DNA of 64,000 bases from an uncultured Bacilli bacterium. GTDB lineage: Bacteria; Bacillota_I; Bacilli_A; RF39; UBA660. The stretch spans positions 1 to 64,000 of the forward strand of contig CANQQV010000010.1 in NCBI GenBank assembly GCA_947626095.1, read 5' to 3'. Numbering within the stretch: the first letter of the stretch is position 1; the number at the start of each line of letters is the position of its first letter. The notes beneath the pieces are model-generated. The model did no database searches, was not told the origin of the DNA, and saw only the letters and a program-made list of their open reading frames with translations. This document shows positions 1 through 64,000 of the stretch, in pieces. The translations under genes and the position numbers were made by a program.

Positions 1-1166
1 TCTGCTTTTGTTGAAACTACTACTTTGTAGTTACCTTCTTCTTTTACTGTGTAACCTTCTGCAACTAAATCATTAGTAGCATCGTAGTTAGCACCAGTTT
101 TAGTATTTTTAATAACTGCAACAACATTATTTAAATATTTTCCACCAGTTATAATACCTTTTTGATCAGCAATTAATTCACCAGTTTTTGCATCAAAGAA
201 TGCAGTATCTAAACTAATAGCAGCAGTATCTTTTGAGCCTTTGCTTTCATAAGTACCACCAGCTAAAACATATGTAGCTTTAGCATTTCTAAATAATAAT
301 GCATATCTATCAGTATAAGTAGCAACTAATGTACCACCATTAATAGTTAATGATGCAGTATCAGCAGTACCTTCAGTTTGAACTGCAGCTGCACTAGATG
401 TTAATGAGCCACCATTAATAGTAACTTTACCATCTGTTAGACTAATAACGTGTGAAAGTGTTGTTAAACCAGCATTAGCTTTTAATGTACCGCCATTAAT
501 AGTAAGAACCATACCATTGATAACATTAAAAGCATCACCAGTTGTAGTGAAAGTACCACCTTCAACAACAACTTCAGCAGCTGTTTCTCCATATGCAGGA
601 GCTGCAGCAACTGTTACAAGATTTTTAGCATTAACAGTACCATTTAAAGTAACTTTTGAACCAGGTTGAACATTAGCAACTGCATGTCCAGTTGCAGTTA
701 TTTCAGCATTAGCACCTATAGTTAATGTACCAACAACTTGAGCAACTAAACTATTTTTAGCATTAACTTTAGCTGCATTAATAACTAATTCGCCACCTTT
801 TGCAACAACAACTGCTTTATCAACTTCAACATTTTTACCATTAATAGTTAATTTAGCACCGTCATCAACAGTAACACCATATGATGAACTTCCTAAAGTT
901 AATTTAGTATTTTCATACATATTTACAGTCATATCGCCTTTTACGACTCTATTAGCTGTTCCACCAATTGACATATCAACATAGAATGTAACATTTCCAC
1001 CATTTGCTAGAGCGTCATTCATTGCATCTACAGCACTACCATAACCAACACCATTAACTGAAGCTTGGCATGTATTAGTAGCATCGCCAGGTTTTAGTGT
1101 ACAACCAGGTTGGGTATTTGCTGCACTAACAGTAACTACTGATAGTAATATTGCACATAGTGCAAA
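1..1166 (-). CDS. Beta-helix surface protein, partial and without a start codon
   Basis: The minus strand is open from 1166 to the left edge. The translation starts with a secretion-signal-like hydrophobic run (FALCAILLSVVTVSAA) and continues as a Thr/Val/Ala-rich protein with repeated short strands such as LTINGGTL and VTINGGSL, typical of right-handed beta-helix adhesins or carbohydrate-binding surface proteins of gut bacteria. An in-frame TAA (1167-1169) lies directly before the hydrophobic run and no ATG, GTG or TTG is available at the 5' end. No ribosome binding site is visible, and the lysS terminator sits about 15 bases upstream. The gene is therefore 5'-truncated, a silent cassette, or joined wrongly in assembly. 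The C-terminus is outside the window. The exact family is not certain. Confidence 0.6.
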
Positions 1167-1176
1167 TTAAAGTATT

Positions 1177-1200
1177 AAAAAAACAAAGATTACTCTTTGT
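1177..1200 (-). terminator. Intrinsic terminator of lysS
   Basis: Read on the minus strand: stem ACAAAGA (1194-1200), loop GTAA (1190-1193), stem TCTTTGT (1183-1189), then a run of T. The lysS stop codon TAA is formed by the loop. Confidence 0.75.
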
Positions 1201-2686
1201 CTTTTGATCTATCTTTCATAGTTGGGAATAATAAGACGTCTCTGATTGATTCTTGTTCTAGGAACAACATACATAATCTATCGATTCCATATCCTATTCC
1301 ACCTGCTGGTGGCATACCATATTCTAGAGCTTCAACGAAGTCCATATCGATATCATTAGCTTCTTCGTTACCTAAATCTTTTTCTTTTAATTGTTCTTCG
1401 AATCTTTCTAATTGATCAATTGGATCATTTAACTCAGTATAAGCATTAGCAAATTCTTTACCAGCAATAAATAATTCGAAACGATCAACAAATCTTGGAT
1501 CTTCAGGATTTTTCTTTGTTAAAGGACTTATTTCAACTGGATGTCCATATAAGAATGTAGGTTGAATTAAAGTTTCTTCAACATATTTTTCAAAGAATAA
1601 ATTAATAATATGTCCTACTGTATGTTCATGTTCTTGAACTTCAATATGATGTTCTTCAGCTAGTTTTAAAGCTTCTTCAACTGTCATTTCTTTTTTGAAA
1701 TCAATACCAGTTTTTTCTTTAATAGCATCAACCATACTGATTCTCTTCCAAGGACCTTCTAGATTTATATCATAACCACTAAATTGGTAGTTCATTTTAC
1801 CTATAACGTCTCTAGCAATTGTTTGATACATGTTTTCTGTTAAATCCATCATACCTTCTAAATCACTATAAGCTAAATAAGCTTCCATTAGAGTAAATTC
1901 TGGATTATGTTTTGGATCCATTCCTTCATTCCTAAATACTCGACCGATTTCATATACAGCTTCCATACCACCTACTAATAATCTTTTTAGAGGTAATTCT
2001 AGAGCAATACGTAAGTACATATCTAAATCTTGAGTATTATGATGAGTTATAAATGGACGAGCACTAGCTCCAGTTAACAATGTTGATAATATAGGAGTTT
2101 CTACTTCAGTAAAACCTTGATTATCCATAAAGTTTTGAATACATCTAATTATTTTAGGTCTTAAGAAGGCTACTCTTTTTGAATCATCATTCATTATTAA
2201 GTCAACATAACGTCTTCTATATCTTTCTTCTATATCAGTTAAACCATGGAATTTTTCTGGTAATGGTTTTAAAGCTTTAACTAAATGAGTATATTCTAGA
2301 CATTTTATTGTTAACTCACCAGTCTTGGTCTTCATTACTTTACCATGAACACCGACGATATCACCGATATCTGCACTCTTAAATAAGTTATATGCATCTT
2401 CTCCTATATCATTAATTGAGATATAAATTTGAATGGAACCGGTTTTATCTTTGATAGTAAAGAATGATGCTTTACCCATTTTTCTAATGAACATTATTCT
2501 TCCTGCTACTGTTGCTGTATCATCCATGTTTTCAAAAGCATCGTGTTCAACATCAGCATATTTTTCTTTTAGTTCACTAGCAAAAGCATCCCTTTCAAAT
2601 CTATGACCGAATGGGTCTAGACCAAGCTCTTTTAATTTTTCAGCTTTTTCTCTTCTTACTAATTCTTGTTCTGTAAATTCGCGCAT
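1190..2686 (-). CDS. lysS: Lysyl-tRNA synthetase, class II
   Basis: Charges tRNA-Lys in the cytoplasm. The 498-residue protein has an N-terminal OB-fold anticodon-binding domain (about residues 50-150) followed by the class II catalytic core. Motif 2 is visible as [20 protein letters not shown] and motif 3 as [12 protein letters not shown] near the C-terminus. Length is normal for bacterial LysS. I chose the ATG at 2686 (MREFTEQEL) because GAGGAGTG lies just upstream; the frame stays open to 2725 but those codons have no ribosome binding site. It ends in a terminator hairpin. No T-box or other leader is seen before it. Confidence 0.97.
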
Positions 2687-2745
2687 AGTTTCACTCCTCT
2701 TTTTCATATTCTTTAAGTATAACATGTTTTCTTAAAAAATCAATG

Positions 2746-3711
2746 TTATACAGGCATTTCCTCGACTTCTTCAGGAATTAATTGCATCCTTAAACATTTG
2801 CAATCATCTTGACTTTTTTCTAACTCTACCATTTCACTTACTAATGAATTAAGTTCACAAACAATTGGTATATCGCCGTTAAAGAAGTCCATTAAAGTAT
2901 TAGGTATAGTATGATTAAAACCATAACTATGAATAAGTTGTTCTAATTCTTCTGGTTTTAATTGGCGAGCAAATGGCCATAAATCTAAGTAATTACCATC
3001 TTTGGCAACATATGCTGTTTTGACATAATAAATTGATTTATCACTTTTTTGCAAATTATATGAACCATTTGTAATAACGTTTACTAAACCATAATCTTTA
3101 ATGGCTGATAGTGTATAACCAAGTTCTTCACTATTAAATTCATATTTAGTAAAGTACTTAGAAGTTTTAGGCAATAAACCTTGTTTATCAGCACCATACT
3201 TACTGTATTGTTCATCAATAGCAACTACATCCATTTTTTTAGTATGAAAGCTATAGATATGTGGTTTACCATCAATTTCACGATACATCTGCTGATATCT
3301 AATATCACACAAAGTGTCATTTTCAGGATTATATTGAACATAATATACAAAGCCATCGTATCCGTCTGTATCTTCGCAAGTTAGTTTTTTAGCACCAATC
3401 ATATGCTCTTTCTTATCCTTATCGACCATATATATTAAGCCTTCATCGCTATGAAAGAAGGAATCATCACCGATTCTAATCATACCAATTGACTTATCTT
3501 CTTTTAATTGAAATGGGGTTATTGAATAATTACTGTATTCCTTTTTAATATATATACAATTATAGTTATCACAAACAATAAAACCGATATCTTTATCATC
3601 TAGGACAGCATAAACTATTAGTTCCTTATCACCAAAATATTCATAGACATGATTCATAATATTGGGGATTAATTCTACTACTTCATCACTACATCTAATT
3701 ATCTTCGCCAT
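2746..3711 (-). CDS. Conserved hypothetical protein, paralogue of the upstream gene
   Basis: A 321-residue soluble protein that I do not recognise. It has no signal peptide or membrane segment. It aligns along its length with the upstream gene (3695-4672): both have YVQYNP followed by YQQ, an IY-FHT motif, a K-D-G segment (IKDYGL/MKDFGV), and a C-terminal block WPFARQLKPEELEQLIHSYG matching LFPFCSQYKIEEINEYLKSQ, ending in LMDF/YHNG. The start at 3711 is preceded by GGAGAAG and overlaps the upstream gene by 17 bases, which suggests translational coupling; an ATG at 3729 is in frame but lacks a ribosome binding site. Function unknown. Confidence 0.75.
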   Translation of the reverse strand: MAKIIRCSDEVVELIPNIMNHVYEYFGDKELIVYAVLDDKDIGFIVCDNYNCIYIKKEYSNYSITPFQLKEDKSIGMIRIGDDSFFHSDEGLIYMVDKDKKEHMIGAKKLTCEDTDGYDGFVYYVQYNPENDTLCDIRYQQMYREIDGKPHIYSFHTKKMDVVAIDEQYSKYGADKQGLLPKTSKYFTKYEFNSEELGYTLSAIKDYGLVNVITNGSYNLQKSDKSIYYVKTAYVAKDGNYLDLWPFARQLKPEELEQLIHSYGFNHTIPNTLMDFFNGDIPIVCELNSLVSEMVELEKSQDDCKCLRMQLIPEEVEEMPV

Positions 3712-4672
3712 CGTGTAATTCTTCTCCATCCATTGTAAATTTTAAAATAACAGGACTGCCATCAGTGTAGTCTTTCGTTTCTTCAATATCTTTCATAAAA
3801 TCTGCTAGTTCTTGATATTGTTTTACTTCAGGTACTTCCCCATTATGATAGTCCATTAATAGTTTAGGGATTGATGTATTAAAGCCTTGTGATTTTAAGT
3901 ATTCATTTATTTCTTCGATTTTGTATTGACTACAGAAAGGGAAAAGAGATATCGCGTGGTAATTTGGCGTTACAAATATTTCTCTATAATATCTAGTAAT
4001 ATCATAACTACCTTGCATACTTACCACATCTTGACCAATAGTTGCACCGACGCCAAAATCTTTCATCGTTGCTAATGTATAATAGGTTGGTTCATCGCGA
4101 TAATCAAATGTTCTTTTAATATATGTTTTAGAGCAAAATGGTAATTTAATTCCTTTATCTCTTAGTAGAACATGTTTTTCTATTTTAATTTGAAATGGGA
4201 CGCGAGTGTGAAATTCATATATATGTTTACTATTATCATTAATGTTTTGTTGATACATAATTATTGTACGCATATCTTTTTGGGGATTATATTGAACATA
4301 ACTAATTAAGCCGTTATATCCTTCATCATCTGGGCCATTAGGTCTTGCAAAGAAATCTAAGCATTCGGTTAATCCATCTTCACGTCTTTGAAATACTCTG
4401 CGATTACCTTGAGGATGCATTTCATAATCATCAAAAGCGACATCAGCTACTTGGTAATTATCATAAATAGTAAACATTTGGTAGCCGACAACGTTTCCAT
4501 CTAGTTCAAAAATAGTAAATAAGTTATCAACACGATGAAGAATCTTTTCTTCACCATTAATATTTATCTTGTAATAAACACCATTAACACTTTGAAATAA
4601 TTCGTAACATGCTTGAAAGATAGGTTGATATTTTTTGACATCTTCAGATGTTAATTCACCAATTGTTATCAT
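3695..4672 (-). CDS. Conserved hypothetical protein, first of a paralogous pair
   Basis: A 325-residue soluble protein, rich in aromatic residues, with the same layout as its downstream neighbour. The N-terminal third (MITIGELTSEDVKKYQPIF) is predicted as mixed alpha/beta, the middle holds the shared YVQYNPQKD and YEFHTRVPF motifs, and the C-terminal third holds the shared LFPF and LLMDYHNG blocks. It has its own promoter (4696-4724) and GGTGAG before the ATG. The two genes form a small operon made by tandem duplication. The N-terminal part loosely recalls an acetyltransferase-like fold, but no acetyl-CoA motif is visible, so I assign no function. Confidence 0.75.
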   Translation of the reverse strand: MITIGELTSEDVKKYQPIFQACYELFQSVNGVYYKININGEEKILHRVDNLFTIFELDGNVVGYQMFTIYDNYQVADVAFDDYEMHPQGNRRVFQRREDGLTECLDFFARPNGPDDEGYNGLISYVQYNPQKDMRTIIMYQQNINDNSKHIYEFHTRVPFQIKIEKHVLLRDKGIKLPFCSKTYIKRTFDYRDEPTYYTLATMKDFGVGATIGQDVVSMQGSYDITRYYREIFVTPNYHAISLFPFCSQYKIEEINEYLKSQGFNTSIPKLLMDYHNGEVPEVKQYQELADFMKDIEETKDYTDGSPVILKFTMDGEELHDGEDN

Positions 4673-4695
4673 ATTCTCACCAACTTTTAGCGTTT

Positions 4696-4724
4696 ATTAT
4701 AACTTTTTTGGAATAATAAGACAA
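4696..4724 (-). promoter_or_regulatory. Sigma-A promoter of the 4672-2746 gene pair
   Basis: On the minus strand: -35 TTGTCT (4719-4724), 17-nt spacer, -10 TATAAT (4696-4701), about 25 bases before the start codon at 4672. Confidence 0.7.
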
Positions 4725-4730
4725 GAAAAA

Positions 4731-4757
4731 AAGACAAACTTATTAATTATTTGTCTT
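4731..4757 (-). terminator. Intrinsic terminator after the 4762-5088 gene
   Basis: On the minus strand: stem AAGACAAA / TTTGTCTT (4750-4757 and 4731-4738) followed by a T run. Confidence 0.75.
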
Positions 4758-4761
4758 AAAT

Positions 4762-5088
4762 TTAAATTTCTAAATCTTTTAAAATATTTTCGGCCATGTC
4801 ATTGGCATAATTAATGGCTTGTTCTAAATTTTCTTCTTGCGCCAATTCATTTTTACTATATATGGTAATTGATTTATATAACTCTGTAAGATTATCATCA
4901 ATACTTTCGTTTATATCACGATAAAAATCACGAACTTCCATCCATTTGTAATATAATGATTTATTATGATTTTCTAAAATTTTACCTATTTCACCTAAAA
5001 TGGTATCAATTGAATTATCTTCATTAATTTTTTGGCTTTCTACTAGTGGTTCAAGACTATTTAACAATAATTCGGCAGATGACTTCAT
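4762..5088 (-). CDS. Small helical protein, second copy of type A
   Basis: 108 residues, almost wholly predicted helix, acidic, no signal peptide. It is homologous to the protein at 5515-5871: both have a leading LLL segment, a central aromatic block (YYKWMEVRDFYRDI / RRGWEVVSKFFGNI) and the C-terminal block ANDMAENILKDLEI / SNQVAEQILKELGL. It follows a type B gene by 11 bases, repeating the order of the upstream pair. Size and helical content recall WXG100-like proteins or the small helical partners of LXG toxins, but there is no clear WXG motif, so the link to type VII secretion is inference. Confidence 0.7.
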   Translation of the reverse strand: MKSSAELLLNSLEPLVESQKINEDNSIDTILGEIGKILENHNKSLYYKWMEVRDFYRDINESIDDNLTELYKSITIYSKNELAQEENLEQAINYANDMAENILKDLEI

Positions 5089-5099
5089 AATTTATACCT

Positions 5100-5414
5100 C
5101 TAATCTATACTATCATTAATTTTAGCATTAAAATTATTTAAATAATTTTTTGTTTCAGCTAATAATGAGTTATTACCTTCAATTAATTTTGTATAATATT
5201 TATTTAATGAAGAACATATTTCTTTTAAACTTTCTTGCTTATTTAAACTATAGTTACTGGATTTAAAAAAAGAATTAACAATTTCTTGATTTTGAAATAA
5301 ATTAATAAATTTATTTAGGTTTTCGTATTGTTGAACAGATTTTAGTTGAAAGTTAGCTAATAATTCGGTTAGTCTTTCTTTTTCTTCTAGTGTTAGATTA
5401 TCGATATTTTCCAT
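5100..5414 (-). CDS. Small helical protein, second copy of type B
   Basis: 104 residues, mostly helix (MENIDNLTLEEKERL start). It is homologous to the protein at 5911-6372: QEIVNSFFKSS here matches EAIVQSFYSSG there, followed in both by a K-Q-L-K block and a second helix. I chose the ATG at 5414 because AAGGTGAAAGT precedes it; the frame is open to 5474 but that stretch runs into a terminator hairpin. It lacks the Gly/Ser-rich C-terminal tail of the other copy. Function unknown; likely a partner of the type A protein encoded next. Confidence 0.65.
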   Translation of the reverse strand: MENIDNLTLEEKERLTELLANFQLKSVQQYENLNKFINLFQNQEIVNSFFKSSNYSLNKQESLKEICSSLNKYYTKLIEGNNSLLAETKNYLNNFNAKINDSID

Positions 5415-5470
5415 ACTTTCACCTTCTATAATAAGAATACAACAATACTGTTTAAAAAGTCCATAAAAAA

Positions 5471-5505
5471 ACACATATTAGACATTTAACTAATATGAGT
5501 TTTTT
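5471..5505. terminator. Terminator between the two A/B gene pairs
   Basis: Stem CATATTAG (5474-5481) and CTAATATG (5490-5497), with T runs on both strands, so it can act in both directions. It ends the upstream pair, just after the stop at 5515. Confidence 0.7.
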
Positions 5506-5514
5506 TATTTATTA

Positions 5515-5871
5515 TTAAATATTATCTTCATATAAACCAAGTTCTTTTAAGATTTGTTCAGCAACTTGATTAGATTCTTCTACTGCTTGTTGTGCAGCTA
5601 GTTCAGCAGCACGAGTTTCTTCAATAAATCTATTTAAATCTGTTGATAATTCAAATGATAACGAATGGACTCCTTGTTGAATGTTTCCGAAAAATTTACT
5701 AACAACTTCCCAACCACGTCTTAAAGACTCATTTACATCTGTAAACAATTCACTTATAACTCTGGCTGCTTCTGAAGCATCACCTAAAGTTCCTACTTCA
5801 TAATCAGAATCTGAATCACGATCTAATAATAAATCAACTGCAGCTTTTAGTTGTTCAATTGATGAATCCAT
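5515..5871 (-). CDS. Small helical protein, first copy of type A
   Basis: 118 residues, helical, acidic, with an Ala/Glu-rich final helix (AAELAAQQAVEESNQVAEQI). It is homologous to the protein at 4762-5088. A central Trp (RRGWEVVSKFFG) stands where the sister protein has YYKWMEVRDF. Ribosome binding site AAGGAGGG is ideal. It lies 39 bases after the type B gene at 5911. I do not recognise the family; it may form a helical complex with the type B protein, by analogy with other co-encoded small helical pairs. Confidence 0.7.
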   Translation of the reverse strand: MDSSIEQLKAAVDLLLDRDSDSDYEVGTLGDASEAARVISELFTDVNESLRRGWEVVSKFFGNIQQGVHSLSFELSTDLNRFIEETRAAELAAQQAVEESNQVAEQILKELGLYEDNI

Positions 5872-5910
5872 ATTTTCCCTCCTTTTATTGTTTTATTTTT
5901 ATTATAAATT

Positions 5911-6372
5911 TTATTTTGTAGGATTAGACTCATTACTTGCTGGCTCAAAGCCCATTCCTGTAGTATTTGAGCCTGTACTTTCTCCACCAGTAGCAAAGCC
6001 CATTCCTGTAGTATTATCACCATAAGTATTCCAACTTGTTGTATTATTTCCTGATTCAACAGCTGTTCCTTCACTAAGTCTAGTAGTACTACTATCAATG
6101 AATTTTTTTGTTTGACTAATTAAACAATAATCAGCATTACTAATTAAATCCCAATATTTTTTTACTGCTTCAGTAATGTTCTTTAGTTGATTTTGCTTTT
6201 CCTGGCCAAATTTACCAGAAGAATAAAAACTTTGAACAATAGCTTCATTGTTAAAAGAATTAATTACTGTTGTAGTATTGTTATAGTATCCTTCAATAGC
6301 TCTGCTTATTATGTTTAGTTGTCTAGTCATGACTTCTAAATCTTCGTCATTTAATATTTTGCCTGCCGCCAT
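5911..6372 (-). CDS. Small helical protein, first copy of type B, with Gly/Ser/Thr tail
   Basis: 153 residues: about 105 residues of predicted helix, then a disordered tail holding two copies of NTTGMGF. The helical part matches the protein at 5100-5414. The ATG at 6372 follows GGAAGGTGAATAAA and is preferred over an in-frame GTG at 6381. It is the first gene of the B-A-B-A array. The tail is made of a 48-base tandem duplication in the DNA. Function unknown. Confidence 0.7.
   Translation of the reverse strand: MAAGKILNDEDLEVMTRQLNIISRAIEGYYNNTTTVINSFNNEAIVQSFYSSGKFGQEKQNQLKNITEAVKKYWDLISNADYCLISQTKKFIDSSTTRLSEGTAVESGNNTTSWNTYGDNTTGMGFATGGESTGSNTTGMGFEPASNESNPTK
5946..6015. repeat. Direct repeat, 22 bp, within the 5911-6372 gene
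   Basis: The same 22 bases occur at 5946-5967 and 5994-6015, 48 bases apart, so the duplication keeps frame. They encode the repeated NTTGMGF element of the protein tail. Confidence 0.85.
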
Positions 6373-6411
6373 TTTATTCACCTTCCTATTATAAAGAATA
6401 TAACATAATCA

Positions 6412-6440
6412 AAAAAAAATCTACTATAAATGTAGATTTT
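6412..6440 (-). terminator. Intrinsic terminator of typA
   Basis: On the minus strand: AATCTAC / GTAGATT stem (6432-6438 and 6418-6424), 7-nt loop, then a long T run. Confidence 0.75.
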
Positions 6441-6456
6441 TTTGATTTTACTTTTT

Positions 6457-8268
6457 TTATTTTCTGTTTAATCTAAATCTTTCGTCTGGATCTAAGACTT
6501 TTTTTCTTAATCTAATAGCACTTGGTGTTACTTCGACATATTCATCATCTGCAATGAATTCTAAAGCTTCTTCTAAAGTAAATGTTTTAGGTCTGATTAG
6601 GGCAATAGCTTCATCACTACCAGAAGCTCTAGTATTAGTAAGTTGTTTATTTTTACATGGATTAACGTTTAAGTCGTTATCACGGTTATTAATACCAACA
6701 ATCATACCTACATATACTTCTTCAGCAGGACCAACGATTAATGTTCCGCGATCTTGTAAGTTAAATAAAGAGAAACCTAATGTCTTACCATTTTCCATTG
6801 AAACTAGAACACCATTTTTGCGGCCATTTATTTCGCCAACATAAGGTTTATATTCATCAAAACTACGAATCATAACACCTTCACCTTTAGTATTAGTAAT
6901 GAAAGCACTACGATAACCGATTAAACCACGAGTTGGAGCACTAAATTCTAGATGAACATAATCATTTTCATCGTTATTAACAACTTCTAATGTTGCTTTT
7001 CTTTCTTGTAAATCATTAATAATTGTACCTGAGTATTCTGATGGACAATTAACAATAACTTTTTCAAATGGTTCACATTTACGGCCATCGATTTCTTTAT
7101 ATAGTACTTCTGGTTTTGAAACACTTAGTTCATAACCTTCACGACGCATGTTTTCAAGTAAGATAGATAAGTGTAATTCACCACGACCTGATACTTTATA
7201 ACCATCAGAATCTGGTAATTCTTCTACTTCAAGACCAACGTTAGTTTCTAATTCTTTTTCTAATCTTTCTTTGATATGACGATTAGTTAGGAATTTACTA
7301 GCTTTATCTTTACCAGCGAATGGACTTGAGTTAACTAAGAAATCCATACTTAGAGTTGGTTTTTCAATAATAATTGGTTCCATTGGATCAATATGGTCTT
7401 TATCACAAACAGTATCACCAATAGAAATATCTGGACAACCAGCAAAGGTTACGATATCACCGTAGAAAGCTTCATCTTTTTCAACTCTTTTAATTCCCTC
7501 TTCAACAAATAGTTTTGATATTCTAAATGAAGAGATAGAACCATCGTTACGAGCTAAAGCAACAGTCTGTCCATTTTTTATTTTACCTCTTGTTACACGG
7601 CCAATTCCTAGACGACCAATGAATGAATCATAATCTAGAGAACTTACTTGTAATTGTAATGGATCATTTTCGTTTCCTTCATATGGTTTGCATTGTTTTA
7701 AAACTGTATCTAGTAATGGAGAGATATCAGTTCCTTGTTCATCTAAAGACAACTGGGCGATACCTTCTCTAGCTGTACCATAGACAATTGGGAAATCTAA
7801 TTGTTCATCAGTAGCATTTAATTCCATAAATAGATCAAATGTCATATCAACTACAGCTTGTGGACGAGCATCTTTTTTATCTATTTTATTAATAAAGAGA
7901 ATTGGTCTTAAGTTTTGTTCTAAGGCTTTCTTTAAAACGAATCTTGTTTGAGGCATTGGGCCTTCAGCTGCATCAACTAGTAAAATAACTGTATCCACTG
8001 TTTTCATAATACGTTCTACTTCTGATGAGAAATCAGCATGTCCTGGTGTATCGACAATATTAATTTTATAATCTTTATATCTAATAGCACAGTTTTTAGA
8101 ATAGATAGTAATACCTCTTTCTCTTTCAATATCATTACTATCCATTACACAGTCAACTACTTCTTCATTTTCTCTAAAAACACCATTTTGGTTAAGTAAA
8201 GCATCAACTAGTGTACTTTTACCAGCATCAACGTGTGCCACTACCGCTATATTAATTATTTTATCCAT
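6457..8268 (-). CDS. typA: Ribosome-associated GTPase TypA/BipA
   Basis: 603 residues, the family's usual length. Translational GTPase related to EF-G that acts in ribosome assembly and stress adaptation. G1 is [10 protein letters not shown] at residues 9-18, G2 includes RERGITI, G3 is DTPGHADF, G4 is NKID. After the G domain come the beta-barrel domain, the EF-G-like domains ([18 protein letters not shown]) and the BipA-specific C-terminal domain ([19 protein letters not shown]). Start at 8268 (MDKIINIAV) is preceded by GGGGAAG; the open frame to 8313 is not used. It has its own promoter and terminator. Confidence 0.96.
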
Positions 8269-8303
8269 ATAACTTCCCCACTTCTTTTTAAAATCCAAGC
8301 TAC

Positions 8304-8332
8304 ACAATACCACATTTTAACTTAAAAGACAA
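8304..8332 (-). promoter_or_regulatory. Promoter of typA
   Basis: On the minus strand: -35 TTGTCT (8327-8332), 17-nt spacer ending in TGTGG, -10 TATTGT (8304-8309). Confidence 0.6.
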
Positions 8333-8412
8333 GTTTATTTATGGATTATTGGGATTATTTAACACTTAATTTCCTTTTATGATTTATTTTAAAAGATATT
8401 TATTTGTTTTCA

Positions 8413-8440
8413 TAAAAAGAAGAGCCTTTTAAACTCTTCT
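8413..8440 (-). terminator. Intrinsic terminator of pheST
   Basis: On the minus strand: AGAAGAG / CTCTTCT stem (8434-8440 and 8418-8424), then TTTTT. The stem begins at the last base of the pheT stop codon. Confidence 0.75.
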
Positions 8441-10809
8441 TAGTTTCTTAATTTAGCATTCATTTTGGTTTCTACTTCACTGATTATCTTGTTGAAGATT
8501 TCCATTACTTCATCATCTAATAAAGTCTTAGTATTATCTTTGAAGGTTAGTTTATAAGCAATTGATTTTTTACCTTCTTCAATATTTTCGTATAAGTCAA
8601 AGACTTCAATAGTATCTAGTAAACGACCACCAGCTTTTTTAATTACTGATTTAATATCTTCACTTAAGATGTTGTTATCAACAACGAATGCAACATCTTT
8701 AACTATTTCTGGATACTTAGAAGCTTCTTTATATTTAATAGGTTTGATTGCTTTATTATATAGAGTAGTTAATGATAATTCAGCTACATATATTTCATCT
8801 TTTTTATAATTTGGATGAACACGACCGATAATACCTATTTCATCACGGTCAACTAATACTTTAGCTGCAATACCAGGATGAAGGTCAGTTACATCATTAA
8901 CGGCTTCAAATGTATATCTATTTTTAAATCCTAAGTAATTAAGTAAGTTTTCAACAACACCTTTTAAGCAATAGAAATCACATTTTATAATATTATGTTG
9001 CCATTCATTAGTTAGGTAATTACCTTTCATTAAGATAGCTACTTTAGTATCTTCATTATAATTTATATCGTATGTTTTAGCTATTTCATATAACATAATA
9101 TCTTTAACATGACGAGCTTTATTATAATCATAGACATTTAGTAATGATGGTAATATTGTTTTACGAATTATTGATTTATCAATACTCATTGGATTAGGTA
9201 AAACGATATTTTCTTTGTTTTCATAATTGAAATGGCTAGCCATATCTGGAGAAGTTAAAGTATAAGTTTTAGTTTCGTTAATACCTAAAGTTCTTAATCT
9301 TTTAGAGGTTTCTTTTCTTATTTTTACGTCACCAACATAGACACCTTTTCTTGTAGGTACTAAAGGTAGTGTAGATACTAAGTTTTCATAACCATATAGA
9401 CGACCGATTTCTTCAGCGATATCATTAACATTCGGATCAATATCTAGTCTTCTTCTTGGAATAGTAACAGTAAATGTATCTTTAGTTAATTTATATGGGA
9501 AACCTAAACGATTAAGTTCAGTTTCAACATCTGTATCAGTTAGTTCTAGGCCTAGTAAAGTAGATACTTCTTTAGTTTTAAATTTAACTACTTTTTCAGT
9601 TTTATCTACTTTATCATGAACGGCACGACCACTTAAAACTGTAGCATTAGCATATTTTTCTAGTAAGTAGCAAGCACGATTTAAAGCAGCATCAGTATAT
9701 TCGTATGATAAACCTTTGCCATAACGGATAGAAGCTTCGCTTTTTAAATCTAGACGACTAGATGTATATCTGATACTTACTGAATCAAAGATAGCACTTT
9801 CAATTAAGATATCTTTAGTGGTTTCATCAACATCAGTATTTTCACCACCCATAACACCGGCGATACATACTGGCTTTTTACCATCAGTTATGACGATATC
9901 AGTATCTTTTAAGATTCTTGTTTGACCATCTAAAGTAATTATTTCTTCGTTTTCTTTAGCATTACGAACTAAGATATTATCACCTAGTTTGTCTTTATCA
10001 AAGAAGTGAAGAGGTTGACCATATTCTAACATGACGTAGTTAGAGATATCGACAACATTATTTATTGGACGCATACCAGCAGCAATAAGTCTTTTTTTCA
10101 TGAAGTCAGGTGATTCTTTTATTTCAACACCTTTAACCATTTTTGCTGTATAGTATGGACATTTATCAGTATCAACTTTTAATTTAATATGTTTATTAAC
10201 ATCATCAGATATTTCTTTATAGTTACTTTCTGGTAATGTAACTGGTTTATTTAAGATACTAGCTATTTCATAAGCAAAACCAATGTGATAATAGCAATCG
10301 TTATTACGATGTTTATGAACATCTAATTCATATAAGGTATCATCAGTACCTAAGTAGATATTAGCATCAGTACCTGGTTTTAGATCAGTATCTAATACTT
10401 CAATACCTTTAGCATATGTTTCATCATTTTTTTCTTCTAAACCTAGTTCAAATAAGGCACATATCATACCATTTGATTCTTGACCACGAATTTTACCAGC
10501 TTTGATTTCAAAATCACCAGGTAGGATACAACCAGGTAAAGCTACTAAGACTTTTATACCTTTTTTAACGTTAGGAGCGCCACAAACGATTTGAACTGTT
10601 TTATCACCAACATCTACTAAACATAAATGTAAGTGATCACTATCTGGATGATCGGTACATTCAAGGATTTGACCAATAACTAAGTTTTCAATACGACTAT
10701 CAACGACTTTTTCAACATTAACACCAGCTTTAGTTATTTTAACTGCTAGTTCATGAAGATCTTCGTTTTTGATATCAACGTAATCTTTAACCCAATTTAA
10801 ACTTATCAT
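8440..10809 (-). CDS. pheT: Phenylalanyl-tRNA synthetase, beta subunit
   Basis: 789 residues, full length for bacterial PheT. The N-terminus has the EMAP-type tRNA-binding domain (about residues 40-150, VIGQILECTDHPDSDHLHLC), followed by the B3/B4 editing domain, the B5 domain and the C-terminal ferredoxin-like anticodon-binding domain. It forms the alpha2-beta2 enzyme with PheS, encoded 2 bases upstream. The pair is controlled by the T-box leader at 11871-12090. Confidence 0.96.
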   Translation of the reverse strand: MISLNWVKDYVDIKNEDLHELAVKITKAGVNVEKVVDSRIENLVIGQILECTDHPDSDHLHLCLVDVGDKTVQIVCGAPNVKKGIKVLVALPGCILPGDFEIKAGKIRGQESNGMICALFELGLEEKNDETYAKGIEVLDTDLKPGTDANIYLGTDDTLYELDVHKHRNNDCYYHIGFAYEIASILNKPVTLPESNYKEISDDVNKHIKLKVDTDKCPYYTAKMVKGVEIKESPDFMKKRLIAAGMRPINNVVDISNYVMLEYGQPLHFFDKDKLGDNILVRNAKENEEIITLDGQTRILKDTDIVITDGKKPVCIAGVMGGENTDVDETTKDILIESAIFDSVSIRYTSSRLDLKSEASIRYGKGLSYEYTDAALNRACYLLEKYANATVLSGRAVHDKVDKTEKVVKFKTKEVSTLLGLELTDTDVETELNRLGFPYKLTKDTFTVTIPRRRLDIDPNVNDIAEEIGRLYGYENLVSTLPLVPTRKGVYVGDVKIRKETSKRLRTLGINETKTYTLTSPDMASHFNYENKENIVLPNPMSIDKSIIRKTILPSLLNVYDYNKARHVKDIMLYEIAKTYDINYNEDTKVAILMKGNYLTNEWQHNIIKCDFYCLKGVVENLLNYLGFKNRYTFEAVNDVTDLHPGIAAKVLVDRDEIGIIGRVHPNYKKDEIYVAELSLTTLYNKAIKPIKYKEASKYPEIVKDVAFVVDNNILSEDIKSVIKKAGGRLLDTIEVFDLYENIEEGKKSIAYKLTFKDNTKTLLDDEVMEIFNKIISEVETKMNAKLRN

Positions 10810-10811
10810 TA

Positions 10812-11855
10812 TTACACATCCTTTCTATCAAATGTATCTGTTTCTCGTAAATCTGTTTGATAGAATGTTCTTATATCATTAATACCATATTTAAGCATAG
10901 CAAGACGTTCAGCACCAAAACCGAATGCAAAACCAGACCAAACAGCTGGATCATAACCACAGTTTCTTAAAACATTAGGATGAACCATACCAGCACCACT
11001 TACAGTAATCCAACCAGTATTTTTACATAATGAGCAACCTTTACCTTTACAAACGAAACATGAAATGTCAGTTTCAACTGATGGCTCAGTAAATTGATAA
11101 TAACTAGGTCTAAATCTTGTTTCACAATCTTCACCAAATAATTTTTTAGCAATAGCATCAAAAGTTCCTTTTAAGTCAGATAAACGAATATTTTTATCAA
11201 CTAGTAAACCTTCGATTTGCATAAATTGATGAGAATGAGTAGCATCATCAGCATCACGACGGTATGTCTTACCTGGACAAATCATACGAATAGGCGTATT
11301 ACCACCAGCTTTTAACATTGTTCTTACTTGAACAGGTGATGTTTGACTACGTAATAAAATAGATTCATCTTCGATATAGAAAGTATCTTGCGCATCACGG
11401 GCAGGATGTCCTTTAGGAATATTTAATAATTCAAAGTTATATTTGTCTTCTTCGACTTCAGGACCATCAACGACATCATAACCCATAGACATACATACTT
11501 CTTCAACTTCTTCAATAATCTTTTCTAAGATATTAGGAGCACCTACTTTAATATTAGTAGCTGGTAATGTAACATCTATTTTTTCACTTTCTAATTTTTT
11601 ATTTAGTTCTTCTTCCTCATATTTTTTAATCGTACTATCTATTTTAGAAGTTAATTCTTGTTTTAAATCATTTAATAATTTACCAAAATCTTTCTTTTCT
11701 TCAGGACTTAAATCACGCATATAAGTTGTTAGTTCATTTACTGGTCCTTTTTTACCTAAATATTTAACTTTTAAATCATTAACTTCTTTTAGATTAGTAC
11801 AAGCTTCAAGTTCTTTTAAAGCTTCTTCTTTTAGAGCTTCGACTTTTTCTTTCAT
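10812..11855 (-). CDS. pheS: Phenylalanyl-tRNA synthetase, alpha subunit
   Basis: 347 residues. Catalytic subunit: an N-terminal coiled coil (residues 1-90) that grips tRNA, then the class II core with motif 2 (RRDADDATHSHQFMQIEG) and motif 3 (GFAFGFGAERLAMLKYG). A four-cysteine element (CFVCKGKGCSLCKNTG) in the core could bind zinc; some bacterial PheS proteins have it. Ribosome binding site GGAGGT. First gene of pheST. Confidence 0.96.
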   Translation of the reverse strand: MKEKVEALKEEALKELEACTNLKEVNDLKVKYLGKKGPVNELTTYMRDLSPEEKKDFGKLLNDLKQELTSKIDSTIKKYEEEELNKKLESEKIDVTLPATNIKVGAPNILEKIIEEVEEVCMSMGYDVVDGPEVEEDKYNFELLNIPKGHPARDAQDTFYIEDESILLRSQTSPVQVRTMLKAGGNTPIRMICPGKTYRRDADDATHSHQFMQIEGLLVDKNIRLSDLKGTFDAIAKKLFGEDCETRFRPSYYQFTEPSVETDISCFVCKGKGCSLCKNTGWITVSGAGMVHPNVLRNCGYDPAVWSGFAFGFGAERLAMLKYGINDIRTFYQTDLRETDTFDRKDV

Positions 11856-11870
11856 ATTTTTACCTCCAAT

Positions 11871-12090
11871 AAAAAAAATCTAAAACCAAGGGACGAAATT
11901 ATATTCCGCGGTACCACCCTAATTCTAGAATTCTAGCACTTATTATAGATATAACGCATCTATGTGCGGGTCTAACTCCAACGATGAATTTCATTATATT
12001 ATTTATCTTTAGATGCTTGCAGCCGATGACATCTAATCTCTAATTTAAGAACTTAATATAATTACTAGGTTCGTCTTCTTCGTTTTTCTG
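11871..12090 (-). promoter_or_regulatory. T-box riboswitch leader of pheST
   Basis: The conserved T-box AGGGTGGTACCGCG is at 11907-11920 on the minus strand. It is followed by TTTCGTCCCTTGG and an eight-base T run (11871-11878) that form the terminator. A long stem I lies upstream; a TTC triplet at 11986-11988 in its 3' half fits a Phe specifier codon. Uncharged tRNA-Phe would pair with the leader and allow readthrough. This explains the gene-free stretch between pheS and the next gene. Confidence 0.93.
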
Positions 12091-12096
12091 TTCATT

Positions 12097-12125
12097 ATTT
12101 TAGCACATTTATAATTTTATAGCAA
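12097..12125 (-). promoter_or_regulatory. Promoter of the pheST T-box operon
   Basis: On the minus strand: -35 TTGCTA (12120-12125), 17-nt spacer, extended -10 TGCTAAAAT (-10 hexamer 12097-12102). Confidence 0.75.
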
Positions 12126-12142
12126 ACAAAATGTTTTATTAT

Positions 12143-12168
12143 ATGAAAAAAAGCCTTTTTAAGGCTTA
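12143..12168 (-). terminator. Intrinsic terminator of the 12166-13017 gene
   Basis: On the minus strand: AAGCCTT / AAGGCTT hairpin followed by T residues. The stop codon at 12166-12168 overlaps the stem. Confidence 0.75.
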
Positions 12169-13017
12169 TTTCTTGTTAAATTCAGTAATAATAGTATAAA
12201 TGCTCATTATATTTATTTTGTCTTCTTCTGCGTAGTTATTTAAGATTTTTTCAATTTGGTCTTTTTCTTTTAAATTAGTATTCTTTAATGTTTTTTCAAA
12301 ACCATTAATGGCATTAATAATTGAATCTTTATCACTTACACGATATGGAGATTTAGTCTGCATAATACCATATGAATATTCTCTTCTTAAGATGGCATTG
12401 ATATTTTCTTTAACCTTACGATATGTAGTAGGATTTTTATATTCTTCATTAATCATAATAGCGTAGGTTAAGTTATTAATAGTATTGTTCTTACTTTTAA
12501 TTATTTCGTAATATAAGTTTTTAAATTTAGCATACTGCATAATAACTTTTTCTGATTTTAAAGTTTTCTTTTTAGATTCAACAAGACTTTTTTTGTTCTT
12601 GGTAGACATATTATAAAGACTAGCAAGGTAGATAATAATAAGGAACCAAATAAATCCTTTAACATCTTCAGGATTAGGAATAACAGTATCAACTTTAGAA
12701 ATAAAATAGTTATAAGTAAAGATACTAACGACAATACTTAGTAAGCTTTCGATTAAAAAGGATGATTTGTTGATATCTGTTTCTTCAGAAGTAATATTAG
12801 TAACATAGAAGTTGCGGATGAATATTTCGAAGACAACAATTAAAAAGATATTAGTTTTTAAAACAGGGATTAAAGCCGAGATAATTATAATATAGATAGT
12901 AGGTATTAATAAATGATTAATTAAACGATTTTCTTTTTTATCAAAGTATTTTAAGATAATAGTTAAAGGTATTGTTAGTAGGATTTGAACTATTAAAGTT
13001 ACTAATGTCATACGCAT
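12166..13017 (-). CDS. Membrane protein of unknown function
   Basis: 283 residues. The N-terminal half has about four to five hydrophobic segments (residues 4-22, 32-50, 54-72, 88-108 and 124-141). The C-terminal half is charged, helical and probably cytoplasmic (from about KNKKSLVESKKKTLKSEK). No catalytic motif is visible. It has its own promoter and terminator, so it is a single-gene unit. Family not recognised. Confidence 0.7.
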   Translation of the reverse strand: MRMTLVTLIVQILLTIPLTIILKYFDKKENRLINHLLIPTIYIIIISALIPVLKTNIFLIVVFEIFIRNFYVTNITSEETDINKSSFLIESLLSIVVSIFTYNYFISKVDTVIPNPEDVKGFIWFLIIIYLASLYNMSTKNKKSLVESKKKTLKSEKVIMQYAKFKNLYYEIIKSKNNTINNLTYAIMINEEYKNPTTYRKVKENINAILRREYSYGIMQTKSPYRVSDKDSIINAINGFEKTLKNTNLKEKDQIEKILNNYAEEDKINIMSIYTIITEFNKK

Positions 13018-13034
13018 TCTCCTTATTGGTTGTT

Positions 13035-13063
13035 ATACTACTATAAAGAAGGGGAAAAGTCAA
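13035..13063 (-). promoter_or_regulatory. Promoter of the 12166-13017 gene
   Basis: On the minus strand: -35 TTGACT (13058-13063), 17-nt spacer, -10 TAGTAT (13035-13040). Confidence 0.65.
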
Positions 13064-13065
13064 AT

Positions 13066-13088
13066 AAAAAAGCAGGTATAACCTGCTA
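13066..13088 (-). terminator. Intrinsic terminator of the 13086-13331 gene
   Basis: On the minus strand: AGCAGGT / ACCTGCT stem (13081-13087 and 13071-13077), then six T. The TAG stop codon is part of the stem. Confidence 0.8.
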
Positions 13089-13331
13089 TATTTGTGATTT
13101 TAAGATTCTAGTTAGGATAATAATTAATTCTGGGTCTTTAACACGGTCGACATATGTATCTTGACCGTCAATTATCTCTTCAACGATGGCAACATTAGTT
13201 GGTATTATATCTTTATTTTCATCTACTCCCATAACTAAGAAGTATTTAACGCCTCCATACATAGTTTCATTTAATACTACATATTTTTCATTGTTTTCTA
13301 AACTTATTATAGTATTGGTTCTTAAACTCAT
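13086..13331 (-). CDS. Small beta-rich protein, DUF1292-like
   Basis: 81 residues, mostly short beta strands (NTIISLENNEKYVVLNET, GVKYFLVMGVDENKD). Size and pattern resemble the DUF1292/YrzB family of small Firmicutes proteins, but this is a weak match made by eye. Ribosome binding site AGGAGATG. It lies 39 bases after the coiled-coil gene and probably shares its transcript. Function unknown. Confidence 0.6.
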   Translation of the reverse strand: MSLRTNTIISLENNEKYVVLNETMYGGVKYFLVMGVDENKDIIPTNVAIVEEIIDGQDTYVDRVKDPELIIILTRILKSQI

Positions 13332-13370
13332 AAAATCATCTCCTAACTATTTATCGTTTTTCTCTACTAA

Positions 13371-15209
13371 TTATATATTAGCATTATTTTCTTCTAGTGT
13401 GTCATCAATTTGTTCAGTTTCTTCTTGTTGGACACTTTCTTTAACACTATTATCCTCAGGAATTTGTTCATTTATAACTTCATCAGCTGTTTTTACTTCA
13501 TTAAGCATGTTAAGAAGTTGTTCTGGTTCATCAATATCTGTTGCTTCAATTACTTTAAGGCCACGTTTTTCTTCAGGTTCAAATCTCTCTGGTTCTAAGT
13601 TGGAAATAGGTGCCTTATTAATGATATAAGTGTCATAATCTTTAGGAACCAAAGTTTGGGTTTGATTAATAATATTCATATCGATTGAATCAGTTAGATT
13701 TATTTTTAATTCATCTTCAAGACGACGAACTACATCAATTGGAGTATCAGGGAATTGACGACGATGTTTTAGATCGATAACGGTTTGTGCTAGTTCTTTT
13801 AAGATGTCTTTATCTTTATTTCTTGTGCTAATATCTATTAAACCTGATTTCTTAGTAAGTAATCTATTACGTAAATTAGATATTTCTTTTTGGGCATTTA
13901 AGATATTATTTTTATATTCTTCATAGTCATTTTTGATAATATATGAAGCTTTAGCAATATCTTCAGCTTCGTTTAATCTAAATTGGGTAGCAATTTTTTC
14001 AGCTTCAACAATATCATTACGTTTTTCATCAACTGATACTTTTAAGCTGGCTTTAACACTGATATTAGTATCTGGTGTATCATCGTATGCTTTTTGAAAT
14101 TCAGATAAATCTTTTTTCATTACTGCAATCATATCATTTATTTCTTGTTCATTTAATTTATATTCAAAGTTTTTATCTTGATCAACTAATGATACTTTCT
14201 CTTCTAATTCAGTTAATTCTGTTTGCCATCTATTTATTCTTTTTTCTAAGTAATTTATGCGAACTTTTTCTGGTGTATTAGCTTCTAATATATTATAAGT
14301 TTTTTGATCTATTTCATTGGCAAAAGAATCACGAGCTTGAGTTGCTCTTAGTAATTCTTCTTCTAATTTATTATCATTAGCGACATTAATATATGGTTGA
14401 CGAATAACAATATTTATTAATTCAACAAGATAGCTTTTAGCATTTTCTGGAGCTTCGTCGCTGTTTATGATATCTTTAATTTTAGTTTCTATATATTTAG
14501 GGTTGGCTTGTAATTCTTCTAGACGACTATTTAAGTCAGATATTTTTTCTTCTAATTCATTAATACGTTTAGTATTCTTTTCTTTTTTAGAATGATCAAC
14601 GTAATTATCTTTATTTTCTAAATTAGCTTGAGTTTCAGCAAGTAATTTTTTCTTTTTATCAATTTTTTCTTCTAATTCAATTATTTCGGCGGTTACATCT
14701 TCGATACTTCCTTGAACATTAACATATTCTTCATTTTCTTCGCCTAATTCGATATTAATATCAGATATTTTTCTTGAAGTATCATCAATTAAATTATTAT
14801 ATCTATTTATGGTGTCATTATCTGTGACAGATACAACACGTTCTTGCATACTTAGTATATATTTTTCATAACTGGCCTTAGTTTCTCTAAGTAAGTTAGT
14901 ACTTTCGTAAGCTTTAGCTTCGGCTTCCTTTAGATTATTTAGTTCTTTGTTTTTATCTTTAAGTTCGTTTTTTAAAGTTTGAAGTTGTTTTTTAGTAATT
15001 ATCTCAATATTACGATCAGCCATTTCAGCACTTGAATCGTAACTATCTTCATCTGATAATGAGTTTATATCATTTATTTCTTGTTGATATCCTCTTATTT
15101 TATTATTTATTTCTACTTCTTCAACACGCAAAGATGGACCATCACTTTTGGAACGGCACATTTTAACTAAAACATCTAAATTCCATAAGACCTTTAATTT
15201 ATCGTCCAT
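13371..15209 (-). CDS. Large coiled-coil protein of unknown function
   Basis: 612 residues with no signal peptide or membrane segment. Residues about 25-480 are nearly continuous heptad-type helix rich in Glu, Lys, Asp and Leu (LEEKIDKKKKLLAETQANLE, NELEEKISDLNSRLEELQ). The last 90 residues are acidic and probably disordered (EEKRGLKVIEATDIDEPEQL to the C-terminus). It may be a scaffold or structural protein. I do not recognise a family; SMC-like ATPase ends are absent. It is transcribed from its own promoter, divergently from the gene at 15324. Confidence 0.75.
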   Translation of the reverse strand: MDDKLKVLWNLDVLVKMCRSKSDGPSLRVEEVEINNKIRGYQQEINDINSLSDEDSYDSSAEMADRNIEIITKKQLQTLKNELKDKNKELNNLKEAEAKAYESTNLLRETKASYEKYILSMQERVVSVTDNDTINRYNNLIDDTSRKISDINIELGEENEEYVNVQGSIEDVTAEIIELEEKIDKKKKLLAETQANLENKDNYVDHSKKEKNTKRINELEEKISDLNSRLEELQANPKYIETKIKDIINSDEAPENAKSYLVELINIVIRQPYINVANDNKLEEELLRATQARDSFANEIDQKTYNILEANTPEKVRINYLEKRINRWQTELTELEEKVSLVDQDKNFEYKLNEQEINDMIAVMKKDLSEFQKAYDDTPDTNISVKASLKVSVDEKRNDIVEAEKIATQFRLNEAEDIAKASYIIKNDYEEYKNNILNAQKEISNLRNRLLTKKSGLIDISTRNKDKDILKELAQTVIDLKHRRQFPDTPIDVVRRLEDELKINLTDSIDMNIINQTQTLVPKDYDTYIINKAPISNLEPERFEPEEKRGLKVIEATDIDEPEQLLNMLNEVKTADEVINEQIPEDNSVKESVQQEETEQIDDTLEENNANI

Positions 15210-15241
15210 ATTAATACACCCTTTTATTCTAGTCTAAATAT

Positions 15242-15270
15242 ATTCTAACATAAAGATTGGGTATTTTCAA
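15242..15270 (-). promoter_or_regulatory. Promoter of the coiled-coil gene
   Basis: On the minus strand: -35 TTGAAA (15265-15270), 17-nt spacer, -10 TAGAAT (15242-15247). Confidence 0.7.
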
Positions 15271-15323
15271 TAAAACTATTATTTTATCTTAAGATTCATA
15301 TATTTATTATAGTGAGGTGGTAT

Positions 15324-15668
15324 ATGCGTAATTTTCCACCAAATGTTGATCCTAAAATATCGACTTTAAGTGCAGTTGTAATTGGGTTTGCTTTAATTGA
15401 TCATTTTACGGCGGGAGAGCAGAATGCTCTCGGCAACTGGTTTATTACAGTGGGGCAGATACTTGAAAATAACTCAGCTTTCCAACAAGTCATTGAAAGT
15501 AGAATTCAGGGTTCAACAATTAATATTAATAGTCAAAAATATAAGGAAACAGGGGAACCATATATGGATAATGAAGCTTGGACGGAATCACCTGCAGATA
15601 AGCAATTTAATGACTTAAAAAAGACGGTTGAAATTATGAGAGAAGAATTAGATAAATTAAAGAAATAA
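15324..15668 (+). CDS. Conserved hypothetical protein with C-terminal coiled coil
   Basis: 114 residues. The N-terminal half (PKISTLSAVVIGFALIDHF then GEQNALGNWFITVGQIL) contains one moderately hydrophobic helix, and the last 25 residues form a short coiled coil (LKKTVEIMREELDKLKK). The ATG at 15324 follows GAGGTGG; an in-frame GTG at 15312 is part of that ribosome binding site. It stands alone between the coiled-coil gene and rplQ, where many Firmicutes have the ECF transporter genes. Family not recognised. Confidence 0.7.
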   Translation: MRNFPPNVDPKISTLSAVVIGFALIDHFTAGEQNALGNWFITVGQILENNSAFQQVIESRIQGSTININSQKYKETGEPYMDNEAWTESPADKQFNDLKKTVEIMREELDKLKK

Positions 15669-15692
15669 AAAAAGAACTATTATACTAGTTCT
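15667..15692. terminator. Shared terminator of rplQ and the 15324 gene
   Basis: Stem AGAACTA / TAGTTCT (15673-15679 and 15686-15692). On the minus strand it is followed by seven T and carries the rplQ stop codon in its loop. On the plus strand it follows the 15668 stop, with a weaker T run. Confidence 0.75.
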
Positions 15693-16024
15693 AATTTTAC
15701 AGTTAGAGCATCGTCTCCAACTCTTTCTTTTAATTTTATGATTCTAGTGTATCCACCATTTCTAGTTTCATATTTTTTAGCTAATTCATTGAATACTTTA
15801 TCAACTACTAAAGTATCGTTGTTTAAGAAAGCAAGGGCTTTTCTACGACATACTAAAGTACCTCTTTTGCCATAAGTAATCATACGATCAACAAATTTTC
15901 TTACTTCTTTGGCTCTAGCTTCAGTAGTAACAACAGATTCGTTTAGTATAACATCTTTAGTTAAACTAGCTAAAATACTTCTACGAATGCTTTTTTCTCT
16001 GTTTAATCTTCTATATTTTGCCAT
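15680..16024 (-). CDS. rplQ: Large ribosomal subunit protein bL17
   Basis: 114 residues, normal for bL17 (MAKYRRLNREKSIRRSILAS; the Arg-rich N-terminus contacts 23S rRNA). Last gene of the ribosomal superoperon, 24 bases after rpoA, ending at a terminator. Confidence 0.97.
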   Translation of the reverse strand: MAKYRRLNREKSIRRSILASLTKDVILNESVVTTEARAKEVRKFVDRMITYGKRGTLVCRRKALAFLNNDTLVVDKVFNELAKKYETRNGGYTRIIKLKERVGDDALTVKLELV

Positions 16025-16048
16025 AAGTATTTTACCTCCTATTTATTT

Positions 16049-16993
16049 TTAATCGCGGAACTTAAGTCCCATTTCTTTTACTTTATCAATAACTTCTTTT
16101 AAAGATTTTTTACCTAGATTACGGATCTTAGTAACTTCGACTTCTTTTTTAGAAATTAAATCTTGAACTGTATTAATTCCAGCTCTCTTTAAGCAATTGT
16201 AAGCACGAACTGAGAACTCTATTTCTTCGATTGGTGTTTCTAACGTCTTAGTGATTGTATCTACTTTTTTCTCAGCCATTAAGCCTGAAACATCACTTAT
16301 CGCATTTAAATCTGTGACAATGTTAAAATGTTCTATTAAAATTCTTGCAGATAAAGCCATTGCTTCTTCTGGAGTAATTGATCCGTTTGTATAAACGTTC
16401 ATTATTAATTTATCAAAGTTTTCATTTTGTCCAACACGAGCACTTTCAACTTCATAACTAACTCTTTCAATTGGAGAGTATAATGAATCGATTGCTATAA
16501 CGCCAACTTTATTTTCACCAAATAATTTTTGATTAGCTTTTGAATCAACATAGCCACGACCATTACTTACTGTCATTTCCATATCAAGTTTTCCACCTTT
16601 AACAAGGTTAGCAATTACTAAATCTGGATTAACGATTTCAACATCAGCGTCTCTTTCGATATCACCAGCAGTTACTGCACCTTCTTTGTCGGCATATAAT
16701 CTGATAACTTTGTCTTCTTCAGAATGATTTTTAATTACGATGCTTTTTAAAGCAAGAACGATAGCTGTTACGTCTTCAACAACACCATCTATTTTTTGGA
16801 ATTCATGCATAACACCTTCAATTTTTACTGATGTGATAGCGCTTCCTGGTAATGAAGATAACATAACTCTTCTTAATGCGTTTCCGATAGTTGTACCAAA
16901 ACCTCTTTCAAGTGGTTCTAATTCAAATTTTCCATAGTGATTGCTCTCTATGTATTCAGTAATTTTGTATTCTGGTTTTTCAAATCTTAACAT
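16049..16993 (-). CDS. rpoA: RNA polymerase subunit alpha
   Basis: 314 residues. The N-terminal dimerisation domain contains FGTTIGNALRRVMLSSLPG; the C-terminal domain (from about residue 245) has the helix-hairpin-helix IRNLGKKSLKEVIDKVKEMG that binds UP elements and activators. It starts RNA polymerase assembly. Conserved place between rpsK and rplQ. Confidence 0.98.
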   Translation of the reverse strand: MLRFEKPEYKITEYIESNHYGKFELEPLERGFGTTIGNALRRVMLSSLPGSAITSVKIEGVMHEFQKIDGVVEDVTAIVLALKSIVIKNHSEEDKVIRLYADKEGAVTAGDIERDADVEIVNPDLVIANLVKGGKLDMEMTVSNGRGYVDSKANQKLFGENKVGVIAIDSLYSPIERVSYEVESARVGQNENFDKLIMNVYTNGSITPEEAMALSARILIEHFNIVTDLNAISDVSGLMAEKKVDTITKTLETPIEEIEFSVRAYNCLKRAGINTVQDLISKKEVEVTKIRNLGKKSLKEVIDKVKEMGLKFRD

Positions 16994-17020
16994 ATCCCTA
17001 AGTTCCCTTCTTTCACTTTA

Positions 17021-17404
17021 TTAATTTCTTGGACGTTTTGGTGGACGACATCCGTTATGTGGAACTGGAGTAACGTCATTAATAGTTGTAATTTCTAGTC
17101 CTGCAGTTTGTAATGAACGAATAGCGTTTTCACGTCCTGCACCTAAACCTTTAACAAATACTTCTACTTTTCTAACTCCGTTATCCATTGCAGCTTTAGC
17201 AGCAGCTTCAGCGCTCATACCAGCAGCAAATGGAGTTTTCTTTTTACTTCCTTTATATCCAATAGTACCAGCAGAAGCCCAACTGATAACATTACCATCT
17301 TTATCTGAAATTGTTACAACAGTATTGTTATATGTTGAATGAATATGAGCTTGTGCTTCTGGTATATTCTTTTTAACTTTTCTTTTTCTTCTATTGTAAG
17401 CCAT
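17021..17404 (-). CDS. rpsK: Small ribosomal subunit protein uS11
   Basis: 127 residues with the uS11 signature [18 protein letters not shown] at the C-terminus. Part of the platform of the 30S subunit. Between rpsM and rpoA, as usual. Confidence 0.98.
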
Positions 17405-17425
17405 AATCTTTTAACCTCCTATTTA

Positions 17426-17800
17426 TTATTTAGTAGCTTTCTTCTTGTTAGCAACTACTTTACCTTTACCTTTTCTTGTACGAGCATTTCTTGAAGTTCT
17501 TTGGCCATGTACTGGAAGACCTTTTTTATGTCTTGTACCTTGGTAACTATTAATTTCCATTTTGTTTTTAATGTTCATTTGAACTTCACGACGAAGATCA
17601 CCTTCAACCATATGTTTTTCTACTTCTTTACGAAGAGCAGTAATTTCATCTTCAGTTAAATCTTTGATTTTTTTATCTCTTGCTACTTTAGCAGCATCAC
17701 AAATTTGGTTAGCTAAACTTCTACCGATACCATAAATAGCAGTTAATCCTATACAAGTATGTTTTTCACCTGGTAATTCAATATTTTTAATACGTGCCAT
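17426..17800 (-). CDS. rpsM: Small ribosomal subunit protein uS13
   Basis: 124 residues: helix-two-turns-helix N-terminal part ([20 protein letters not shown]) and a basic tail ([16 protein letters not shown]) that reaches tRNA in the A and P sites. Head of the 30S subunit. 13 bases after rpmJ. Confidence 0.98.
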
Positions 17801-17813
17801 AATTTACCTCCTA

Positions 17814-17927
17814 TTAGCCTTGTTTTTGTTTGTGTTTTGGATTTTCACAAATAACCATTATTTTTCCTTTTCTTTTTATAATTTTGCATTTAGCACAAAT
17901 TTTTTTAACTGATGGTCTAACTTTCAT
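17814..17927 (-). CDS. rpmJ: Large ribosomal subunit protein bL36
   Basis: 37 residues ([20 protein letters not shown] start; ends PKHKQKQG). The zinc-binding set is intact (CAKC, a later Cys in VICENPKH and the His of that segment). Ribosome binding site GGAGGTACAATT. Between infA and rpsM, as in other Firmicutes. Confidence 0.96.
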
Positions 17928-17941
17928 AATTGTACCTCCAT

Positions 17942-18160
17942 TTATTTTTTATTCCATATAATACGCCCACGTGTTAAATCATAAGGCGACAATTCGATAG
18001 TGACTGTATCACCTGGTAAGATACGAATCATATTAACGCGCATTTTACCAGAAACGTAGGCCTCTACAGTATGTCCATTAGGTAATTCAACGATTGGAGT
18101 TCCACCTTTAAGGATCTCAACAACTTTACCTTCTACTTCTATTTTTTCTTCTTTAGCCAT
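17942..18160 (-). CDS. infA: Translation initiation factor IF-1
   Basis: 72 residues, a single S1-type OB fold ([20 protein letters not shown], then [20 protein letters not shown]). It occupies the A site during initiation. It follows adk directly; the map gene usually found between them is absent. Confidence 0.97.
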
Positions 18161-18210
18161 TTTATATCTCCATAACTATATTCGAGTGTATTTGAGATGT
18201 GAATAACAAA

Positions 18211-18879
18211 TTAGTTATTCACATCCTCACTCTCAAGAATTTTTTCTATTTCTTTAAAAACTGCTTCAGCATCACTGCTAGAATCAACAGTTCTTAAGAC
18301 GCCTTGTTCTTTGTAATAATCTATTATTGGTTCAGTAACCTCAAAGTATGTTTTAACTCTTGTGTTCATAGCTTCTTCGTTATCATCTTCTCTTTGATAT
18401 AACTTTCCGCCACATTTATCACAAACGCCATCAACTTTTGGTTTAAATTCATCGTTATAGATATTGTAGATTGCTCCACAATCACGACAAATTCGACGAC
18501 CAATAATTCTTTGTTTTAATAATTCGTTTGGAATTGTTAAATTTATTACAACCCCTAATTCTTTTCCTAATTTTTTTAGGATTTCATCATATCCTTTAGC
18601 TTGTTCTAAATTTCTAGGAAAGCCATCTAGGATATACCCCTTCTCACACTCTGGTTGAGTAATTTTATACTCAATTGCTTCGTAGATGATATCGTTTGGA
18701 ACAAAAATGCCATTATCTATCATGTTTTTGATTTTTGCGCCAAGTTCATCTGCAACAGCTGCTCTTTCTCTAAGGATATCTCCTGTAGAGATATGAGCAT
18801 AATTATATTTTTCTTTTAGTTTTTTAGCGAAGGTACCTTTACCAGCACCTTGCACTGCTAAAAATATTATATTTTTCAT
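18211..18879 (-). CDS. adk: Adenylate kinase with zinc-type lid
   Basis: 222 residues. Converts ATP + AMP to 2 ADP. The P-loop is degenerate at its start: AVQGAGKGTFA instead of the common GPPGAGKGT, with the essential GAGKGT kept. The AMP-binding motif DGFPRNLEQA is present. The lid carries four cysteines (CRDC, CDKC) typical of Gram-positive zinc-binding forms. It overlaps secY by one base (TAATG). Confidence 0.97.
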   Translation of the reverse strand: MKNIIFLAVQGAGKGTFAKKLKEKYNYAHISTGDILRERAAVADELGAKIKNMIDNGIFVPNDIIYEAIEYKITQPECEKGYILDGFPRNLEQAKGYDEILKKLGKELGVVINLTIPNELLKQRIIGRRICRDCGAIYNIYNDEFKPKVDGVCDKCGGKLYQREDDNEEAMNTRVKTYFEVTEPIIDYYKEQGVLRTVDSSSDAEAVFKEIEKILESEDVNN

Positions 18880-20138
18880 TATCTTTTTATTCCTGCTCTG
18901 TGACTACGACTTATTAAACTACTTTCTAGTTGTTTGTAAGTTTCAATAGCAACTCCAACAACGATTAATAAACCAGTTCCCCCAATTGTAACAGCATTTG
19001 AAAGACCTGAGAAATTAGAGAATAAGATTGGTAGTCCAGCAATTATGATTAGGAAGATTGAACCAACAATAGTTAATTTTCCTAATACATTACTAACATA
19101 ATCAATTGTATCATTTCCTGGTCTTACACCTGGAATGTATGCACCACTCTTACTTAAGTTTTTAGACATTTCTTCAGGATTCATTTGTAAGAATGTGTAG
19201 AAATATCCAAAGAACAATATTAATAAAATATATAGAATGAAACCTGTTAATGATGTATTTACAATGTATGTATTAACAAAATTAATAGCTTTTTGATTCT
19301 TTATTAAATTAACAATTGTTACAGGAATTGTAAGTAATGTTGATGCAAAGATTACTGGAAGAACTCCAGCAGAGTTTATTTTGATTGGAAGATAATTTTG
19401 ATGTCCTCCATAAGCACTATTTGTTCTATTAGCATATTGAATTGGTATTCTTCTTTCAGCAAGTTGAATCCATATCATACCAATAATAATTAGTAAATAA
19501 ATAACAACAAATGCACCGAATAGTAATGAACCAATTACTTTAGTAAAAGTACCAGCCATTATTAATTCACGGAAAGCAGTAACAAAGATTGTAGGCATTG
19601 ATTGTAAAATACCAGCCATAATGAATAATGATACTCCATTACCGATTCCATGTTTAGTGATTTGATCACCTAACCATAATAGTAAACATGTACCTGCTGT
19701 TAAAACAACTGTTGTTTTTAAAATAGTTAAGACATCAGTTGTTCCTGAGTAAGCAACGGTAAATATATAACCTTGTAAGAAGGCGAATAATACACCTAAA
19801 TATCTAGTTATCTTATTTATTTTTTGTTTACCAGTATACCCTTGTTCTTTTAATTCTTTGAAATATGGAATAATATCCATTTGTAATATTTGCGTAATGA
19901 TTTGAGCGGTAATATATGGAGTAACACCTAAGGCGAAGATTGAGAATGACTTTAATCCTCCACCAGTCATTAGGTTAAAGATTTCTAAGAAACCTAATTC
20001 TTCATATATTGTACCAACCCATGGTACTGTTATAGTACTACCAAAGCAAAATATTGCTAAACAAAATAGTGTGAAATATATTCTTTTTCTTAAATCTCTA
20101 TTTGAACGTTTAAATAGCTGTTTTAGATTAGAAAACAT
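18879..20138 (-). CDS. secY: Protein translocase subunit SecY
   Basis: 419 residues with ten predicted membrane segments. Channel of the Sec translocon in the plasma membrane. Signature ITVPWVG near the N-terminus, plug region after it, and the cytoplasmic loop RRIPIQYANR. It starts one base after the rplO stop and shares a TAATG with adk. Confidence 0.98.
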   Translation of the reverse strand: MFSNLKQLFKRSNRDLRKRIYFTLFCLAIFCFGSTITVPWVGTIYEELGFLEIFNLMTGGGLKSFSIFALGVTPYITAQIITQILQMDIIPYFKELKEQGYTGKQKINKITRYLGVLFAFLQGYIFTVAYSGTTDVLTILKTTVVLTAGTCLLLWLGDQITKHGIGNGVSLFIMAGILQSMPTIFVTAFRELIMAGTFTKVIGSLLFGAFVVIYLLIIIGMIWIQLAERRIPIQYANRTNSAYGGHQNYLPIKINSAGVLPVIFASTLLTIPVTIVNLIKNQKAINFVNTYIVNTSLTGFILYILLILFFGYFYTFLQMNPEEMSKNLSKSGAYIPGVRPGNDTIDYVSNVLGKLTIVGSIFLIIIAGLPILFSNFSGLSNAVTIGGTGLLIVVGVAIETYKQLESSLISRSHRAGIKR

Positions 20139-20582
20139 CTAAATCACCTCAGCTTTTCCGCCAGCACTTTCGATTTTTGTAACGGCTGAACTTGAGAATC
20201 TATTAGCTTTAATTGTTAATTTCTTTTCTAGTTCACCATTGCCTAAGACTTTAACTCCACAAAGTTGTTTTTTAATAATCCCCTTTTCTTTTAATAATTC
20301 AGGAGTAACGGTATCGCCATCCTTGAAAAATTTATTTAAATCACTTAAGTTAATTGTTGCGTATTCTACTCTAAATCTAGTATTTTTAAAGCCACGTTTT
20401 GGTACTCTTCTATATAGAGGAGTTTGTCCACCTTGGAACCAAGCTGGAATAGTTACACCAGAACGAGATTTTTGACCTTTTTGACCTCTAGTAGAAGTTT
20501 TACCCATTCCACTACCTGGTCCACGGCCAACTCTTTTTCTTGCTTTTGCTTCAGGAGCAGCTTGTAATTCGTTTAATTTCAT
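20139..20582 (-). CDS. rplO: Large ribosomal subunit protein uL15
   Basis: 147 residues; Gly/Arg/Lys-rich N-terminus ([20 protein letters not shown]) typical of uL15. Start at 20582 (MKLNELQAA) follows GGAGCTATAAT and overlaps the end of rpsE; an in-frame ATG at 20597 is not favoured. It directly follows rpsE, so the rpmD gene usual at this point is missing. Confidence 0.97.
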
Positions 20583-20583
20583 A

Positions 20584-21087
20584 TTATAGCTCCTCAACTT
20601 TCTTTCCTCTTAATTCTGCAACATGTTCAGGTATTTTTTGCATCTTAAGAGCTTCTAATGTAGCTTTTGCAACGTTAATCTTAGTATTTGATCCAAGTGA
20701 TTTAGAAACAATATCACGAACTCCAGCAAGTTCTAGAACATCTCTGGCAGAACCACCAGCGATAACTCCAGTACCTTCTGAAGCAGGTTTAATTAGAACT
20801 TGAGCACGTCCTACTTTTCCAATAGCTTCGTGTGGGATAGTTCTATTATCAATTAAAGCAACTTTTGTTACGTTTTTATTAGCTGCTTGAATAGCTTTTT
20901 TAATAGCTTCTGGAACTTCGTTAGCTTTTCCAGTTCCAATTCCTACTAAGCCTTTTCTATTTCCAACAACTACTGTTGCAGAAAATCTAAAGTGACGACC
21001 ACCTTTTGTAACTTTTGTTACACGGCCGATAGAAACAACTTTTTCTTCAAGCAAATTTTTCTTAGAGTCCATTTTTGTTTTTGGCAT
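20584..21087 (-). CDS. rpsE: Small ribosomal subunit protein uS5
   Basis: 167 residues: double-stranded RNA-binding-like N-terminal domain ([20 protein letters not shown]) and the C-terminal domain ([20 protein letters not shown]). Acts in decoding accuracy on the 30S subunit. Confidence 0.98.
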
Positions 21088-21103
21088 AATCTGTACCTCC
21101 CTC

Positions 21104-21460
21104 TTAGAATTCTAGTCCATTTTCACGTGCAGCTTCTGCTAAAGCTTGAACACGTCCGTGGTAAAGGTATCCACCTCTATCGAAAACTACTTTTGTTATT
21201 TTTAATTTTTTAGCTTTGGCTGCAATGTCTTTACCAACTTCTTTAGCACCTTCAACATTACCACCATTTTTTAATTTTAATTCGACAGATGAAGAGCTAG
21301 CTAGAGTAACGCCCTTAACATCATCGATAATTTGCGCAAAGATTTGTGTATTTGATCTAAATACGTTTAATCTTGGACATTCAGCTGTACCGCTTATAGT
21401 TTTACGAATACGTGCATGTCTTTTTTTACGCATGTCATTTTTTGATTCTTTAACTATCAT
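21104..21460 (-). CDS. rplR: Large ribosomal subunit protein uL18
   Basis: 118 residues ([20 protein letters not shown]; ends with the conserved [20 protein letters not shown]). It binds 5S rRNA together with uL5. Between rplF and rpsE, as usual. Confidence 0.97.
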
Positions 21461-21480
21461 AATATCTCGACTCCTTACCC

Positions 21481-22020
21481 TTATTTAGCAGCTTTTTTAC
21501 CTTCTTTACGACGAACATATTCACCTTTGTAACGAATACCTTTACCTTTGTATGGTTCAGGTTCTCTTACACTACGAACATTAGCCGCAAATTCAGCAAC
21601 TCTTTGCTTATCGATACCAGAAATTGTAATTTCGGTATTACTTGTTTGTTCTGCTTTAAGACCAGCAGGAACTTCTATTATTACTGGATGAGAATATCCA
21701 GCGTTAATATTAATTTTATTACCTTGAACTTGGAATCTATAACCAACTCCGACAGCTTCAAGTTCTTTTTTATAACCTTCTGTTACACCAACAATCATAT
21801 TATGAATTAAAGCATTTGTTGTACCATGTAATTGTTTGTTAGTTTTTGTATCATTAGGTCTTTTTGTAATTATTTTGCCTTCAACTTCTTCAACACTTAT
21901 AATGCTTGATTTTTCTAAACTCAATTCGCCTTTAGGACCTTTAACAGTTACAGTATTATTATCAACAGTTACAGTAACACCTTGTGGAATTACTAATTCT
22001 CTTTTTCCTATTCTACTCAT
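21481..22020 (-). CDS. rplF: Large ribosomal subunit protein uL6
   Basis: 179 residues with two repeated alpha/beta domains and the C-terminal signature [20 protein letters not shown]. Located at the factor-binding side of the 50S subunit. Confidence 0.98.
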
Positions 22021-22033
22021 AACCTAATTTTCC

Positions 22034-22429
22034 TTACCAAATGTAGGCAAGTACTTCTCCTCCTAGACCAGCTTCACGAGCTTCTTTATCAGTCATTAAT
22101 CCTTTTGAAGTTGAAATGATTGCAATTCCTAAACCGTTAAGTACACGAGGAATTTCATCACGTTTGGCATAGACACGTAATCCAGATTTAGAAATTCTCT
22201 TTAAACCTGTAATAACTCTTTCTTTTTTAGCACCATACTTAAGAGTTAATGTTAATTTATCACCCTTAGTATCTTTTTCATAACTGAAATCAGCTATGTA
22301 TCCTTCACGTTTTAGAATTTCAGCAATTCCTAAAGTCATTTTTGAACCTAAAACTTCTACTGTTTCATATCTCATTTGATTTGCATTACGTATTCTTGTA
22401 AGCATATCAGCTATTATATCTCCTACCAT
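22034..22429 (-). CDS. rpsH: Small ribosomal subunit protein uS8
   Basis: 131 residues ([15 protein letters not shown] at the N-terminus, [20 protein letters not shown] at the C-terminus). Primary 16S rRNA binder. In E. coli S8 represses the spc operon; whether that holds here cannot be seen. Confidence 0.98.
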
Positions 22430-22448
22430 AGTCTAAATTCCTCCTTTC

Positions 22449-22634
22449 CTACCAGCTTGATTTCTTTACACCAGGTATTTGTCCATTGTTAGCCATTTCT
22501 CTAAAACAAATACGGCATAATTTATATTTACGTAGAACTCCGTGAGGACGTCCACATCTTTCGCAACGAGTATAAGCTCTTGATTTAAATTTTGCAGGTC
22601 TTTGTTGTTTTACTTTTAAACTAGTCTTTGCCAT
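22449..22634 (-). CDS. rpsN: Small ribosomal subunit protein uS14, zinc-binding type
   Basis: 61 residues with CERC and CRIC, i.e. the zinc form (type Z) typical of Gram-positives. Start at 22634 ([10 protein letters not shown]) has AGGAGGAAAAT upstream; the open frame to 22682 overlaps rplE and is not used. Confidence 0.97.
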
Positions 22635-22653
22635 AAATATTTTCCTCCTCTTT

Positions 22654-23193
22654 CTACTTTCTAAATGGCATTCCGAATCCATTTAATAATTCGTATGCTT
22701 CTTCGTTTGTTTTTGCAGTTGTTACGAATACGATATCCATACCTCTTATTTTTAAGATTTGATCATATTCGATTTCAGGGAATATAATTTGTTCTTTAAT
22801 TCCAAGTGTATAATTTCCTTTGCCATCAAAAGCAGTTTTTGATACGCCTCTGAAGTCTCTTACACGTGGAAGAGCAGCTTTAATTAATTTTTCCATGAAA
22901 TTGTACATATTTTCACCACGTAATGTAACTTTAGCTCCAATTACTTGGCCTTCTCTTATTTTAAAGCCAGCTATTGATTTACGAGCTTTTGTTACAACAG
23001 GTTTTTGACCAGCTATTTGTTCTAGGTCTTTAACTGCTGCTTCAATGAATTTTGAATCATGTGAAGCTTCGCCAACTCCCATGTTAATAACTATTTTTTC
23101 TAGTCTTGGAACTTCCATAACTGAAGAATAGTTAAATTTTTTCATTAGAGAGTCTACGATTTGTTCATTATATAATTTCTTAAATGTACTCAT
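22654..23193 (-). CDS. rplE: Large ribosomal subunit protein uL5
   Basis: 179 residues ([20 protein letters not shown] near the N-terminus). Binds 5S rRNA and contacts the P-site tRNA. Start at 23193 follows GTGGGTGAAGAT; the in-frame GTG at 23205 is part of that site. Confidence 0.97.
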
Positions 23194-23204
23194 ATCTTCA
23201 CCCA

Positions 23205-23546
23205 CTAACTAGCTTTCTTTTCAGATTTTTTTGTTGTTTTTTTAGCTGCTGTTTTTGTAGCTTTCTTTTCTACTTTTTCTTCTTTTACTTCTTTAGTTGC
23301 TTTAGCTTCTTTTTTAGGAGCTTTTTTAGATTCAGCTAATTTTACGTTAGATACATGAATTGGTGCTTCTACTTCAATGATAGAACCTACTTCATTCATA
23401 CGATTTGGTTTGATGTGTTTTTTAACGATGTTTATTCCTTCAACTACAACCTTATTTTCTTTAGTCATAGTCTTAATAATTCTTCCTTCTTTACCTTTAT
23501 CTTTACCGGCAAGAATTCTTACATTATCTCCAACTTTTACTTTCAT
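23205..23546 (-). CDS. rplX: Large ribosomal subunit protein uL24 with Lys/Ala-rich tail
   Basis: 113 residues. Residues 1-72 are a normal KOW-domain uL24 ([20 protein letters not shown]). The remaining 40 or so residues are a low-complexity tail of Lys, Ala, Glu and Thr ([20 protein letters not shown]) in place of the usual C-terminal region. uL24 starts 50S assembly; the tail could add rRNA or membrane contacts, which is inference. Confidence 0.96.
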
Positions 23547-23560
23547 ATTAATAGTTCCTC

Positions 23561-23929
23561 CTATAATACTTCAGGTGCAAGTGATACAATCTTCATGAAA
23601 TCTTTTTCACGAAGTTCACGAGCAACAGGTCCTAAAACTCTAGTTCCAATTGGACTCTTATCATCTCTAATTAAAACACATGCATTGTCATCAAATTTAA
23701 TATATGATCCATCAGCTCTTCTAACACCTTGAACTGTTCTAACGATTACAGCTTTAACAACTTTTCCTTTTGGAACATTACTATTAGGAATAGCTTTTTT
23801 AACAGTTCCAACGACGATATCACCAATGTTACCGCTTTTAACTTTACTTCCACCAACAACTCTAATAACTAGTAATTCACGAGCACCAGAGTTATCAGCA
23901 ACTTTAAGTCTTGATTCTTGCATTACCAT
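23561..23929 (-). CDS. rplN: Large ribosomal subunit protein uL14
   Basis: 122 residues, highly conserved ([20 protein letters not shown]). Part of the intersubunit bridge and the docking site of silencing factor RsfS. Between rpsQ and rplX. Confidence 0.98.
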
Positions 23930-23940
23930 AATGATACCTC

Positions 23941-24201
23941 CTATAGGATTACAGCCTCAACTAGTACTTCAGTAAGTTCATATCTCTTAGTTTTAGATAA
24001 TGGTCTAGTACTAGTAATCTTAACTGTATCCCCTTCTTTAGCTTTATTAAACTCATCATGAGCTGTATATTTCTTCGAGTATTTAACTCTTTTTCCATAA
24101 AGTGGATGCTTTTTATATGTTTCAACTAAAACAGTAATAGTCTTATCGTTTTTAGCACTTACAACTTTACCGATTAATGATGTTCTTTTAGTCTCTTCCA
24201 T
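23941..24201 (-). CDS. rpsQ: Small ribosomal subunit protein uS17
   Basis: 86 residues, OB fold ([39 protein letters not shown]). 16S rRNA 5'-domain binder. Overlaps rpmC by one base. Confidence 0.98.
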
Positions 24202-24413
24202 TATTTTTCGCCTCCAATTTCTCTTTCTTTTAGAATGGTTTTCATTCTAGCAACATTTTTTCTTAATTCACGAATCCTAGATGGTTTTTCTAATGAACCA
24301 GTTGATTGTTTTAATCTAAGATCGAATAATTCTTTTTTTGCTTCAGTGATTCTTGTATTAAGTTCTTCATCAGATAAAGCTCTTAATTCTTTAACTACTT
24401 CATTAACCTTCAT
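24201..24413 (-). CDS. rpmC: Large ribosomal subunit protein uL29
   Basis: 70 residues, two-helix hairpin ([38 protein letters not shown]). At the tunnel exit, where trigger factor and SRP dock with uL23. Start at 24413 follows GGGTGGTGAATCTA; it overlaps the end of rplP by 11 bases. Confidence 0.96.
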
Positions 24414-24831
24414 TAGATTCACCACCCTTATCTTCTTTCTTTACAAATTTGCATGTAATTGGAAGTTTATGTGAAGCAAGTCTTAAAGCTTCTCTAGCGA
24501 TGTCTTCAGTTACGCCACCAATTTCAAACATAATTTTTCCTTTTTTAACAACAGCTACCCATTGTTCAACGTTTCCTTTACCTTTACCTTGACGAACACC
24601 TAATGGTTTTTGAGTAAGAGGTGAATGTGGGAATATGTTAATGTATACTTGTCCACCACGTTTCATGAAACGAGTCATGGCAATACGTGCAGCTTCGATT
24701 TGTTGAGCAGTAATATAAGTTCCTTCAGTAGCCATTAAACCATATTCACCGAATGTTAGCTTAGTATTACCTTTAGCATGTCCTTCGTATGATAAACGAT
24801 GTTGTTTACGATACTTAGTTCTTTTTGGCAT
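24403..24831 (-). CDS. rplP: Large ribosomal subunit protein uL16
   Basis: 142 residues ([20 protein letters not shown] start; GRM-type segment [20 protein letters not shown]). Organises the A-site tRNA elbow region. Start at 24831 overlaps rpsC by 17 bases, so translation is probably coupled. Confidence 0.97.
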
Positions 24832-25495
24832 CAACATTTTTAACATCTCCCTTCGTTACTTTTTTAGTAGGAAGAATTTCACCTTTGTAAATCCAAACTT
24901 TTACACCAATCTTACCATAAGTAGTATTGGCTTCAGCGATAGCATAATCAATGTCGGCTCTGATTGTATGTAGAGGAACAGTTCCTTCTGTATAACCTTC
25001 AGAACGAGCCATTTCAGCGCCGCCTAATCTTCCTGAAACTGAAGTTTTAATACCTTTAGCTCCAGCCTTCATAGTATTTCTGATAGCTCTTTTTTGCGCA
25101 CTTCTAAATGGTGCACGAGCTTCGATTTGTTGAGCGATTTGTTCAGCTACTAATTTAGCATTTAAATCTGGATTTTTAACTTCGATGATTGATACATATA
25201 CATCTTCATCTACTAATTTCTTAAGTTCATTTCTTAATTTTTCAATATCTTCTCCGCCATGTCCGATAATAATACCAGGTTTAGCAGTATAGATTTTAAC
25301 ATCTGTTCTTTTAGTAGTTCTTTCGATAACTACTTCAGCAACAGCTGCATCTTTCATTTTCTTTGCTAAGAATTTACGGATTTTGTCATCTTTATTTAAA
25401 AGAGTACCAAAATCTTTTTTAGTTGCAAACCAATTAGCAGTCCAATCTTTATTAACACCTACTCTTAGGCCTATTGGATTAACTTTTTGTCCCAT
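24815..25495 (-). CDS. rpsC: Small ribosomal subunit protein uS3
   Basis: 226 residues: N-terminal region, KH domain ([20 protein letters not shown]) and C-terminal domain ([20 protein letters not shown]). Forms the mRNA entry site. Starts one base before the rplV stop region. Confidence 0.98.
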
Positions 25496-25496
25496 A

Positions 25497-25841
25497 CTAT
25501 TTTGCCTCCTTATTATCAGATACTTTTACAGTAATATGACTTGTTCTTTTATCTCTTCTATCAACTTTAGTTCTTGAACCAAATTTGATTCTTTTTAATA
25601 CTTGACCTGGATTGATGTAGCATTCAGAGATTACAAGTTCAGATTCATTAGCGCCATAATTGTTTACAGCATTTGCAACAGCAGAATTTAAAACTTTAAG
25701 GATTAATCTGCTAGCTTTAGTATTAGTATTTTCTAAAATACCTTGGGCAGTTAATACGTCTTTACCTCTTACTAAGTCAAGAGTCATTCTTGCTTTACGA
25801 GGAGCGATCATTGCACCTTTATGTATTGCGTATGTTTCCAT
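25497..25841 (-). CDS. rplV: Large ribosomal subunit protein uL22
   Basis: 114 residues. The C-terminal beta hairpin ([20 protein letters not shown]) lines the exit tunnel, where macrolides act. The hairpin sequence departs somewhat from the common GRA-I--RTSHI form but is of normal length. Confidence 0.97.
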
Positions 25842-25858
25842 TACTTACTCTCTCCTTC

Positions 25859-26122
25859 CTACTTTTGTCCAGCGTGTCCACCGAATTTACGAGTTAATGC
25901 AAATTCGCCTAATTTATGTCCAACCATATCTTCAGTAATATATACTGGGATAAATTCTTTTCCGTTATGAACAGCTATTGTATGTCCAACGAAGTCAGGA
26001 TAAATAGTTGAACGACGAGACCAAGTTTTAATAACTTCTTTTTTATTATTTTTATTTAATTCTTGAACCCTTTTAAGTAATCTATCGAAAACATAAGGTC
26101 CCTTTTTTAAACTTCTTGCCAT
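25859..26122 (-). CDS. rpsS: Small ribosomal subunit protein uS19
   Basis: 87 residues, conserved ([58 protein letters not shown]). Head of the 30S subunit with uS13. Confidence 0.98.
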
Positions 26123-26135
26123 TATTTATTTCCTC

Positions 26136-26966
26136 CTATTTCTTCTTACGACTAACAATTAGCTTGCTAGATTGTTTTTTATTCTTACGAGTCTTAAGAC
26201 CCATAGCTTTTTTACCCCATGGAGTCATTGGTGACTTACGTCCTACAGGAGCACGTCCTTCACCACCACCATGTGGGTGGTCATTAGGGTTCATTACAGA
26301 ACCACGGTTTGTAGGTCTTACGCCTAAGTGACGAGTACGTCCAGCTTTACCCCAGTTTACTAGTTCGTAATCTTCATTACCAACTACACCAACTGTAGCC
26401 ATACAAGTTCCTAAAACTTTTCTTGTTTCACCAGATTGTAATCTGATTAAAACATATTTGTCTTCACGGCCTAGGATTTGAGCACTTGTACCAGCAGAAC
26501 GGCAAAGTCTTGCACCAGCACCAGGTTGTAATTCAATACAATGAATTGTTGTACCTACTGGAATGTTTTCAAGTGGTAGTGCATTACCAACTTTGATATC
26601 AGCGTCAGCACCACTTTCAATTATTGAACCAACAGTTAAATCTTTTGGTGCAATAATATATCTTTTTTCGCCATCACGATAATTAATTAAAGCGATGTTA
26701 GCGTTACGATTTGGATCGTATTCGATTGTTGCTACTTTACCAGTAACTCCAACTTTATCTCTTTTGAAATCTATAACTCTGTATTTTTGTTTAGCTCCTC
26801 CACCAATGTGGCGAACTGTCATTTTTCCTTGGTTATTTCTACCACCAGTTTTGATTTTAGAAACAACTAAAGATTTTTCAGGAGTACTAGAAGTTATTTC
26901 AGTATTTGATAAAGTAGTCATTCCACGACGACCATTAGTCGTTGGTTTATAAGTCTTTATTGCCAT
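26136..26966 (-). CDS. rplB: Large ribosomal subunit protein uL2
   Basis: 276 residues. The essential loop near the peptidyl transferase centre is intact ([20 protein letters not shown]), with the His residue conserved. One of the best conserved proteins here. Confidence 0.98.
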
Positions 26967-26982
26967 AATTTCTTCACTCCTT

Positions 26983-27258
26983 CTATAATTCTATTTTTTC
27001 GCCATCAGCAACAGTGATGAACGCTTTCTTATAAGTTTTTGTTTCGCCTGTATATCTTCCAACTCTTTTAGCTTTTGGTTTAGTATTTAAAGTATTAACT
27101 TTAACTACATGAACACCAAAGGCAGCTTCGATAGCTTTTTTAATTTCAATTTTATTAGCTTCTTTAGCTACTTTAAAAGTATATACATTTGCTTCTGCTT
27201 GAGTAGCAGCTTTTTCTGTAATTACAGGTGCAATAATAATATCAGTATAATCTTTCAT
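26983..27258 (-). CDS. rplW: Large ribosomal subunit protein uL23
   Basis: 91 residues ([20 protein letters not shown]). Docking site for trigger factor and SRP at the tunnel exit. One-base TAATG overlap with rplD. Confidence 0.97.
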
Positions 27259-27881
27259 TATTTAAGTCCCCCTTCAATTACTTTAACAGCTTCTTCATCA
27301 ACTACTAATACATCAGCATTTACTAAGTCATAGCAGTTAATTTCATCAGCATTTATATTGTAAGCATAGCCTAAGTTTCTACTTGCCATATATAAGTTTT
27401 CGTTATCTTCACCAGTTACGAATAAAACTTTACCAGCTAAGTTTAATGTTGTAATTAAATCTTTAACTTCTTTAGTTTTTAATGTAGCTAGTTTAATGTT
27501 ATCAACAACTACTAGTTCTTTATCTTGATATTTATGAGATAAAGCACTTTTTAGAGCAAGAGCTCTTTCTTTTTTATTAATTTGGAATGTGTAATCTCTT
27601 GGAGTAACTCCACCAGCGATTCCACCTCCGCGCCATTGAGTAGCTCTAATAGAACCTTGACGAGCTCTACCAGTACCTTTTTGTCTCCATGGTTTTCTAC
27701 CGCCACCTGAAACTTCTGAACGAGTTTTAGTTTTAGCAGTACCTTGTCTTGTTGCAGCTAATTGTAAATCGATAGCTTTTTTAAGTACGATGTCATTAGC
27801 TTCAATATTCCAAACACTATCTTCTAGTGTTAAATCTTTTAGTTTTTCACCTTTAACATTAACTAATTGTATTTTTGCCAT
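27258..27881 (-). CDS. rplD: Large ribosomal subunit protein uL4
   Basis: 207 residues. The tunnel loop is present ([20 protein letters not shown]). In several bacteria L4 also controls its own operon through the S10 leader; a leader of this kind precedes rpsJ here. Confidence 0.98.
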
Positions 27882-27908
27882 ATTAGATCACCTTTCTTCA
27901 GTAAATAA

Positions 27909-28730
27909 TTACTTACTTTCTCCTTGGTTTTCTTCTGTAGCTTCTGCATCAGTTGTGTCTTCAACAACTTCTTCAGTAGTTTCTTCTACTGGAGTTTCAG
28001 TTTCAGCAACTGTTTCTTCAGCAGTTTCTACTGTTTCAGCACTTTCTACAACTTCATCAACAACAGTTTCATCAGAATAAGTTAATACTTCTTTTGGAGT
28101 ATTTGAACCTTTCTTTTTAGCTGCTGACTTAATTAAAACTAAAGATTTTTTAGCTCCTGGAATATTTCCACTTACTAATACGTAATTTTCTGCAACATTT
28201 ACTTCAATTATTTCTAGATTTTGGATTGTTGTAGTTTCAACACCCATGTGTCCAGGTAATTTTTTACCTTTAAGAACGTGCATTGGTAACATTGTTCCTA
28301 ATGAACCTGGTCTTCTATGATAACGTGAACCATGAGCCATTGGACCTCTTGATTGATTCCAACGTTTGATTACACCTTCAGTACCTTTACCTTTGCTTGT
28401 TCCAGTTACGTCAACATATTCACCAACAGTAAATATATCAGCGCTAATTGTATCTCCTAAGTTATAAGTACCTTCGTAATCACGAATTTCTTTTAAGTAG
28501 CGCTTAGGAGTAGTGTTTGCTTTTTTAGCATGACCAATGCTAGCTTTAGTAGCATTTTTTTCTTTTTTGTCCACTGTAGCTAATTGGATTGCATTATAAC
28601 CATCGTTTTCAACTGTTTTAACTTGAGTTACAACGTTTGGTTCAACTGATACAACAGTTACAGGAACTAGTTTTCCATCTTTTGTAAAGACTTGAGTCAT
28701 TCCGACTTTACGTCCTAAGATTCCTTTCAT
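27909..28730 (-). CDS. rplC: Large ribosomal subunit protein uL3 with acidic tail
   Basis: 273 residues against about 209 in most bacteria. Residues 1-205 are normal uL3 ([56 protein letters not shown]). From about residue 215 there is an added tail of nearly 60 residues made mostly of Glu, Thr, Val and Ala, with no positive charge until the last residue. An acidic tail on a core 50S protein is unusual. The tail is in frame and ends at a normal stop, so it is not a frameshift. Confidence 0.97.
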
Positions 28731-28754
28731 TTTCTTACCTCCGTTTGATTTTTA

Positions 28755-29060
28755 TTATTTTATGTTAATAGCTACGCCACTTGGAATATCTAAGTGAGCT
28801 AATGCTTCAACAGTTTCTTTTGTTGGGTTTTTGATATCGATTAATCTCTTATGAGTACGACTTTCAAATTGTTCTCTAGAGTCTTTGTACATGTGTACAG
28901 CTCTTAGGATAGTAACCTTTTCTACATCAGTAGGTAGAGGTACTGGTCCAACAACTTCTCCCCCAGTTCTTTTAACAGTTTCAACTATTTTTCCGCAAGC
29001 TTGATCTAAAACTCTGTGATCATAAGCTTTTAGAGTAATACGAACTTTGTTACTTGACAT
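28755..29060 (-). CDS. rpsJ: Small ribosomal subunit protein uS10
   Basis: 101 residues ([40 protein letters not shown]). First gene of the superoperon that runs to rplQ. Also the NusB partner in antitermination in other bacteria. Ribosome binding site GGGAGGACATATA. Confidence 0.98.
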
Positions 29061-29193
29061 TATATGTCCTCCCTTCGTCTATATCTAGTATAGGCTTGCT
29101 CCGTATAAATTCCCCGATAATTTTAGAAATTGTTTTAGCAACTCTTCCTAGTGTATCGGCAACCTCACACATCTACGCAGTCATACGATTTTC
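29061..29193 (-). promoter_or_regulatory. Structured leader RNA of the S10 operon
   Basis: About 130 bases between the promoter and rpsJ, with complementary segments and the element TTTATACGGAGCAAGCC shortly before the ribosome binding site. Leader length and this element resemble the Firmicutes S10 leader, which is thought to bind L4. I recognise it by general likeness only. No attenuator T run is visible. Confidence 0.5.
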
Positions 29194-29222
29194 ATTATAG
29201 CAAGAAAGTTCGGTGAAATCAA
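29194..29222 (-). promoter_or_regulatory. Promoter of the S10 superoperon
   Basis: On the minus strand: -35 TTGATT (29217-29222), 17-nt spacer, extended -10 TGCTATAAT (hexamer 29194-29199). No other strong promoter was seen in the short gaps down to rplQ. Confidence 0.8.
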
Positions 29223-29243
29223 GCCTAAATTGAATTTTTAAAT

Positions 29244-29275
29244 AAAAAAAATTAGAATTCATTATAATTCTAACT
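29244..29275 (-). terminator. Intrinsic terminator of the lipoprotein gene
   Basis: On the minus strand: TTAGAATT / AATTCTAA stem (29266-29273 and 29252-29259), then eight T. Confidence 0.8.
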
Positions 29276-29293
29276 TTTTAAATTTCTTAATTT

Positions 29294-30037
29294 TTATTTT
29301 TCTTGAGCTTCAACGATGTTAATTTTCTCACATTGCTTTGTTTCGCTATTATAAGTATATTCATTTTCACAAGTAATAGTTGGATCTACTTCTTTAGTTA
29401 TTGTACATTTATTATTATTTAATGTGCCTTCTTCGCAAGTATATGTTGTTTTGGGAGTTGCTGTCTTATGACATTGACCATTTACTTCTTTTGTACCTGA
29501 TTGACAAGTTTGTTTATCAATAAAGCTAACTTCTGCTACGACTATATCCACGCACACTCCATCTTTAAATCGCGAACAAGCTGAATTATAGCATTTACCT
29601 TCGTCAACAAAAGCTGAGCTTTCCATTTCTTCTCCGTTAACCCACTTGTATGAACCTCTATCGTATTCCTTAGTTAACTCACAAACTTTTTGAGTCTCTT
29701 TATCATATGTTTCAGTGCTTATGCATATATTTCCGCTTAAAGTATAATCTTTATCACAAGTTTTAGTAGATTTAGCAGCTAAAGTTTCGGTTTTAGTACA
29801 TTTTCCATCTTTTAAAGCATAATCTGTTTCACACTTAGTTGTGCCTTCAGTTGTTAAAACAATTTCACATTTATCGTCTTTTAATGTTCCCTCTTCACAA
29901 TATAATTGTTTATTTGTTTCCGGAGTAGAACTACCTGTTGGAGTATTATCAGTGTTTGAAGATGATTCCTTTTTGTCTCCACAACCTATTAATAGTAACA
30001 ATATAATTATTAAAATAATGCTTTTTTTATATTTCAT
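29294..30037 (-). CDS. Cysteine-rich lipoprotein with short repeats
   Basis: 247 residues. The start MKYKKSIILIIILLLLIGCG has a lipobox ending in Cys 19, so the protein is predicted to be lipid-anchored outside the membrane. A Ser/Thr linker follows. The rest repeats a short unit with paired cysteines, such as CEEGTLKDDKC, CETDYALKDGKC, CDKDYTLSGNIC and CEEGTLNNNKC. The spacing suggests disulfide-linked turns, as in growth-factor-like repeats, but the family is not clear. Start at 30037 is chosen for a proper signal length; ATG 30061 adds eight residues and has no ribosome binding site. Confidence 0.75.
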   Translation of the reverse strand: MKYKKSIILIIILLLLIGCGDKKESSSNTDNTPTGSSTPETNKQLYCEEGTLKDDKCEIVLTTEGTTKCETDYALKDGKCTKTETLAAKSTKTCDKDYTLSGNICISTETYDKETQKVCELTKEYDRGSYKWVNGEEMESSAFVDEGKCYNSACSRFKDGVCVDIVVAEVSFIDKQTCQSGTKEVNGQCHKTATPKTTYTCEEGTLNNNKCTITKEVDPTITCENEYTYNSETKQCEKINIVEAQEK

Positions 30038-30076
30038 ATATATACTTCTTTCTTTTTTCATTTATTTATATATTTT

Positions 30077-31573
30077 TTATAATAATATTTCTGTATCTTT
30101 CATTTCTTTAGGAACCGCAATGTCCATATAAGATAGCAAGGTTGGGGCGAAACTATATAAATCACCATTATTTAGTTTGACTTTTTTATCTAGAATAATG
30201 AATGGAACCGGACTGGTGGTATTTCGCGTGATTATTTCATTATCACGATTAATAATGGTATCTGTTTTAGCATGACTACTTACTATTATGACTTTATAAA
30301 AGTTTTCTTCGGCTGTTTCTAATAGTTTGCCTAGACAAATATCAACGGCTTGTAAGCCATTTATGGTAGCTCCATAATTACCAGTATGACCTACTTCGTC
30401 GGGGTTAGCAAAATTAACAAGAATAAAGTCATAATCTTTTTCCATACATTCAATGGCTGTTTTAGAAATAGCTAGGGAACTCATTTCTGGTTTCATATCA
30501 AAGCTATCAACGACTGGTGAGTCAACACAGAAAACATCGCAGTTATTGATATTATTGTATTTTTCACCATTAATGAAATAACTCATGGGATAGGTTTTAA
30601 CACTTTCGTAGATATGAGCTTGATTTAAACCAAGTTCTGATAAATATTCACATAACGTATGATTGACAGCTTTTGATTCGAAGAAATAGTTACGACTTAA
30701 GTTCTTATCTATTTCATATAAACTATATATCTTAATATTAGTGGAATAAGTATCAAACTCAATAAAATCTTTATTGAGCATAGCATTAAGAAGTTGTAAT
30801 TGGTTTTCTTTACTAAAACTTAAGAATAGAAAAGCATCACTTGGTTGTAAATTAGTAAAGTTACGAGTTTTTAAAGGTGGTAAATATTCATCAGTTATAT
30901 TTTTCTCATAACATCTATCGATTGTTTGTCCTAAGTTACCCGCTTCAATACCTTTACCAGTATAAAGTAAATCGTAATACATTTTAGTACGGGCATAATC
31001 CTTAGTGTAATCCATAGCATAGTATCTACCACAAACGGAAGCGATAAAAATATTATCAGTTATTAAATGGTTAATACTCTTAATATATTTATATACGGAA
31101 TAACGATCGGAATCTTTACCATCAGCGACTAGATGTAAATATATATTATTTTTTAATTCGTAGTTTTTTAATAATTCAAGAAATGATTGAAGGTGTTTGA
31201 TATGTGATGAAACGCCTCCATCAGATATTAGAAAGTTAAGATGAAGATTTTTAGCACTATTACTTTTTAAATATTCAATCATTTCGTTAAACTTACCATT
31301 GTATTTTAAACGTTCTTTTTGAAATATCTCATTAACATCGGCCAAACGATTGGAAGTTAAACGACCAGCACCAATTAATTTATGACCTAAGGCACTACTT
31401 CCAGGTTGACCTTCAGGCAAATTAGCTGATGGACCACTAGCTTTTAGTAAACAATGAGGATATTCGTTCCATATATTGATAAAATTATTCATTCCGGCAT
31501 TTTTTACAGCATTACCATAAGCATCTTCACGCATACCGAAACCATCTAATATAATAGCTAATATTTTTTTCAT
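30077..31573 (-). CDS. Degenerate homologue of cofactor-independent phosphoglycerate mutase
   Basis: 498 residues, close to the usual 510 of GpmI, and homologous throughout. The fold markers are present: LDGFG (Asp 10), the Ser 60 region (GSSALGH for GNSEVGH), GRYYAMD, KPEMS, and NPDEVGHTG. However, many catalytic positions are changed: GVHSH is GVSSH, GRD is GKD, the second Arg after GRYYAMD is Tyr, the substrate motif FRPDR is FSKEN, ADHGN is SSHAK, and the His of TAHTTNPVP is Asn. These changes remove metal ligands and phosphate-binding arginines known from the Geobacillus enzyme. It lies after tpiA, as gpmI does in glycolytic operons. Activity is doubtful. Start 31573 follows AGGAG. Confidence 0.85.
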   Translation of the reverse strand: MKKILAIILDGFGMREDAYGNAVKNAGMNNFINIWNEYPHCLLKASGPSANLPEGQPGSSALGHKLIGAGRLTSNRLADVNEIFQKERLKYNGKFNEMIEYLKSNSAKNLHLNFLISDGGVSSHIKHLQSFLELLKNYELKNNIYLHLVADGKDSDRYSVYKYIKSINHLITDNIFIASVCGRYYAMDYTKDYARTKMYYDLLYTGKGIEAGNLGQTIDRCYEKNITDEYLPPLKTRNFTNLQPSDAFLFLSFSKENQLQLLNAMLNKDFIEFDTYSTNIKIYSLYEIDKNLSRNYFFESKAVNHTLCEYLSELGLNQAHIYESVKTYPMSYFINGEKYNNINNCDVFCVDSPVVDSFDMKPEMSSLAISKTAIECMEKDYDFILVNFANPDEVGHTGNYGATINGLQAVDICLGKLLETAEENFYKVIIVSSHAKTDTIINRDNEIITRNTTSPVPFIILDKKVKLNNGDLYSFAPTLLSYMDIAVPKEMKDTEILL

Positions 31574-31610
31574 TTTCATTCTCCTATTAACATAATAGCA
31601 CAATTAGAAA

Positions 31611-31650
31611 GCAAAAAAAAGAAATTACAATGCGATAAAGTAATTTCTTG
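31611..31650 (-). terminator. Terminator after the Spo0A-like gene
   Basis: On the minus strand: AAGAAATTAC / GTAATTTCTT stem (31640-31649 and 31619-31628), 11-nt loop, then eight T. Confidence 0.8.
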
Positions 31651-31651
31651 G

Positions 31652-32413
31652 TTAATATGATGTTCTTCCTTGTTCCATCATTATTTTATCAACGATAATA
31701 GCGATGAATTCACCATTAGTTGGTTTGGTTTTATAATAATCGACACAACTGGAAAATAGTTCGTTAGAGTATTCATAATTCCCACGGTCCCAACCAGTTT
31801 CAATAGCACTTCTAATTGACCGTTCAATACAACTTTCTTTTTTAGAAAATGATTTGGCTAACATCGGATATATCTCTTTAGTGATTGAAGTTAGCAAGCT
31901 TGGTTCTAAGTAACATTCATAAATAGCTTTGCGAAGATAGTGAAAGCCATTTTTATCAGGAGCGATACCTAGTTTCTTTAGAATTTCCGATACTTTGTCA
32001 TAAATAGATAGCTTTTGATAATTGTACTTTTCGTTCTTTCTTTTAATTTCTTCTAAAGAAAGAATTAAATCAGAAACAGAGTAATTTTTAGGAATAATAT
32101 TAAATAATTGATAATCACTGGTTGTCATATTATAACAATCTAATTTAATATTATCGATAACGATTGTTCGTGATAACAGGTATTTATTAGAATACTTAGT
32201 TAATAAACTTAAAATATCTTCACCAGGTAGAGTTCCATCAATAATGATAGCATCAATAGTTGAATTGATATCGTTGATAATATTTAAAGCATCTTTATAA
32301 TTATCAGTTGTATATTTGATGATAACTTCTGTAGATATTTTACTTATTTCTTCTTTTAGCCTTTTAGCTTCTGCGATACTACATACTACCAATGTGTTTA
32401 TATTGTTTTTCAT
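31652..32413 (-). CDS. Spo0A-like response regulator with altered receiver domain
   Basis: 253 residues. The C-terminal half (about 140-250) matches the Spo0A DNA-binding domain: a GFHYLRKAIYECYLEPSLL segment, SITKEIYPMLAKSF, ERSIRSAIETGWDRGNYE and KPTNGEFIAIIVDKI correspond to conserved Spo0A sequence. The N-terminal half has receiver-like spacing with Asp 59 in AIIIDGTLPG, but the acidic pair expected near residue 11 is replaced (VVCSIAEA), so metal-dependent phosphorylation may be lost. Spo0A controls entry into sporulation in Bacilli and Clostridia. It lies between tpiA and the phosphoglycerate mutase homologue, an unusual place. Because of the receiver changes it may be Spo0A itself or a derived regulator. 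Confidence 0.88.
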   Translation of the reverse strand: MKNNINTLVVCSIAEAKRLKEEISKISTEVIIKYTTDNYKDALNIINDINSTIDAIIIDGTLPGEDILSLLTKYSNKYLLSRTIVIDNIKLDCYNMTTSDYQLFNIIPKNYSVSDLILSLEEIKRKNEKYNYQKLSIYDKVSEILKKLGIAPDKNGFHYLRKAIYECYLEPSLLTSITKEIYPMLAKSFSKKESCIERSIRSAIETGWDRGNYEYSNELFSSCVDYYKTKPTNGEFIAIIVDKIMMEQGRTSY

Positions 32414-32473
32414 ATCTAATTTCTCTTTCTATAATGATATTTTATTACGACTCTTTTTGGTATTATGTTATAT

Positions 32474-32482
32474 TTTGTCGAC
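32474..32482. promoter_or_regulatory. Possible 0A box upstream of the Spo0A-like gene
   Basis: TTTGTCGAC differs at one of nine positions from the 0A box consensus TTTGTCGAA. It lies about 60 bases before the start of the Spo0A-like gene and touches the tpiA stop codon. Autoregulation is inference from one site. Confidence 0.35.
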
Positions 32483-33249
32483 TAAATAAATTTTTGGTAT
32501 TTTTGATAAATTTCTTTTAATATGTCGATATTAGTAGAGCTCTCTCCTATTATAACTCCACTGATATTTTCATTCTGGGATAGATATTCAATATTTTGTT
32601 CATTAATACTACCACCATATAATATAGGAATGGTAGTTTGATAGTTATTTTCGATAATACTACTTATAAACTTAACATTATTATTTAATTCGTCCATATT
32701 AGGTATTTCTCCACTACCTATTGACCATACAGGTTCATAGACGATTATTAGTTCATTAAGAATTTCTTTGGATAGTTTATGTAAAAGATTTAATTGTTGG
32801 TTTAAAACTTTTTGTGTCTGATTATTTAGCTTGTCGTTTTTATCTTCGCCAATAAAATATATAGGCTTTATATGGTTATTATAAGCATTAACTATTTTAT
32901 CGATTAAGGTATTTTCAGTCTCATTTAAAATATTACGACTTTCGTGATGACCAATCAAGGCATACGAAACGTTCATCGATTTTAATTGTTCAGCGCTATT
33001 TTCTCCTGTATAAGCGCCATTACTATACATCGATATCTCTTGACTGCCAAGTTTATAATCAGTATTTTCAAAAATATATAAATAAGTAGTTGGAGGGCAT
33101 AGAATTAATTCAATTTTATCTGATTTTTCTAAAGAAGATATTTGATCTTTAATTAAGAGAAAGTCTTCTTTAAGTAATAAAGATTTAAAATTACAGATAA
33201 AATATTTTTTAGATATCTTCGATGTTGTCAATCGCAGGTAATCCTTCAT
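32482..33249 (-). CDS. tpiA: Triosephosphate isomerase
   Basis: 255 residues. Interconverts dihydroxyacetone phosphate and glyceraldehyde 3-phosphate. Catalytic residues are in place although surroundings are divergent: Asn and Lys in CNFKSL, His in ALIGHHESR, Glu in YEPVWSIGSG, and the phosphate-binding YGGSI. It overlaps pgk by 41 bases if the ATG at 33249 is used. An in-frame TTG at 33231 after GAAGG would give a more usual N-terminal length. It forms an operon with pgk. Confidence 0.93.
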   Translation of the reverse strand: MKDYLRLTTSKISKKYFICNFKSLLLKEDFLLIKDQISSLEKSDKIELILCPPTTYLYIFENTDYKLGSQEISMYSNGAYTGENSAEQLKSMNVSYALIGHHESRNILNETENTLIDKIVNAYNNHIKPIYFIGEDKNDKLNNQTQKVLNQQLNLLHKLSKEILNELIIVYEPVWSIGSGEIPNMDELNNNVKFISSIIENNYQTTIPILYGGSINEQNIEYLSQNENISGVIIGESSTNIDILKEIYQKYQKFI

Positions 33250-34396
33250 TTATTATATATTCTAAGGTTGCTCCTCCACCTGTTGAAAGGTATGTAAATT
33301 TTTCACCTAATTTAAAGTGTTTAACAGCACTTACGCCATCACCACCACCAACGATTTTAATAGCGTTAGTGTTGACGATGTTATTAAGTAATTCTCTAGT
33401 ACCAGTGGCAAAACGAATATCTTCGTATTTACCAGCGGTTCCGTTAACAAAGATTGTTTTTGAATTGTCGATTATTTCTTTATATTTATTAATTGTTCTC
33501 ATCCCGATGTCTAAGATCATGTCGTCTTCTTCAACTTTATCAATACTAACGTGTTCAATATAGTCTTTGTTGTATTCGCGACCGACAATTGCATCTACTG
33601 GTAACATAATTTTATCTTTATAAGTTATTAATAAATCTTTTAATTTAGATATTACTTCAGGGTCTTTAGTACGTAAAGAATTACCCACATTAAAGTTTAA
33701 GGTAGCCAAACAAGAGTTAGCTATACCTCCCGTTAATAGTAAGTGATCACATTTAGGTAGTAAGGCTTCGATTAAGGCAACTTTGTCTTCAACTTTAGCA
33801 CCACCCATAACAATGGTAAATGGTTTTTCGGCATTTAAAACGTATTTATCTAACATTTCCATTTCATGTTCAACTAAGAAACCAATACAATTTGGTAAGT
33901 ACTTAGCTACGCCATAAGTTGAGGCGTGTTTACGATGAGCTGAGCCAAAAGCATCTAGGCAGAAGACATCAGCTAGGCCAGCCCAATATGTAGCTAGTTG
34001 AGCATCATTGCCACTTTCTAATTTATTTGGAACATCTTCAAAACGAGTATTTTCTAAAACCATTATTTCACCAGGGTTCATATTTTCAATTTTAGCTTCT
34101 AAATATAAACTACGAGGTTGTTTAGAGAAAATAACTTTAGTTTGAACTAGTTTTTGTAAATGTTCAGCAATAGGAGCTAGTGAGTTTTTCTCTTTATCTT
34201 CTTCAGTTTTTACTTTACCAAAGTGCGATAAAATTATTATTTTAGCTCCTTGTTTAACTAAGTATTCAATAGTATTTAAAGAAGCAATTATTTTGCTGTC
34301 ATCTAAGATAACACCATTTTCAACTGGAACATTAAAATCGCATCTTAATAATACTCTTTTATTTCTTACATCGACGTCTTGAATTCTTTTTTTCAT
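33209..34396 (-). CDS. pgk: Phosphoglycerate kinase
   Basis: 395 residues. Transfers phosphate from 1,3-bisphosphoglycerate to ADP. N-terminal signature VLLRCDFNVPVENG, the hinge and nucleotide-binding GGAKVEDK, and the C-terminal GGGDGVSAVKHF and LSTGGGATLE are present. It has its own strong promoter, although it follows gap. Confidence 0.97.
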   Translation of the reverse strand: MKKRIQDVDVRNKRVLLRCDFNVPVENGVILDDSKIIASLNTIEYLVKQGAKIIILSHFGKVKTEEDKEKNSLAPIAEHLQKLVQTKVIFSKQPRSLYLEAKIENMNPGEIMVLENTRFEDVPNKLESGNDAQLATYWAGLADVFCLDAFGSAHRKHASTYGVAKYLPNCIGFLVEHEMEMLDKYVLNAEKPFTIVMGGAKVEDKVALIEALLPKCDHLLLTGGIANSCLATLNFNVGNSLRTKDPEVISKLKDLLITYKDKIMLPVDAIVGREYNKDYIEHVSIDKVEEDDMILDIGMRTINKYKEIIDNSKTIFVNGTAGKYEDIRFATGTRELLNNIVNTNAIKIVGGGDGVSAVKHFKLGEKFTYLSTGGGATLEYIINEGLPAIDNIEDI

Positions 34397-34412
34397 ACCA
34401 TCACCATAATTT

Positions 34413-34441
34413 ATTATAAAATATGTCTAAAACATGTTCAA
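34413..34441 (-). promoter_or_regulatory. Promoter of pgk-tpiA
   Basis: On the minus strand: -35 TTGAAC (34436-34441), 17-nt spacer, -10 TATAAT (34413-34418), close to the sigma-A consensus. Confidence 0.8.
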
Positions 34442-34462
34442 TTTTTATGTTTTTTTCTTTAC

Positions 34463-34487
34463 AGAAAAAAGTGTCTAAAGACACTTA
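34463..34487 (-). terminator. Intrinsic terminator of gap
   Basis: On the minus strand: AAGTGTC / GACACTT stem (34480-34486 and 34469-34475), 4-nt loop, then TTTTTT. The gap stop codon (34485-34487) overlaps the stem. Confidence 0.8.
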
Positions 34488-35498
34488 TTTATTAATATTA
34501 AATAATTTCTTAGCAGTACGCATCATTTGAGCGGTATAACCCATTTCATTATCGTACCAAGCAACGACTTTAACAAGTTGTTTGCCGTCACTTTCTAAGA
34601 CATTAGTTAATAAGCCATCAACTGTAGCACCGACTTTTTTACCAAGAATATCACTAGATACAATTGGGTCCATAGTGAATTTTAAAGTTTCACTTTGATT
34701 GTTAGTAAACAATGTGTTGATTTCTTCAACTGTCGTATTACGTGATAATTCTAATGTAACATCTACGACTGAACCATCTGATACAGGAACACGGAAAGCG
34801 TTACCATCCATTTTACCTAGTAAGCTTGGAATTACTAAACCGATAGCACTAGCAGCACCAGTAGATGCTGGAACAATATTCATAGCGCAAGCACGGCCAC
34901 GACGAGCTTTGATACCTTTGTTATGAGGAATATCTAGAGTTGCTTGATCGTTAGTATAAGCGTGAACAGTTGTCATGTATCCTTTAACAATACCAATATT
35001 ATCTTCTAAAACTTTTAATACTGGAGCTAGACAGTTAGTTGTACAAGAAGCAGCAGAAATTATTTCTTCTGTGCCATCTAAAGTATCGGAGTTAACGTTA
35101 TAAACGATAGTTTTCATATCACCTTTACCTGGAGCAGAAATAATTACTTTCTTAGCACCAGCTTCAATGTGTTTATGAGCATCTTCATATTTAGTGAAGA
35201 TTCCAGTACATTCTAAGACGACGTCAACACCAAGTTCACCCCAAGGAAGATTAACTGGATCTTTTTCAGAATATACTTTAATTCTTTTAGTTCCTTTAAT
35301 TACTAATTCATCGCCTTCGAAGTTAATAATATCTTCATGGAATGAACGATGATTAGTATCATATTTTAATAAATATGCTAGTGTTTCTGCATCTGTTAAA
35401 TCGTTGATAGCAACGACATCAAAATCGCTTCCAGTGATCATTTCACGGAATGCTAAACGGCCAATACGACCAAATCCATTAATTGCTACTTTTATCAT
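34485..35498 (-). CDS. gap: Glyceraldehyde-3-phosphate dehydrogenase
   Basis: 337 residues. NAD-dependent oxidation of glyceraldehyde 3-phosphate. NAD-binding start VAINGFGRIGRLAFRE, catalytic Cys in SAASCTTNCLAP, and the C-terminal WYDNEMGYTAQM. It follows the TGS-kinase gene by 17 bases, probably on the same transcript, and ends in a terminator before pgk. Confidence 0.97.
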   Translation of the reverse strand: MIKVAINGFGRIGRLAFREMITGSDFDVVAINDLTDAETLAYLLKYDTNHRSFHEDIINFEGDELVIKGTKRIKVYSEKDPVNLPWGELGVDVVLECTGIFTKYEDAHKHIEAGAKKVIISAPGKGDMKTIVYNVNSDTLDGTEEIISAASCTTNCLAPVLKVLEDNIGIVKGYMTTVHAYTNDQATLDIPHNKGIKARRGRACAMNIVPASTGAASAIGLVIPSLLGKMDGNAFRVPVSDGSVVDVTLELSRNTTVEEINTLFTNNQSETLKFTMDPIVSSDILGKKVGATVDGLLTNVLESDGKQLVKVVAWYDNEMGYTAQMMRTAKKLFNINK

Positions 35499-35515
35499 AT
35501 TCTACCTCTTTCTTT

Positions 35516-37186
35516 CTAATCATAGTATTCAAAGACACTTTTGCCTATGAATTCTCTTAATATGGATTCATCAGTAACATAATCTGAAGGAATTGTAAAG
35601 AAACCTCTTAAGAAGTTTATCAAACGACGAGCTTCATTATAAGCACTAGAATTACTTTTTACGGAATATAGTAATGGTTCAACAAAGACTTTTAAGACGC
35701 CAACTTCATATACTAGTGAAGTATTAACAATCTTATCGACTTTGTTAATGAATGGGAAGATATATTTTTCTTCACCAGCTCTGACGGTATTCCAGTAATC
35801 AATTGTTGCACCAACATCAGTTGCTCTAGTTCTATTATCTCTAACAATTCTTCGCATTAATCTTAAATCAGTTGTGGAAATATAATTATGTCTATCTATA
35901 TTTATTGGAATAAATGGGCTTAAATATACTTTGTATTTTAGCTTTGGATCTAAATCAGGAGTCATAGCATCATTAATACAATGTAAGCCTTCCATTATAA
36001 CTATAGCATTATCACTTAATTTAATTGGTTCTTTTTCATATTCTTTTTCACCAGTTACAAAGTTGTAAGTTGGTAATGATACTTTTTTTCCATCTAATAA
36101 ATCTTTTAATTGCTTATTTAATAGTTTTAAGTCTAAAGCTTCTAAACATTCAAAATCGTAATTACCTTCAGCATCCTTCGGAGCATTTTTACGATCTTTA
36201 AAATAGTTATCAACTGATATCATTAAGACATCATAACCACGACTACGTAATTGTAAGGTTATTTTTTTAGTTGTAGTTGTCTTGCCAGATGATGATGGAC
36301 CAGCAACTAGGACATAACGAGCTTTCTTAGCTAAAACATCATCGACTAGTTCATGAATACGGTTATCAAAATCAGTTTCAGCGATTTTAATAAAGTTTTC
36401 AATCTTACAATCAGAAATCAATTTATTTAAATCAGCGATAAATGGAACATTTAAAGACTTAATCCAAGCTTTAGAATCTTCAAAACATTTAATAACGTTT
36501 TGATAATGAATATATTCTGGAACTTTAAATTTAGTTGTTAAGGAAGGAAACATTAAAACTAATTTGTTTTCACTTAAGTAAACTAAATCATATTTATTTA
36601 AACAACCTGTTGAATAAGGTAAATCAGAATAAAAATAATTAATATAATTACGTAGTTTATGAACAGTTACTATGTTATTAGTTAAGTTATGAATATTCTG
36701 GGCTTTCTCAGTGGCTTTAACACGATTGTAATAACTTATAGCTTCTTTCTTTTCAACATTTAATGCATAAATTCGTTCATCGTTGGCAATTATTTCATTC
36801 ATTTTCGTTTTTAACTTTTTAGCGTCATTTAAAGTAAATTTCTTTTCACTAATAATAGTCATATGTAGACCATTAGCAATAGAATGGTCGAATGTTACTT
36901 CATATCCTTCACCAAAAGTTTCTTTTAAAGCGACTTCTGTAACAAATTGTAAACCACATTTATTTATTTTAAAGCCGTTAATTGTCGTATAATCAATAAA
37001 ATTTAATTTAGTTGCACGATTAATCTTGGTATCCATAGGAACAGTTTCATTATCTATTTCAACCCCTACAATACGATTATTCATTTTAGGTTGATATAAT
37101 TTGCTTAGTTCATAGATTGTTGTTCCTTTTTCAATCTCAATTACAGTACCATCATTAAAAGTTACGTTTGTTCTGTTTGATGACAT
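35516..37186 (-). CDS. TGS-domain nucleoside (uridine) kinase
   Basis: 556 residues. The N-terminal TGS domain (VTFNDGTVIEIEKGTTIYEL, residues 7-65) is as in threonyl-tRNA synthetase. A middle domain recalls the ThrRS editing module but lacks a clear zinc-binding set. The C-terminal kinase domain (from about 285) has Walker A AGPSSSGKTTTTKK and follows the uridine kinase/phosphoribulokinase family (SVDNYFKDR, EGLHCIND). This three-part protein is widespread in Firmicutes as a putative uridine kinase of uncertain substrate. It precedes gap and probably shares its transcript. Confidence 0.88.
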   Translation of the reverse strand: MSSNRTNVTFNDGTVIEIEKGTTIYELSKLYQPKMNNRIVGVEIDNETVPMDTKINRATKLNFIDYTTINGFKINKCGLQFVTEVALKETFGEGYEVTFDHSIANGLHMTIISEKKFTLNDAKKLKTKMNEIIANDERIYALNVEKKEAISYYNRVKATEKAQNIHNLTNNIVTVHKLRNYINYFYSDLPYSTGCLNKYDLVYLSENKLVLMFPSLTTKFKVPEYIHYQNVIKCFEDSKAWIKSLNVPFIADLNKLISDCKIENFIKIAETDFDNRIHELVDDVLAKKARYVLVAGPSSSGKTTTTKKITLQLRSRGYDVLMISVDNYFKDRKNAPKDAEGNYDFECLEALDLKLLNKQLKDLLDGKKVSLPTYNFVTGEKEYEKEPIKLSDNAIVIMEGLHCINDAMTPDLDPKLKYKVYLSPFIPINIDRHNYISTTDLRLMRRIVRDNRTRATDVGATIDYWNTVRAGEEKYIFPFINKVDKIVNTSLVYEVGVLKVFVEPLLYSVKSNSSAYNEARRLINFLRGFFTIPSDYVTDESILREFIGKSVFEYYD

Positions 37187-37214
37187 TTAATACACCCTTT
37201 CGTATTCTAATGTA

Positions 37215-37220
37215 ATTATA
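37215..37220 (-). promoter_or_regulatory. -10 element of the TGS-kinase/gap transcript
   Basis: On the minus strand TATAAT is 29 bases before the start codon at 37186. I see no good -35 hexamer at the usual spacing. Confidence 0.45.
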
Positions 37221-37286
37221 CTATATATTTAGAATAAATGTATATTTTTTTAGATTGATAAATTTTATATAAAATAATTATTATGC

Positions 37287-37292
37287 TATAAT
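37287..37292 (+). promoter_or_regulatory. Extended -10 promoter of the NlpC/P60 gene
   Basis: TGCTATAAT (hexamer 37287-37292) is 20 bases before the start at 37313. The -35 region is poor, as is usual for extended -10 promoters. Confidence 0.6.
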
Positions 37293-37312
37293 TTTCTTAG
37301 TCGAGGTGGCTT

Positions 37313-38698
37313 ATGAAGAAAATTAAAATAATTATTAGTTTTATAATATTATTGGTTGTTATAGGCCTAATAGGTAGTTTTATTTATCTTAATATGACAA
37401 CAGCACCTTATATTAAGAATATTGAAATAAAAGATAGTATTAATTTTAAAAATCAAGTTATATTTAATGTAGAAGTAGATAATTATTTTTATAAAATAAA
37501 TAAAGAAGTTTGGTGTTATTTAGCTAAAGAAGATAAAGAACCAGATATTAATGATAGTGAATGGTTAAAAGCTAGTAATGGTTATTGTAGTTTTACTGTT
37601 CCTAGTGGTGATTATAAAGTATTTGTTAAAGATAAATATGGTAATATTAATGATATTGATAGTCAGAAAGTAGAAATTAACAAAGTATTAGAAATTAAAC
37701 CAACTAAAAAAACTATTTATCTTTATAAAGGTGGTAGTGAAAAAATCAATTATGAATTAGTTACTTTAGGTAATGTGCAAGATGATATTACTTGGAAAAG
37801 TAATAATGAAAGTATTGCTAGTGTTTCAGAGGATGGTAAAGTAACTGGTAATGGATATGGAATGACTGAAATTACTTTAACTAGTGGATCAGGAACTACT
37901 AATAAAGTAAATGTTTATGTATCTAGTTTTATTACTAAACCGAGAATTAATTTTGATAAACCGTATGTTAAATGTCAGCAATTTACAAGTGAAGAAGCTG
38001 ATTTAATTGATAATATTTTGTTTGATCGAGTTGAAGAAGCCGGATATGGTACTAGAGGTGGAGTTATTGCGGCGGCAAGGTTTTTAACTTTAGAATTTAG
38101 TTATCGTATTCATTATTTTTCCGAGAATGGACGTTTAAATAATTATCCGCCATATAAACATGTTGATGGCGAAGGTAGATACTATCATCGTGGTTTATAT
38201 CTAAGTGAAGATGATTATGCGGATTTAGAAAAAGGAGCAATATTAGCTGGTCCAGCGATGTGGGGTTGTTCAATTCCAATGTATGTTAATCTACCGCAGT
38301 ATAAGTATGGTAATAAATATCCGAATGGCTTAGATTGTTCAGGTTTTGTTACTTGGGCATTATATAATGGTGGAGTTGATATTGGAGATTTAGGAGCTGG
38401 AGAAAATGCTTCACATAAAGATTTAGATGACTTAGGAACAAAAGTTAAGATAACTAAAGATCTACTTAAATCAGGAAAAGTAAAAGTTGGTGATCTAATA
38501 GGTAATAATGGACATATGGCGATTATTGTGGGAATAGATGATAATAACTATTATATTGCTGAATCACTTAATACAACGGCAGGTGTTGTTATTACAACAA
38601 TGGCTAAAAGTAAATTACCTAGCAGTTATTTATATCAACATATTATTTTAATGGATAGTGTATATAAGGGTGAAGGCAAATACACAAATATGTGGTAA
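37313..38698 (+). CDS. Membrane-anchored NlpC/P60 hydrolase with Ig-like domain
   Basis: 461 residues. An N-terminal membrane anchor (IIISFIILLVVIGLIGSFIY, about residues 6-25) is followed by a beta-rich region, a BIG2-type Ig-like domain (about 130-205; WKSNNESIASVSEDGKVTGN) and a C-terminal NlpC/P60 domain. The catalytic Cys is in LDCSGFVTWAL and the His in GHMAIIVG. Predicted to cleave peptidoglycan stem peptides outside the cell. Ribosome binding site GAGGTGG. Single-gene unit ending in a terminator shared with whiA. Confidence 0.87.
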   Translation: MKKIKIIISFIILLVVIGLIGSFIYLNMTTAPYIKNIEIKDSINFKNQVIFNVEVDNYFYKINKEVWCYLAKEDKEPDINDSEWLKASNGYCSFTVPSGDYKVFVKDKYGNINDIDSQKVEINKVLEIKPTKKTIYLYKGGSEKINYELVTLGNVQDDITWKSNNESIASVSEDGKVTGNGYGMTEITLTSGSGTTNKVNVYVSSFITKPRINFDKPYVKCQQFTSEEADLIDNILFDRVEEAGYGTRGGVIAAARFLTLEFSYRIHYFSENGRLNNYPPYKHVDGEGRYYHRGLYLSEDDYADLEKGAILAGPAMWGCSIPMYVNLPQYKYGNKYPNGLDCSGFVTWALYNGGVDIGDLGAGENASHKDLDDLGTKVKITKDLLKSGKVKVGDLIGNNGHMAIIVGIDDNNYYIAESLNTTAGVVITTMAKSKLPSSYLYQHIILMDSVYKGEGKYTNMW

Positions 38699-38699
38699 T

Positions 38700-38737
38700 A
38701 AAAAATCTATAAGTTTTAAGCTTATAGATTTTTTTGA
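38700..38737. terminator. Shared terminator of the NlpC/P60 gene and whiA
   Basis: Stem AATCTATAAG (38704-38713) and CTTATAGATT (38721-38730) with T runs on both sides. The whiA stop codon (38722-38724) is inside the stem. Confidence 0.85.
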
Positions 38738-39657
38738 CCTTCTTGATGGCGTTTAACCAAGTCTTTTACTTTAATAAAGTAATGGTTTATACCTGATTTG
38801 CCGATTTTACGACCGGTTTCATTGCTAATGATATCTGCAAGTTCTTGTAGAGAAGTTTCGGGATAACTTTCACGATATTTAATAGCTTCTTGAACGTTTT
38901 CATCTAGTAAACCAATTAAATCATTATCGTGTAAGTATTTTATTTCTTCTAATTGTTTTAAACCAGCTTTTAAGATTTTCTCTTGGTTAGCTATTTCACA
39001 ATTATTTAAACGATTAACCATATTTTTATGATCTCGATATATTCTAATATCTTCAAAGTAGAAGAAGTTATTAGTAGCTCCTAACATACGAATTATTTCA
39101 CTAATCATTTCCGCACTCTTAATATAAATCATATAGTGATTACTACGTTTTAAAACTTTAGCAGTCATATTAAATGATTTTAAGAGATTAGCAATATAGT
39201 CAGCTTCTTTCTTGGTTGAAGCCGTAAACTCTAAGTGGTAACTACCAGTACTAGGATCATTGATACTACCACAAGCTAGGAAAGCACCACGTAAGAATGA
39301 AACTTTTTCTTCATTAGAATTTAAGAAGTATTCTTCTGGTAGTGTCTTTTTATTGTCTTTTAGAATATTTAGATTCTCTAAGATATCAGAAACTTTTTCA
39401 TTAATTTCTAGTATATATAATCTTTTGACTCTAAAGCGTTTTTGATTACGAATAGTTATTTTAATATTAACGCCAAAGTTATATTTGATATCTTTGTAGA
39501 TTCTTCGAGCGACTGAACCATTTTCCATTACTAAAATGATTTTATTTTTAGTTATTTGACCATTTAGCCTAATATAGGCGGATAATTCGACTATGGACTC
39601 TAAGACAGATATGTCATTACTAGTTATTTCTTCTTTTATTTTCGTGGTAAAAGTCAT
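38722..39657 (-). CDS. whiA: DNA-binding protein WhiA
   Basis: 311 residues: an N-terminal degenerate LAGLIDADG homing-endonuclease fold (LRGAFLACGSINDPSTGSYH) and a C-terminal helix-turn-helix (LQELADIISNETGRKIGKSG). In Bacillus WhiA affects cell division and chromosome segregation; in Streptomyces it controls sporulation. It starts 2 bases after yvcK stops. The usual upstream rapZ is not here. Confidence 0.95.
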   Translation of the reverse strand: MTFTTKIKEEITSNDISVLESIVELSAYIRLNGQITKNKIILVMENGSVARRIYKDIKYNFGVNIKITIRNQKRFRVKRLYILEINEKVSDILENLNILKDNKKTLPEEYFLNSNEEKVSFLRGAFLACGSINDPSTGSYHLEFTASTKKEADYIANLLKSFNMTAKVLKRSNHYMIYIKSAEMISEIIRMLGATNNFFYFEDIRIYRDHKNMVNRLNNCEIANQEKILKAGLKQLEEIKYLHDNDLIGLLDENVQEAIKYRESYPETSLQELADIISNETGRKIGKSGINHYFIKVKDLVKRHQEGQKNL

Positions 39658-39659
39658 TT

Positions 39660-40607
39660 TTATTCCTCTTCCATTAAGTATGAAAAGATTAAGAAAGCGG
39701 TTTTTAGAGCATCATGGCGAACATAGCCATCTTCAACTTTAAATAGTTTTTCAGCAATAAGATGGATTTTCATCTTTTCTAACTTCTTATCATCTATTTC
39801 AACAGGATCTTTACCTTCTGATTTAGCTAGTAAAGCCATGTTCTTAGGAATTTTTAAGGTATTAGCAATAACAACATCAATGGTGCCTTTACCTAATTTG
39901 TTTTCTAAGACTTTAATATGGTCACTTACCTTGAAGTTATCAGTTTCACCTGGTTGTGTAAGCATATTACAGATGTACATCTTTTTAGCTTTAGAAGCAG
40001 CAATAGCTGCACTTATTTCAGGAACAATGATATGAGGTAAGACACTAGTTAATAATGAACCTGAGCTAAAGATAATTAAATCAGCTTTTTTAATTTCTTC
40101 TAATACTTTAGGAGTAACTGTAACTTTTTTATTGTATTTTAAATCAACAATTTTGCGTTTTGATTCAGTTATTTCAGCTTCCCCAATTATTTCATAACCT
40201 TCTTTAGTAACACCAATTAAATTAACGTTATCTTCCGTTAAAGGTAATATTTTACCTTTGACATCAAGTAAGTCACAAAGAATAGGTAGCGAATGAGCAA
40301 AGTCACCTTTCATTTCTAATAAAGCCGTAATTATTAAGTTTTTAATAGAATGATGAGCTAAACTAGTATTATCATTAAAACGGTAATTGAAAAGATCTTT
40401 AACACCTTTTGATTCGCCTGACATAGCCATTAGAACTTTTGTAATATCGCCAACGGCGGGAATACTAAATTCCTCACGTAGCTTACCAGTACTACCACCA
40501 TTGTCTGAAACACTAACGACGGCAGTTATATCTATAGGGAATTGAATTAAACCCTTTAATAGTTGAGATAGACCACTACCTCCACCAAATATTATTACTT
40601 TTTTCAT
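39660..40607 (-). CDS. yvcK: YvcK/GluM family protein
   Basis: 315 residues. N-terminal KKVIIFGGGSGLSQLLKGL and SVSDNGGSTGKLREE are characteristic. YvcK binds UDP-sugars and supports wall synthesis during growth on gluconeogenic carbon in Bacillus. It forms a two-gene unit with whiA, after the terminator of the LytM gene. Confidence 0.94.
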   Translation of the reverse strand: MKKVIIFGGGSGLSQLLKGLIQFPIDITAVVSVSDNGGSTGKLREEFSIPAVGDITKVLMAMSGESKGVKDLFNYRFNDNTSLAHHSIKNLIITALLEMKGDFAHSLPILCDLLDVKGKILPLTEDNVNLIGVTKEGYEIIGEAEITESKRKIVDLKYNKKVTVTPKVLEEIKKADLIIFSSGSLLTSVLPHIIVPEISAAIAASKAKKMYICNMLTQPGETDNFKVSDHIKVLENKLGKGTIDVVIANTLKIPKNMALLAKSEGKDPVEIDDKKLEKMKIHLIAEKLFKVEDGYVRHDALKTAFLIFSYLMEEE

Positions 40608-40660
40608 GGAATCCTCCGTTCATTGATATAATACCACAAAACGAAATTATCTTAAAGAAA

Positions 40661-40685
40661 AGAAAAAAGAGCTTTTGCTCTTTTA
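40661..40685 (-). terminator. Intrinsic terminator of the ftsEX-LytM operon
   Basis: On the minus strand: AAAGAGC, loop AAAA, GCTCTTT, then T-rich sequence. It begins within the stop codon of the LytM gene. Confidence 0.75.
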
Positions 40686-41894
40686 TCCACGATTTTTCCA
40701 AGTCCAACCTTTTTGATTTTTTAAGTTAGTTATACTTTGGACTGAGGTAGCTGTAGAATTAGCTTCTAGTTTAGACCATGATTTATAACCTTGTGATCCA
40801 CCACCTAGGTAGTAGCCATAGGATACCATATAATGAAGATGGGCACCAGTTGTACATTTATCGTAATAGAAAGTTGATGAGTCGCCACCAACAGTAGCCA
40901 CTACTTGGCCTTTTTTAACGTTTTGACCAACTGATACTTTAATATCAGTTAGATGGGCGAATAAAGTTGTATAAGCTTTACCACCAACACTGTAGTGAAT
41001 AAATAGTTCGTTACCACCACATGATTGCTTTTTGGCAATATGGACAACTGTTCCATTAGCTGGAGCATAAACAGCAGTTCCTTTTTTATTACCACCTAAG
41101 TCAATACCTTTATGACCATTGTTGCCCCAAGCTTGAGTAACACGCCCTGAAGTAAGCGGTCTTGAAAAGTAAGCTGAGTTACCACCTTTATTGTAATAAC
41201 AATCATCGATATTATCACTATTTTTACAACCAGCTTCTTCAAATAACTTGATTTGATTTTTTTGGGCTTTAATAGCTTCATCTTTATCTAAACCGATTGA
41301 AGCTAATTTTTCAATATAAGCTTCTAATTCTTCAACTTGTTTTTCATAACTAGCTATGGAGTTATTTAAGTTAACATTATCATCAGCTAACTTAGTTTGA
41401 AGTTGTTCGTTCTTTTTAATTAATGCATGTAAGTCATCTAATTGTTGTTGAGTATATTCGATAACTTGGTCGATGATAGCTTGTCTTTCCATCATTTCGC
41501 CGATTGTTGATGAATCGAAAACATAACCTAAATAAGCTTCATCAGAATTAATATTGGAATATTGTAAGATATTAATTATATCTTTTAACTCTTCACTTTT
41601 TATTTTAATGTTTTCTTCACTTTCAGCAACAAGAGTTTTAGATTCTTCAACTTTTTTTTCGTTATTTTCAATTGTTTTATTAGCTCTAATAATGGCATTT
41701 CTTTTAGAATCGATAGCATTTTGATTTTCTTTAGTTAAACGATCATTTTCTTTTTTTTCATTTTCTAGTTTAGTTAACTCATTTTTATAATCTTGTAATG
41801 TTTCAAGGGTTTTAGCATGGACGTTAATAACAGGACAAGTTGTAACAAAGAAAAGAGCTATTATTAAAAAGATGTTTATTACTTTTTTCATCAT
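40683..41894 (-). CDS. Coiled-coil LytM/M23 endopeptidase, EnvC-like
   Basis: 403 residues. A signal peptide (IFLIIALFFVTTCPVINVHA) is followed by a long coiled coil (about 30-215) and a C-terminal M23 domain. The zinc site is intact: HKGIDLG supplies His and Asp, and HLHYMV the His-x-His. It overlaps ftsX by 4 bases. In Escherichia coli EnvC and in streptococci PcsB are the coiled-coil partners that FtsEX drives at division; EnvC has a degenerate LytM domain and PcsB a CHAP domain. Here the partner appears to be an active M23 enzyme, which is inference from intact residues. Confidence 0.9.
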   Translation of the reverse strand: MMKKVINIFLIIALFFVTTCPVINVHAKTLETLQDYKNELTKLENEKKENDRLTKENQNAIDSKRNAIIRANKTIENNEKKVEESKTLVAESEENIKIKSEELKDIINILQYSNINSDEAYLGYVFDSSTIGEMMERQAIIDQVIEYTQQQLDDLHALIKKNEQLQTKLADDNVNLNNSIASYEKQVEELEAYIEKLASIGLDKDEAIKAQKNQIKLFEEAGCKNSDNIDDCYYNKGGNSAYFSRPLTSGRVTQAWGNNGHKGIDLGGNKKGTAVYAPANGTVVHIAKKQSCGGNELFIHYSVGGKAYTTLFAHLTDIKVSVGQNVKKGQVVATVGGDSSTFYYDKCTTGAHLHYMVSYGYYLGGGSQGYKSWSKLEANSTATSVQSITNLKNQKGWTWKNRG

Positions 41895-42805
41895 ATTTTT
41901 AAATGTCTCCTTACTGTTGTATAACTACCAATCATACCAACTATAGCGCCAATGGCAACTAAGATTAATGAGACATACAAGGTGAATGGTAATGGTTTAA
42001 CCATTTCGATAAAGTTAGTAAAGAAATGGCCTTCTAGTTTATCATAAGCAAACATGTAGCCCCAGATTGTAGCAACAATTGGAATTATTGAACCAATGAT
42101 ACCAAGGAATAAACCTTCGATAACAAATGGTAGTTTAATAACGAAGTTACTTGTTCCTACTAAACGCATTATTTCTATTTCACTTTTACGAGCAAAGATC
42201 GTAAGTTTAATAGTGTTACAGATTAAGAATACAGTAACACAGACTAATCCAATAATAATAACTAATGTTACTTTTTGAACTACTTTAAAAGTAGGGACCA
42301 TTTTTTGAACTACGCTTTCACTATATTGAACATCAACTACTTTATCAATAGATTTAATAGCTTTAGCTGTTTCTTCTAAGTCAGAAGCATCTTTTACGGA
42401 AATAATGAATTCAGGCCTTAAAAAGTTATTTTCTTCAGTTAAAGTATTCATTATGGAATAGATAGCAGAGTCTTTATCAGAATTTTCCATAGTTTCTTTT
42501 CTAATCATCTCTTTATCTTTGTATATTAGTTCATCACTTTTAACGTTTCTAATACCTAGAATTTTACTTTTAATCATTTCAATATCTTCATTAGTTGCAT
42601 TTTGATCAACATATGAATAGATAGTTAAGGTACTTTCAATGTCCTTAGTAAAACTATTTATATTGTATGTTGCCAGAATAGCTAATGAAACAATGATTAA
42701 AGTTATCGTTGTACAGATTATTGAAGCTATACTTAAGCTAAAGTTACGAAAGATGCTTTTAACAGCATTAGCTATATTTCTTCTAAATATTCTAATTGCT
42801 TTCAT
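41891..42805 (-). CDS. ftsX: Cell division protein FtsX
   Basis: 304 residues with four predicted membrane segments and a large extracellular loop between the first two (about 45-170). The N-terminus RIFRRNIANAVKSIFRNF is cytoplasmic. With FtsE it passes an ATP-driven signal to wall hydrolases, here probably to the LytM protein encoded next. It overlaps ftsE by 14 bases. Confidence 0.95.
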   Translation of the reverse strand: MKAIRIFRRNIANAVKSIFRNFSLSIASIICTTITLIIVSLAILATYNINSFTKDIESTLTIYSYVDQNATNEDIEMIKSKILGIRNVKSDELIYKDKEMIRKETMENSDKDSAIYSIMNTLTEENNFLRPEFIISVKDASDLEETAKAIKSIDKVVDVQYSESVVQKMVPTFKVVQKVTLVIIIGLVCVTVFLICNTIKLTIFARKSEIEIMRLVGTSNFVIKLPFVIEGLFLGIIGSIIPIVATIWGYMFAYDKLEGHFFTNFIEMVKPLPFTLYVSLILVAIGAIVGMIGSYTTVRRHLKI

Positions 42806-43499
42806 CGGCCGTATAACTTCCTTTCATAGAGTCACTTGTTACAACGCCATTTTCAAGGGTTATAACTCTCTTTTTTAATGAATTAACTATTTCTTTATCA
42901 TGAGTAACCATAATAACAGTTGTACCCATTTCTTCGTTAATGTTTTTAATTACTTTAACTATTTCTTTTGATGTTTTTGGGTCTAAGTTTCCTGTTGGTT
43001 CGTCGCAGATTAGTAATTTTGGTTCATTAACAATAGCACGAGCTATACATACTCTTTGTTGTTCACCACCAGATAGTTCATTAGGGAAACTTTTGGTTTT
43101 ATCTTTTAAACCAACACGCTCTAGGGCTTTCATAACTTTACTTCTAATTTCGATACTTTTGATACCAATATTATCTAGACCAAAAGAAACGTTTTCATAA
43201 ACGGTTAACTTAGGTAGAAGTTTAAAGTCTTGGAAAACAATTCCTAATTTACGACGTAATTTATATACACGACTATTATATAATTTAGCAACATTTATGC
43301 CACCAACCATTACTTGACCTTTAGTTGGTTTTTCTTCTCTATATAAAAGTTTAACTAATGATGATTTGCCACAACCTGATGCTCCTGTGATAAAAACGAA
43401 TTCTCCTTTATCAATTGAGATAGAAACATCTGCTAAGGCGGTTACACCATTTTTATAAACTTTATAGCAATTATTTATTTCGATAAATTTCAATTTCAT
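42792..43499 (-). CDS. ftsE: Cell division ATP-binding protein FtsE
   Basis: 235 residues from the ATG at 43499. ABC ATPase: Walker A GASGCGKSS, signature LSGGEQQR, Walker B LLICDEPTGNLD, and a switch His in VTHD. The start is uncertain because AAGGTGATG places the ribosome binding site very close to the ATG; a TTG at 43493 would be better spaced. First gene of ftsE-ftsX-LytM. Confidence 0.94.
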   Translation of the reverse strand: MKLKFIEINNCYKVYKNGVTALADVSISIDKGEFVFITGASGCGKSSLVKLLYREEKPTKGQVMVGGINVAKLYNSRVYKLRRKLGIVFQDFKLLPKLTVYENVSFGLDNIGIKSIEIRSKVMKALERVGLKDKTKSFPNELSGGEQQRVCIARAIVNEPKLLICDEPTGNLDPKTSKEIVKVIKNINEEMGTTVIMVTHDKEIVNSLKKRVITLENGVVTSDSMKGSYTADESN

Positions 43500-43520
43500 C
43501 ACCTTACTATTCTAATTATA

Positions 43521-43553
43521 TCAAAAAAACCCTTATATTAAAAAGGGTTTTTT
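43521..43553 (-). terminator. Intrinsic terminator of the YitT gene
   Basis: On the minus strand: AAACCCTT and AAGGGTTT pair, followed by T residues. The stop codon at 43533-43535 is inside the hairpin. Confidence 0.75.
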
Positions 43554-44432
43554 ACTTTTACGGTGTCCACCATACACTTCATAACAATCACTGATTATGA
43601 AGAAGGCTTGGGGATCGATTTGTTCAATAACATTTTTGAACATATAATAATGCTTGGTTGGAATAACACACATGATGATGTTATTAGCTTTATTGGTATA
43701 GCCACCATCAGTTCGCATGATTGTATAACCTGTATCCATAGTGGAAATAAAATCTTTGACTTGTTCTGGTTTTTTCGTAACAATATAGAACATTTTACTA
43801 TCGGATATACCTAACATTATTTTGTCAATTAGGATACTATTTATAACAATTACTATGACAGCATAGATTGCTTTATTAACCCCAAAAATCATTGCTCCTG
43901 ATAAAATTACTAAGATATTAAAACTAAATGAAGCAACGCCCGTTGGAATTTTTAGGTATTTATTTAAAATTTGGATAATAATATCCGAGCCACCAGTAGT
44001 AAAACCAGCTTTATATATAAAGCCATTGGCCGTACCAAAAAGACAACCACTTAATAAAGCGACTAAGATAAAATCATCAAATACTAATTTTGTTGCTAGA
44101 TAATCACAAAGTCCACTAGTTAGTGAAACAAACATCGGATATAATAATGATCCAACTATTGTTAAGCCTGTGTTTCGCGGTCCTAAGAAAAAGAAACTTA
44201 AAAATAAAAAGGTTACGTTAACAATCAATAAAAAGGTTGCTGAATCAATATTAAAAGCATCATGTAAAATAATGGCTATACCACTAGTTCCCCCTATTAC
44301 TAAGTTATTATGTAACAAAAATAAGTTATAGTTTATAGCTAAAACTAAAGAACCAACTATTGTTATTAATAATCTAGGCCAAAAATTTTTTGAGAATACT
44401 TCGTCGATTATCTGTTTATAATCAAACTTCAT
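43533..44432 (-). CDS. YitT family membrane protein (DUF2179)
   Basis: 299 residues: five to six membrane segments over residues 20-190 (LITIVGSLVLAINYNLFL, GGTSGIAIILHDAF, GTANGFIYKAGFTTGGSDII), then a C-terminal DUF2179 domain (GYTIMRTDGGYTNKANNIIM). Widespread in Firmicutes, function not settled. Start 44432 follows AGGTGAAAGAT; the in-frame GTG at 44441 is part of that site. Divergent from gerQ. Confidence 0.9.
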   Translation of the reverse strand: MKFDYKQIIDEVFSKNFWPRLLITIVGSLVLAINYNLFLLHNNLVIGGTSGIAIILHDAFNIDSATFLLIVNVTFLFLSFFFLGPRNTGLTIVGSLLYPMFVSLTSGLCDYLATKLVFDDFILVALLSGCLFGTANGFIYKAGFTTGGSDIIIQILNKYLKIPTGVASFSFNILVILSGAMIFGVNKAIYAVIVIVINSILIDKIMLGISDSKMFYIVTKKPEQVKDFISTMDTGYTIMRTDGGYTNKANNIIMCVIPTKHYYMFKNVIEQIDPQAFFIISDCYEVYGGHRKSKKPFLI

Positions 44433-44503
44433 ATCTTTCACCTATTATTTATTATACTATAAATATTTTTTTTTGCATATATTTATATCGAGGTGAAATT
44501 ATA

Positions 44504-44860
44504 ATGGAAGGTAGTTATTATCAAAATCCTAAATTTCCAACAATTGAAGGTGATAGAGAAAATAGTAGTTATGAAAGTGGTTACCAAGCGGGACAGTTGC
44601 AAGACATGCCAATGCAACAAAGTTATATCGAAAATATTTTAAGGCATAACAAAGGCAAAAAGGTTAAAGCTTACGTTAGTTTCCCTGATGCTAATGAGTG
44701 GAAAGATAAAATATTTGAAGGAACAATTGAGCAAGCCGGAAGAGATCATTTAATCATTAGAGATCCTAGTAATGGACATTGGTATTTAATTTTAATGATT
44801 TATTTAGATTTTGTTGAATTTGACGAAAAAATTGATTATACCGAGATTAAATTCTATTAA
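44504..44860 (+). CDS. gerQ: GerQ-like spore coat/germination protein
   Basis: 118 residues. After a short polar N-terminus (YYQNPKFPTIEG), the C-terminal 80 residues closely follow Bacillus GerQ: SYIENILRHNKGKKVKAYVS, then FEGTIEQAGRDHLIIRDPSN and YLDFVEFDEKIDY. In Bacillus GerQ is a coat protein cross-linked by transglutaminase and needed for the function of CwlJ in germination. No other spore genes lie next to it. Start 44504 follows CGAGGTGAAATTATA. The frame is open upstream but lacks a start with a ribosome binding site. Confidence 0.88.
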   Translation: MEGSYYQNPKFPTIEGDRENSSYESGYQAGQLQDMPMQQSYIENILRHNKGKKVKAYVSFPDANEWKDKIFEGTIEQAGRDHLIIRDPSNGHWYLILMIYLDFVEFDEKIDYTEIKFY

Positions 44861-44861
44861 C

Positions 44862-44891
44862 AAAAAAAGATAAATTGCTTTATCTTTTTTA
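44862..44891. terminator. Bidirectional terminator between gerQ and the 44889 gene
   Basis: Stem AAAGATAAA (44866-44874), loop TTGC, TTTATCTTT (44879-44887), with T runs on both strands between the converging genes. Confidence 0.8.
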
Positions 44892-45560
44892 TTGTGATTG
44901 TTGATTTGTTTGATTGTTAGCAGTTCCAGGATTATTTTGTGGATTAGGATTAGGTATTGGACCTGGAGCAGGTGCTGCTGGTTTTGGTGCTGCTGGTGCT
45001 GGAGCAGGCATTGGAGCTGCTGGCATTGGAGCAGGAGCTACTGGTTGAGCAACATTACCAAATTCTAGACCATTAATATAATTAACAATCTTATTAACAA
45101 ATTCATTAATCTTCTTAGTAATAGGATTTTCTTTTGTTGGTTTATTTTGAATTGTAGATACTATAAATGTGAATTTAACTACTAAGAATAAGAAGCTAAC
45201 AACACTATCAGCCATATCAACTATGTTAGAAAGTGGAGTCAAGAAGTAATTATTTAATGATGAGAAGTCTATCTTATCACTGTAATCTAAGAATGAATTA
45301 ATTGTTTCAAGTAAATCATTAATTAAACCAAAGACTACATCAATTCCTCCAACAATAAGATCCCAAGCAGTACTAACTATAGCGTAAGCAGCATAAAATG
45401 TTACTACTCTAGTAATTATTGACTTAATCTTATCATCAACCTCACAAAATAATAACATTAAAATAACTACTAGTAATAGAGTTTGCCATCCAGCAAATAA
45501 ACATGCTAATAGGATTATTCCAGCTAAACCAGGATTAATTTTTATTTTATTAGTATTCAT
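44889..45560 (-). CDS. Membrane protein with Pro/Ala-rich tail
   Basis: 223 residues. Hydrophobic segments at about 12-38, 48-78, 108-138; amphipathic helices lie between. The last 55 residues are low complexity, rich in Pro, Ala, Met and Asn (APMPAAPMPAPAPAAPKPAA). No enzymatic motif. Such tails are often exposed or reach across the wall. Single gene between two units. Family not recognised. Confidence 0.7.
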   Translation of the reverse strand: MNTNKIKINPGLAGIILLACLFAGWQTLLLVVILMLLFCEVDDKIKSIITRVVTFYAAYAIVSTAWDLIVGGIDVVFGLINDLLETINSFLDYSDKIDFSSLNNYFLTPLSNIVDMADSVVSFLFLVVKFTFIVSTIQNKPTKENPITKKINEFVNKIVNYINGLEFGNVAQPVAPAPMPAAPMPAPAPAAPKPAAPAPGPIPNPNPQNNPGTANNQTNQQSQ

Positions 45561-45639
45561 ATTCTACACCCTTTCTATTATCAATTATATTATGTTTTTG
45601 ATTGTTCAGCAATAACAAATATTAGTAAATTAAAAAGAT

Positions 45640-46140
45640 TTAGTTGTAGTAATAACTAAATCTCTTTTTTTCTTCACCGAGAGTTGTTTGAGGGCCATGA
45701 CCTGGATAAAGAGTTATATTATCGGGATATTTTTCGATTAAATGAAGGCTATAAAGCATATCTTTATCACTGCCACCCAAATCAGTACGACCTATACCGT
45801 CTTTAAAGATAAAATCACCAGTAAACATAATATTGTCTTCTTTAAAGTAGAAGATACGTGAATCAAAAGTATGGCCTGGAGTTTCAATGATAGCGAAATT
45901 AAATTTTTTACTTTTAACTTTGTTTATTTCTAGGTTATAAGTACTTAGGACTTCTTCTAAAGCACCAATATGATCTTGATGAAAATGTGTTATTAAGCAG
46001 CCTACAACTTGATAATTTTTAACAGCATTTTTTATTTTATTAAAATCATCGCCAGGATCAACAATAAGACATTCATTATCAATAGAGACAATATAACAAT
46101 TTGTTTCTAATGATCCAACAACAATCTTTTCTATGTTCAT
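45640..46140 (-). CDS. Metallo-beta-lactamase fold hydrolase (glyoxalase II-like)
   Basis: 166 residues, a short single-domain member. Metal-binding THFHQDHIG, the later His in ETPGHTFDS, Asp in FTGDFIF and His in PGHGPQT are all present. It resembles YqgX-type hydroxyacylglutathione hydrolase-like proteins; the substrate in organisms without glutathione is not known. Start 46140 follows AGAGGTGAGTATT, preferred over the open frame to 46236. Confidence 0.88.
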   Translation of the reverse strand: MNIEKIVVGSLETNCYIVSIDNECLIVDPGDDFNKIKNAVKNYQVVGCLITHFHQDHIGALEEVLSTYNLEINKVKSKKFNFAIIETPGHTFDSRIFYFKEDNIMFTGDFIFKDGIGRTDLGGSDKDMLYSLHLIEKYPDNITLYPGHGPQTTLGEEKKRFSYYYN

Positions 46141-46157
46141 AATACTCACCTCTTTAC

Positions 46158-46186
46158 ATTTTATTATAAATATACTAGTTTGTAAA
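46158..46186 (-). promoter_or_regulatory. Promoter of the metallo-hydrolase gene
   Basis: On the minus strand: -35 TTTACA (46181-46186), 17-nt spacer, -10 TAAAAT (46158-46163). Confidence 0.65.
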
Positions 46187-46199
46187 TTTAATATTATGC

Positions 46200-46205
46200 T
46201 ATAAT
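46200..46205 (+). promoter_or_regulatory. Extended -10 promoter of the LemA gene
   Basis: TGCTATAAT with the hexamer at 46200-46205, 25 bases before the start codon at 46230. Confidence 0.6.
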
Positions 46206-46229
46206 TTAAGTAGAATTGAGGTTTTGTAT

Positions 46230-46775
46230 ATGCCATTATTATATAGTTTTTTATTTATAATTATTATTATTTGTGCATTAGGAATATTATATGTTTATCA
46301 GTTTAATAAATTAATGCATTCAAAAACTAAAATAGATCAGGCGGAATACTTAATTGATGAGGCTTTAAGAAATAGATATGATATCTTACTTAGAGCAGAT
46401 AAATTAATTCAAACAGAGTTAAAAAACGATAAAACTTATTTTAAAGGCTTAGATAAGATAAAAAAAGAAGATATTAGTAATTTTGATTTAGATCGTAAGT
46501 TAACAGAATATTTAAATTTATTAGAACAAATTAAAATAGATAATCCAACTTTAGGTGATGTTAAAGGTCTTAAAGATTTATTAAATGAAAATAAAAAAGA
46601 AGGCGAAAAATTACAAGCTGCTAAGTCTTATTATAATAAGTATACTAGTGAACTTAATGATTTGATTAGAACTTTTCCTTCTAATGTCGTAGCTAAGATG
46701 CATGGAATTAATATTAAAGCTTTCTTTGATGGAAAGAATTTAGAAGATACGATTATAGATGACTTTAAATTATGA
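46230..46775 (+). CDS. LemA family protein
   Basis: 181 residues: an N-terminal membrane segment (LLYSFLFIIIIICALGILYV), then a helical bundle ending in the family's typical segment YNKYTSELNDLIRTFPSNVV followed by FFDG. LemA proteins are membrane-anchored with a four-helix domain; function unclear. Start at 46230 follows TTGAGG. Confidence 0.85.
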   Translation: MPLLYSFLFIIIIICALGILYVYQFNKLMHSKTKIDQAEYLIDEALRNRYDILLRADKLIQTELKNDKTYFKGLDKIKKEDISNFDLDRKLTEYLNLLEQIKIDNPTLGDVKGLKDLLNENKKEGEKLQAAKSYYNKYTSELNDLIRTFPSNVVAKMHGINIKAFFDGKNLEDTIIDDFKL

Positions 46776-46805
46776 AAACTCTACAATGTAGAGTTTTATT
46801 TTTTT
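46773..46805. terminator. Terminator between lemA and ung
   Basis: Stem AAAACTCTAC (46775-46784) and GTAGAGTTTT (46788-46797), then a T run on the plus strand. It serves lemA and lies at the end of the converging ung gene. Confidence 0.8.
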
Positions 46806-47464
46806 GTTAAATCCCAGTCTATTTCTTTTAGATTGTGACTTTTTAGAAAGTTGTTAGTTTTAGAAAATGGTTTACTACCAAAGAAACCACTACGAGCTGA
46901 AAATGGTGATGGATGAGGAGAAGTTATTATTAAGTGGTTTGGGTTAGTAATGTATTTAGCTTTTTCTTTAGCAAAGTTACCCCACAAGATAAAAACAACT
47001 GGTTCTTCTTTTTGATTTAGGACTTTAATTATATAATCAGTAAGAAGTTCCCAACCTAAGTTACGATGAGAAGCTGGGGAATCTTTGACAACCGTTAAGA
47101 CAGCATTAAGCATTAGAACTCCTTCTTTGCCCCACTTAGTTAAATCGCCTGATTCAGCTATGGGAATATTTAAATCATCGTGGAGTTCTTTATATATGTT
47201 TTGTAAGGAAGGAGGAATTTTGACGCCTTCTTGTACCGAAAAAGATAAGCCATGAGCTTCGCCCTCACCATGATATGGATCTTGGCCGACAATTACTACT
47301 TTGGTATTGGAATAAGGTGTTAATTTAAGAGCATTAAAAATATAGTTTTTAGGTGGGTAGATGGTTTTTGTTTGATATTCCTTATCAACAATACTCATAA
47401 ATCGCTTAAATCCTTCACTATGCCAAATAATACTTAGTTTTTCATCCCAATCATTACCAATCAT
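46796..47464 (-). CDS. ung: Uracil-DNA glycosylase
   Basis: 222 residues. Removes uracil from DNA. Active-site motif GQDPYHGEGEAHGLSFSV with the catalytic Asp, and the C-terminal loop SPHPSPFSARSGFFG. Normal length for family 1. Confidence 0.97.
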   Translation of the reverse strand: MIGNDWDEKLSIIWHSEGFKRFMSIVDKEYQTKTIYPPKNYIFNALKLTPYSNTKVVIVGQDPYHGEGEAHGLSFSVQEGVKIPPSLQNIYKELHDDLNIPIAESGDLTKWGKEGVLMLNAVLTVVKDSPASHRNLGWELLTDYIIKVLNQKEEPVVFILWGNFAKEKAKYITNPNHLIITSPHPSPFSARSGFFGSKPFSKTNNFLKSHNLKEIDWDLTKK

Positions 47465-47514
47465 ATAATCACCTTCTTTGTTTAATTTATCATATTTTAT
47501 ATAGATTGTTAAGA

Positions 47515-47557
47515 AAGAAAAACAATGAAAAGATTATTTATGATACTTTTCATTGTT
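47515..47557 (-). terminator. Intrinsic terminator of rlmH
   Basis: On the minus strand: 12-bp stem AACAATGAAAAG / CTTTTCATTGTT (47546-47557 and 47521-47532), then TTTC. The stop codon of rlmH is in the loop. Confidence 0.75.
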
Positions 47558-47971
47558 TAATATTTTAAATGAACGATATATTTGTTCTAAAAGGATTCCT
47601 CTAAATAAGCCATGAGGGAAAGTCATTTTAGAAAAAGATAAACGGAAGTTAGCTATTTGTTTAAGTTCTTCATGAAGGCCTTCACTACTACCAATTAGAA
47701 AAGTTATTGTGCTATGCGTAATAAAAGTTTCATCAATCTTTTTAGCAAGAGATACTGAATCAAGCATTGTGCCATCAATATCTAAAGCTATTATATAATC
47801 TTCTTTACCAAGATGTTTTTCAATATTTATTTTCTCATTTGATAGATTATTTTCATCTTTAAGTTCAACTATTTCTAGTTTGTGATATTTATTGATACGT
47901 TCTTGGTAATCTTTGATTAATTTATTTAGATAATCTTCTTTTATTTTGCCTAAACAGATTATTTTAATCAT
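47534..47971 (-). CDS. rlmH: 23S rRNA (pseudouridine1915-N3)-methyltransferase
   Basis: 145 residues, SPOUT fold. FLIGSSEGLHEELKQIANFR and the C-terminal LSFSKMTFPHGLFRGILLEQ with a final aromatic YHK match RlmH. Methylates the loop of helix 69. It overlaps the upstream hydrolase gene by 4 bases, a pairing often seen in Firmicutes. Confidence 0.96.
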   Translation of the reverse strand: MIKIICLGKIKEDYLNKLIKDYQERINKYHKLEIVELKDENNLSNEKINIEKHLGKEDYIIALDIDGTMLDSVSLAKKIDETFITHSTITFLIGSSEGLHEELKQIANFRLSFSKMTFPHGLFRGILLEQIYRSFKILNNEKYHK

Positions 47972-48732
47972 AGTTCTATCAACTCACTTCGTTCTTTTTG
48001 GCGAGCGCATGAAACATTAGTAAAATCTATGTCATATTCTTTAAATACTTCTTTTAATGTTTCTAAGGCTTTTTCTTCAGTGTTGTTATGTTGAGACAAA
48101 TGGCTTAGTAAGATCTTTTTGGTATTTGGACCGATTATTTTAGCTAGATAAATAGCACTATCGCGATTAGATAAGTGACCATAAGGTCCAGCAACACGAT
48201 CTTTTAACCATTTAGGATATGGGCCATTCATTAGCATTTCGATATCGTGATTACTTTCAAATAAGTAAAAATCGAGATTACTAATTTTTTTAAAATATTT
48301 TTGGTTAATAAAGCCAGTATCAGTCATATAAAGCATAGATTTACCATTGCTCTTTAAGATGTAACTACGAGAATCAGAAGTATCGTGGGATGTTTTAATG
48401 ATATCGACAGTTAGATCATCTAAATATACAGCATCATCAAATAAAAGAATATTTTCATAGTATTTAAGATATTCTAGTTCAGAAAACATTTGGGGACTTA
48501 AACAAATAGTTGGTTTATATTTTTTTATTATATTTTTTAAAGCTTTGATATGGTCGTCATGTACATGAGTAATAAAGATATAGTCTATATCTTCTAAATT
48601 AACAGAAAGCTCAGAAAGTTGGTCTTTAATGTACTTAATTGTTGTTCCAGCATCTAATAATATTTTATGATTATCTGTTTCAACGTATGTTACATTGCCT
48701 TCTGAGCCACTTGCTAAATTACAAATTTTCAT
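47968..48732 (-). CDS. Metallo-beta-lactamase fold protein, YycJ/WalJ type
   Basis: 254 residues. Begins LASGSEGNVTYVETDNHKIL as in YycJ, with the metal site FITHVHDDHIKAL, TSHDTSDS, TDTG and the late SHLSQHNN. YycJ belongs to the WalRK operon in Bacillus and has exonuclease-like features, but walRK is not here. I use the ATG at 48732 because it shares a TAATG with the upstream gene; ATG 48741 is also in frame. Confidence 0.9.
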   Translation of the reverse strand: MKICNLASGSEGNVTYVETDNHKILLDAGTTIKYIKDQLSELSVNLEDIDYIFITHVHDDHIKALKNIIKKYKPTICLSPQMFSELEYLKYYENILLFDDAVYLDDLTVDIIKTSHDTSDSRSYILKSNGKSMLYMTDTGFINQKYFKKISNLDFYLFESNHDIEMLMNGPYPKWLKDRVAGPYGHLSNRDSAIYLAKIIGPNTKKILLSHLSQHNNTEEKALETLKEVFKEYDIDFTNVSCARQKERSELIEL

Positions 48733-50282
48733 TATTTCCATAACCTTAGTGGATTAATTGATTTACCACCATTGTATGGACGACCATTAAATAAACCAAA
48801 GTGAAGATGAACACCAGTTGCAACTCCTGTTTTACCCATTAAACCAATACGTTGTCCTCGTTTAACTCTCTGCCCTACAGAGACTATCATCGCACATTCA
48901 GAAGTTTTATATTGACGATATGGAACGTCTGTTTTGTACTTAGTAGACATGTGACCATATAAAGTATAGTAGCCATTATCATGTTCTATTACGACGTTAC
49001 AACCTGATGATTTACCAGCTATACCACCCCATCCAGCATTGATTACAACACCATCTAAAGCAGCATATATTGGTGAGTTATCACCAGTACCAGAAATATC
49101 AATACCATCATGGAATGAACCCCAACGCCATTCATAACCAGAAGTTATTTTGTAAGGATGGTTAGTTGGCCAATACCATTCACCACCTAGATCTAAAGGT
49201 TTACCAGTAATGCCACCACCACTTGAACGTTTTTTAGTTCCTTTAACAACTATCTTATTTTGAATATTACGAACTATAGATTCAGTTTTTAAATCAACAC
49301 GTTGTTGGTTTTCTTCACCGTTTATAAATTGGGCACGGGAAGAGATACGGCTTATACCGTTTATTCCTTCTTGGATAGTTTCAGAATAATCAGTATATTT
49401 AGTATTATCTTCTTGATAGACTGTTTGATATTGTTGTTCGACATCTTCAACAATGTACTCTTCATAAACAAAGGTTAAGACAGGGTTGATTAAGGATACG
49501 TCGAGTTTTTGACCTATAGCAAGTAAAGTATCAACACTTTTAATATTTTGATTAGCTATTAGTAATTCACTAGTATTTAATTTGTTATTTTCAGCGATTT
49601 TTTCGATGGTATCACCTTGAACAACCGTATATTCTTTAACATCATTATTTTCACCAAATAATAAGTATCTAGTTAAATCAGCAACATCAGTATATATTTT
49701 TTCATCAACACTGATATAGGCTTCTTTAATAGAAATATCTTCTTCAAATAACATTCTTTCAATTATGAAACCAGTATCTGATATTTCAGGTTGTAAACCT
49801 TCGATATACTGATTATAACGTTCTTCAGTAACGAAAGTCTTAGCCACGTTTTTAATAGCTTCTTCAAAAATAGATTTATCTAATACATAAATATATTTAG
49901 TAGGATTTTCTTCATCATCACTTTTAATAGTTATAGTATATCCCTTAATTGTAAAAGTTTTTTCGTCTTTAATATAATCATATACTTCTCTAGCAGATGA
50001 CAATTTTTCTTCAAAGGTATTTTTAGGGACAATTTGGAAGCCCTTTGGTGGATATACTTGATCAACTTTATATTCGTTTTTTATTTCACTTTGTTCTTCG
50101 TTAATAAGTTTGTATAATTCGTCTTTAGAATTAATTATCCCTATTTTTACACCATCTAAATATACTTGATATAAGTTATTAGGATTTTCACTATCATTTT
50201 CAAAAAAGAAGTTAAGGCCAAGAAGACCACCTAATAAAATAGTAAAGATAGTAGATAAAATAATACTTTTTGTTTTATGCAT
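48732..50282 (-). CDS. Membrane-anchored LysM-G5-M23 endopeptidase
   Basis: 516 residues. N-terminal anchor (SIILSTIFTILLGGLLGLNF), a 170-residue lead domain, LysM (about 220-265; YTVVQGDTIEKIAENNKLNT), a G5 domain (about 270-350) and a C-terminal M23 domain. The metal site is intact: HDGIDIS, and HLHFGLF near the end. Binds and cleaves peptidoglycan. Start 50282 (MHKTKS) follows AAGGAAG and lies inside the dnaB end. The LysM-G5-M23 order recalls wall hydrolases of Clostridia, including some used in sporulation. Confidence 0.9.
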   Translation of the reverse strand: MHKTKSIILSTIFTILLGGLLGLNFFFENDSENPNNLYQVYLDGVKIGIINSKDELYKLINEEQSEIKNEYKVDQVYPPKGFQIVPKNTFEEKLSSAREVYDYIKDEKTFTIKGYTITIKSDDEENPTKYIYVLDKSIFEEAIKNVAKTFVTEERYNQYIEGLQPEISDTGFIIERMLFEEDISIKEAYISVDEKIYTDVADLTRYLLFGENNDVKEYTVVQGDTIEKIAENNKLNTSELLIANQNIKSVDTLLAIGQKLDVSLINPVLTFVYEEYIVEDVEQQYQTVYQEDNTKYTDYSETIQEGINGISRISSRAQFINGEENQQRVDLKTESIVRNIQNKIVVKGTKKRSSGGGITGKPLDLGGEWYWPTNHPYKITSGYEWRWGSFHDGIDISGTGDNSPIYAALDGVVINAGWGGIAGKSSGCNVVIEHDNGYYTLYGHMSTKYKTDVPYRQYKTSECAMIVSVGQRVKRGQRIGLMGKTGVATGVHLHFGLFNGRPYNGGKSINPLRLWK

Positions 50283-51633
50283 TTTCATCTTCCTTTTCCG
50301 TCGCCAAATAATTTCTAAAATTACTCATGTTAAGCTCGAATAGTAATTGGAATTTACCAGTAGATCCTTTACGATGCTTAGCGACAATTATATCAGCGGG
50401 AACATTATTTTCTTTATTTAATTCAGTTTTAGCTTTGTAATAATCATTACGATTAATAAATAGAACTAAATCGGCATCTTGCTCGATTGAACCTGATTCA
50501 CGTAAGTCAGCTAACATTGGCTGATTATTTTCACGTTTTTCAGCAGTACGGTTTAATTGCGCTAAAGCAATTACGGGAACTTTTAATTCCATAGCCATCG
50601 TTTTAAAGGCACGGGAAATTTCAGATACTTCTCTTTCACGAGAATCTGGACGTTTACCACCACTAGTTACTAATTGTAGGTAGTCGATGATAACAAGCGC
50701 TAGCCCCTCTTCTTTATTAGCTAGATTACGGCATTTAGCTTTTATTTCAGCCGCTGTAATACCAGCATCATCAACAATTTGAATATTAGTATCAGCTAAC
50801 TGACTATTAGCTTCATTAATTCTTTTCCAATCATCATGGTTTAATTGACCCGTTTGAAGTTTTTTAGAATCTACTTGACCAACAGCTGAACGCATACGAT
50901 TAACTAGTTGTTCAGCTGGCATTTCTAAGTTAAAGATAGCGACAGCTTTTTTAGTATTTTTAGCAGCATTAACAGCAATATTTAAAGCAAAAGCTGTTTT
51001 ACCCATACCAGGACGGGCAGCAACGATGATAAGTTCACCTTCATGTAAGCCAGATGTTGTTTTATCTAAGTCATAGAAACCAGTTGGAACACCAGTAATC
51101 TCTGATTTGTTTTTAGATAGTAATTCTAGTTGTTCTTGAGCTCTAGCAACAGCATCTTTAATATGGATAAAGTCGCTCGTTTGACGCTCTTTAACAACAT
51201 TTAATATTCTTTTTTCAGCTTCATCTAAAGTACGAGTAACATCTTCGTCTTCTTCGTAAGCATCTGTTACGATATCAGTAGCTGTTTCAATTAAGTTACG
51301 CATGATAGCTTTATCTTTGACTATTTTAATATAGTAATCAAGGTTTGCAGCAGTAGCAACTGAATCGATTACTTCGCTGATGTAATCAATACCACCAACG
51401 GAAGATAAGTTTTTCTTTTTATCTAATTCTTCTTTTATAGTTGTTATATCAATTGGTATTTTATTTTCGTAACAACTTTTTATTGCAGCAAATAACTTTT
51501 TATTGGCATCACTATAGAACATGTCTTCATATAGTTCATCACAAATTTTTGTAACGGCATTTTTATTTAAGAATGCAACACCTAAAACACTCATTTCTGC
51601 TTCTAAGTTTTGGGGCATTTTTCTTGTTGGCAT
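50275..51633 (-). CDS. dnaB: Replicative DNA helicase
   Basis: 452 residues. N-terminal helical domain (MPQNLEAEMSVLGVAFLNKN), linker, and RecA-like ATPase with Walker A AARPGMGKTAFA and Walker B LVIIDYLQL. Loaded by DnaC/DnaI-type factors at forks. Start 51633 follows AGGTGATAATA. It follows rplI by 9 bases, the usual Bacilli order. Confidence 0.97.
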   Translation of the reverse strand: MPTRKMPQNLEAEMSVLGVAFLNKNAVTKICDELYEDMFYSDANKKLFAAIKSCYENKIPIDITTIKEELDKKKNLSSVGGIDYISEVIDSVATAANLDYYIKIVKDKAIMRNLIETATDIVTDAYEEDEDVTRTLDEAEKRILNVVKERQTSDFIHIKDAVARAQEQLELLSKNKSEITGVPTGFYDLDKTTSGLHEGELIIVAARPGMGKTAFALNIAVNAAKNTKKAVAIFNLEMPAEQLVNRMRSAVGQVDSKKLQTGQLNHDDWKRINEANSQLADTNIQIVDDAGITAAEIKAKCRNLANKEEGLALVIIDYLQLVTSGGKRPDSREREVSEISRAFKTMAMELKVPVIALAQLNRTAEKRENNQPMLADLRESGSIEQDADLVLFINRNDYYKAKTELNKENNVPADIIVAKHRKGSTGKFQLLFELNMSNFRNYLATEKEDENA

Positions 51634-51642
51634 TATTATCAC

Positions 51643-52083
51643 CTACTTTTTAAGGGTTACTTTAATTACTCCTTTAACTTTTTTATGTAATTCAACTTCT
51701 ATATTATGAGTTCCTAATGAATCAATAGGATAAGTTATATTAATCTTCTTTTTATCAATATCGATTCCTTGTTTTTTTAGTTCTTCACATATTTGTTTAG
51801 AAGATACTGTACCGAAGACTTTATCTTGTTCTCCAGTTTTAACTTTAATAACTACTTCAATATTTTTAAGTTTTTCAACAATTTTTTCGCATTCAGCAAT
51901 ATAAGCATCTTCTTTAGCTTTTCTTTCATCTAATTCTTTAGCTAAAATTTTCTTACTAGTTGTTGTAGCGGCAACGGCTAGGCCATTTTTAATTAGGAAA
52001 TTTCTAGCATATCCATCACTAACATCAATTATTTGATCTTTTTTCCCCTGCTTTTTAACATCTTGAAGTAAAATAACTTTCAT
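51643..52083 (-). CDS. rplI: Large ribosomal subunit protein bL9
   Basis: 146 residues ([32 protein letters not shown]). N-terminal rRNA-binding domain, long central helix and C-terminal domain are complete. Start 52083 follows GAGGAGTGATAAA. Confidence 0.97.
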
Positions 52084-52177
52084 TTTATCACTCCTCAATA
52101 AATGTCTGTATTTAATTATACCAAATATTAATTAATTAATAAATACCATGGTTAATTGCTTAATGGTTAATATTATA

Positions 52178-52209
52178 GCATAAAAAAAACAAATAGTTTC
52201 CTATTTGTT
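52178..52209 (-). terminator. Intrinsic terminator of the 52201 WXG gene
   Basis: On the minus strand: AACAAATAG, loop GAAA, CTATTTGTT, then eight T. The TAG stop codon is within the stem. Confidence 0.85.
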
Positions 52210-52512
52210 TCCCATTGCATCTGTAATTTGTGAACCAACTTTAATATCAGCTTCTTCATTACGATTAGTAACTGTATAAATATGATTTTTCATTGTAACA
52301 ACATTACTATAGAATACTTCGTAATTTCTTCTTAATTCTTGATAACGAGCATTTGCTTCTTCAGCTCCACTACTACGCCACCCTTCGCCATATAAGCTGT
52401 TCATTGTTGTATCTATACCATCAAAAACTCCTTGAATATTATCAGCTATTCCTTTGATTGTATCAGCATATGATCTTGCTGATGCATAGTCAGATTGTTC
52501 AAATTCGTTCAT
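52201..52512 (-). CDS. WXG100-like protein, second of a pair
   Basis: 103 residues in the size range of WXG100 proteins: two long helices with the central turn YGEGWRSSGAEEA (a W-R-S instead of W-x-G). WXG100 proteins are exported in pairs by type VII secretion. The upstream gene, 14 bases away, is a similar small protein, so the two may be a heterodimer. No export machinery lies in the window. Confidence 0.78.
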   Translation of the reverse strand: MNEFEQSDYASARSYADTIKGIADNIQGVFDGIDTTMNSLYGEGWRSSGAEEANARYQELRRNYEVFYSNVVTMKNHIYTVTNRNEEADIKVGSQITDAMGNK

Positions 52513-52526
52513 ATAATATTTCCTTT

Positions 52527-52832
52527 CTATTGTTCAAATAAATTTTTTCCCTCTTGGGCATTTTGTTCTTCAGTTTCGTTTAAAGTATTTGCTCCACTTG
52601 AAATTGTTTCTCCTAATGTATTTATTAAGGCTTCAAATTCATTAAGATTATTTACTTGAGCATCTACTGATGTTCCAAAATTATTTGCAGAGTCACCACG
52701 CCAAATATCTAATAATCCTTCTTTATTTCTTTGTAATTGTTCTATTTGATCGTGTAATTGATTTGCATATTCTACTGTTTTTCTTCCTTGTTCATCCATT
52801 ACTTCTGGAGATACATATAGTCCGTTTGCCAT
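52527..52832 (-). CDS. WXG100 family protein, first of a pair
   Basis: 101 residues, helix-turn-helix hairpin with a WXG-type turn LLDIWRGDSANNFG near residue 47. The start at 52832 (MANGLYVSPEVM) follows AGAGG; an ATG at 52841 is too close to it. Co-transcribed with the gene at 52201. Confidence 0.82.
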   Translation of the reverse strand: MANGLYVSPEVMDEQGRKTVEYANQLHDQIEQLQRNKEGLLDIWRGDSANNFGTSVDAQVNNLNEFEALINTLGETISSGANTLNETEEQNAQEGKNLFEQ

Positions 52833-52931
52833 TTTGCACATCCTCTCTCTATTTTATTTATATCATATTTTGATTTGGCTTTAAAGATTTTTTACTTTTT
52901 GTTTACATATTATCTGGGCCTTTTTATCTTA

Positions 52932-53837
52932 TTAGGCTGTTTGCTCTTTTGCGGTGTCTTCAGAATTATTTTCTTTATATAAAATTGATTTAGCTTGTTC
53001 AGTCACTATAGTTTTGGTTTCGGCTTCAACATTTTCTTTTTCATCAGCATCATCTGCTTTTTCATCTTTTGACTCAGTATCTTCTTTAGTGTCAGCTAAA
53101 GTATCTTTGTATTCCTCAAACATCTTCTTTATTGTTTTTTCTTCTTGGTAGCCTTCAAGTTCTTTTAGAACTTTTCCATTTTTTACTAATGATATTGTAC
53201 TTTCTTTATCGGTTGTTTCGACGAAAGTAACTGGAATTTTATTAGCAATAGCAATTTCTGTGACCATAGCGATGTACTCTTGATTTTTTTTTTCTTTACT
53301 ATTTGCTTTGATAACAAGAGTTGTCTGATCTTTGATTTTATCTTCTAAATCTTTTTCTTCGATAATATTAAATAAACCTGCGGTAATTAATGAAGCAAAT
53401 AGTGGAGTTTCAAATAAATTAACTGTTTCTGGTTCAGTTACGACACCACCATAACCTACGTAACCACCATAGCTACTAGAGCCGTTATATCCGCCATTAT
53501 TATTACCATAATTAAGAGAATTATTTTGACTATTTGTTTCTTGAGGATTATTATTTGGTTCTTCACTTGGGCTAGATTCAAACTTCATGCCATTTTGTAA
53601 GTTTGTATGCGATGATACAACGCTTTTTAAAACGTTCATAGTATTAGAGACTTTAGTGGCACATGCATCAAGATTATTAGCTATTGATGTTTTGGCAGTA
53701 GCAAAATCAAAACCATCTTCATTACTTGTATCATAGCCGCTAACGCTATTTTTAGTTTCTTTAACATTGTTTGCGATAGTATTTAGGGAATCAGCTGATC
53801 CAGTTACACTATCTGTATTTAACATGAAAACTGTCAT
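52932..53837 (-). CDS. WXG-like protein with linker and thioredoxin-like domain
   Basis: 301 residues. Residues 1-95 are helical and WXG100-sized; 96-140 form a linker of Asn, Gly, Tyr and Ser (YNGSSSYGGYVGYGGVV). Residues about 170-250 look like a shortened thioredoxin fold: strand TTLVIKAN, helix, strand IPVTFVET, then ISLVKNGKVLKELEGY as in the last strands of thioredoxin. There is no CxxC, so no redox activity is expected. The last 60 residues are very acidic. It is a paralogue of the protein at 55757-56680. The thioredoxin likeness is by eye. Confidence 0.72.
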   Translation of the reverse strand: MTVFMLNTDSVTGSADSLNTIANNVKETKNSVSGYDTSNEDGFDFATAKTSIANNLDACATKVSNTMNVLKSVVSSHTNLQNGMKFESSPSEEPNNNPQETNSQNNSLNYGNNNGGYNGSSSYGGYVGYGGVVTEPETVNLFETPLFASLITAGLFNIIEEKDLEDKIKDQTTLVIKANSKEKKNQEYIAMVTEIAIANKIPVTFVETTDKESTISLVKNGKVLKELEGYQEEKTIKKMFEEYKDTLADTKEDTESKDEKADDADEKENVEAETKTIVTEQAKSILYKENNSEDTAKEQTA

Positions 53838-53860
53838 ATTATTTCCTCCTATTTTATTAA

Positions 53861-54388
53861 TTAATTTTTATTGCTTAGTTTAGGAATTGATTGAGGAGCA
53901 TAAGCACTAATTGCCTCTCCTGAGAAATCAGTTTCAGAAATAGCTGTTGCTGTTAATGTTTTACTAGAAGCTTCATTAAGAGCATTATTTATTTCAGTTG
54001 TTAAATCGTTTTTTATTTGCGTGTAGTCGGTGACCTTTTTCTGCCAACTTGAAATTTCGCTAGAATAATCAGTGGTATATTCACCTTTTTCATTTTTAGT
54101 TCGACTGTTTTGACAATCGTTATAATAATTTAACTTTTCGTTAGCTGTTTTAAGATTGGCTTTGTTTTCTTCATATTCTTTGTATTTATCACAAGCCTTA
54201 GCAAAGGCTTCCATTTGTTCATCAATTGTTGGAAAAAATTCACTTATAAAACTTTGAGTTTGAGATGTTAAACTATCATATGAAGATCCTTGCCATGAAC
54301 CATTAATACTTTCTAATGATGAAGAAAAACTATCTTTGGCTGTAGATATTTTATCTTTATCTCCTCTAACTACATCACTGCTAACCAT
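53861..54388 (-). CDS. WXG-type helical protein of the 'MVSS' type, without enzyme domain
   Basis: 175 residues. N-terminus MVSSDVVRGDKDKISTAKDS, turn NGSWQGSSYDSLTSQ (WXG-type), then long helices to about residue 150 and a short tail. It matches residues 1-140 of the C39-peptidase protein at 57289-58209 (MVSSGTVNGDSQTL, VWQGPSKDNA) but stops where that protein gains its peptidase. Leader gene of the minus-strand half of module 2. Confidence 0.8.
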   Translation of the reverse strand: MVSSDVVRGDKDKISTAKDSFSSSLESINGSWQGSSYDSLTSQTQSFISEFFPTIDEQMEAFAKACDKYKEYEENKANLKTANEKLNYYNDCQNSRTKNEKGEYTTDYSSEISSWQKKVTDYTQIKNDLTTEINNALNEASSKTLTATAISETDFSGEAISAYAPQSIPKLSNKN

Positions 54389-54422
54389 TTTGAATCGCCT
54401 CCTAGATTACCTTCTATAATAT

Positions 54423-54451
54423 ATTTTATCATTCGAATAGAATGTTGACAA
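54423..54451 (-). promoter_or_regulatory. Promoter of the 54388-52932 gene pair
   Basis: On the minus strand: -35 TTGTCA (54446-54451), 17-nt spacer, -10 TAAAAT (54423-54428), 35 bases before the ATG. The -35 hexamer lies inside the first copy of the 11-bp repeat. Confidence 0.75.
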
Positions 54452-54483
54452 TTTTTTTATTTAATAAAATGGATGTTGACAAT
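54442..54483. repeat. 11-bp direct repeat in the divergent WXG promoter region
   Basis: ATGTTGACAAT occurs at 54442-54452 and 54473-54483, 31 bases apart, i.e. three helical turns. This is the only intergenic region shared by the two halves of module 2. It could be an operator; no known regulator is recognised. Confidence 0.6.
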
Positions 54484-54594
54484 AGATAGGTATTTATTTA
54501 CTTTGAGATGTAAAATTTTAGTTCTTTAGGAATATTTATAGCATTTTCTTATTTAAAATGATAAACTGAAAGTAGTAATAATAGGAGGGTATTT

Positions 54595-54882
54595 ATGGCA
54601 AAATATGTATGTGATTTTGAACAAGTCACTTCTATTGGAGATGAAGTATGTAACTTAGTTAGTGATACACGAAGTGCGTTAGATACTTATTCTTCTGGTA
54701 TTGAAAATAATTTATCTTCTTGGTCTGGAGACGCGAAATCAGCATTTTCTTCTACTAGCTCTTCAGTAGTAACGCAAACTAAGACAGATTTGGAATATGT
54801 TACAGCTCTAGGAAATTATATAAAAGCTTGTGCTCAAGCAGTTCAAACGGTTGAAGAGAAACTGACAGAGATGAAAATTTAA
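54595..54882 (+). CDS. WXG100 family protein of module 2
   Basis: 95 residues: two helices around LSSWSGDAKSAFSS (WXG). Nearly the same length and start (MAKYVCDFEQV) as the protein at 58644-58931 (MAKYVCDFDAI). Ribosome binding site AGGAGGG. Followed 17 bases later by the lysozyme-fusion gene. Probably the secretion partner of that protein. Confidence 0.88.
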   Translation: MAKYVCDFEQVTSIGDEVCNLVSDTRSALDTYSSGIENNLSSWSGDAKSAFSSTSSSVVTQTKTDLEYVTALGNYIKACAQAVQTVEEKLTEMKI

Positions 54883-54899
54883 AAGAAAGGAAATGTAAC

Positions 54900-55679
54900 A
54901 TGGCAGATTATGGATTTAGCGATTATGCTATTTTTGATGAAGGTTATGGAACAGTTAATAATTTAAAAGGTAGTTTATCAACAAATACTGATGATATTAA
55001 TAAATGTAAATCCGAATTAAATAGTGAAGCTGTATTTATGGGGCCAATGTGTGATTCATGTGTTGAAGGATTTGATAGTACTAATGCTTTTTTAGTATCA
55101 GTTACTAATAATTTTGATAAAATCGCTTCTTATTTAACGGAAATATCAACAGCTTATAAGAATGGTGATGAAAATGCTTCTAAAAAGATTTTAGGTATTG
55201 AAGGTGGCGTTGTTGAGACTAGGACAAAAACTGTTATAACAGGAGATACAACGCAAGATCAAATATTTAATTATCTAAAAAATGAAGGATTTAATAATGC
55301 TGCTATTGCTGGTATTTTAGCAAACATGGAATATGAGTCTGGATTTAAGACTACTGTATATGGTGATGGGGGAACGTCTTATGGGTTATGTCAATGGCAT
55401 TCAGGAAGATTTACTAATCTTAGAAATTATTGTAGTAATAATGGTCTTGATTATACTTCTGTTGAAGGCCAAATGTCTTATTTGATGTATGAACTTAAGA
55501 ATAGTTATCCTGGTGTTTATAATTATATTAAAAATGTTCCTAATACTAAGCAAGGTGCTTATGATGCCGCTTATAAGTGGACTGTTTCATTTGAAATACC
55601 TGCTAATAAAGAATCTTCAGGAGCAAAACGAGGTAATACTGCTCAATCTAAGTATTGGGAAAAATATGGGGATGCATAG
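54900..55679 (+). CDS. WXG-like carrier fused to a phage-tail-type lysozyme
   Basis: 259 residues. Residues 1-105 are a helical carrier matching the protein at 58209-58628 (AVFMGPMCDSC against TFMGPFADYC). The C-terminal 140 residues follow the phage tail lysozyme family: IFNYLKNEGFNNAAIAGILA, then MEYESGF with the likely catalytic Glu, and GTSYGLCQWH. It should cut peptidoglycan outside the cell. There is no Sec signal, so export through type VII secretion with the upstream WXG100 protein is likely (inference). It may serve wall growth or attack other cells. No immunity gene follows. Confidence 0.85.
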   Translation: MADYGFSDYAIFDEGYGTVNNLKGSLSTNTDDINKCKSELNSEAVFMGPMCDSCVEGFDSTNAFLVSVTNNFDKIASYLTEISTAYKNGDENASKKILGIEGGVVETRTKTVITGDTTQDQIFNYLKNEGFNNAAIAGILANMEYESGFKTTVYGDGGTSYGLCQWHSGRFTNLRNYCSNNGLDYTSVEGQMSYLMYELKNSYPGVYNYIKNVPNTKQGAYDAAYKWTVSFEIPANKESSGAKRGNTAQSKYWEKYGDA

Positions 55680-55712
55680 AATATACTTCTAGCCAATAAA
55701 TTTAAGATATTT

Positions 55713-55748
55713 AAAAAAGCAAATATTTTTCTATTTGCTTTTTTCTTT
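55713..55748. terminator. Bidirectional terminator between converging WXG units
   Basis: Stem AAAAGCAAATA (55715-55725) and TATTTGCTTTT (55732-55742) with T runs on both strands. Confidence 0.8.
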
Positions 55749-55756
55749 TTAGTTTA

Positions 55757-56680
55757 CTATATAGTAGAAGTCTCTTTTTCTTTTGGTGATTCATTACTAT
55801 TTGTTTTATCTTCTTCTTTTTTTTCTTCTGGTAACTTTTCATTATTTGGAGAATCTTCAGTTTTTTCTTCTACTTTCGCTTCATCGGCTTTATCTTCAGC
55901 GGTTGAATCACTTTCATCTGGTAAAGGTTCAATTTCTATTTCTTCATCCTCAACATCGACATTTACTTTATCAAACATTGCTTTGATAGCATCAATGTCA
56001 GTTAGTTCTGTTGTTGAAGCTAAAACAATACCATTTTTAACGATGCATAGAGATGATTCGACATCCTCTTCCTCTTTTTCGTTGATTACTAAATCAATAT
56101 CATATACTTTGGATAGTTCTTCGGCTAGTTCAAGTTTCTCTTTGTAGTTATCATCTTTTTTACTTAAAGTTAGAACTAATACTTTTTCTTTTATCATATT
56201 TAGTTTTTCAATAGTATCTTCTGTAAATAAATCTCCAGCCAATAGTTCTTTTAATACAGCTAAAGAGATTGCGTCAGGCACAAATACTTTACCACTTGGG
56301 CCTGTTACGGTTTCTTCGTTGAATGTTAATCCACTGGCGCCATATGCACCACCAGAGCCACCGCCATAGCCGCCATATCGACCTGATTGGTAGCTAACTG
56401 TTCCGTTGTTAGATTGGCCACCGCCATTAATAGATTCTTGTAATTCTGTATGAGTACTAACAACTTTTTTTAAGTATTGATTTGTTAGTCGAAACTTAAT
56501 ATAAGCGCTAGATACATTAGTAGAAACTGCATCTTTAGCACTGCTAAAATTAAAGCCATCATCATTTTCAACATCGTATTTACTAACACTACGCATAACA
56601 TCACGAGCATTGGTAGAAAGTTCTTTTAATGAATCAGCAACGGAATCTACAGCTCCTGTATCTAAGAGAAATTTGGTCAT
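55757..56680 (-). CDS. WXG-like protein with linker and thioredoxin-like domain
   Basis: 307 residues, paralogue of the protein at 52932-53837. Helical N-terminal domain (1-85; ENDDGFNFSSAKDAVSTNVS), Gly/Tyr/Ser linker (GRYGGYGGGSGGAYGASG), then strand KVLVLTLSKK, helix, IDLVINEK and LCIVKNGIVL in thioredoxin-like order without CxxC, and a Glu/Lys/Ser-rich acidic tail of about 60 residues. No Sec signal. It ends module 1. Role unknown; the acidic tail may serve in export or chaperone binding. Confidence 0.72.
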   Translation of the reverse strand: MTKFLLDTGAVDSVADSLKELSTNARDVMRSVSKYDVENDDGFNFSSAKDAVSTNVSSAYIKFRLTNQYLKKVVSTHTELQESINGGGQSNNGTVSYQSGRYGGYGGGSGGAYGASGLTFNEETVTGPSGKVFVPDAISLAVLKELLAGDLFTEDTIEKLNMIKEKVLVLTLSKKDDNYKEKLELAEELSKVYDIDLVINEKEEEDVESSLCIVKNGIVLASTTELTDIDAIKAMFDKVNVDVEDEEIEIEPLPDESDSTAEDKADEAKVEEKTEDSPNNEKLPEEKKEEDKTNSNESPKEKETSTI

Positions 56681-56697
56681 TATTTTACCTTCTTTCT

Positions 56698-57270
56698 TTA
56701 TTCGTAATGAATATTATCCATAACTACAGTTAAGGCTTTGTCTAAAGTTTTAATTATTTCATCATTATCTAAGTCTTGAACATTTTCTAACAATTTGAAT
56801 CTTTCATTTACAGCATATGGACCTGATGCTATAGATAATTGACAAAATTCATTTGTTTTATCGTTAATAAAGTATGCTGTTATTTGGCGAACAAAGTTTA
56901 ATTTATCCATAGTTCCCAATAAAATATCTTGAAGATAGATTTTAAAAGGAATATTTTCTTTTTGATAAGCTTTAAAATATAGCATACATTTTTTGTTTTT
57001 ATATAATTCATTATTAGCAATAGTATCTTCAATTGAATTATTTACTACTTTTATATGATCTTCAAATGTTTCATCGTCTTTTAAGATGCCATCATTGAAA
57101 AATTGTTCTAAAGTATTTTGATTTTTAGCAACAAAGAAGTTATTTTCATTTTCTTTGCTTTGCGCAACTATTTCAAATCCATCTAGGATAGGAATTATTA
57201 AATTTCCTTCTTCTAATTCTTGATTTGCTTTATTAGCAATATCTAATATTATATCTATTTTATCGTTCAT
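56698..57270 (-). CDS. Protein of unknown function in the WXG module
   Basis: 190 residues, acidic, mixed alpha/beta, no signal or membrane segment (ILDIANKANQELEEGNLIIP; GPYAVNERFKLLENVQDLDN). It lies between the C39-peptidase gene and the thioredoxin-like gene, 17-18 bases from each. Module 2 has no counterpart. It could be a cytoplasmic chaperone for the secreted proteins, as EspG is in mycobacteria, but I see no sequence likeness to EspG. Confidence 0.7.
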   Translation of the reverse strand: MNDKIDIILDIANKANQELEEGNLIIPILDGFEIVAQSKENENNFFVAKNQNTLEQFFNDGILKDDETFEDHIKVVNNSIEDTIANNELYKNKKCMLYFKAYQKENIPFKIYLQDILLGTMDKLNFVRQITAYFINDKTNEFCQLSIASGPYAVNERFKLLENVQDLDNDEIIKTLDKALTVVMDNIHYE

Positions 57271-57288
57271 AATAATTCTCCTTTATTA

Positions 57289-58209
57289 CTAAACAGTGAA
57301 TGAGTACATGGCAGCTTTAGATTCGCGTGCAATTAAGGATGCATCATAAGATCGACCACTTCGATCACGGCTTGCTGGATCGGCGACGATAACACGACCA
57401 TTTTCATCTAAGCCTCTTAAAACAATATAGTGGCCTCCTCTAGTAAAGGTACCAGGTCCCATATGAGCAATAATAACTTTTCCTTCGGAAAGGCTTTGAA
57501 CAATATTCTGAGCAGTAGGACTTTGTTCTTGACATTCTATACCATAGGTACTTGCCATCGCAGGGAATAAAGCAGCATATGTACCATTTCCTTCACAACG
57601 ATAGCCGTGTTGTACACTATAAGCCGATGTGTCTACTGGAGTAATTGTTTCACCTGTTATATAAGTTAAAACCATTGCCATTGATGTTGGACCACAACCT
57701 GAAGAAGCAATTGTTCCACTACGACCATAAGAATAATTACGATAATCACCTTGATAATAGTTAACAAAGTCATTTAAAGTAACCATGTTTTTGTAAGCTT
57801 CGACTGTAGATTCCGCGCTTGGTAATTTTTGAGAAGTAACATTAGATAAAAGGCTATTTATTTCTGATTTTAGACTGCTCATGCGGTCAGCATAATTATC
57901 TATTTGATTACGATAATATGATTTATTTTCTTCTGAGGCACTATAATAACTTGATTCAGCTGATTCTTTTGAAGCTTTGGCTGATTTATATTCTTCGTAT
58001 TTATTTAAAGCATTAGCAAAGTTTGATAATTGAGATATGATTGTCTCTTTATACTCAGAAACGAATTCTGATGACAAATTAGTGGCATTATCTTTAGATG
58101 GTCCTTGCCATACGGAATCGTTATTAACAGAATCCATTTGTGAAGTATAGTTTGAGAATAATCCTTGTAAGGTTTGTGAATCGCCATTTACTGTTCCACT
58201 TGATACCAT
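57289..58209 (-). CDS. WXG-type carrier fused to a C39-like cysteine peptidase
   Basis: 306 residues. Residues 1-140 are helical with the WXG-type turn DSVWQGPSKDNA. Residues about 155-305 are a C39-like papain-fold peptidase: Cys in ASSGCGPTSMAMVL, His in RGGHYIVLRG, and the partner Asp in VIVADPASRD. Such domains (Peptidase_C39_2 type) cleave peptides or peptidoglycan cross-links. It shares TAATG with the upstream carrier-like gene. Export by type VII secretion is likely, as no Sec signal is present. Target unknown. Confidence 0.85.
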   Translation of the reverse strand: MVSSGTVNGDSQTLQGLFSNYTSQMDSVNNDSVWQGPSKDNATNLSSEFVSEYKETIISQLSNFANALNKYEEYKSAKASKESAESSYYSASEENKSYYRNQIDNYADRMSSLKSEINSLLSNVTSQKLPSAESTVEAYKNMVTLNDFVNYYQGDYRNYSYGRSGTIASSGCGPTSMAMVLTYITGETITPVDTSAYSVQHGYRCEGNGTYAALFPAMASTYGIECQEQSPTAQNIVQSLSEGKVIIAHMGPGTFTRGGHYIVLRGLDENGRVIVADPASRDRSGRSYDASLIARESKAAMYSFTV

Positions 58210-58628
58210 TAGACACTACCTACTTTCTCGCCAACATTTTTATCGCTTTCACTGTAAGATTCGCTATTATCGCTTAATACTCGAGCACTTGTATCAAGGC
58301 TAGTATTTGTTGATACAGTTAATTCTGATAAACCATTCCATGTACCATAGCAGTAATCAGCGAATGGTCCCATAAAGGTACTTTCAGTAAAAATGTCATT
58401 AATAACTTTATTACATTCATTAATACTTTCATTTACGTCTTTAACTGCGCTTTCGATATTTTGAACACCACTAGATAAGTCAGTATAATCAGCTTTATAA
58501 TTTGTTTCACCAGTTATGCTAGTATTTTGAGTATTGATTGTTCCAAGTCCTGTGTTGGATGTTAATGAGCTAGTATCCGTACTATTTAGTTGACTATTAT
58601 TACCTAAATTTTCATTTTCTATTGCCAT
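58209..58628 (-). CDS. WXG-like helical partner protein of module 1
   Basis: 139 residues. The first 45 are polar and disordered (Asn, Ser, Thr); the rest is a helical domain with the segment TESTFMGPFADYCYGTW, shared with the N-terminus of the lysozyme protein at 54900. It is the second gene of module 1 and ends in TAATG with the peptidase gene. Probably a partner or co-substrate of the secreted peptidase. Confidence 0.78.
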   Translation of the reverse strand: MAIENENLGNNSQLNSTDTSSLTSNTGLGTINTQNTSITGETNYKADYTDLSSGVQNIESAVKDVNESINECNKVINDIFTESTFMGPFADYCYGTWNGLSELTVSTNTSLDTSARVLSDNSESYSESDKNVGEKVGSV

Positions 58629-58643
58629 ATTTTCACATCCAAT

Positions 58644-58931
58644 CTAAAACTTTAAAGCTGCTAAAGAGTTTTCGGCTTCTTCTATTTTCCCAACACTATC
58701 TTTAATATAGTTAGACATCTGTCTCATTGTTTCTATTTGTCCTTGTAAATTAGTAGTTATTGCATCACTACTATTTTTATAGCTTTCAGAGGCACGGCCA
58801 GTCCAACTTACTAAATCGGAGTCTAATTTACTTTTTTGAGATGTTACATTACCATTTAAATTTGAAAGTTCACGATCTAAAGTATCACAATAAGATCTAA
58901 TCGCATCAAAATCACATACGTATTTAGCCAT
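58644..58931 (-). CDS. WXG100 family protein of module 1
   Basis: 95 residues, two helices around LVSWTGRASESYKN (WXG). Paralogue of 54595-54882. First gene of a five-gene operon (58931 to 55757) with its own promoter. The ribosome binding site is weak (AAAGATAG). Confidence 0.88.
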   Translation of the reverse strand: MAKYVCDFDAIRSYCDTLDRELSNLNGNVTSQKSKLDSDLVSWTGRASESYKNSSDAITTNLQGQIETMRQMSNYIKDSVGKIEEAENSLAALKF

Positions 58932-58955
58932 ATTATCACTATCTTTCTATTTTAT

Positions 58956-58984
58956 ATTTTAGCATGGGATGTGTATATTTTCAA
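58956..58984 (-). promoter_or_regulatory. Promoter of WXG module 1
   Basis: On the minus strand: -35 TTGAAA (58979-58984), 17-nt spacer, extended -10 TGCTAAAAT (hexamer 58956-58961). Confidence 0.75.
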
Positions 58985-59049
58985 TCGAGTTTACGTTTTA
59001 TAATTTCTGAAGATAAATATTTTACATAAGATAATATTATGGGATATGA

Positions 59050-59055
59050 TATAAT
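59050..59055 (+). promoter_or_regulatory. -10 element of murD-murC
   Basis: TGATATAAT (hexamer TATAAT at 59050-59055), 17 bases before the murD start. The short distance to the ATG leaves room for the ribosome binding site AAAGGTG. Confidence 0.55.
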
Positions 59056-59072
59056 GTGATAAAGGTGATTTT

Positions 59073-60404
59073 ATGTTAAAAAACAAGAAGGTTTTTATTC
59101 TAGGAATGGCTAGAAGTGGTTTTGAAGCTGCTAAGTTAATTGCTAGAGATAACAAAGTACTAATTACCGATATGAAAGAACAAGATAAAAAACAAATAAA
59201 TATTCTTAGTGATTTAGGAGTTAAATTTGTTTTAAGTGATAATCCTGTTGACTTATTAGATAACAGCTATGATTTAGTTATTAAAAATCCTGGTATAAAG
59301 TATGATCATCCAACAGTAGTAAAAGCAAGAAATTTAGGAATAAAAGTTATTAATGAAGTAGAGCTCGCTTATGAATATTTAGATAAAGGAGTTAAAGTAA
59401 TTGGTGTTACTGGTTCTAATGGTAAAACAACGACTGTAACACTTATTTATAATATTTTAAAAACAGATGGTAAACCAGTATGGTTAGGAGGAAATATCGG
59501 GACACCGTTATGTAATTTTGTTAAAGATATCAAAAAGAATGATATTTTAGTTATGGAAATATCTGATCATCAATTATGTGATATGTATGATTTTAAAACA
59601 AATGTTAGTGTCTTAACAAATATATATGAAGTACATACGGATTTTCATGATTCACATGAAAGATATGTTAAAACAAAATTAAAGATATTTAATAATCATA
59701 CGAAGGATGATATAGCAATCATTAACTATGATAATAAAGAGGCTGTGAATAATACAAAAGATATTAACAGTACAAAGTATTACTTTTCAAAAGAAAATCA
59801 ACAGAATGTTTATTTGAATAATAATGTAATATATTATAAGGGAAAAAAGATTATTGATATCGATGAGATTATGTTAAAAGGAGAACATAATTTAGAAAAC
59901 ATTATGGCAGCAATTAGTGTCGTTAAATTATTTAACGTCAGTGATAGTAGTATTGTTAAAGTATTAAAAACATTTGGTGGTGTAGAACATCGAATTGAGT
60001 ATGTTAGAACAATTAAAGGTGTTAGTTATTATAATGATGCTAAAGCAACAAATTGTGAATCGACTAAAACGGCTTTGAAGTCATTTAAAGAACCAATCTT
60101 ACTTATTTTAGGTGGTTTAGATAGAGGCCATAGCTTTGAAGAATTAAATGAAGAGATGGTTAATGTCAAAGAAGTGGCTTGTTATGGTGAAACTAAGATG
60201 AGAATTAAAGAGTATTGTGATACAATAAATAAGCCTTGTGAAGTTTTTGATAACTTGGAACAAGCAACAAGATATTTAATTAAAAGAGCTAAAAAAGGTG
60301 ATATTGTATTATTAAGTCCGGCTTGTGCTTCATGGGATCAATATGAAAAGTTTGAAGATCGTGGTGACGAGTTTAAAGGAATTATTAATTCAATTAAGGA
60401 GTGA
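59073..60404 (+). CDS. murD: UDP-N-acetylmuramoyl-L-alanine--D-glutamate ligase
   Basis: 443 residues. Adds D-Glu to UDP-MurNAc-L-Ala in the cytoplasm. ATP loop GVTGSNGKTTTVTLIY, then EISDHQLCDM (common form is SSFQL), HR in GGVEHRIEYV and NDAKATNCESTKTAL. Pairs with murC 6 bases downstream; the division-wall cluster genes usually near murD are absent. Confidence 0.95.
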   Translation: MLKNKKVFILGMARSGFEAAKLIARDNKVLITDMKEQDKKQINILSDLGVKFVLSDNPVDLLDNSYDLVIKNPGIKYDHPTVVKARNLGIKVINEVELAYEYLDKGVKVIGVTGSNGKTTTVTLIYNILKTDGKPVWLGGNIGTPLCNFVKDIKKNDILVMEISDHQLCDMYDFKTNVSVLTNIYEVHTDFHDSHERYVKTKLKIFNNHTKDDIAIINYDNKEAVNNTKDINSTKYYFSKENQQNVYLNNNVIYYKGKKIIDIDEIMLKGEHNLENIMAAISVVKLFNVSDSSIVKVLKTFGGVEHRIEYVRTIKGVSYYNDAKATNCESTKTALKSFKEPILLILGGLDRGHSFEELNEEMVNVKEVACYGETKMRIKEYCDTINKPCEVFDNLEQATRYLIKRAKKGDIVLLSPACASWDQYEKFEDRGDEFKGIINSIKE

Positions 60405-60410
60405 TAACTC

Positions 60411-61784
60411 ATGAATATTAAAGATTATAAAAATATTTATATGGTAGGTATTGGTGGTATCAGTATGAGTGGTATTGCCGAAATACTAAAAAAATGGAAT
60501 TACAATGTCTGGGGATCAGATTGGTCTAAATCTAGTCAGACAGATTGGTTAGAGAATAATGGTATTAAAGTAAATATTGGACAAGTAAAAGAAAATATTA
60601 CTAAGGACATTGATTTAGTTGTTTATACGGCAGCGATTAAGCAAGATAATCCTGAGTTAGTTAGAGCAAGGGAACTTAATATTCCAACTGTTGAAAGAGG
60701 AGATTTTTTAGGAGAACTAACTAAATTATTTAAAGATACAATTGGAATTGCGGGAACTCATGGTAAAACTAGTACAACAAGTATGGTGTCTTATTCTTTC
60801 TTAGAAGCTAATTATGATCCATCTATTCAAGTAGGAGCTAATTTAAAGGTATTAGATGGTAATTATCGTGTTGGTAATAGTGATTATTTTGTAATTGAAG
60901 CTTGTGAGTACTGTGAAAGTTATTTAAGATTTAAACAAAGAAGTGCAATAGTTTTAAATATAGATGATGATCATTTAGACTATTTTAAGAATATTGACAA
61001 TATTAAAAAGAGCTTTGAAAAGTATGTTTCATTACTACCTAGTGATGGTTATTTAGTATTAAATCGTGATGATGAAAGATGTTATGATTTAAGAAAGAGC
61101 ACTAAAGCTCATGTTATTACTGTTGGCAAGGATAATAAAGCTGATTGGTATTATGATAATGTTAGTTTTGATGATGATGGCTATCCTACCTATGAAGTTT
61201 ATTATAAAGGAGAATTAAAAGGGAAGATAACTTTAAGAGTAACTGGATTACATAATGTTTTTAATAGTTTGTGTTGTATTGCTTTATGCGATGCTTATGG
61301 TATCGATATTAAAATAGTAGCTAAAGCATTGCTTAAGTATGATGGTGCTTCAAGAAGACTAGAATATAAGGGAATGCTTAATGGGGCGAAAGTATATGAT
61401 GATTATGGACATCATCCAACAGAGATCAAAGCGACAATAATGGGTATTAAAAACAAAAAATATAACGAATCTTGGGTTGTATTTGAAGCTCATACTTATA
61501 GCAGATTAATGGCTCATTTAAAAGAGTTTGCTGAAAGTTTAATACATTTTGATCATATTATAATTGTTGATATATATGCAGCTAGAGAGGTTAATACTTA
61601 TAATATTAGTGAAGATGATTTAATAAAAGAAATAAATAAATTAGGTAAGGAAGCTATTCATATTAGTGATTATGACGAAGTTATTAAGTATTTAAAAGAG
61701 AATGTTAAAGAAGGAGATTTAATTTTAACATTAGGTGCTGGTAATGTTACAAAGATTGCAAATAAAATAAAAGAGATGAATTAA
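60411..61784 (+). CDS. murC: UDP-N-acetylmuramate--L-alanine ligase
   Basis: 457 residues. First amino-acid ligase of the stem peptide. N-terminal MVGIGGISMSGIAEI, ATP loop GIAGTHGKTSTTSM, and DDYGHHPTEIKATIMG. Ends with the stop codon in the loop of the terminator. Confidence 0.96.
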   Translation: MNIKDYKNIYMVGIGGISMSGIAEILKKWNYNVWGSDWSKSSQTDWLENNGIKVNIGQVKENITKDIDLVVYTAAIKQDNPELVRARELNIPTVERGDFLGELTKLFKDTIGIAGTHGKTSTTSMVSYSFLEANYDPSIQVGANLKVLDGNYRVGNSDYFVIEACEYCESYLRFKQRSAIVLNIDDDHLDYFKNIDNIKKSFEKYVSLLPSDGYLVLNRDDERCYDLRKSTKAHVITVGKDNKADWYYDNVSFDDDGYPTYEVYYKGELKGKITLRVTGLHNVFNSLCCIALCDAYGIDIKIVAKALLKYDGASRRLEYKGMLNGAKVYDDYGHHPTEIKATIMGIKNKKYNESWVVFEAHTYSRLMAHLKEFAESLIHFDHIIIVDIYAAREVNTYNISEDDLIKEINKLGKEAIHISDYDEVIKYLKENVKEGDLILTLGAGNVTKIANKIKEMN

Positions 61785-61803
61785 ATTAATCATCTCTTTT
61801 ATA
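61766..61803. terminator. Shared terminator of murC and the glycohydrolase gene
   Basis: Stem AAAGAGATGA (61770-61779) and TCATCTCTTT (61790-61799), with the murC stop codon in the loop. It lies between converging genes and has T-rich flanks on both strands. Confidence 0.8.
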
Positions 61804-62617
61804 ATGCTTTATTGTTATTTTCAGATATATTTACACTTTGATTAAATTTTTCTAAGCATGTTTTAACTTCTGGATCTAAAAAGCTTAATGCTCTTTCTTT
61901 TATTTCTTCAGGAATACCAAAAAAGCTTTCGGCAATTGATCCGGTCATACAGGCTAAGGTATCAGCATCTCCGCCTAAACAAATAGCGTTTCTTATTGAA
62001 TCTTCAAAATCTGTTCCTTCTAAAAATGATTCTATTGCTTGGGGAACTGAACCAGCAGCACTAATATCATATTTATATTTACGATGAATAGCAGGAATTG
62101 TAAAATCTAATTGATAAAAATTATCTTCAATGTATTTTCTAATATCCTCTTTTGTCGCACCATTTCGGGCTAAAAAAATACATGCAGCAATGGCTTTTGC
62201 ACCTTTTATTCCGTCTGGATGATTATGAGTTATAGAACATTGGGCTTCAGCTAATGTTAAAGCTTCTTCAAGAGTGTCGGCAACATAGGCGACTGGTGCA
62301 GTACGCATCGCGCCACCATTAGCATAACTATTGTAAGGACCCATTTTTTCATCTTGTAGCCAATCAAAGAATCTATAACCATATCCAGCATCGGGATACT
62401 TATTTCCTAATCGTCTCATTTCACTTTCGGCAACTTTTTTAAATTCTTCGAGATTTTTTGTCTCTTTGTATTTTATACAGGCTAAGGCAATAGCGCAAGT
62501 CATTACTGTATCATCGGTAAAAAAGCATCTATCTTTAAAAAATTTAAATTCTTTTTGTTTAATAGTTCTAAATTCATATACAGAACCAACTATATCACCA
62601 ATTATTGCTCCATACAT
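61799..62617 (-). CDS. ADP-ribosylglycohydrolase, probable immunity protein
   Basis: 272 residues, ARH/DraG family. Metal-binding motifs are intact: TDDT at 34-37, GGAMR in the middle, and GGDADTLACM near the C-terminus. These enzymes remove ADP-ribose from modified residues. It overlaps the 109-residue gene by 16 bases and follows an ADP-ribosyltransferase toxin domain. By analogy with the Tre1-Tri1 pair, it probably protects the producer by reversing the toxin's modification (inference). Confidence 0.9.
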   Translation of the reverse strand: MYGAIIGDIVGSVYEFRTIKQKEFKFFKDRCFFTDDTVMTCAIALACIKYKETKNLEEFKKVAESEMRRLGNKYPDAGYGYRFFDWLQDEKMGPYNSYANGGAMRTAPVAYVADTLEEALTLAEAQCSITHNHPDGIKGAKAIAACIFLARNGATKEDIRKYIEDNFYQLDFTIPAIHRKYKYDISAAGSVPQAIESFLEGTDFEDSIRNAICLGGDADTLACMTGSIAESFFGIPEEIKERALSFLDPEVKTCLEKFNQSVNISENNNKAL

Positions 62618-62931
62618 AGACTTTTCTCACTTTCCTCTGGCGAGAGATATTTAGTAAAATCTTCGATATCTTCGTTGTTAAAATATATTTTTTGCAATTC
62701 ATTATTTCTTTTGACTAATCCTTGATAGTCATAAAATACTTTATTATATATGGCATATTTGTGTTCGATAATTACTTCTTCGCCAGAAAGTAATTTTACA
62801 ATTGTTCCATTAGGAATGTGAGGTTTAGCAGTAGCATCTTCTATTTGCTGTACGTCAATACCTTCACCTTTAAACTCTGAAATATCAGTTTCAAATCTTT
62901 CTAAGTTTTTATTTGGTTCTAAATTATCCAT
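62602..62931 (-). CDS. Small acidic protein between toxin and glycohydrolase
   Basis: 109 residues, no signal peptide. The N-terminal third is acidic and probably flexible; the middle has beta strands (GTIVKLLSGEEVIIEHKYAI). It starts just after the stop of the toxin gene with the site AGGAGGCGAATAAG. It could be a second immunity factor or a chaperone. Family not recognised. Confidence 0.7.
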   Translation of the reverse strand: MDNLEPNKNLERFETDISEFKGEGIDVQQIEDATAKPHIPNGTIVKLLSGEEVIIEHKYAIYNKVFYDYQGLVKRNNELQKIYFNNEDIEDFTKYLSPEESEKSLCMEQ

Positions 62932-62932
62932 C

Positions 62933-64000
62933 TTATTCGCCTCCTGTTAATAAACATTTTACCACAGTTACAAGTTGTTTCCCATTCATTTTTTCTTGCT
63001 TTGGTGGAGCTATTATTGTTAGTTTTGTTCCAGTTCCAAGTAAAACTTCATTTTGATAATAAGTTGTTACGCCAGATAACGGTTCAATATATGCAGCGTT
63101 ACTGTTAGCGGGAACAATAATGTCAATTCTTATTTTGCCACCTGAAGGGGATGCAGCAAAGAAATTACTGATGTCTTCGACTGATGATGTAGTACTAAGG
63201 AAAGCATCATTTTGTAATTCCATTCCAACTTTTAAATCTTTTAATTTTCTAGCACCATTAAAATCTGTCGCCATACGGCTAACAGTGATAGTTTCACCAA
63301 TTCTATTATTATTTATAAGTTCAGTTAATTGACTAGCATTATGAACCGTAGGATCATATACGACACTATCGCCAAAAGTATCTTTAAATAATCTTGTATA
63401 TAGTTCCTTAATTTGTTCATCATATGGTTTTGTGCTATCGTAAAGATCACTGCTTCCCATAATATTTATATATAATTTTTTCATTTGCTCTTCACTAGCT
63501 TGAACTCCTGGTGAACTAGCCTTAACTAAACTGCATCCAGTCATTGATTCAGTATATATTCTAACCATATCTTTTTGAGCAGGAGTAGCATTAGCTATTA
63601 ATCGACTAACGTATCCATTATTATAATCATCCATTAGTTTATTTAATGTTGCAGCATCATCGTCAGATAAATATTTAATAATTAAATTAGAATAGCCTAA
63701 AATATCAACATCTGAGTTACATTTGGGAAGATTTTTAACTATACTCCATATTTCGTCTAATTCTGATTGACTTTTTTTGGTAAATTGTAATATTTCATAA
63801 AATTCTTTATGAAATGCTCCTTCTGTTGAATTGTTTTGCCAAGCATTAGTAGCTGCTTTAGATAGTTTATTTACTAGGCTTTGACTTAAACCGAATTTAT
63901 CTTTTAATATTCCATTTGTTAAATCATATAGCTGTGGAGCTGGTGTACCAAATAAAGCTCCAACACCCGCTCTTGAAGATAATTGAGTTATATCAATGCC
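62933..64000 (-). CDS. ADP-ribosyltransferase toxin, C-terminal part
   Basis: The frame is open without interruption from the stop at 62933 to the right edge, so the start lies outside the window; a Met at 63634 is internal. The last 180 residues form an ADP-ribosyltransferase domain of the R-S-E class: Arg in TVSRMATDF, the STS-type motif in DAFLSTTSS, and YYQNEVLLGTG, which gives Gln-x-Glu as in C3-like enzymes. The upstream part is helical and may link to a delivery domain. The following glycohydrolase supports a toxin role. The target is unknown; QxE often, but not always, goes with Asn, Gln or Arg/Thr modification depending on the group. Confidence 0.85.
   Translation of the reverse strand, partial: GIDITQLSSRAGVGALFGTPAPQLYDLTNGILKDKFGLSQSLVNKLSKAATNAWQNNSTEGAFHKEFYEILQFTKKSQSELDEIWSIVKNLPKCNSDVDILGYSNLIIKYLSDDDAATLNKLMDDYNNGYVSRLIANATPAQKDMVRIYTESMTGCSLVKASSPGVQASEEQMKKLYINIMGSSDLYDSTKPYDEQIKELYTRLFKDTFGDSVVYDPTVHNASQLTELINNNRIGETITVSRMATDFNGARKLKDLKVGMELQNDAFLSTTSSVEDISNFFAASPSGGKIRIDIIVPANSNAAYIEPLSGVTTYYQNEVLLGTGTKLTIIAPPKQEKMNGKQLVTVVKCLLTGGE

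Follow-up and report, generated by a model that had tools for sequence, protein, structure and literature searches.

Two neighbouring gene sets at positions 52201 to 58931 of the window (the whole 64,000-nucleotide stretch analysed here) raise the question of what small helical proteins of the WXG100 type do when a hydrolase is fused to a different member in each set. We named the protein families A, B, C, D, E, W1, and W2, with a digit 1 or 2 after A to E denoting the module. Module 1 lies on the minus strand and begins with the WXG100-type helper A1 (58644..58931, 95 aa), which was recognized by the A profile and matched PF06013 below the curated cut-off (3.3e-05). It is followed by the bare carrier B1 (58209..58628, 139 aa) and by C1 (57289..58209, 306 aa), which carries a C-terminal Peptidase_C39_2 domain (PF13529, 5.5e-19, residues 149-279). 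E1 (56698..57270, 190 aa), an alpha/beta protein, separates C1 from D1 (55757..56680, 307 aa), a helical hairpin with a C-terminal domain lacking CxxC. The D1 model had a pLDDT of 63.8 overall and about 77-88 in this domain, whose fold name, thioredoxin-like, was judged by eye from the order of elements in the model. MurD/MurC-like wall synthesis ORFs, also named by eye, were located at 59073-61784.

As a sequence-only reading had noted, module 2 is split into divergent halves. The plus strand encodes the helper A2 (54595..54882, 95 aa; PF06013 4.6e-05, under the curated cut-off) and B2 (54900..55679, 259 aa), a carrier with a C-terminal Phage_lysozyme2 domain (PF18013, 1.1e-35, residues 118-252). 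The minus strand encodes C2 (53861..54388, 175 aa) and D2 (52932..53837, 301 aa), the latter with a thioredoxin-like domain. No E copy was present in module 2. Pfam scans detected no enzyme domain on B1 or C2, so that the C39-like enzyme on the third protein of module 1 and the lysozyme on the second protein of module 2 were found where that reading had placed them. It had not included E or the WXG100 pair W1 (52527..52841, 104 aa) and W2 (52201..52512, 103 aa), both on the minus strand. W1 and W2 matched PF06013 above the cut-off (1.5e-09 and 2.1e-06, respectively) and are WXG100 superfamily members by length (about 100 residues), helical hairpin, and profile match. The PF06013 matches of A1, A2, B1, C1, and C2 were all below the curated cut-off, and B2, D1, and D2 had none at an E value of 10.

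The four proteins proposed to be paired between the modules proved to be paralogues. Pairwise local alignments were compared with 300 shuffles each, and the z scores were 19.5 for A1/A2, 13.7 for B1/B2 (N-terminus), 16.6 for C1 (N-terminus)/C2, and 27.0 for D1/D2; the observed score was reached by none of the 300 shuffles for any pair. Profile-profile comparison separated the carriers (probabilities of 0.3% for B-C, 3.5% for C-D, and 2.1% for B-D), indicating that B, C, and D are separate families and that the pairing exceeds generic helix similarity. Kinship was detected between A and W1 (97%), W2 and B (88%), and A and D (91%). Final family calls were made with single-pass profiles, as iterated W1, A, and D profiles cross-matched.

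The four-family set was then sought in related genomes, mostly Bacilli MAGs, and the families co-occurred in 28 module loci including the window, with 95 carriers of the three families. These loci share ancestry, so the counts given below are not independent. Fourteen of 42 distinct loci (L057, L065, L082, L084, L085, L087, L088, and L091-L097) were judged weak or orphan and do not enter the module counts; they include a weak module-like set in G342 (L057, L092) and six well-matched C carriers lacking local helpers (L082, L084, L085, L087, L088, L091), whose genomes (G171, G498, G000) hold a module elsewhere. One to six carriers accompanied a lone helper set of A, W1, and W2. A or W1/W2 was absent in 6 of the 28 loci, two of which lie at or near contig ends (L051, L066), and W1 of L050 is probably masked by an antisense ORF. 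Four genus relatives (L045, L046, L047, L049) showed one continuous run, A-B-C-E-D-W1-W2, so that module 2 of the window and of the sister genome G011 (L048) sits between D1 and W1. In the trees, module 1 grouped with the genus loci and module 2 with module 2 of G011 (support 98/93 for D, 98/97 for B, and 100/99 for C); judging from these trees, the two modules of the window are separate old lineages. Recent tandem duplication as the origin of module 2 was ruled out by the same grouping.

The carriers bore many different enzymes in the 28 loci. Among 33 B proteins, 10 had a lysozyme, 6 a glucosaminidase, 4 a C39, and 1 a CHAP domain, with 11 bare and 1 unknown; among 32 C proteins, the domains were C39 (11), NlpC/P60 (9), esterase-like (5), and CHAP (2), with 4 bare and 1 unknown; and 30 D proteins carried NlpC/P60 (7), thioredoxin-like (7), CHAP (2), C39 (1), and unknown (13) domains, the CHAP domain on D of L054 being detected by phmmer alone (1.7e-06) with no Pfam match. 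The proposal that either of two carriers can take an enzyme therefore held for B and C but was too narrow, since D is a third carrier. Nor did the carriers alternate: module 2 of G011 had both carriers armed at once, B with a lysozyme and C with NlpC/P60. C2 of the window is the sister (100/99) of this armed C protein (L048_5229) and stops at the linker. Within one locus, the NlpC domain borne by C was 77% (L086), 78% (L071), or 70% (L052) identical to that borne by D, and such similar domains on unrelated carriers indicate that enzymes move between carriers. On the NlpC tree, 5 carrier-label changes were observed, compared with 5.5 in shuffles. In L089, the C39 domain was on B with C bare, and it was 63% identical to the one on C of L062. 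Exchange was limited, however, since lysozyme and glucosaminidase were borne by B alone and NlpC/P60 and esterase-like domains were absent from all B proteins.

The B2, NlpC, CHAP, and glucosaminidase domains matched Pfam families above the cut-off and had a catalytic motif, although part of the motif read-outs by regular expression missed the motif or landed in the wrong place, and these domains are thus predicted from family match and motif to cut peptidoglycan. C1 has Cys172, His260, and Asp277, and B2 has Glu146 in ESGF, which we take to be catalytic motifs; the C39 Cys motif was absent from D of L055. The suggested general delivery platform for wall hydrolases was supported as a platform, but its cargo was wider and included C39, which need not act on the wall, the thioredoxin-like domain on D, and an esterase/S9-like domain on 5 of 32 C proteins.

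E was present in all 13 module loci with one C39 clade (clade 1, assigned by tree; L085, with a sub-cut-off C39_2 match, was uncounted) and in none of the other 15. The adjoining C39 domain was variously borne by C, by C together with D (L055), by B (L089), or by a protein with a non-WXG N-terminus (L056). The AlphaFold2 model of E1 was globular alpha/beta (pLDDT 89.6, pTM 0.83); no family for E1 was found in Pfam, NCBIfam, or PDB, and the E profile had no significant relative in the PDB (best 0.019). A globular alpha/beta protein next to type VII-type substrates recalls targeting chaperones, and EspG-like folds are predicted for EsaE, YfjC, and TscG in the sections consulted (PMC10765036, PMC11217815). 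That E is an EspG/EsaE-like chaperone of the carrier, not a partner of the C39 enzyme, nevertheless seems rather unlikely to us, because E tracks the enzyme rather than the carrier and is missing from all 15 module loci that lack clade-1 C39. We suggest instead that E may be a cytoplasmic partner of this clade, acting as an inhibitor, a folding factor, or a targeting factor. An exclusive partnership with C39 was ruled out by six further E members in five genomes, at sites without detected C39.

The essC gene was sought elsewhere in the genome, and two EssC proteins over the cut-off (TIGR03928) were found in the window's genome. EssC was over the cut-off in 28 of 29 carrier genomes, G342 having no match, and in 163 of 338 family genomes. 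Within the family sample alone, the co-occurrence was 6/7 versus 157/331 (p=0.059). One module adjoins essC, a 1542-aa EssC directly following W2 in L064. As the D profile found the module in only 7 of the 338 family genomes, the machine is independent of the module. EssB/YukC (PF10140) was over the cut-off in 0/8 module genomes (one weak match, 16.9 bits versus a cut-off of 27.4) and in 1/14 control genomes, and on this count the machine is not a standard T7SSb. ORFs of 85-93 aa adjoining EssC in L026, L028, and L064 looked EsaB/YukD-like by eye, without a Pfam YukD match. Based on gene content, the carriers probably leave the cell through type VII secretion.

We consider it likely that these genes encode a modular set of type VII secretion cargo, its hairpin carriers being armed with exchangeable enzymes. 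W1-W2 and A would serve as small helpers, and B, C, and D as both export-complex partners and mounts for a C-terminal enzyme, with domains swapped among them. Bare carriers are often retained, presumably because assembly still requires the hairpin. Once assembled, the set would exit via the EssC ATPase, whose gene lies elsewhere in the genome, and the enzymes would work outside the cell, chiefly on peptidoglycan. More tentatively, A, W1, and W2 might build a helical shaft with B, C, and D as interchangeable mounts, several enzymes leaving as one multi-enzyme wall-digesting particle and linker recombination trading enzymes between unrelated mounts.

The gene content of the modules bears on whose wall would be cut, the producer's or a neighbour's. 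Among ORFs of at least 60 aa inside the modules, 186 of 189 belonged to the seven families, and 143 of 151 same-strand neighbours were at most 100 bases apart (median, 15). The three remaining ORFs (one antisense, two of an MGFS-tagged type beside two modules) included no recurrent immunity-type gene and none recurring beside a given enzyme. This weighs against antibacterial effectors delivered to rivals by a type VII polymorphic-toxin system, as do the sole recurrent extra gene, E, which within the modules goes with C39 alone, and the lack of an LXG match at an E value of 10 in the ten window proteins scanned. Such a role is possible, though we do not favour it: a WXG-type N-terminus with an exchangeable C-terminus is the type VII toxin layout as far as PMC10765036 and PMC3482391 were drawn on, glycan and peptide cutters are combined in lytic-looking arrays (L071, L073, L086), and the lysozyme domain is similar to those of phage tails (90 matching phage records, each below 60% identity). 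The missing immunity genes fit a second possibility, to which we give similarly guarded credence, that the hydrolases open or remodel the producer's own wall, a role that EssH plays for the type VII machine of staphylococci in the portion of PMC13059805 consulted; the MurD/MurC-like ORFs at 59073-61784 also agree with it. However, a housekeeping role would not call for as many as six different enzymes at one locus or for a fast turnover of cargo, and the module is far rarer than EssC among the family genomes.

Literature searches found no prior description of such a mix-and-match export kit, in line with the sequence-only reading, which knew of no system with this layout. EssH has a signal peptide. 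In contrast, the carrier-fused hydrolases here have no signal-peptide-like stretch by hydropathy, are joined to WXG-type hairpins, and belong to multi-gene sets; the likeness is that EssH, the CHAP hydrolase of the T7SSb in S. aureus, is likewise a wall hydrolase devoted to type VII secretion (PMC13059805, in part). In the polymorphic toxin scheme, one protein bears the cargo and an immunity gene lies alongside. That scheme resembles the present one in joining shuffled C-terminal domains to a trafficking domain at the N-terminus, and the table in PMC3482391 places Tox-NLPC/P60 under T6SS, PVC, and TcdB/TcaC, not T7SS. The Streptococcus intermedius toxins TelA-D with Lap likewise have a helical N-terminal export domain, a variable C-terminus, and adjoining small WXG100-like partners (excerpts of PMC10765036, PMC9600955), but there the cargo is on a single LXG protein and the small partners are bare (PMC10765036), whereas here three carrier families are armed, with no LXG match and no immunity genes. 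In the S. aureus EsaD cluster, too, a cargo protein is encoded together with a globular partner and several small helical ones; EsaD alone bears cargo in the part of PMC10653861 consulted, whereas in the present modules enzymes are fused to the partners as well, and E belongs with a C39 enzyme. T7SS variants c to j have an EssC-type ATPase but not all of the T7SSb components, and WXG100-related proteins adjoin candidate substrates, as here; hydrolase, NlpC, lysozyme, peptidase, Bacilli, and Erysipelo are unmentioned in the main text as far as it was consulted (PMC11217815).

In the described type VII effectors considered here, cargo is confined to one protein, the small partners carrying none. 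In these compact sets from uncultured gut bacteria, three unrelated helper-type proteins each take different, mostly wall-cutting enzymes, so that partners double as cargo mounts and the requirements of type VII export become directly testable, together with the exit of folded multi-enzyme sets and the passage of substrates across a thick wall. Natural variants, with one enzyme on B, C, or D or with one carrier bare or armed, are ready-made experiments, and they come from a large group of gut Bacilli that have not been cultured and about whose interactions little is known.

The window locus comprises eleven genes flanked by an rplI/dnaB side and a murD/murC side (flank genes named by eye). Module 1 is encoded on the minus strand by A1 (58931), B1 (58628), C1 (58209), E1 (57270), and D1 (56680), where A is a small WXG100-type helper, B, C, and D are carriers consisting of a hairpin with an optional C-terminal domain, and E is a 190-aa protein. 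In module 2, A2 (54595) and B2 (54900) lie on the plus strand and C2 (54388) and D2 (53837) on the minus strand, the divergent arrangement described in the sequence-only reading; two further helpers, W1 (52841) and W2 (52512), follow beyond it on the minus strand. The proposed paralogy of four module 1/module 2 pairs was borne out by pairwise tests against shuffles (z = 19.5 for A, 13.7 for B, 16.6 for C, and 27.0 for D; 0/300 shuffles scored as high as any real pair), and the same test gave no paralogy of W1 with W2 (z = 0.2). Pfam placed C39_2 on C1 and Phage_lysozyme2 on B2 and gave no enzymatic match on B1, C2, D1, or D2, so that, as claimed, the peptidase and the phage-tail lysozyme sit on different members, with B1 and C2 bare. 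About 3 kb past module 1, a minus-strand ADP-ribosylation gene row (61799-63634) encodes an ADP-ribosyltransferase exoenzyme domain protein (62933-63634; PF03496, 5.4e-11), an ADP-ribosylglycohydrolase (61799-62617; PF03747, 2.2e-34) and, between them, a 109-aa protein of no assigned family (62602-62931). Two small-protein pairs (124/156 and 108/118 aa) and a 325/327-aa pair at 2746-6381 on the minus strand look like paralogues by eye and may form a further duplicated set of secretion type; no significant Pfam match was obtained for 5911-6381, 5515-5871, or 3695-4672, the three proteins scanned.

Profiles made from the window proteins and their relatives related A to W1 (97%), W2 to B (88%), and A to D (91%). 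Going by the first two values, A-B seems to be a duplicate of W1-W2. The carrier profiles were mutually unrelated (B-C 0.3%, C-D 3.5%, and B-D 2.1%), and on this profile evidence B, C, and D are three distinct carrier families. In trees, B1, C1, and D1 grouped with loci of the genus, and B2, C2, and D2 with module 2 of the sister genome G011. Four related loci (L045, L046, L047, and L049) have the order A-B-C-E-D-W1-W2; module 2 is inserted between D1 and W1 in both the window and G011, so a single W1-W2 pair may serve both modules.

The D profile matched in 7/338 family genomes and, in a class-level sample of 346 genomes, in the window's own genome alone; the C profile matched in 13/385 order genomes, and a D1 protein search in 8 of 16 genomes of the genus. 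A W2 scan of one genome per species over 84,980 species found at least 24 loci, a lower bound because the scan was seeded with two short peptide patterns and is not exhaustive. Going by titles, all 24 came from uncultured-genome records, 22 being labelled Bacilli, Bacillales, Erysipelotrichaceae, Firmicutes, or Tenericutes and two uncultured bacterium alone. Once 12 repeats were removed, 42 distinct loci remained, window counted. The family set recurred in 28 of these, defined as modules by two helper types plus a carrier or one helper type plus two carrier types; the other 14 were excluded from counts.

Cargo was assigned by Pfam for representatives of each class and by local profiles or phmmer for the remainder. 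In the 28 loci, each of B and C, the two carriers to which the sequence-only reading assigned enzymes, bore several enzyme classes. The 33 B carriers bore Phage_lysozyme2 (10), Glucosaminidase (6), C39 (4), or CHAP (1), 11 being bare and one unknown; the 32 C carriers bore C39 (11), NlpC/P60 (9), esterase/S9-like (5), or CHAP (2) domains, with four bare and one unknown; and the 30 D carriers bore NlpC/P60 (7), thioredoxin-like (7), CHAP (2), or C39 (1) domains, with 13 unknown. The carriers showed preferences, lysozyme and glucosaminidase occurring on B only and esterase-like domains on C only. The D-borne C39 (L055) is without the Cys motif and may be inactive. M23 peptidase was present on two C carriers (L082 and L087), both outside the 28 loci. 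Contig C9 of the window's genome (L091:7540-8604) encodes another C-like carrier, the third, which has an NlpC/P60-like domain and no local helpers. Contig C11 (L029:4476-8719) encodes 477- and 493-aa proteins that resemble each other at the N-terminus; four small WXG100-like ORFs come next.

Within single loci, the NlpC domains of C and D were 77% (L086), 78% (L071), and 70% (L052) identical over 133-135 residues, despite unrelated hairpins. On the NlpC tree, where only 4/13 inner branches are starred, the carrier label takes 5 changes versus 5.5 with shuffled labels, in effect no fewer. In L089, C39 sits on B, with E directly behind and C bare, and the sister B hairpins of L071 and L086 bear either lysozyme or glucosaminidase. 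The window C2 protein is the 100/99 sister of an NlpC/P60-bearing C in G011, which it tracks as far as the linker before ending; loss of the enzyme in the window lineage, or its gain in G011, is thus the most likely explanation.

Protein E was present in 13/13 module loci having the main C39 clade and in 0/15 of those without it, adjoining the C39 gene in 12 and separated by one gene in L053. It accompanies the C39 enzyme irrespective of the part that bears it (C, D, B, or a non-WXG N-terminus); in L073, L079, and L083 the C39 fused to B belongs to a different clade and is without E. E was found in 9/338 family genomes. It is not exclusive to C39, as for six members in five genomes no C39 was found nearby; five of these are N-terminally extended proteins, four of them 309-374 aa long and one 202 aa. 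Among such loci outside modules (L098-L103), the E domain forms the C-terminal half of the 309-374 aa proteins in L098, L099, L100, and L102 and stands nearly alone in L101 and L103; ATPase-like ORFs in L098 and L099 resemble coupling proteins by eye. The predicted model of E is H-EEE-H-EEEE-H (pLDDT 89.6). We prefer to read E as a cytosolic inhibitor or folding factor of a protease potentially harmful to the cytosol; hydrolases with an outside substrate would need no such factor.

Two EssC (type VII secretion ATPase) genes, sought elsewhere in the window's genome as the sequence-only reading had proposed, scored above the TIGR03928 cut-off on contigs C2 and C5. A second ADP-ribosylglycohydrolase (L028:374-1351; PF03747, 1.9e-71) lies on contig C5, a few small genes from one of them. 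EssC was above cut-off in 28/29 carrier genomes, the exception being G342, whose set is weak, and in 163/338 genomes of the family sample. Fisher's test of 28/29 versus 157/331 gave 5e-8 with mixed sampling schemes, and p = 0.059 within the family sample alone (6/7 versus 157/331). In L064 an EssC gene immediately follows the module. EssB was above cut-off in none of eight genomes searched, suggesting that the machine is probably of a non-T7SSb kind, for example among those described in PMC11217815.

The 28 modules contained 186 family ORFs and only three others of at least 60 aa, namely one antisense across the W1 place in L050 and proteins with MGFS tags in L053 and L056; no dedicated immunity genes were therefore seen at this size, unlike in polymorphic toxins. 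Proteins with such a start (MGFSxKPIDVxxPK or similar) also adjoin the module in L053 and L056, where they bear C39_2 or LRR plus transglutaminase-like domains and represent a second N-terminal type besides the WXG carriers. Same-strand neighbours (151 pairs) were separated by a median of 15 bases, with gaps of 100 bases or less in 143, and hydropathy gave a membrane-like stretch in 1/186 family ORFs, apparently a W1 with an over-long start. The role may be processing of the cell's own wall or an attack on neighbouring cells, with much the same likelihood for each. In the open-access literature searched, no account turned up of several WXG-type partners bearing wall enzymes. It is fairly likely that the modules act as an export platform, and they would represent a variant form of type VII substrate set.
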